Shown here: positions 1 through 20,353 of the stretch, piece after piece | How the letters are laid out: each line of letters opens with the position of its first letter | How positions within the stretch are numbered: the first letter of the stretch is position 1 | IMG/VR virus record: IMGVR_UViG_3300025174_000453 | Coordinates: 1 to 20,353 of that record | Reading direction: 5' to 3' (one strand) | Length of the DNA: 20,353 nucleotides | Origin: a virus | Notes under the pieces: generated by a model | Told to the model about the DNA's origin: nothing | The model's database searches: none | The model's input: the letters and a program-made list of their open reading frames with translations, nothing else | Made by a program: the position numbers and the translations under genes

Positions 1-176
1 TACTGATCCTTCACCCAACGGTGAAAAATTGCTTTGCTAAACAACCAGCAACGCCGATACTGCTTTCCATCCCAATGCAGACCTTTACTGGCCTTTTTAA
101 TCACTCCCATCCTACAAACCTTGGCGACGGTGCTGCGATCAATCCCGAATTCTTGAGCCGCTTCTGTCGATCTCAT
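1..176 (-). CDS. Excisionase-like helix-turn-helix DNA-binding protein, 3' end outside window
   Basis: An open frame starts at ATG 174-176 and runs off the left edge after 58 codons. Residues 3-26 (STEAAQEFGIDRSTVAKVCR then MGVI) look like a helix-turn-helix of the excisionase/MerR-like HTH_17 type. The following K/R-rich stretch and the WLFSKAIFHRWVKDQ segment resemble the wing and terminal helix that usually complete these roughly 65-residue proteins, so little is missing. No Shine-Dalgarno sequence precedes the ATG; a TTGACA box and an inverted repeat lie directly upstream. It follows the tail genes on the same strand by 40 bp and could be a regulator or recombination directionality factor starting a new module. 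The fold is fairly clear; the role is inferred. Confidence 0.65.
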   Translation of the reverse strand, partial: MRSTEAAQEFGIDRSTVAKVCRMGVIKKASKGLHWDGKQYRRCWLFSKAIFHRWVKDQ

Positions 177-177
177 G

Positions 178-209
178 TGACAAATTAGCAACCCATCTAC
201 TATTTGTCA
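178..209. promoter_or_regulatory. Perfect 8-bp inverted repeat, candidate operator
   Basis: TGACAAAT (178-185) and ATTTGTCA (202-209) are perfect inverted copies separated by 16 bp, so their centres are 24 bp apart. The repeat sits just upstream of the HTH gene start and overlaps a possible -35 box. No T-run follows on either strand, so a terminator is unlikely. The arrangement suits a dimeric regulator, possibly the HTH protein itself. Confidence 0.5.
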
Positions 210-210
210 A
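182..210 (-). promoter_or_regulatory. Candidate sigma70-type promoter for the HTH gene
   Basis: On the minus strand TTGACA (205-210) matches the -35 consensus and is followed after 17 bp by TAATTT (182-187), a weak -10 match. The expected transcription start would fall at or next to the ATG at 176, implying a leaderless or nearly leaderless transcript, in keeping with the missing Shine-Dalgarno. The -10 is poor, so this is a suggestion only. Confidence 0.35.
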
Positions 211-216
211 GTCATT

Positions 217-1065
217 TCACCTCTCCCCCCGCCTCGCTTCTCCTCTCCGCCTTACTGGCCATCTTAATACCTCAGTTGCATCAGTACAGCATCCAAGACT
301 CGGCTCAAATGCCAGATCGTATCTACAGGACAGATAGCTCCACAGTGAGTCCCTCTGAACCTGAGTCGTTACTGCGTCAAGAATACACCACCATGCTACT
401 TCAGCATCTAAATATAAATTCTGTTCTGATTTCCCAAAAGTACAGCTTGCCCCTGGCGCAGTTTCATAGCCCCCTTGAGAGTCGCTTCCGGAAAATCCTA
501 CCGTTGTATCTACACGAATCTCGTAAGTTGTCGCTCCTTCTAAATTCCCCTCTCTCACAACGTAAAGCCGCCATTCCGTCAATGCCACAGAAGGATCAAA
601 GCTGTACCTCGTTCCCCAACCAAAATCCTCATAGATTAATCCGTTAGTATAAGGATAGCTGGCACTTTCCGCACCGCCGGTAATTGGCTCAAAATGCCAG
701 CTTCCACCCCTTCCAGCATTCGGAGCAGGATCAGCGTCAGCTTTTATGACGACCCAAAGTTCATTGTTTCCGGACGTGGGCGCACTGACAGGGTATCTGT
801 CTGATGAATCAAAACGTGCAACGGCGTGTGTAGCAACGATGTTTGAATACCATTTTGCTTTATTGGCTTCTGTTGATTGTGTAATGGTTCTGTTATTACC
901 ACTTTCATCCGGCCATGATGCAATTGTATTTCCATCACTTAGACCAATTACACTGTCCGCATCGTGGATCTCCCAATACGTCAACGATGTCGGAAATGGA
1001 CACTGCGCCCAACAATTAGGCTTGCTCATGGCCATTACGAGAACCACCCAAATCGACTTTCCCAT
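217..1065 (-). CDS. Concanavalin A/LamG-like distal tail or secreted adhesin protein with N-terminal signal peptide
   Basis: A 282-residue protein. Residues 1-21 look like a Sec signal: short MGKS n-region, hydrophobic IWVVLVMAM, and a CWA-Q cleavage-like site. The segment with DADSVIGLSDGNTIASWPD, ESGN (54-57) and FDSSD (85-89) is the pattern of LamG/concanavalin A-like jelly-roll modules found in phage receptor-binding and bacterial surface proteins; the module probably extends to about residue 245. The tail is Cys-rich (SCRYDL, GCC) and ends in an Arg-rich stretch encoded by a polypurine tract. The start at 1065 lies 3 nt after the preceding stop, with GGAG about 10 nt upstream. It is the last gene of the late block. 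It is probably a receptor-binding accessory protein, but the signal peptide leaves open a cell-surface role. Confidence 0.6.
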   Translation of the reverse strand: MGKSIWVVLVMAMSKPNCWAQCPFPTSLTYWEIHDADSVIGLSDGNTIASWPDESGNNRTITQSTEANKAKWYSNIVATHAVARFDSSDRYPVSAPTSGNNELWVVIKADADPAPNAGRGGSWHFEPITGGAESASYPYTNGLIYEDFGWGTRYSFDPSVALTEWRLYVVREGNLEGATTYEIRVDTTVGFSGSDSQGGYETAPGASCTFGKSEQNLYLDAEVAWWCILDAVTTQVQRDSLWSYLSCRYDLAFEPSLGCCTDATEVLRWPVRRRGEARRGER

Positions 1066-1068
1066 CTC

Positions 1069-2508
1069 TCAATATCTCCACAATTCCAACCGATGCCGTC
1101 TCGTCACCGCATTCACATCATTCGCAAACCCGTGGATTCGCCAAATTTTCACGAACAACGTCTCCCCCTGATATGCAAAGAGCGAAAAATTGGTCAGGAA
1201 CGTCACCGCCACCATCTTCTCAGCAGACGTGCCCAAATCCGCATAGGCCGTATCGTTCCCCGTGAAGGCCCCAGTGACATTATCCCCACGGCCGCGGACG
1301 CGATAAGCCGCCACATAACCGACTGAATCACCGGCGCTCGATGGCGTCGAGACCAGCATGACCAGAGAATCCGTGTAAGCCGCGTCTGATTTAACTCGAA
1401 ATTCATATATCGTCGTGTCAGCATTCGCTGCAGAATCCACGAGTACTTCTTCAAACGCACCAAGCGTGTCCAATACCGACCCATTCTCTGGCGTCGGGAA
1501 ACCCGCTATAGCCGGTTGCCAATCTGGCTCAGGTGCCGCTGCTATCACCTGGCCACTCGCACTCGTCTTGAGGGTATAGCCGGAAAACAACATATTTAAA
1601 AACCGCATGCCCGCATGGAGCCTCAAATGTTTTGTTGACACTGTGCTATCATCATATACAACAAATCGATCATCATTTAAGCTGGCACCCTTGTGTGTCT
1701 GGAGCCTTTCATCAATGATCGTACTATCCTTCGCAATTTTGATCCAATTGTCCGTGTTTGATATCTTAATCGGCCAGGCATCGCCTGGCGGATTCGGTGC
1801 AGCCGTTTTGGAACTCAGAATCAGCATCTCATCCGAAAAATCATCGATCAGAAAAAAGAAGTTGCGCTGGCCAAGCCCATAATCGCGCAAGATCATCAAT
1901 CCATCGGTTGTATCTGTGTGAACCTGAAATATCGGGTCATCCGTCGTTACACCGGCGCGCACATTGCCTACCACCAACTTGCCTTCGTTATTCAAATACA
2001 CCCTCGCATCCTTTGCGATCCGGAATTTGATCTCGCCGGCGCCGCTCGTATCCGAATCCGCTCCCAAGATCAAATCGCCGGTGCTCTCGCCCACGCTTCC
2101 CACAATCCCTGTGATCTTCGACCCATCACCTTCAAAACTCGTCGCGCGCACGTGCCCGACCATGTGCAAAGTATCTGGCCCCGCCGTAAACCGAAATAGC
2201 TCCGCTATCAGCCCCAGCTTGTTAGCTCCGATCCAGATGCCGGTCTTCCAACTCGACCCATTTACATAAATATCATATTCCCCCAATTTCACCGTCGCCA
2301 AATAGACTCCTGGAATGCTCGCGCTCTCGGTTAGATCATACTTCTTGACCGCACTCTGGTACAAGTCCACGTCCTTCGAAGGGACCAGTTTATTTGAACT
2401 GTTCACCAACTTCAGCTCAAATACCGACGTCGTGTCTTGACACCTTGCCATCTCCGGCAACATGATCACCAGTGCGATCGCACTCACCACGGCTGTCAAA
2501 GTTCTCAT
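1069..2508 (-). CDS. Tail fibre-like protein with N-terminal signal peptide
   Basis: A 479-residue protein from the ATG at 2506-2508, chosen because it has GAGG 5 nt upstream and lies 7 nt after the preceding stop; the frame is open further upstream only across the previous gene. Residues 1-23 form a signal-like segment: MR, then a long hydrophobic core (TLTAVVSAIALVIML), then PEMARC. ATSFEGDGSKITGI (122-135) and AGVTTDDPIFQVHTDT (185-200) are fibre-repeat motifs seen in phage tail fibres and bacterial surface fibres. No intramolecular endosialidase-type chaperone is seen at the C-terminus, which ends RLELWRY. Position after the hub and distal tail gene supports a fibre. Whether it is in the virion or exported is not settled. 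Confidence 0.6.
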   Translation of the reverse strand: MRTLTAVVSAIALVIMLPEMARCQDTTSVFELKLVNSSNKLVPSKDVDLYQSAVKKYDLTESASIPGVYLATVKLGEYDIYVNGSSWKTGIWIGANKLGLIAELFRFTAGPDTLHMVGHVRATSFEGDGSKITGIVGSVGESTGDLILGADSDTSGAGEIKFRIAKDARVYLNNEGKLVVGNVRAGVTTDDPIFQVHTDTTDGLMILRDYGLGQRNFFFLIDDFSDEMLILSSKTAAPNPPGDAWPIKISNTDNWIKIAKDSTIIDERLQTHKGASLNDDRFVVYDDSTVSTKHLRLHAGMRFLNMLFSGYTLKTSASGQVIAAAPEPDWQPAIAGFPTPENGSVLDTLGAFEEVLVDSAANADTTIYEFRVKSDAAYTDSLVMLVSTPSSAGDSVGYVAAYRVRGRGDNVTGAFTGNDTAYADLGTSAEKMVAVTFLTNFSLFAYQGETLFVKIWRIHGFANDVNAVTRRHRLELWRY

Positions 2509-2515
2509 TGCGGCC

Positions 2516-3478
2516 TCATTCGGCATAGACAAACGAATCACCGATCCGCTCAAAATAGAGCGCATCGTCTTCGAACTCATACTCATTGAGCTCGTCGATC
2601 ACGTCCACCGGCATTTCCGGTAGTACCTCTGTGCCTTCCAGCATCACCGACCCTTCATGGCCATGTGCTGCGATCCCAAACGCATGGTTGCGCTCATACT
2701 CGTCGTGCCATTGCACAAAATACACGATTGGAGCGTCTTTGTGCGGGAAGAGCATAACTTCTCTGCTCGTGTTGAGCAATTTCGACCTTAGAACTTCCTG
2801 AGCGGCCGTCAGCTTCTCATATGTGCTCTCATAACGGTACCGGACCCCTTTCAATACGCGCCGCTTACTGCCGTCGATCAATTCAATCTCTGCCTGATTC
2901 ACCAGCGACCACGCTTGCTCAAGATTACCTCTCATCGGCACCGGCAATTCAAATTCTTCCACCACTTCTCTGCAGCGGAATTTATCGACCCGAATCTTTG
3001 CCATTGCGGTTGTTTGTGCTTTCGCCCTGGGGTAAATGCGGTAGACCAGATTGTTGCCCGCTGCTCCGGCCGGCACTACCACTTCATGAACGATCACCGG
3101 CAACCAGTTTTGATCGAGAATGAACTCTTTCTCATGTGTGCCCGTTAGTCCGTTAAAAACACAATAGACAATTTGATCGCCTTCCGCAGCATCGTTGCGC
3201 GCCCACGCCGTCACGATGAACCGCTTCCCAGCGATGGCTGCCCCCGTATTAACCGTGACACTGGCATACTGCCCCGTGTCATCGTCCTCAATGGTGAGCA
3301 CATAGTCTCCCCAGGGGGTCGTTTCATCAAATTCCCTGGCAATCACTCCGCCGGTGGATTCGCTCACGCCTGTCGTATCGTCCTCAAAACTCACGTTCAA
3401 CGAAAGTTCATCCCCCACGAACAGAAATCTCGGCTCTTCGATTCCGCCAACTACATTCTCGGCATATCGATGTGCCAT
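2516..3478 (-). CDS. Distal tail protein with carbohydrate-binding-like beta-sandwich
   Basis: A 320-residue protein. Residues about 25-165 are beta-rich and look like a galactose-binding/CBM-type jelly roll (WGDYVLTIEDDDTGQYASV, then AGKRFIVTAWARND and VYCVFNG). The C-terminal half (about 175-320) contains LIDGSKRRVLKGVRYRYEST and KLLNTSREVMLFPHKD, which resembles small phage proteins at the tail tip. Its ATG shares one base with the hub stop (TGATG), so the two are probably translationally coupled. No catalytic motif is recognised. A tail-tip/fibre adaptor or carbohydrate-contacting role is inferred from fold and position. Confidence 0.5.
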   Translation of the reverse strand: MAHRYAENVVGGIEEPRFLFVGDELSLNVSFEDDTTGVSESTGGVIAREFDETTPWGDYVLTIEDDDTGQYASVTVNTGAAIAGKRFIVTAWARNDAAEGDQIVYCVFNGLTGTHEKEFILDQNWLPVIVHEVVVPAGAAGNNLVYRIYPRAKAQTTAMAKIRVDKFRCREVVEEFELPVPMRGNLEQAWSLVNQAEIELIDGSKRRVLKGVRYRYESTYEKLTAAQEVLRSKLLNTSREVMLFPHKDAPIVYFVQWHDEYERNHAFGIAAHGHEGSVMLEGTEVLPEMPVDVIDELNEYEFEDDALYFERIGDSFVYAE

Positions 3479-6400
3479 CAGCTTATCCCTGTGACTTTCA
3501 TGGTCAGCTTATCAGGATCAAATGAAACCTCATTAAGCCGCCAATATTCAGACCTGTCAATATCTGTATCTGTCGATTTTAGAATAAACTTTACTCGATC
3601 TTGCTCTTCTAACTCGACTATAGCCACCAACTCCGCCTCGATTGTCTTGCGCTCTTGATTGAAATATTCGAAGAACTCTTGCGCCTGAAACTTTGCCAGG
3701 TGACGATCCTGTACCAGTGTATTGCTCACGCTCAGCTTCTTTCTCTCCCAGCCATCATTGCCGGTGGCTTCCGTCCCACTCTGTCCTGAAATCTGATTGC
3801 TCCATGCCACTTCGACGCGATCATATCTGTGCTGCCAAGGGGAAACTGGCTCGATCCCGACGACGTGTTTCTCTTCGTACAGTGACTTTGTGCCATCATA
3901 GCTATCGCGCGCAGTAATCCGGATTTTACGGTCTGGCCGGATTGCAATGACTCGATTCAGCACTTGACTGCAATCTGCTAATACGTCTCTGAGATCTTTA
4001 TCACCCAATCGCGCATAGCCTACTCTGGGATAGAAAGTCGTGCTATACTTCCATAACAACCCTTTCCCTGTGATTCCCCAGAGCGAATCGGCCGTCGCAA
4101 TCATTGTTTGATGATCATAGTCAGCGGGATCGATCACGTCGATCCGTGTGAGCGTTATTGCGCCTGCAACGAAACTCGCTTCAACCAAGAACGCGCCGGC
4201 CGTCCGATAGCGCTTGTCTACGCAAACCGCGTAGACTTTGCTCCCCAGATAAGCAAAGTCTTTGAACTGCCGATGTCGATCGAACGTGAAGTTGTCGCCC
4301 GTCTGCGTGCTATACAGTTCGTCGGCGGCGATATCATATACAAACCAATGATACTCAAATGTCCATCGGTCCAATAGACACCCGTGGATCGTGTCCTCAT
4401 CAGAATTGTAGACCATCTCCAGAATCGTTTGGCTGGTTTCGATTCCAGTGATACTCTGACTCGCTTCAGCAGGTTCTGCCGAGAAATCAAACAACGTAGT
4501 CGGCGATCCTGTCCCAATATTGATCGTGATGAGCTTGCATTCGCTTAAATCCGTGCCGCCATCGAGCCATTCCATGTATGCCAGATAGAGCAGGCCGGAA
4601 TCGATGAACCCACAGAGTGGGTAGCTAAGCGAACTGGCGAGCTCGTAGACTTCGGTAAACACGTTGTCCGTGTTGATTGTCCCCAGGGCAATGTCCGTGT
4701 CAACCAAAGTATCGCCGTTCCGCTCCAACTTCATGACCATAAAACCTTCACTTGCCACATAAGGGAACAATCCGGAATTTCCCATGACCCACTTCAGATC
4801 TATCCATTTCGTGACATCTGCAACTTTGGCGACATGCCAACCTACTCCAAGTCGTATGAACATTGTGCTCAGATCTAACAAATCCCCTATGTGAACCGTA
4901 CTAATCGGAGTCACCACGCTATCCGCATCATATATTCTTGTCTCCGCTCCATGACTTGGTACTCGCAATATTTGTGGAAATGGCACCGTTAGGCTCTCTC
5001 CCAGAACGTCGCCAAGTGACCGATCAGGACTCTGCACCGACCCTTGTCGCATGATCTGCGCGCATGGGTTGATGTATTGTGGCGCTGTTGCCTGCTGCGC
5101 GCCAGATGCTTGCAGCACTTCAGTTATCGCGCTACCGTCGCTCTTGAAAAACCACGTATAGAAATTCGGCCCAAAGTCGCCATCGTGAATTGCAATCTCA
5201 TCATACTTATCCCACCATGCCATGCCGTGAATATTCCCGCCATCTTGCACCATTGCGCGGATGCTCATCTCTACCGTCCCATAGCCGGCGTCGTTTTCAT
5301 TGATCTTATCAAGCTGGTCTATGAATTCAAATTCGCCTGTCTCCGTAACTTTCCAGAGTTCATCCCCAATTCCCAGATACAAGATCTCGTTCGTGAGATC
5401 CCACAGCAGAGCTTTCCCAACCTTGTTATAGAATGGCTCCGGAGCCTGGCCCAGAATGCTAATCACGGCCGTGTCGCTCGTGCTCACAAAATCTTCCACC
5501 GTGAAATGCCCACTATCATAATTCGCTGCGGCAAGGATCTTCTCGACCAGTGACTGCACCGTGATATTCCGATACCAACTACATGCGGCCAGTGCGCCGT
5601 TGAAGGCTCTCACAACGATTTCATCCTTGGCATCCTGCATCCGGAAAACTGCACTGTCGAATTTCAATGTGAGAACTGTGCCATCCGCCGCGAATATCCG
5701 GTAATAGCGCTTTAACGCTTTCACGGTAGCACTTCCGCTCGTGTAAGCATCGAGATCGATCTTGATGCCGAACTTCTGGCCGACCGGATCGATCCCACCG
5801 CCTGGATCAAACGACGTCGGGCGCCATCCCGCCGCATCATCCTCATCCCATGTAATCGTTCCGGATCCGGTGAAATCACTCGTGCCGTCCACAAAACTGC
5901 CGAGCGCTTGCCATGAACCGAGCCCGTTCGAATAGCTGACTCCAATCGTACCAACCAAATCTGCCTGGCTCAGATCGACTTCGATGCCATAGAGCGGCAA
6001 CTCTGAGAAAATATATAGTGCCGAATCCGATGCTTGCAGCACCTCATACTCAACCCCGTCACGGTCATTCTCGTTGCTCCGATCAGAATACGTCACAGCC
6101 CCTTCATCGACAATCACTGCATCCCAATCTCCAACAATCTCTTGCATCGGACCGTTGTCTAGTTGCAACGAAACTGCGCCGATTTTATTCACCTTCGCCG
6201 TGAAATCCGGTAAAATCTGCAACAGCACTTCGCGACTGCGCACGTCATAGTTAGTTGTCTTGATCGTGATCGTGTTGCCGTCAGCGCCGGTGAGCGTCGC
6301 ACTGGCGGTGTTCTCGGCAACCGTCGTCCAATCTCCCCACGCATACTTGAACTTATCCGGAAACCTAAACCGCAGCGGAACTATCCCAAACGCCGTTGTC

Positions 6401-7209
6401 TTGCTAATGCTCAGAATCTCAACCCCCGGAATATTCCCTTCGGTGAACTTCCAATCGAGCGCCTTAATACCCTCAACTGAAGTCGTCGCTTCAGTTGTGC
6501 CCACAATCTCGACTCCGGCAATCTTGAGCAACCGGCCATTGGGCTCGCTCACCAACCAGGCGGGATAACGTTCTAATTCTTTCGCATGTCCCATCACGGT
6601 GATGGTAATGGTCTTGTTGCGCCGGTCATCCCTAATGTCTTCACGCCAGATTAATCCACCGAAGTATAGCACCCGGTCCGTTGCGTTCTTCCACCCAAAA
6701 TAGATTCGGCACCAAACAACCTCGGTGCCGTCTACGATGCCCGTGCCGGATGAATTCGCAAAATAACCGTCGCTATTCCAGAACGTCAATTCCACGTCGC
6801 TCGCTGTGAACGCGTTGAGAGTCTCACCCTCGATCTCGAACCGGATCTCTCCCATTTCCACCAGACGTTCTTCATTGCCTCCTGAAACCGTGTAGCGCTT
6901 CGCAATGTGCAATCCTACCAAACCAGATGCAGCGAAATTTGACTCGCTGCATGTGATCGTGGTCTCGCTGCCAGCATACGCTCTCGTGGTTACAACGTGA
7001 TTGCCGCTGAATTCATTGAGGGGGATAACGAAGGTGTCGCCCACGGCGAGAATGGCGGTGGCATCACCGAAAACCTTGATCTGCGTGCTGCTTACCCGCT
7101 CTGTGATCGCACCGTTGAACTGTTTGAGCAATTCCACCCGACGTTTGAAATATGCCCCACGTCGCCGTTCTTGCTCTTTCGTCGTATTCGAATCGCTCAG
7201 GGTCTTCAT
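3478..7209 (-). CDS. Large tail hub / tail tip protein
   Basis: At 1243 residues the largest protein here. The start at 7209 gives an ATGA overlap with the upstream gene's stop; 15 further codons are open upstream but only inside that gene. The N-terminus is a basic helix (KEQERRRGAYFKRRVELLKQ). A hub-like part follows (EIRFEIEGETLNAFTASDVE, then LTFWNSDGYF; FGGLIWREDIRDDRRNKTIT). The C-terminus (RYDRVEVAWSN, then IEAELVAIVELEEQDRVKF and SFDPDKLTMKVTGI) resembles the closing domains of siphophage hub proteins. Between about residues 610 and 1080 short units of the type 'xxLLYLxx...DxWxxxx' recur and may be a beta-propeller. It presumably caps the tail tube and anchors the distal proteins. No peptidase motif is recognised. 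Confidence 0.6.
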   Translation of the reverse strand: MKTLSDSNTTKEQERRRGAYFKRRVELLKQFNGAITERVSSTQIKVFGDATAILAVGDTFVIPLNEFSGNHVVTTRAYAGSETTITCSESNFAASGLVGLHIAKRYTVSGGNEERLVEMGEIRFEIEGETLNAFTASDVELTFWNSDGYFANSSGTGIVDGTEVVWCRIYFGWKNATDRVLYFGGLIWREDIRDDRRNKTITITVMGHAKELERYPAWLVSEPNGRLLKIAGVEIVGTTEATTSVEGIKALDWKFTEGNIPGVEILSISKTTAFGIVPLRFRFPDKFKYAWGDWTTVAENTASATLTGADGNTITIKTTNYDVRSREVLLQILPDFTAKVNKIGAVSLQLDNGPMQEIVGDWDAVIVDEGAVTYSDRSNENDRDGVEYEVLQASDSALYIFSELPLYGIEVDLSQADLVGTIGVSYSNGLGSWQALGSFVDGTSDFTGSGTITWDEDDAAGWRPTSFDPGGGIDPVGQKFGIKIDLDAYTSGSATVKALKRYYRIFAADGTVLTLKFDSAVFRMQDAKDEIVVRAFNGALAACSWYRNITVQSLVEKILAAANYDSGHFTVEDFVSTSDTAVISILGQAPEPFYNKVGKALLWDLTNEILYLGIGDELWKVTETGEFEFIDQLDKINENDAGYGTVEMSIRAMVQDGGNIHGMAWWDKYDEIAIHDGDFGPNFYTWFFKSDGSAITEVLQASGAQQATAPQYINPCAQIMRQGSVQSPDRSLGDVLGESLTVPFPQILRVPSHGAETRIYDADSVVTPISTVHIGDLLDLSTMFIRLGVGWHVAKVADVTKWIDLKWVMGNSGLFPYVASEGFMVMKLERNGDTLVDTDIALGTINTDNVFTEVYELASSLSYPLCGFIDSGLLYLAYMEWLDGGTDLSECKLITINIGTGSPTTLFDFSAEPAEASQSITGIETSQTILEMVYNSDEDTIHGCLLDRWTFEYHWFVYDIAADELYSTQTGDNFTFDRHRQFKDFAYLGSKVYAVCVDKRYRTAGAFLVEASFVAGAITLTRIDVIDPADYDHQTMIATADSLWGITGKGLLWKYSTTFYPRVGYARLGDKDLRDVLADCSQVLNRVIAIRPDRKIRITARDSYDGTKSLYEEKHVVGIEPVSPWQHRYDRVEVAWSNQISGQSGTEATGNDGWERKKLSVSNTLVQDRHLAKFQAQEFFEYFNQERKTIEAELVAIVELEEQDRVKFILKSTDTDIDRSEYWRLNEVSFDPDKLTMKVTGIS

Positions 7210-7685
7210 GGCACCAACCACACCAAGACGCTCGCTCCCACCGCCATCACGCACACCATCCTTCCAGAAAACGTCCTTCGCATGAAAATGCCGAGCACGC
7301 CGCGGTATGATTCCCGAATAAAACCAAATTGAAATGGCACCTTGACTTTAAGTCCAGGATCTATACTAACCACTGCCGTGTCGTATGTGGGATACCTTCC
7401 CACCATAATCACATGCAGGGGAGCAACCAGTGGCATGAACCAATAGTATAGCACATCTTCCACAAAGAAAACCCAGAGCACCATCACCTGCACAACCGTC
7501 CAGGTATCGCAAAGCTTATAGATGACTGGTATGCAAACCACGAAGATCAAAAACTGATACATATCGTTCACGAACTGATCCCAGCCGCGGCGTTGCAGAT
7601 ATGCCATCACTGCACCGCCGAACAGCGCATCGACCAGCGCCAGCGCCACAATCACCACAAACGGATTGTTTTCCCAGCCGTTCAT
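7206..7685 (-). CDS. Multi-spanning membrane protein of unknown function between tape measure and hub
   Basis: A 159-residue protein with about four hydrophobic segments: residues 8-31, 42-59, 61-96 (long, possibly two passes, with EDVLYYWFMPLVAP) and 143-158. A soluble stretch at about 97-142 (RYPTYDTAVVSIDPGLKVKV) would face one side. It overlaps the tape measure stop and the hub start by 4 nt each (ATGA), so it belongs to the operon and is not a chance frame. This slot in siphophages usually holds a soluble distal tail protein, so an integral membrane protein is unexpected. Possible roles include lysis, injection-channel accessory or superinfection exclusion; nothing in the sequence decides this. 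Confidence 0.6.
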   Translation of the reverse strand: MNGWENNPFVVIVALALVDALFGGAVMAYLQRRGWDQFVNDMYQFLIFVVCIPVIYKLCDTWTVVQVMVLWVFFVEDVLYYWFMPLVAPLHVIMVGRYPTYDTAVVSIDPGLKVKVPFQFGFIRESYRGVLGIFMRRTFSGRMVCVMAVGASVLVWLVP

Positions 7686-9868
7686 TCCAGCACCTGATCC
7701 TCGTTTGAAGTCCGCCGGCGCCGCGCCGTCTCTCTCCGAACTTGCGGCCTGAGCACCTCGTTAGTCAACCGCTCCGCCATTCTTCGGTCTTGCAGCGGCG
7801 TATTGAAATTGTTCACCATCGTCAATCCCCGTCCACTCCGTCCACTGCGTCCGCCTTGCCCGCCCTGATTCATTTGAATCGCTCTCTCAATTAGCTTTGC
7901 CGAATAATCATCGAACGAGCGTTGTGGCGCAACCACTTCGAAACCAGCCCCTGGCCTTTCCCCCAACATCGCCAGCGTCGGCTCTGTAATGAGTGACCCT
8001 TCTGCCAACGCCGCAATCTGCGATTTTGCTGCGGCGATAAGCCCCGTTGCGATAGCCAACGGTACGATATTCTTCAGAGCCTGAAACGGATTTATGACCG
8101 TATCCAAGATCGCTTTGATCTTGGCCACAATGAAATATTTCTCGATGGCGTCTAACGCCGCAATGAGCAGCGATTTGAAGAACGCCTTGAACGCATTTTG
8201 TCCCGTCATCGCAGCTTCTGCAATTGACTGGGTGATGTTTGAAATTGCGCTCGCAAAAAACATGTGCACTTCTGCAGCTTTCTGATTCCATTCATCGATC
8301 TGCGCTTGTAGCATCACATTTAAATTTTGCTGTGCTTCCGTTTCTCTTGCCGCAATTTCAGTTACCAATTCAAGTCTGCGATCTACACCTGCTCTTCTAA
8401 TCTTAAACTCATTTTCAACAGTCCCATGTGCGATCGCTTCGCGTTGCGCGTTGATCACCCCTTCTTGTTCCAGAATTTCCTCTTGCAACTTCGTCCAGTC
8501 CCCTGTCCACTCTTCGAAATCCTTTTGCCGCGTGCGCAGATAAACGAGATATTGTTGGCGCGAAATCTTCTGATGCTCAAACTCAAACTCCCGCTGATTA
8601 TCCAGCCGGTCTTTCAATTCATCTTGTTGCTTCTGATTGAGCGCTGCCACATCCGCTGCCGGCATCGCTGCTTCAATTTCTAATTTTTTCTTCTCTGCGA
8701 TGACTGTCTTTAGTGCACCTATCTCTTGCTTCAATCTTTGCGAAGCTGCGAGATTCGTCGGCACGGACGTCCCGCCCATTTGCGTGTTCGTAGTACGCAT
8801 CTCGACTTTGAGATTCTTGAACCGCTCTTCCAGTTCGGCCAGCTTCCGCTGAGCTTCTTCTATGGTAAGGCCTGCAAGTTCCTTACGGTATCTCTCTGTT
8901 GCTTTTGCAGCATCTTCTGTCCTTGATTGCAACGCGGCAAATAGCCCAACCACGGCAGTCAGCCCCAAAATTACCCACCCGACCGGACCAGTCCCAAGTC
9001 CGATCATTGGTAACAGCTTCGTGATTACTCCGCTGAATACATATAGCGCGGCAGTCGCTACACCCATTGCCACTGCCAGATTCTGCAGCGCCGCCGGTGC
9101 CCGGTTAAATGCATCTACCATATCGGTAAGCAGTTTCACAAACGGTGCCGAAATCTGCTGCACCATAACTCCCAACGAGGCGCTCGCCCGCGTCGTGGCA
9201 GCCGCCATCCTGGCCTGCTCTCCGGCGGCGCTATTAGAGAGCTTGGCCAGGTCGCCAACTTGCGCTTCCGTCTCACGCATAATCCCATTCACTTCCGCCT
9301 GAATCTTCTCTTGCGTCGTGAGACTCATTACCCCTTTGCCGATGCTCTCGGCATATTCCTTCCACAATATCGAGACGTTCTTGGTGACTCCGGCATTGTC
9401 TACCAGAATACTGTTTTCGTTCTTCAATCCTTCGGTCGCCGTCTTCACCGCTTCGCCGAGTGAGAGATGCGAAACCTTTCCAAAAGCCGCTGCTTCACCC
9501 AGCCGGTTTAGCGTCTGTACCGCTTGCTCCAAGTTGTAACCACGCGAGAGCAGATTCTTCAGAGCAGCAGCCGCGTCGAAATCACTCATCAATCCCGCGC
9601 GTACCGCCTCGAGATCTTTCACCGCCTGGTCCGCGCCTTGAATGCGCTTGAAACTGGCGACCGATTGCAGCCCCGCAAATGCGGCCGTAGCCTGGTTCGC
9701 CGCTTCGTTCACGTTGCGCAGAAAAAGAAAAACCCCCGCTCCGGCGATGGCGGTCTTAACCGTGGCAAATTCCTTCTTCACCTCTTGCGCTTTGTTCTTG
9801 AGGTTCCGACTGAATTCGCTTCCCCCTTTCAGCCTGAGCCATCCTACTATTTCAGCAACCGTCGCCAT
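7682..9868 (-). CDS. Tail tape measure protein
   Basis: A 728-residue helical protein that sets tail length; at about 0.15 nm per residue a tail of roughly 110 nm would be expected. The N-terminal GWLRLKGGSEFSRNLKNKAQ motif, the hydrophobic segments near residues 265-315 (GPVGWVILGLTAVVGLFAAL), a long charged coiled-coil region (about 320-530) and the C-terminal LITEPTLAMLGERPGAGFEV motif are typical. Near the C-terminus, 7831-7866 is a 9-nt repeat encoding GGQ GGR SGR SGR. The start follows repeat A and an A-rich stretch without a clear Shine-Dalgarno. It comes directly after the frameshifting chaperone, as usual in siphophages. Confidence 0.88.
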   Translation of the reverse strand: MATVAEIVGWLRLKGGSEFSRNLKNKAQEVKKEFATVKTAIAGAGVFLFLRNVNEAANQATAAFAGLQSVASFKRIQGADQAVKDLEAVRAGLMSDFDAAAALKNLLSRGYNLEQAVQTLNRLGEAAAFGKVSHLSLGEAVKTATEGLKNENSILVDNAGVTKNVSILWKEYAESIGKGVMSLTTQEKIQAEVNGIMRETEAQVGDLAKLSNSAAGEQARMAAATTRASASLGVMVQQISAPFVKLLTDMVDAFNRAPAALQNLAVAMGVATAALYVFSGVITKLLPMIGLGTGPVGWVILGLTAVVGLFAALQSRTEDAAKATERYRKELAGLTIEEAQRKLAELEERFKNLKVEMRTTNTQMGGTSVPTNLAASQRLKQEIGALKTVIAEKKKLEIEAAMPAADVAALNQKQQDELKDRLDNQREFEFEHQKISRQQYLVYLRTRQKDFEEWTGDWTKLQEEILEQEGVINAQREAIAHGTVENEFKIRRAGVDRRLELVTEIAARETEAQQNLNVMLQAQIDEWNQKAAEVHMFFASAISNITQSIAEAAMTGQNAFKAFFKSLLIAALDAIEKYFIVAKIKAILDTVINPFQALKNIVPLAIATGLIAAAKSQIAALAEGSLITEPTLAMLGERPGAGFEVVAPQRSFDDYSAKLIERAIQMNQGGQGGRSGRSGRGLTMVNNFNTPLQDRRMAERLTNEVLRPQVRRETARRRRTSNEDQVLE
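7831..7866 (-). repeat. Repeat B array in the tape measure gene
   Basis: Four 9-nt units of the GTGGACnnn type, read in frame as GGQ GGR SGR SGR near the C-terminus of the tape measure protein. Confidence 0.75.
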
Positions 9869-9882
9869 ATTTTTCTTCTTTT

Positions 9883-9921
9883 ATCCGCGTTTGCCCCTAT
9901 AATCCGCCACCTACTATCTGC
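9883..9921 (-). repeat. Repeat A copy 9 (before tape measure)
   Basis: GCGGATTATAGGGG, then GCGGAT, plus a third degenerate box GCAGATAGTAGGT on the upstream side. The upstream boxes lie in the end of the chaperone extension and supply its TAG stop. Confidence 0.75.
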
Positions 9922-10307
9922 ACTTCCAATCGATCTCTCCGCCGGCGCTCTTTTTCTTCCTTGGAAACCTTCACCCCTTTGAAACTGATCTTTCTTCCGA
10001 ACCCCGCGCCATGCAAGAACCCCACGATGTTTGCTTCCTCTTGCGCCACGCTGTCTTGCAACTTACATCTATGTAGCGCCGCCATGAATTTTCGCTCTTC
10101 CAATTCTCGCTCTCGCTTCAACTTCAGCCAGATGAAAAACCGCGTGATCGGCATCGCTTCGATGCCGCCATACTTCGTGCAGTCGCCACCGGCTACTTCG
10201 AAGATGAGTTGTTCCCAGGGGTCAATCTTGACTCCGGCACGTTGCTCGGTTCCACGAGTCGCTTGAACTGGCCCGACAAGATCTCGAACCATGCAGTATT
10301 GAGTGCG
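9897..10307 (-). CDS. Frameshift extension of the tail assembly chaperone (GT-type product)
   Basis: This frame is -1 relative to the chaperone gene and overlaps its 3' part. If the ribosome slips at TTTTTTC (10307-10313), reading continues at 10307 for 136 residues and gives a fusion of about 228 residues, analogous to lambda gpGT. The extension contains DPWEQLIFEVAGGDCTKYGG and a Lys/Arg/Glu-rich helix (RERELEERKFMAALHR), as in T-type domains that bind tail tube subunits. The first ATG in frame (10292) has no ribosome-binding site, so it is not treated as a separate gene. The last codons (QIVGGGL and the TAG stop) lie inside repeat A. Confidence 0.7.
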   Translation of the reverse strand, partial: RTQYCMVRDLVGPVQATRGTEQRAGVKIDPWEQLIFEVAGGDCTKYGGIEAMPITRFFIWLKLKRERELEERKFMAALHRCKLQDSVAQEEANIVGFLHGAGFGRKISFKGVKVSKEEKERRRRDRLEVQIVGGGL

Positions 10308-10582
10308 AAAAAATCCGTAATCACCTGCGCTGCGATGGACATTGGTAAATCGTCAAACTCCTCTGAAGCATTTTCTTCCTCGCAATCCAACACGATTGCC
10401 AGAAATCTCTCCACTGAACATTCAGATACAATCGCGTTAATGACGGCTTTAAAGTCCATCACGTTTACAGCGTCCACTGCGCCGAACTCATTGATTATGC
10501 CCAACACCATTCTGAATCTTTTCAGACTGAGCTCGCGCTGCACGTACTTCTTTTCCCCAACCTGATACATTCTATCTTCCAC
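10193..10582 (-). CDS. Tail assembly chaperone (G-type product)
   Basis: A 129-residue, mostly helical protein encoded between the tail tube gene and the tape measure gene, where siphophages carry the assembly chaperone that keeps the tape measure soluble. The start is GTG at 10580-10582 with AGGAG 7 nt upstream, which is better placed than the internal ATG at 10570. Acidic stretch LDCEEENASEEFDD follows a domain with ELSLKRFRMVLGIINEFG. Codons 91-92 (FF) form the slippery site; unshifted ribosomes continue 37 more codons to TAG. The product is not recognised by sequence alone; the assignment rests on position and the -1 overlapping frame. Confidence 0.7.
   Translation of the reverse strand: MEDRMYQVGEKKYVQRELSLKRFRMVLGIINEFGAVDAVNVMDFKAVINAIVSECSVERFLAIVLDCEEENASEEFDDLPMSIAAQVITDFFALNTAWFEILSGQFKRLVEPSNVPESRLTPGNNSSSK
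10248..10313 (-). promoter_or_regulatory. Programmed -1 ribosomal frameshift signal
   Basis: The heptamer T TTT TTC (10307-10313) fits X XXY YYZ in the reading frame of the chaperone gene. The -1 frame is open from a stop shortly upstream of it down to 9897. Sixteen nucleotides downstream the RNA can fold: GGTTC (10286-10290) pairs with GAACC (10248-10252), GAG pairs with CTC, and an inner CTTG pairs with CAAG around an 11-nt loop. The spacer is longer than usual, so the stem is less certain than the heptamer. Confidence 0.7.
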
Positions 10583-10605
10583 AAGAAAGCTCCTGATTTT
10601 TAACT

Positions 10606-10632
10606 GTCCATGCCGTCACTCACGTCCACCGA
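10606..10632 (-). repeat. Repeat B array between tail tube and chaperone genes
   Basis: Three degenerate 9-nt units (GGTGGAC, GAGTGAC, GCATGGAC on the minus strand) in the 57-nt gap, ahead of the AGGAG box of the chaperone. Confidence 0.6.
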
Positions 10633-10639
10633 TTCACCT

Positions 10640-11203
10640 TTATGGCAAGTCGCCCTCGTCATACTCCGATACCACCTTGCCCAGCCGATCGCTGTTGTCC
10701 GGATCCTCAGTGCACTCGAACCGCACCTTGATGAAGCGCCGGTCCCCAATCTTCAACACTTGGCTGAATCCACCGATGATTGCCACGCGGTAGCCGTAGA
10801 AATAATCGTACAGATCCATGTCTTGTGGCTGTGGAACTTTCAACCGGATCGCATAATACGTGGCCGGCTGGAAGTCTGGGATCTCGAACTCTTCGTTCGG
10901 CGGACTTCCGCCGCTGTTGTCAACCACTGCGCTCATCGACGCGCCGAATGTAAGCGCCATATTGCGCACACGGTGCTCGAGCAATAGGCATTCGAACGCC
11001 AGCTCATGGGCGTTCTTCAGAATCTCACGAATGCCCATCGTCGTTCCGGACTTTAGTTTGTTGTACTCAGCCGTGTATTCCACGGTCACACCATCTTCAT
11101 TCGGCTTTCCCAGATTCGTGGGGCTGCTGAAGTTGCCGCCGACCACATCGAGATCGATTCCGGCGCAGCCAATGCGTGTTTCAAAGTTACTCGTCGCTGC
11201 CAT
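10640..11203 (-). CDS. Probable major tail (tube) protein
   Basis: A 187-residue, beta-rich acidic protein. The start at 11203 has GGAG 6 nt upstream. It sits after the tail completion gene and two small unknowns and just before the assembly chaperone, the normal place of the tube subunit. Segments such as VTVEYTAEYNKLKSGTTMGI and RRFIKVRFECTEDPDNSDRL, with alternating beta pattern, fit the tube fold shared by siphophage tail proteins. No specific family is recognised from sequence, so the name depends on context. After the stop, 57 nt hold a repeat B array and the next Shine-Dalgarno. Confidence 0.6.
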   Translation of the reverse strand: MAATSNFETRIGCAGIDLDVVGGNFSSPTNLGKPNEDGVTVEYTAEYNKLKSGTTMGIREILKNAHELAFECLLLEHRVRNMALTFGASMSAVVDNSGGSPPNEEFEIPDFQPATYYAIRLKVPQPQDMDLYDYFYGYRVAIIGGFSQVLKIGDRRFIKVRFECTEDPDNSDRLGKVVSEYDEGDLP

Positions 11204-11216
11204 TTCAATCTCCGGT

Positions 11217-11429
11217 TTATTCCATCACTTCCAGATTTTTTTCCCGCCGCTTCAGCGCTTCCAGATGCTCGCGCCGCACGGCCGTCCCTTCGCCGCCGAG
11301 CTTCAGGTCATATCGCTCCCCTTCCACCGCGTGGATCGCCCGTCCATATTGCGCCAAGCCGATAAACTTCAGCCGGCATTTCACAAAGTCGATCTGTGCT
11401 TGCTTTTCGTTTTGGACTTCTTCAGCCAT
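11217..11429 (-). CDS. Small charged protein of unknown function upstream of the tail tube gene
   Basis: A 70-residue protein from the ATG at 11427-11429, which overlaps the preceding stop by 8 nt (ATGGCTGA); GGTG lies about 6 nt upstream. The frame is open 18 codons further upstream inside the previous gene, but that start lacks a ribosome-binding site. It is basic and helical (AEEVQNEKQAQIDFVKCRLK at the start, REHLEALKRREKNLEVME at the end) with one central basic-hydrophobic part. No known family is recognised. Position suggests a small tail assembly factor. Confidence 0.55.
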   Translation of the reverse strand: MAEEVQNEKQAQIDFVKCRLKFIGLAQYGRAIHAVEGERYDLKLGGEGTAVRREHLEALKRREKNLEVME

Positions 11430-11709
11430 TGCTTTCACCAATCCTTCTCTTTTCAACCTCTTCCCATTGATCCTTGAATCCATGAAACCATACCTCCAGT
11501 TCCTGTGGACTTTGTAGCATTATTGCACACTGGCCTGTCCGATTACTTTTAACATATTCCATCAAGTCTGCTAAAGGACGCCATCCTATCACTTTCCAAC
11601 CACTCTTTATTACCAAGTTAAATTGGTCATCGTAGCTCCATGGCGGCTCACACCTTAACGCATAGCCTGAGTTATTGTAATGATACCTATACGATGGCAG
11701 CTTTCTCAT
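11422..11709 (-). CDS. Small protein of unknown function in an AT-richer patch
   Basis: A 95-residue protein joined to the upstream gene by an ATGA overlap. It is rich in Tyr and Trp (SYRYHYNNSGYALRCEPPW; SGWKVIGWRPLADLMEY) and ends in a charged helix. The gene looks lower in GC than its neighbours on both sides. No family is recognised. It interrupts the usual sequence of tail completion then tail tube genes, so it may be an acquired accessory gene (moron), although the tight overlaps say it is co-translated with the block. Confidence 0.55.
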   Translation of the reverse strand: MRKLPSYRYHYNNSGYALRCEPPWSYDDQFNLVIKSGWKVIGWRPLADLMEYVKSNRTGQCAIMLQSPQELEVWFHGFKDQWEEVEKRRIGESNG

Positions 11710-12182
11710 CTCAAACTCAATGCGCCGTTTCTGATAATATACCGCGCCTTCAAATCGACGCGCGCAAACACATATTCCCCCGAATGGGCATGAATGAACT
11801 CCGCATATTCCGTCTCTCCGAACTCCGTTAATTCCGGATGCCCAGTTATGCCCGCTGTGTAAGTCGTCGAAACCAATTCCGGATTGCTGCTGATCACAGC
11901 CTGCACCGCTCTCATCAAATCTTCCGCCGCTTCTTCTTTCTCTCTGCGATGCTCGATTCCACCATCGAGCTGATCTATCTGAATCAGCACCGCAATCCCA
12001 ATATGCCCTTCCTGGTAGATGTATCCTTTGCCGCTGCCAACATTCACCGCCCGTCTTTTATCAATCCATACTGTGGAAGGGGAGAGCCCTTCTTGTTCGT
12101 TTCGAATCACCGTCGATCCCAAAAGCACCCCGGCCGTCGCTGCATTGAGTATCTCGTACACTGCTTTAAACATCTCTTTCAT
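11706..12182 (-). CDS. Probable tail completion / head-tail joining protein
   Basis: A 158-residue protein following the HK97 gp10-like gene, where tail terminator or completion proteins are normally encoded. It has an N-terminal helix (FKAVYEILNAATAGVLLG) and then strands and helices such as GHIGIAVLIQIDQLDG and EDLMRAVQAVISSNPEL, in keeping with the small alpha-beta tail terminator fold. The first ATG follows repeat A with an A-rich upstream stretch and no Shine-Dalgarno; Met4, preceded by AAAGAG, is an alternative start. The function is inferred mainly from gene order. Confidence 0.5.
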   Translation of the reverse strand: MKEMFKAVYEILNAATAGVLLGSTVIRNEQEGLSPSTVWIDKRRAVNVGSGKGYIYQEGHIGIAVLIQIDQLDGGIEHRREKEEAAEDLMRAVQAVISSNPELVSTTYTAGITGHPELTEFGETEYAEFIHAHSGEYVFARVDLKARYIIRNGALSLR

Positions 12183-12189
12183 TTCTTTA

Positions 12190-12230
12190 ATCCGCGCTTT
12201 TCCCTAAAAATCCGCGACCCACTATCCGCG
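12190..12230 (-). repeat. Repeat A copy 8, three boxes
   Basis: GCGGATAGTGGGTC, GCGGATTTTTAGGGA and a third GCGGAT, together filling the gap between the gp10-like gene and the tail completion gene; the start codon follows 7 nt after the last box. Confidence 0.8.
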
Positions 12231-12239
12231 TTTCCCGAT

Positions 12240-12713
12240 TCATCCGAATATCAGATCTTTCAACTTCGGCGCTTCTTCTTCAAACGCTTCACGCAGAAAC
12301 GGCCGGGGCTTCATCCCCCGAATCGTCACCTTCTTCACCGGATGGGATGCGCCTGGCCAGACCAACGCCCGCTTGTTCTTAGGAAAAATCGTGTATGGCC
12401 GCGCCTTCGGCCCATAGACTCCGGTGCCCTCATGCACATAGATTGCATAGGGCGCCGTGAACTTCACTTCGGCCCGTGTATCAAACCCAGATCCCGAGAA
12501 GCTGGTCGTACCTGAACTCATCAAGTTCCCGCCTTTTTTCTTTCCCTGAAACTTAGCCACCGGCGCGCGCTGCACCGCCTTCGCCTCGATCAATGCCGCC
12601 ACTCGCTTCACCGCAGCTTCCGCTTTCTTGGGGAATTGAATGATCATGCCCCTAAACTCTTTGTCATCCAGATCGATCTCGGCTACGGGAAATTGTTTAT
12701 CTGTCGAAGCCAT
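12240..12713 (-). CDS. HK97 gp10-like head-tail/tail component
   Basis: A 157-residue protein with the pattern of the HK97 gp10 family: an N-terminal helix (KKAEAAVKRVAALIEAKAVQ), RAPVAK, a Ser/Gly loop, YAIYVHEGTG and the closing MKPRPFLREAFEEEAPKL. Members of this family sit between the head completion proteins and the tail terminator of siphophages. The start at 12713 follows a repeat B remnant (GGTGGACAGGA) with no spacing to a good Shine-Dalgarno. The downstream 57-nt gap is filled by a three-box copy of repeat A. Confidence 0.75.
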   Translation of the reverse strand: MASTDKQFPVAEIDLDDKEFRGMIIQFPKKAEAAVKRVAALIEAKAVQRAPVAKFQGKKKGGNLMSSGTTSFSGSGFDTRAEVKFTAPYAIYVHEGTGVYGPKARPYTIFPKNKRALVWPGASHPVKKVTIRGMKPRPFLREAFEEEAPKLKDLIFG

Positions 12714-12736
12714 TCCTGTCCACCGCGTTTGTCAAA

Positions 12737-13006
12737 TCAATTACCGGAACTTGATCCGCCATTGCCTTTACCGTTTCTCATCGTCACATACTTATCCAAA
12801 ATCCCTAACCCCAGAATCCCAGAAATCAAGAATGCCCAATTCATTGGAATGTCAACCATCTCTTTCACGCCCACTGCGATCTTCACATACGCACTCAAGA
12901 ATGCCGCAGAAATCATCAGCATGATTAACCGCTTCATCGAAGCTTTTCCATCCGGCTCCTGAAAAAATCCCTTCACCCATTCAACCTGTTGCTTCAACCA
13001 GTCCAT
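12737..13006 (-). CDS. Two-helix membrane protein, holin-like
   Basis: An 89-residue protein from ATG 13004-13006, chosen because GAGG lies 8 nt upstream inside the repeat B array; a TTG at 13030 would add an N-terminal VDEVDK stretch made of repeat B. An amphipathic N-terminus (DWLKQQVEWVKGFFQEPDGK) leads to two hydrophobic segments, about residues 25-45 (RLIMLMISAAFLSAYVKIAV) and 57-72 (NWAFLISGILGLGILD), and a Gly/Ser-rich hydrophilic tail. Size and layout resemble class II holins, but it lies among head-tail joining genes with no endolysin nearby. Membrane nature is clear; the lysis role is a guess. Confidence 0.6.
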   Translation of the reverse strand: MDWLKQQVEWVKGFFQEPDGKASMKRLIMLMISAAFLSAYVKIAVGVKEMVDIPMNWAFLISGILGLGILDKYVTMRNGKGNGGSSSGN

Positions 13007-13027
13007 CTTGTCCACCTCGTCAACAAT
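13001..13027 (-). repeat. Repeat B array at the start of the two-helix membrane protein
   Basis: Three 9-nt units (GTTGAC, GAGGTGGAC, AAGATGGAC). The second supplies the GAGG ribosome-binding site and the third contains the start codon. Confidence 0.7.
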
Positions 13028-13042
13028 CAACCTTTATTTTTG

Positions 13043-13070
13043 ATCCGCATCTTTCCCTATTAATCTGCGT
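13043..13070 (-). repeat. Repeat A copy 7
   Basis: GCAGATTAATAGGGA followed by GCGGAT. The TAA in the first box is the stop codon of the KTSC gene. Repeat B follows downstream. Confidence 0.75.
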
Positions 13071-13278
13071 CCACCTTCGTCGCTTCGTATACGCCCTTGA
13101 TCTTCTTGAACAAAAACCCGCCCAACGACTTCGCCTTCATCAGCGCCGTGTGCACCGCCTTCGGCACATCCGCATAAGCATACACGGAGCCATCTTTGAA
13201 TTCAATCTCCAGACGCCTGGTCGCTGCCTCATATCCCACCGAAATCAAGTTGCTCGATTTGACTCTCTTTCTTTCCAT
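13060..13278 (-). CDS. KTSC domain protein
   Basis: A 72-residue protein. Residues 8-68 match the KTSC domain, a short module first noted at the C-terminus of some lysyl-tRNA synthetases and common as a stand-alone phage protein: SSNLISVGYE, LEIEFKDGSVYAYADVP, then SLGGFLFKKIKGVYEATKV. The start at 13278 has GGAG 6 nt upstream; ATG at 13284 is next to that box and less likely. A longer reading frame upstream overlaps the neighbouring gene and is low-quality sequence. The last codons and the TAA stop (VDAD, TAA) fall in a repeat B unit and repeat A. Its biochemical role in phages is not known. Confidence 0.8.
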   Translation of the reverse strand: MERKRVKSSNLISVGYEAATRRLEIEFKDGSVYAYADVPKAVHTALMKAKSLGGFLFKKIKGVYEATKVDAD

Positions 13279-13294
13279 GTCCATCTCCACTTTA

Positions 13295-13320
13295 ATCCGC
13301 GCATCCCTACTGATCCGCGC
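13295..13320 (-). repeat. Repeat A copy 6
   Basis: GCGGATCAGTAGGGA then GCGGAT, in the gap before the KTSC gene, followed by GTGGAGATGGAC, which resembles repeat B and supplies the Shine-Dalgarno. Confidence 0.75.
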
Positions 13321-13327
13321 TTCCCAA

Positions 13328-13831
13328 TCACTCCGGCCAATCGTCATCGATCTCTGCACCATCATCATCGATGGCAAACGAGCGCTCCGGCCCCGGCGAT
13401 CCCCCACCGAAATCTTCCACCACATACAGCGCCGCTGCTTCTTCCGCCTTGCGCACCATGTTATCTTGCATCGTTTCAATCTCAGAGGGCGACATGTACC
13501 GGAACGTGCTCTCCCCAATAATGCCATCCCTGGCTATCCCCGCTGCCTTGCTCCCACTGGATTGCATCACCGTATTCCAGGACATTATCCCAACCGCGAT
13601 GGCGAGATAAGCTTCCGCATCTGCGAGCGCCTGGCACTGAGCTGTGGCTCCGGAGAACTCTTTTGGAGTCCCAAGTGTGCCGGCTTCAGTCTCAGATTCT
13701 GCATAAGGCGCATCACCGACCCAGCGCTTCAAGCGGCGGCCAGCATGGCGCAGATGCGGATTTATCACTGCATCACTGAGTGAGTTTGGCATATTCCCCA
13801 TAACCCTGACATGGTTCGCGTCTGCAATCAT
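13328..13831 (-). CDS. Probable head-tail connector protein
   Basis: A 167-residue, largely helical protein following the capsid region. Features include NPHLRHAGRRLKRWVGD, an Ala-rich helical centre (ALADAEAYLAIAVGIMSWNT), FRYMSPSEIETMQ and an acidic C-terminus ending DDDGAEIDDDWPE. This fits the gp6/DUF1320-like helical adaptors that dock on the portal, but the assignment is mostly by position and composition. The first ATG follows a three-box copy of repeat A without a Shine-Dalgarno; Met11 (13801) and Met14 (13792) are alternatives preceded by G-rich stretches. Confidence 0.5.
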   Translation of the reverse strand: MIADANHVRVMGNMPNSLSDAVINPHLRHAGRRLKRWVGDAPYAESETEAGTLGTPKEFSGATAQCQALADAEAYLAIAVGIMSWNTVMQSSGSKAAGIARDGIIGESTFRYMSPSEIETMQDNMVRKAEEAAALYVVEDFGGGSPGPERSFAIDDDGAEIDDDWPE

Positions 13832-13838
13832 CTATTTA

Positions 13839-13879
13839 ATCCGCGTTTTTCAGATCCGCATTCTCCCCTAAAATCCGCG
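13839..13879 (-). repeat. Repeat A copy 5, three boxes
   Basis: GCGGATTTTAGGGGA, GCGGATCTG and a third GCGGAT fill the whole 48-nt gap between two genes; ATG follows 7 nt after the last box. Confidence 0.8.
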
Positions 13880-14212
13880 CTACTCTACCTTGCCTTGTTC
13901 TCGCAGTTGCGCCGCCACGTCAGCAGTCACGGTCAGCCTGTCCCCGACTTTGTACTTCACCTCGTCCACGGCAATCTTTTGCTTCACGGTCACTTCCACG
14001 AGGCTGGTCTGCGGTTCATCGATTGCCTTGGCCGGTTTCACTTCGATCAGCTCTCCGGTGTTGATTCGCGCCTGCACAAAGGCCGTCTTCGGCACTTCCT
14101 GAAACCCTTGTTTCTGACGCGAGCTGCAGATTGCAATGCCATTGGCGGGGTCAACGAACCCACCGTTGCGCTTGGCAACCTTTTGCCCGAGCTTGATTCT
14201 GATGGTGTCCAT
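13880..14212 (-). CDS. Small protein following the capsid gene, unknown function
   Basis: A 110-residue protein from MDTIRIKLGQ (ATG 14210-14212). The frame is open 25 codons further up, but that part overlaps a small membrane ORF and reads unlike a protein start; ATG at 14224 is another possibility. It has an N-terminal beta-rich part with NGGFVDPANGIAICSS and a C-terminal KVGDRLTVTADVAAQLREQG, which resembles short phage proteins that follow the capsid gene and carry a 'GDxxxVxxxxAxxLxxxG' ending. A head completion role is possible. The 48-nt gap after it is a complete three-box repeat A. Confidence 0.55.
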   Translation of the reverse strand: MDTIRIKLGQKVAKRNGGFVDPANGIAICSSRQKQGFQEVPKTAFVQARINTGELIEVKPAKAIDEPQTSLVEVTVKQKIAVDEVKYKVGDRLTVTADVAAQLREQGKVE

Positions 14213-14324
14213 AGCTCCGTTCATCCGTTTCCAAAAGTTCATTGCCCCAGCGAATCGCGGCCAGGCACAAACCAAACCCCAATGCAAACCCGACCGCGAT
14301 ACCTATGATCAATCCAAGCATCAT
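14151..14324 (-). CDS. Small single-span membrane protein overlapping the capsid stop
   Basis: A 57-residue frame starting ATGATG at 14324, whose first ATG overlaps the capsid gene stop by 4 nt (ATGA). Residues 3-24 are a strongly hydrophobic, Gly-rich segment (LGLIIGIAVGFALGFGLCLA), followed by AIRWGNELLETDERSYGHH and a basic tail. It overlaps the next gene by 62 nt in another frame. The coupling to the capsid stop and the clear membrane segment argue for a real gene; without it the sequence between the capsid stop and the next start would be an unexplained 108-nt gap. Function is unknown. Confidence 0.5.
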   Translation of the reverse strand: MMLGLIIGIAVGFALGFGLCLAAIRWGNELLETDERSYGHHQNQARAKGCQAQRWVR

Positions 14325-15481
14325 GGCAGATCGTTCGTGGTGTCCCAGACCCTAGCGGCATTCGTGATGATCCGCGCATAGCCCACCACGTCGGAAATTG
14401 CGATGTTCTGCCACTGCGAAGTTACGAGCCGTTCGGTTTCAGTGAGACTGGCGTTTGATTCTTCGATCCGCTCCAGTGCACGTGACGCGTCCACGCCCAG
14501 CACCTTATCGGAGAGAATCGAGCTGCTCGGGTCATGCCGGCGGACCGGTGATCCAAACGGCGTGATCGCGTTGCCCGTGCTGAAAAATTGTTGGGCAACC
14601 AGCGAATTGTTGAAATCCGCCATTGACATCAGCTCGATCCAGTTCGTTTTGTCCGCGGCCAGAATCCGGATCTCATACGGCTCGAATTCTGCCAAAAACT
14701 TGACGAAGTTTTTAAAGCCGATTGCGCCAATCGTATCCACCGGCGCGCTGTTACCGTTGCCGTCGCCATTGATGGTCACTGAAACCGCGTCTTCGGTTTT
14801 GTCGAGCATCATCCGAAAGCCGGCAAGTTGGAAAAACACCGCCATCTTGTTGGCGCGAATTCGGCGCATGTGCTCGTAGGTCGCCTTGATGAGCATGCCG
14901 TGTTTCTTCAGCTTGATCGTTTCATCGCCGACCGTGATGCTGACCGTGGGGAACTCCACGCCCTGGCCAACCACGCCCATGCTCACGTCTTGCGTTTCAT
15001 CAATGCTCGCGGCCTGATACGTTCCGCTCTCGATCTGAGTCACCACGGCGATCAGATCTTCATCGCGCAGTGTATACCGGCCCAGAAGCTGGCCAACCTT
15101 CACTTGCGTGTTGATGAACTCCGGAAACAGCACGCGATTCTCCGGCGTGTTGTAGAACTCTTCCAACGTCACCGCCGCTTTGCCGTTGACATTGAGATTG
15201 CGCACCGCAAGCTGGCGTTCGAAGGCATTGAGTTCGCACCCAGGATAATTCTCGCTGGGATCAATCTCTTCCAGAAGTTCGGTCAGTGTGACCGGCGCCG
15301 GTTTGCCATTCACCGCGCGCGATTGGCACGCCTGGTACATGCCGAATTCCAGCGGGATCTTTTTCAAGCTCGAAGGTTTCACGCTTCCGTTCGGCCCGCG
15401 CACCGCCGCGGCCATGTTGGAAACGTCGAATCCGTAGAGCAGAGCCAGATTCAACAGATCAGAGAAACTCACCTTTCGCAT
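14321..15481 (-). CDS. Major capsid protein (HK97-fold, inferred)
   Basis: A 386-residue protein. The start at 15481 is preferred because AGAGG lies 8 nt upstream; an in-frame ATG at 15547 would add 22 residues made mostly of repeat B (VDEVDKKQK). It follows the protease-scaffold and decoration genes, the standard capsid order. Typical segments are an extended N-terminal arm (ENRVLFPEFINTQVKVGQLL), a TVGDETIKLKKHGMLIKATY central strand region with the following MRRIRANKMAVFFQLAGFRM spine-like helix, and a C-terminal part with GFKNFVKFLAEFEPYEIRIL and IAISDVVGYARIITN. This is the pattern of major capsid proteins of the F116/P2-like or SPO1-like broad HK97 group; the exact family is not identified. 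Confidence 0.8.
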   Translation of the reverse strand: MRKVSFSDLLNLALLYGFDVSNMAAAVRGPNGSVKPSSLKKIPLEFGMYQACQSRAVNGKPAPVTLTELLEEIDPSENYPGCELNAFERQLAVRNLNVNGKAAVTLEEFYNTPENRVLFPEFINTQVKVGQLLGRYTLRDEDLIAVVTQIESGTYQAASIDETQDVSMGVVGQGVEFPTVSITVGDETIKLKKHGMLIKATYEHMRRIRANKMAVFFQLAGFRMMLDKTEDAVSVTINGDGNGNSAPVDTIGAIGFKNFVKFLAEFEPYEIRILAADKTNWIELMSMADFNNSLVAQQFFSTGNAITPFGSPVRRHDPSSSILSDKVLGVDASRALERIEESNASLTETERLVTSQWQNIAISDVVGYARIITNAARVWDTTNDLP

Positions 15482-15514
15482 TTCATCATCCTCTTTGATA
15501 TTTTTTTGCTTCTT

Positions 15515-15543
15515 GTCCACTTCGTCCACACTCAGTCCATCTC
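15515..15543 (-). repeat. Repeat B array upstream of the capsid gene
   Basis: GAGATGGAC, then GTGTGGAC and GAAGTGGAC with one spacing irregularity, between the decoration stop and the capsid Shine-Dalgarno. Repeat A is absent here. Confidence 0.7.
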
Positions 15544-15915
15544 TCACCCCAGATCAACAACGCATGTGCTGGCATCGGTATCCACCGATTCCACAAAGAA
15601 CGGGATGCCGTTTGTGGCGTCGATCTGCACCGCGCCGCTTGCGCCGCATTCAAGCTTGTTGTATTCGCCCACGGTCGGCGCCGTGCTCGTGTAAGTCACG
15701 GTCGCCAAGCCGCGCACTTGCACGGTGATCACGTCGTCTTCAATGTTCGTGATGACTCCGCGAAAATGTTCATTCGCTCCGCCGACCTTCACCAAGCCGC
15801 CGGTGGTAATGCTGGCCGCCTTGTTTTCATGCGTCGCCTTCGTGATCGTTCCGCTCTTCCCATAGGAAAGGAATTGCGCGAACTGCCCCGCTTTCTTGTG
15901 AGTTGTCCATGCCAT
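15544..15915 (-). CDS. Head decoration / capsid stabilising protein
   Basis: A 123-residue, Gly/Thr/Val-rich beta protein. GGLVKVGGANEHFRGVITN, then ITVQVRGLATVTYTST and APTVGEYNKLECGASGAVQ give the pattern of small beta-barrel decoration proteins (DUF2190/gpD-like) encoded next to the capsid gene. The start at 15915 has GGAG about 10 nt upstream. The 53-nt leader carries two short hairpins. After the stop, a 62-nt gap holds a repeat B array and the capsid Shine-Dalgarno. Confidence 0.65.
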   Translation of the reverse strand: MAWTTHKKAGQFAQFLSYGKSGTITKATHENKAASITTGGLVKVGGANEHFRGVITNIEDDVITVQVRGLATVTYTSTAPTVGEYNKLECGASGAVQIDATNGIPFFVESVDTDASTCVVDLG

Positions 15916-15937
15916 CGTTAGATTCTCCGAAATCTCG

Positions 15938-15966
15938 GTATCACTGATACGCTCACTCTAAGAGCG
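15938..15966 (-). promoter_or_regulatory. Two adjacent short inverted repeats in the leader of the decoration gene
   Basis: GTATCA and TGATAC flank a single base at 15938-15950, and CGCTC and GAGCG flank 7 nt at 15950-15966; they share one base. They fill most of the 53-nt gap between protease-scaffold and decoration genes, the one head-gene junction that carries neither repeat A nor B. They could protect or process the mRNA so that decoration and capsid are made in excess, or bind a regulator. No T-run supports a terminator. Confidence 0.35.
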
Positions 15967-15968
15967 CG

Positions 15969-17171
15969 TTATTTGCCGATTCGGAATGCTTCCTGATTGA
16001 TCGGTTTCTCGTTGCCTTTTGCTTCTGCCGGCGGCTCTTCCACGCTGCTTCGGCGCTCCATCTTCCCGCCGCATTTGCTGCACTTCATCGGGAACTTCTT
16101 TTCCAACTTCGCGCTGTACTCGGCGTGGAACTCTTCCAGACCGTCCAGATCCATCAGCTTCAGAAGATTCTCCGTGCCCTTGCCACACTCGCCCTCGAGC
16201 TTCACCACAAGTTGTTGACATTCTCCCCGTCGCTTCGTAACCAGGGCCTCGTAGACTTTCGCTTTAACGTCCAGCGCTTGCTTGCCTTCGCGCAACTCGT
16301 CGTTCGCTTCGGCCAGTGTGCGCACCGATTCTTCCAACTCTTCCCACGTCGAAAGCGCGCTAATCCCAAGCAGCGCTGTCAATGTCGAAAGCTGTGCTTT
16401 GCTCAACAACAACCCTTCCATTTCTCGATCTCCTTTGTTTTCACTCAGCGCCTTGCGCTCTGCGCTCTGCGCCAATTTATCCGCTTCGGTATCACCGCCT
16501 TCATGCACCAGTGCGATATGCTGATATGCCAACATCTCCGTAACCATGATCCGTACAATCGCACCATCGATCTCTTCGCCAATCAAATTCCAGAACTGCC
16601 AACTCTCTAGGTCTGGATGAGATTGCTCCCATTCAAAGTAAAATGAGATCGAACAGCTTTCCACGAGTGGGGGGTCTGCCAACAGTTGCCGACATTCCTG
16701 CGGACAGATCTTGTAATCCAACCTCACGTCCACATTGATGCCCGGTGCGGATTGATCGCCGCTGGCTTCACTCCATTCGGCGCCATTGATATAGCCGATG
16801 ATTGCCTGCGTGGCCTCGCTATGGCCGCGATGAAACTTCAAATGCCGGCGCCGCGTCCCACCCATTGACTTCGGCAGCATCAGTGGGATACTGCGCAGCA
16901 ATACGCCCGGTCTGCTGAAGTCGAGCCAGTATCCATCCGGACCGAGATAGGTCGCCGAGATTGCCCGAAATTTCATCATCATCCAATCTTCCGGCTTCGG
17001 CATCACATCTTCCGGCTTGTCTGGCATCGTCAGCTCAAGCTTCTTGGCGACCGGTCTCATGCTTTCCACCGGCATCCTGAGAGCGATGTTCGCTCGCTTC
17101 TCCCCAACCAACTCGATCCATTTCGGCACTTCAACTTTCATCCTTTTGTCCATCTCGTCTACTTCGCCCAT
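15969..17171 (-). CDS. Prohead protease fused to scaffold domain
   Basis: A 400-residue protein. The N-terminal half is a prohead protease of the S78/U35 type: KFHRGH (112-117) would supply the catalytic His, ESCSIS (171-176) the Ser in the usual strand before an FYFEWEQ segment, and TEMLAYQHIALVHEGGD (211-227) the acidic motif at the domain end. Residues 250-325 form a helical, charged scaffold-like region (EELEESVRTLAEANDELREG). A single CSKCGG motif (364-367) near the C-terminus is unusual. The first ten residues (GEVDEMDKRM) come from repeat B; ATG at 17141 is an alternative start. It precedes decoration and capsid genes as expected. A shorter in-frame scaffold start, Met251 (REMEGLLLSK), is possible. 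Confidence 0.72.
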   Translation of the reverse strand: MGEVDEMDKRMKVEVPKWIELVGEKRANIALRMPVESMRPVAKKLELTMPDKPEDVMPKPEDWMMMKFRAISATYLGPDGYWLDFSRPGVLLRSIPLMLPKSMGGTRRRHLKFHRGHSEATQAIIGYINGAEWSEASGDQSAPGINVDVRLDYKICPQECRQLLADPPLVESCSISFYFEWEQSHPDLESWQFWNLIGEEIDGAIVRIMVTEMLAYQHIALVHEGGDTEADKLAQSAERKALSENKGDREMEGLLLSKAQLSTLTALLGISALSTWEELEESVRTLAEANDELREGKQALDVKAKVYEALVTKRRGECQQLVVKLEGECGKGTENLLKLMDLDGLEEFHAEYSAKLEKKFPMKCSKCGGKMERRSSVEEPPAEAKGNEKPINQEAFRIGK

Positions 17172-17174
17172 CCG
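17148..17174 (-). repeat. Repeat B array at the start of the protease gene
   Basis: Three 9-nt units (CGGATGGGC, GAAGTAGAC, GAGATGGAC) that span the start codon and encode GEVDEMD. Confidence 0.65.
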
Positions 17175-17199
17175 CCCTTGTCTCTGCTTTTGGATTCAC

Positions 17200-17226
17200 A
17201 TCCGCGCCATTCCCCTATCAATCCGC
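17200..17226 (-). repeat. Repeat A copy 4
   Basis: GCGGATTGATAGGGGA then GCGGAT, upstream of the protease gene; repeat B follows and runs into the coding sequence. Confidence 0.8.
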
Positions 17227-17262
17227 ATAGCCCAAGTCTCGGCTTTTCCATCAACCGCCTTT

Positions 17263-17352
17263 TTAAACGTTCTGAATGCGTTCAAATCGCTCGCCACTGT
17301 ACGCGCTCAGAAAACCCATAGGATAAGACCCAAACAAAGGCGCGTTCTCCAC
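17263..17352 (-). CDS. Possible 29-residue micro-ORF in the gap before the protease gene
   Basis: The 186-nt gap between the stop at 17358 and the protease start contains a GTG-initiated frame of 29 codons (ENAPLFGSYPMGFLSAYSGE, then RFERIQNV). It reads like real protein but has no Shine-Dalgarno and no recognised relative. The rest of the gap is repeat A. It may be a gene remnant. Confidence 0.2.
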   Translation of the reverse strand: MENAPLFGSYPMGFLSAYSGERFERIQNV

Positions 17353-17357
17353 AGGCG

Positions 17358-17549
17358 TTATGCGCTGTTATTCTCTACCCACCAAAGCTGACCACGTTTC
17401 AACAAATCCGGATTCAATTCTGCCGCTATTCTCATCAATGATCCTGCTAAACACATACACTCATCAAACTGACGTGGATCATTATAGCCCTGCGCACAAA
17501 CCCTCTGCGCCTGCCGTTCCATCTCCCGCGCTTTTTCAATTTGTTCCAT
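17358..17549 (-). CDS. Small helical protein of unknown function downstream of portal
   Basis: A 63-residue protein, starting EQIEKAREMERQAQRVCAQG and ending LLKRGQLWWVENNSA. The N-terminal half is a charged amphipathic helix and there are three Cys (VCAQ, ECMC). It is separated from the portal stop by 34 nt that consist almost entirely of repeat A, and the start has an A-rich upstream region (AAGATCAA) instead of a Shine-Dalgarno. No family is recognised. Small proteins after the portal gene are often head assembly accessories, which is only a positional hint. Confidence 0.5.
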   Translation of the reverse strand: MEQIEKAREMERQAQRVCAQGYNDPRQFDECMCLAGSLMRIAAELNPDLLKRGQLWWVENNSA

Positions 17550-17557
17550 TTGATCTT

Positions 17558-17582
17558 ATCCGCATCTTCCCTATTAATCCGC
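17558..17582 (-). repeat. Repeat A copy 3
   Basis: GCGGATTAATAGGGA then GCGGAT makes up almost the whole gap between the portal stop and the next ATG. Confidence 0.8.
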
Positions 17583-17583
17583 T

Positions 17584-19926
17584 TCACCCTTCAACTGCGA
17601 CCAACCGCGTTTTACAGTTCGGATGAAACGGCGGGAACCCAATTCCCTGCCGTGTTGCTTCCGTTACTCCGATGCTGCGAATCACTTCGCTCGTAATCGG
17701 CGCAAGTCCCTTCGCATATTCTTCCGGCGAGAGCGCACTCAGCTTTTCCACCGCTTCCTGCGCCACGGCAACTTTGATCCGCGTGCCCGTCATGTAGATG
17801 CAGATCTCAGCCTGCGGTGCCGGATTATAGATCATCGCTTCTTTGAAACCTGCTTCATTGAGCTGTCCCACATGTGCCCAGTTGCGCATCCGCGCTACCG
17901 AAGTATCAATGATCCGCTGTGCCTCATAGTCGCTGAGCGGCACCAGCCGATCTACCGCCAGCGATTTGAACGTGTCGAGCGCTTCGCGCGAGGTGCGACC
18001 AAACAGCCCTTCGCCTTTTTCCAACCATTGGCTCTTTAGAAAATCGAGTACTTGATTTTCAGTCGGCTCATTGAAGATGTACTTGCTCAGATAAAGCCGG
18101 TCGAAACGACGCATGAACTGCACCGTGCGCCGGTCAACACTATCCATCGTGAAAGTGAACTTGCCCGCCGGAATCGCCGACCGATCCTCGGTGCGATAGT
18201 ACTCGTAGATCTGCTCCACCGATTTCTTCAGCGCTTCTTGCGCTTCCTTCGACGTGAACGCTTCAGCGTAAGCTGAAGTCATCACGCCGAATGCGCGCTG
18301 CGCGAAATCTTCCGGCCCCGAAAAATCCCGCAACGCCGACCGTCTCAGGAACGCAGCCAGCACGTCCACCGCTTCCATTGTGCTATCCTTCAGAAACGGT
18401 TGGATCGACTTCAAATACTTCGCTCCCCACTTTTCCAGTACGCGCCGCACCGTCTCTTCCGCCGTCAGCTGTATCTCAATCCTCGGCCGCACGAAACTAT
18501 ATCGTTGTAATCCCCGATCATATCGAAATACCCTTACCAATCCACCCCGTCCACCAAGTCCACTTTGTCCATCTCGCTCCCCGTTCAACCTTTCCACCTC
18601 AAACCATGAATCATACCCCAACTCCTGCGCCGCAGTATCCGGATCTATCACGCCAGTGCGTGCTTTTTCAATGATCGCGCGTTGCCGTGTTTCTTGAGCC
18701 TGTGCTTCAGATAGTGGATCTCTGGCCGGATTGTCATTGAACTTGAATATCACTCGCTCAACTTGAATCCCTTGCAATCTAAGATCGAGATTGTATGTTG
18801 CTTCCATTCGACGCTTGGGAAGCGAACGGATATTGTTCGCCTGCCTGATCATGAACATGTACGTCACGTTCGCAAACGTCTCCGTGGAGTGATAGCTCCG
18901 GCCTATGATCGTCGGATCGATCCCCATGCCACTCGCAATCTGCTCTTCATTCAAGTCCCAAACATCTTTCGAGCCGCGCGCGTCCGACGTAATATTGTGA
19001 TGCTCTACTGTTTGATCCGAAAACTTCACCATCAAACCGCGCATGTAATTCACCTGCAGCGCTGTCACCACTGCGGTGAGATACTGGCCCTTCCGATCGG
19101 AATACTCTTTGTCCGACTCGGCCGCTTTCTTCGGCGGGGGAGTGAGTGTCATCGCCACCAAACCCAGCAAGCCGAATTTGCGCATTACAAATTTTATGTT
19201 CTCGTTCATATCGCGTTGCGCCAAGAGCGGCTCAATTGCGGCAACATACAACGGCACCGCGTAAGGGGAGTTTTTGATTCGCCTAAAAGCAAAGTATCGA
19301 TATTGCGTTTCGTTCAGTTCTAACATTTCCCCAGTCATCAAAAGCTGGAATGGCTTGTACCCGCCATCGATAAGCTTAAACCGGATCCGGTCCGTGGGAA
19401 CTATCACCACTCTGTCAACCCCGTCCATCTTTTCCGAAACTACATCTTCCGAACTGATGGCGCCAGTCACTGCGATCTGCTCGATGTAATGATTGATCAG
19501 CCCGTCGATTCCGGCGCTCATCGGGTAAAGGTTCTGCGCCCGATCATTCAACCGTGCATGCGCTTTTTCGACGATGCTATCACTCGCCGCTTCCACTACA
19601 AGCTGATGGCCATTATTTGCCAGGTTGATGAGATTCGTTGTTGCGTGATTCAGATCCGGATTGATCGGCGCTACGCGCGTCAGCCATTCCACCAGATCAA
19701 ATGGCAGAACTGGATTGAGTCCGGCCAGATCTTGCAAGAATAATCCCATCTGGCCGAACGAAGTCGCCGTCTCTTCTACGCTCGATCTGCCTGCCTTTGG
19801 CGCAACCGGATCATTCCCCTGCGCCAACATCGCCGCCGTCTTCTGGATTTCTCCGAGCAGATCCTTCTGCGGCTCAGGCTTCACGTACCCAAATCGCTCA
19901 GCGAGCTTGTCAATCCAGCGCGCCAT
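17584..19926 (-). CDS. Portal protein fused to a MuF-type minor head domain
   Basis: A 780-residue protein. Start ATG 19924-19926 overlaps the upstream stop by one base (TGATG); a TTG just upstream is less likely. Residues 1-445 are portal-like: PFDLVEWLTRVAPINPDLNH, then the helical SAGIDGLINHYIEQIAVTGA wing, RRIKNSPYAVPLYVAAIEPL, and IASGMGIDPTIIGRSYHSTE. Residues about 480-780 are a MuF/SPP1 gp7-like domain: RIIDTSVARMRNWAHVGQLN, APQAEICIYMTGT and the terminal FPPFHPNCKTRL signature. The two parts are joined by GER DGQ SGL GGR GGL, encoded by a 9-nt repeat B array. The portal forms the DNA channel and docks the terminase; MuF domains are minor head proteins that may enter the head. Confidence 0.82.
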   Translation of the reverse strand: MARWIDKLAERFGYVKPEPQKDLLGEIQKTAAMLAQGNDPVAPKAGRSSVEETATSFGQMGLFLQDLAGLNPVLPFDLVEWLTRVAPINPDLNHATTNLINLANNGHQLVVEAASDSIVEKAHARLNDRAQNLYPMSAGIDGLINHYIEQIAVTGAISSEDVVSEKMDGVDRVVIVPTDRIRFKLIDGGYKPFQLLMTGEMLELNETQYRYFAFRRIKNSPYAVPLYVAAIEPLLAQRDMNENIKFVMRKFGLLGLVAMTLTPPPKKAAESDKEYSDRKGQYLTAVVTALQVNYMRGLMVKFSDQTVEHHNITSDARGSKDVWDLNEEQIASGMGIDPTIIGRSYHSTETFANVTYMFMIRQANNIRSLPKRRMEATYNLDLRLQGIQVERVIFKFNDNPARDPLSEAQAQETRQRAIIEKARTGVIDPDTAAQELGYDSWFEVERLNGERDGQSGLGGRGGLVRVFRYDRGLQRYSFVRPRIEIQLTAEETVRRVLEKWGAKYLKSIQPFLKDSTMEAVDVLAAFLRRSALRDFSGPEDFAQRAFGVMTSAYAEAFTSKEAQEALKKSVEQIYEYYRTEDRSAIPAGKFTFTMDSVDRRTVQFMRRFDRLYLSKYIFNEPTENQVLDFLKSQWLEKGEGLFGRTSREALDTFKSLAVDRLVPLSDYEAQRIIDTSVARMRNWAHVGQLNEAGFKEAMIYNPAPQAEICIYMTGTRIKVAVAQEAVEKLSALSPEEYAKGLAPITSEVIRSIGVTEATRQGIGFPPFHPNCKTRLVAVEG
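18540..18584 (-). repeat. Repeat B array at the portal-MuF junction
   Basis: Five 9-nt units, three close to GTGGACnnn, read in frame as GER DGQ SGL GGR GGL at about residues 448-462 of the fusion protein. Confidence 0.75.
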
Positions 19927-20165
19927 CAATCCTGTCCAATGTGTTCGTTTCGTCCATCAACTTTTTTATCCGCGCTTCCCCTACAATCCGTGCCTTCTAT
20001 CCCCACTGATTTCGCTATCGCGTCCAGTTGTGCTGTGATCGCATCTCTTCTGAGTGCATCACACCGCGGGCACCAATACGGCGTGAATGCCGTCCCTGCC
20101 ACGTTCTGACATTTCCCCTCGTAGTCTCCAAAACCCAAGCACTTTTTAAAATCAATTCGCTTCAT
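19926..20165 (-). CDS. Small four-cysteine protein, possible zinc ribbon
   Basis: A 79-residue protein between terminase and portal. Cys9, Cys19, Cys32 and Cys35 (CLGFGDYEGKC, YWCPRC) could form a zinc site, followed by a helix (DALRRDAITAQLDAIAKS). The last 23 or so residues (GTDCRGSADKKVDGRNE and on) are encoded by repeat A and repeat B and probably are not part of the folded core; they run into the portal start. Start ATG 20163-20165 follows another repeat A copy. It could help packaging or bind nucleic acid; no named family is recognised. Confidence 0.6.
   Translation of the reverse strand: MKRIDFKKCLGFGDYEGKCQNVAGTAFTPYWCPRCDALRRDAITAQLDAIAKSVGIEGTDCRGSADKKVDGRNEHIGQD
19934..19960 (-). 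repeat. Repeat B array before the portal start
   Basis: Three units (GTTGATGGAC, GAAACGAAC, ACATTGGAC) within the end of the four-cysteine gene, just before the portal ATG. A related single unit (TTGATGGAC) lies at 20167-20175. Confidence 0.6.
19968..19991 (-). repeat. Repeat A copy 2, inside coding sequence
   Basis: ACGGATTGTAGGGGA then GCGGAT, read through as the C-terminus of the four-cysteine protein. A degenerate third box (GGATAGAAGG) precedes it. Followed by a shared GTTGATGGACGA stretch and repeat B. Confidence 0.75.
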
Positions 20166-20182
20166 CGTCCATCAACTCTTTT

Positions 20183-20209
20183 ATCCGCGCTCTCCCCTAC
20201 AATCCGCGT
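20183..20209 (-). repeat. Repeat A copy 1
   Basis: GCGGATTGTAGGGGA then GCGGAT, between the terminase stop and the four-cysteine gene. The following AAAAGAGTTGATGGACG is nearly the same as after copy 2, so the two copies look like a recent duplication. Confidence 0.8.
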
Positions 20210-20211
20210 CT

Positions 20212-20353
20212 TTAATTTCTGCCAAACTCCCCAAACACCGGCACGATCCCGCTGAATTTCCCTTCTTCCCTGGCCATCAACGCCGCGGCCGTCGCTGCAT
20301 AATTCCCCGCATGAAAGAAGTGGTTCGGAATATTCTTTTTGAACTTGTACACC
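20212..20353 (-). CDS. Probable large terminase subunit, C-terminal 46 residues
   Basis: The frame enters from the right edge and ends at TAA 20212-20214. The visible tail includes FKKNIPNHFFHAGNYAATA and ends FGEFGRN. The NHFFHAGNYA pattern fits the end of the terminase nuclease domain, where a final conserved acidic or His residue precedes an 'A..Y' helix. The position upstream of the portal gene supports this. With only the C-terminus present, another packaging protein cannot be ruled out. Confidence 0.5.
   Translation of the reverse strand, partial: VYKFKKNIPNHFFHAGNYAATAAALMAREEGKFSGIVPVFGEFGRN

Follow-up and report, generated by a model that had tools for sequence, protein, structure and literature searches.

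In this phage lineage, the spaces between genes are probably colonised by short intergenic repeats of host type that belong to several families, and repeat A (GCGGAT-N-TAGGG-N-GCGGAT) is, with a probability of about 0.6, one of these families, which would spread by slippage and recombination and sometimes become the boundaries of gene cassettes. The window, by which the whole analysed stretch of 20,353 bases is meant, is a virus record of an incomplete genome. Its nine copies of repeat A all lie on the minus (coding) strand, the plus strand being free of them (Table 1), and these are the nine copies that a sequence-only reading of the same DNA had listed. The distance from box to box is 18-20 nt in eight of them and 21 nt at 17200, as that reading had it, and no copy is found at positions 1-9882. 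Of the third boxes that had been claimed, two are clear and the one of copy 9 is degenerate (GCAGAT, 9916-9921), but the copy at 19968 has a weak one, GGGGAT on its upstream side. Contig L011/L034, virtually identical with 3 mismatches over 11,789 bases, shares the A copies, and in L011 one middle box reads TAAGG for TAGGG.

The abundance of repeat A is far above that in shuffled sequence. In 1000 dinucleotide shuffles, a pattern fitting all nine copies averages 0.002 matches and never exceeds 1, a test that is somewhat circular because the pattern was written from the copies. A simpler search for GCGGAT pairs 18-21 nt apart gives seven on the minus strand and none on the plus strand, compared to a shuffle mean of 0.04. 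The minus-strand GCGGAT box is also about 18-fold denser in noncoding DNA, with 17 occurrences in 1066 noncoding bases versus 17 in ~19.3 kb of coding DNA; the comparison of junctions with genes and with shuffles, which had been proposed as a check, came out in favour of the repeat. Repeat A belongs to the stop codon and the junction, not to the start codon. The upstream stop adjoins or overlaps the beginning of the element in seven of nine copies (≤24 nt), with gaps of 1, 1, 4, 9, and 24 nt and two copies (13043 and 9883) that overlap the gene and supply the stop themselves, whereas the next start codon lies anywhere between 7 and 46 nt away. The remaining two are the copy at 19968, within the last 22 codons of a 79-codon ORF, and that at 17200, far past the upstream stop. 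With these nuances, the earlier placement of the copies between stop and start codons, or in the last codons of the upstream gene, was right. Copies 1 and 2 form an imperfect direct repeat of ~55 nt that flanks the 79-aa ORF, and they are the most alike pair of all copies.

Table 1. Positions in the window of repeat A, repeat B, and the variable genes with A on both sides.
Feature	Position	Strand	Context
A copy 1	20183-20207	-	terminase stop (20212) on one side, start of 79-aa ORF (20165) on the other
79-aa ORF	19926-20165	-	absent from L035; A on both sides
A copy 2	19968-19991	-	C-terminal codons of 79-aa ORF, ahead of portal gene
Repeat B-like stretch (GATGGACGAA...ATTGGACAGG)	19926-19962	-	between A copy 2 and portal start
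Repeat B, in frame	18540-18572	-	linker ending the portal domain of the portal/minor-head fusion protein
A copy 3	17558-17582	-	1 nt past portal stop; C>T variant at 17571 in L011
63-aa ORF	17358-17549	-	absent from L035; A on both sides
A copy 4	17200-17226	-	upstream of head maturation protease gene; 131 nt past upstream stop
Repeat B	15512-15540	-	leader of major capsid gene
A copy 5 (13854-13878) with clear third box (13839-13844)	13839-13878	-	1 nt past stop of gene 13880-14212
A copy 6	13295-13318	-	upstream of KTSC gene
KTSC-domain gene (PF13619)	13060-13278	-	elsewhere in L035; A on both sides
A copy 7	13043-13068	-	overlaps and supplies KTSC stop codon
Repeat B (9-nt units, GTTGACGAGGTGGACAAGATGGAC)	13001-13024	-	over start of 89-aa gene; includes AGGTGG Shine-Dalgarno-like stretch
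A copy 8 (12190-12215) with clear third box (12224-12229)	12190-12229	-	after neck gene
A copy 9 (9883-9907) with degenerate third box	9883-9921	-	overlaps and supplies stop of gene 9897-10292; before tape measure gene
Repeat B, in frame	7831-7854	-	near C-terminus of tape measure protein

The copies behave as direct repeats and not as hairpins or terminators, as had been claimed. Of seven junction RNAs, two fold moderately better than shuffles (z -2.3 and -2.5) and five do not, and a terminator-like scan returned one weak match only, at the third box (12213-12230); a hairpin, REP, terminator, or other RNA element was therefore rejected. No Rfam family matches the A junctions. A promoter was likewise rejected, promoter-like sites being at chance level.

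By homology, the gene order of the window is terminase, portal/minor-head fusion, head maturation protease, virion structural protein, major capsid protein, neck protein, and tape measure protein, where terminase and tape measure were named from position and conservation with L035, having no strong match to a named family. All assigned genes are coded on the minus strand. At the start of L034, positions 1-43 resemble the 3′ half of a tRNA (CATAATCC...GGTTCGAGTCC...CCCCGCAACA). This stretch may serve as an attachment site or belong to the 3′ end of a tRNA gene, and ARAGORN calls no tRNA there; at 335-970 of the same contig, upstream of the terminase region, lies a small ORF resembling a C-5 cytosine methyltransferase, with no match in L035.

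A second element of the window, repeat B, consists of 9-nt units similar to GTGGACAAG on the same strand as A. Three genes (capsid, portal, and 89-aa) have it in their leaders, and two proteins contain it in frame. Portal and minor-head proteins form one fused ORF in all relatives seen (17584-19926 in the window), and the in-frame 9-nt array in the fusion linker (residues ~452-462) is seen in the window phage only. Since the fusion is common to L035, whose linker is without B, repeat B represents a change in a tolerant linker. The B pattern is rare in Acidobacteriota, being present in 6 of 199 genomes, and occurs in 1 of 112 genomes of the order of the bacterial genome G328.

The main evidence comes from the syntenic relatives L035, L036 (IMG 3300031576), and L207 (IMG 3300037422), which show 67% identity to the window in the capsid, about 60% in the portal, and 70% in the terminase; the lineage sample comprises four contigs plus the near-identical L011/L034. 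Repeat A is absent from all three relatives. Their matching junctions hold different direct or palindromic repeats in transcription orientation, on the coding strand, and these fall into a hairpin repeat H (TAACTCATCCCC...CCCCTTCTCTT...AAGAGAAGGGG), 7-nt CAAARRS arrays, CAGTRAT arrays, and GGATTGATGG arrays, with several unrelated families in a single relative. In L035, most junctions longer than ~40 nt contain another coding-strand repeat, namely H (at 3654, 7885, 11018, 13561, and 16172), CAAARRS arrays, or CAGTRAT arrays. Among 69 capsid-related contigs checked, only L034-L036 carry coding-strand repeats of these families in number. In-protein and terminal repeats are seen as well: a CAAARRS array lies in frame in the protease gene of L035 (6900-6963) and also of L036, and tandem units of ~59 nt, which are also self-complementary, occupy positions 1-260 at the start of the L035 contig.

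The exchange of repeats is clearest between L035 and L036, whose genes share about 90% DNA identity with almost no indels. Their terminase/portal junction holds H in L035 and an array of three GGATTGATGGATCGCT units in L036; the same junction is of the GGATTGATGG type in L207 and has the arrangement A-ORF-A in the window. The GGATTGATGG array resembles the conserved start context of the portal gene, GGATTGATGG, and may have arisen by tandem duplication on the spot instead of being imported. A 44-nt palindrome is located at the portal/protease junction of L036 (3883-4090) and is absent from L035 and L207; this stretch resembles a REP or MITE-like element. The junction between the protease and the structural gene also differs between L035 and L036. 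Unit numbers change too: at one junction with matching flanks, the CAGT array of L207 is long, with many units, and that of L035 has ~2. The structural genes of L035 and L036 are under purifying selection, with dN/dS of 0.09-0.17 for portal, protease, capsid, and the homologue of the 15544 gene. Simple decay of a prophage is therefore unlikely, and a decaying prophage was disfavoured for the relatives.

Bacterial chromosomes hold counterparts of these repeats. Of 198 Bacteroidota genomes, 6 contain H, five of them in at least two copies, and these six belong to a single order; the reversed control gave none, and H is absent from the 115 Verrucomicrobiota genomes searched. Among 2.9 million viral contigs in IMG/VR, strict H is present only in L035 and L036, suggesting that phages do not generally acquire such repeats, a point against the preferred reading. 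Direct GCGGATT pairs are enriched over control in several phyla with species-specific unit lengths; the counts are 49 versus 6 in the Armatimonadota genome G001, 27 versus 0 in G328, 18 versus 0 in G004, and 15 versus 0 in G006, where the enrichment in G001-G014 is partly selected because those genomes were picked for an A match, and G328 and G102 were not chosen in this way. The pairs are mostly intergenic in G328, a genome that holds H, GCGGATT arrays, and CAAAAAG arrays together. As for strict A, no genome among those of about 85,000 species has more than one copy, and the 21 single matches compare with roughly 30 estimated by chance; 4 of the 21 sit in multi-box arrays. Because of this, a host origin of A is argued from the repeats of its relatives, and the single-copy limit counts against the preferred reading. 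No close capsid relative was found in 395 Bacteroidota or 396 Acidobacteriota genomes, and searches for prophage relatives in these two phyla by capsid or portal profile gave distant matches only. Of the three ideas raised from the window, host-type repeats are nevertheless the best supported, by the multi-copy H of one Bacteroidota order and the GCGGATT arrays of many bacteria, although A itself never exceeds one copy in a searched genome.

The presence of nine copies in one orientation, with near-constant box spacing and three boxes at some sites, could instead mark a sequence-specific site at which a regulator of phage or host origin binds DNA or mRNA, similar to the stoperators of L5 and Bxb1 or the start-associated sequences of cluster K. 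The uniform orientation and the fairly constant spacing of 18-21 nt, which could reflect a binding constraint, count against the preferred reading to this extent. We nevertheless consider a binding site unlikely. This idea, also put forward by the sequence-only reading, keeps its orientation, intergenic position, and copy number, but it is weakened because related phages hold unrelated repeats at the same junction, even where their genes are ~90% identical, and one relative can hold several families. The variable distance to the start codon and the in-frame occurrence of the B and C repeats within proteins also speak against it, as does the lack of enrichment of the start-associated motif and of two stoperator motifs.

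Less likely still is that A is a dedicated recombination boundary used by phage recombination for cassette exchange, as proposed in mosaic phages. Three genes that are missing from L035 or relocated in it have A on both sides (Table 1), one of them being flanked by the ~55-nt direct repeat, and the A-bearing neck/12182 junction has two extra genes in L035. However, gene content differs at seven of nine junctions with A versus three of nine without A, which gives p = 0.08 in a post hoc comparison with small n, and the copies at 13854 and 9883 stand at junctions of unchanged gene order. The 13854 copy stands between two genes whose L035 counterparts overlap by 4 nt. The earlier suggestion of recombination boundaries is thus suggestive as far as these bracketed genes go. 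Similarly doubtful is a plain phage-specific duplication, in which a leader segment unrelated to bacterial repeats was copied from one junction to the next: in IMG/VR, multiple copies of strict A occur in this virus only, which would fit, but the lineage has several other families at these junctions, including a repeat of bacterial chromosomes.

If A is a host-type junction repeat, its history may be pictured as follows. Short repeats of bacterial-chromosome type would settle at phage junctions, and their copies would lie at or just after stop codons, with related repeats in a few tolerant protein linkers, because an insertion of 20-50 nt is harmless there. Arrays could then grow by slippage, and recombination over short homology could copy repeats to other junctions or replace those already present. 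The junction repeats would in turn provide short boundary homologies at which small gene cassettes enter, leave, or move. Copying of direct repeats along genes that all run one way may explain the shared orientation, as may selection acting on the mRNA, and we infer that specific protein binding need not be involved. The junctions look like hot spots at which short repeats settle and genes are gained, lost, or moved. As an extension that we hold to be improbable, the junctions could be interchangeable docking sites for repeats of the current host, where short homology to host or prophage DNA drives a host-specific traffic of small cassettes and the repeat set changes with the host.

The usual reading of oriented junction repeats in phages is that of regulatory sites which a phage group conserves. 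In this lineage it is the junction that is conserved and not the sequence, with unrelated families swapping at one junction between phages whose genes are nearly free of indels. The lineage could accordingly be a natural record of intergenic repeats invading a compact genome, and makes it possible to test directly whether phage mosaicism is seeded by short junction repeats. A search of the open-access literature found no precedent for such phage repeats, which is weak evidence.

Compared to known systems, repeat A shares with the start-associated sequences of cluster K that these are oriented, asymmetric, multi-copy junction repeats of phages. The cluster K element is a single 13-nt site directly upstream of start codons, largely conserved at the same gene families, and its associated inverted repeats differ between subclusters (PMC3203893); A is a two- or three-box element at stop codons, absent from relatives. 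The likeness that had been noted from the window fails because the 13-nt motif (similar to GGGATAGGAGCCC) is not enriched, with 5 matches at 3 mismatches versus 3.5 expected, and because A hugs the stop codon; nor is one motif kept at homologous genes, where L035, L036, and L207 have other repeats. The stoperators of L5 and Bxb1 are 13-nt sites bound by the phage repressor; these sites are asymmetric, lie between genes in a fixed orientation, and vary in sequence from phage to phage (PMC3029335). Repeat A likewise occurs in many asymmetric intergenic copies of one orientation; the L5 and Bxb1 consensus sequences give 0 and 1 matches in the window, at chance level, and no repressor gene was identified in this incomplete genome. 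The same paper discusses conserved boundary sequences at mosaic phage junctions, shared between exchanging phages. A may resemble them as a short homology at gene borders beside gained, lost, or moved genes, but it is not shared by the known relatives.

Among described repeats, the nearest to A are the intergenic heptamers (TAACTGA direct repeats) of Beggiatoaceae, Cyanobacteria, and Bacteroidetes, which have been suggested to take part in gene rearrangement (PMC4679880). They occur in bacterial chromosomes as 7-nt units, mostly just upstream of start codons, whereas A is a phage element at the stop codon with ~19-nt box spacing and a TAGGG middle box. Both are short intergenic direct-repeat units, mostly in one orientation to the next gene, with some inside ORFs, and the enrichment of intergenic direct units over control that characterises bacterial short direct repeats is found for A/GCGGATT.
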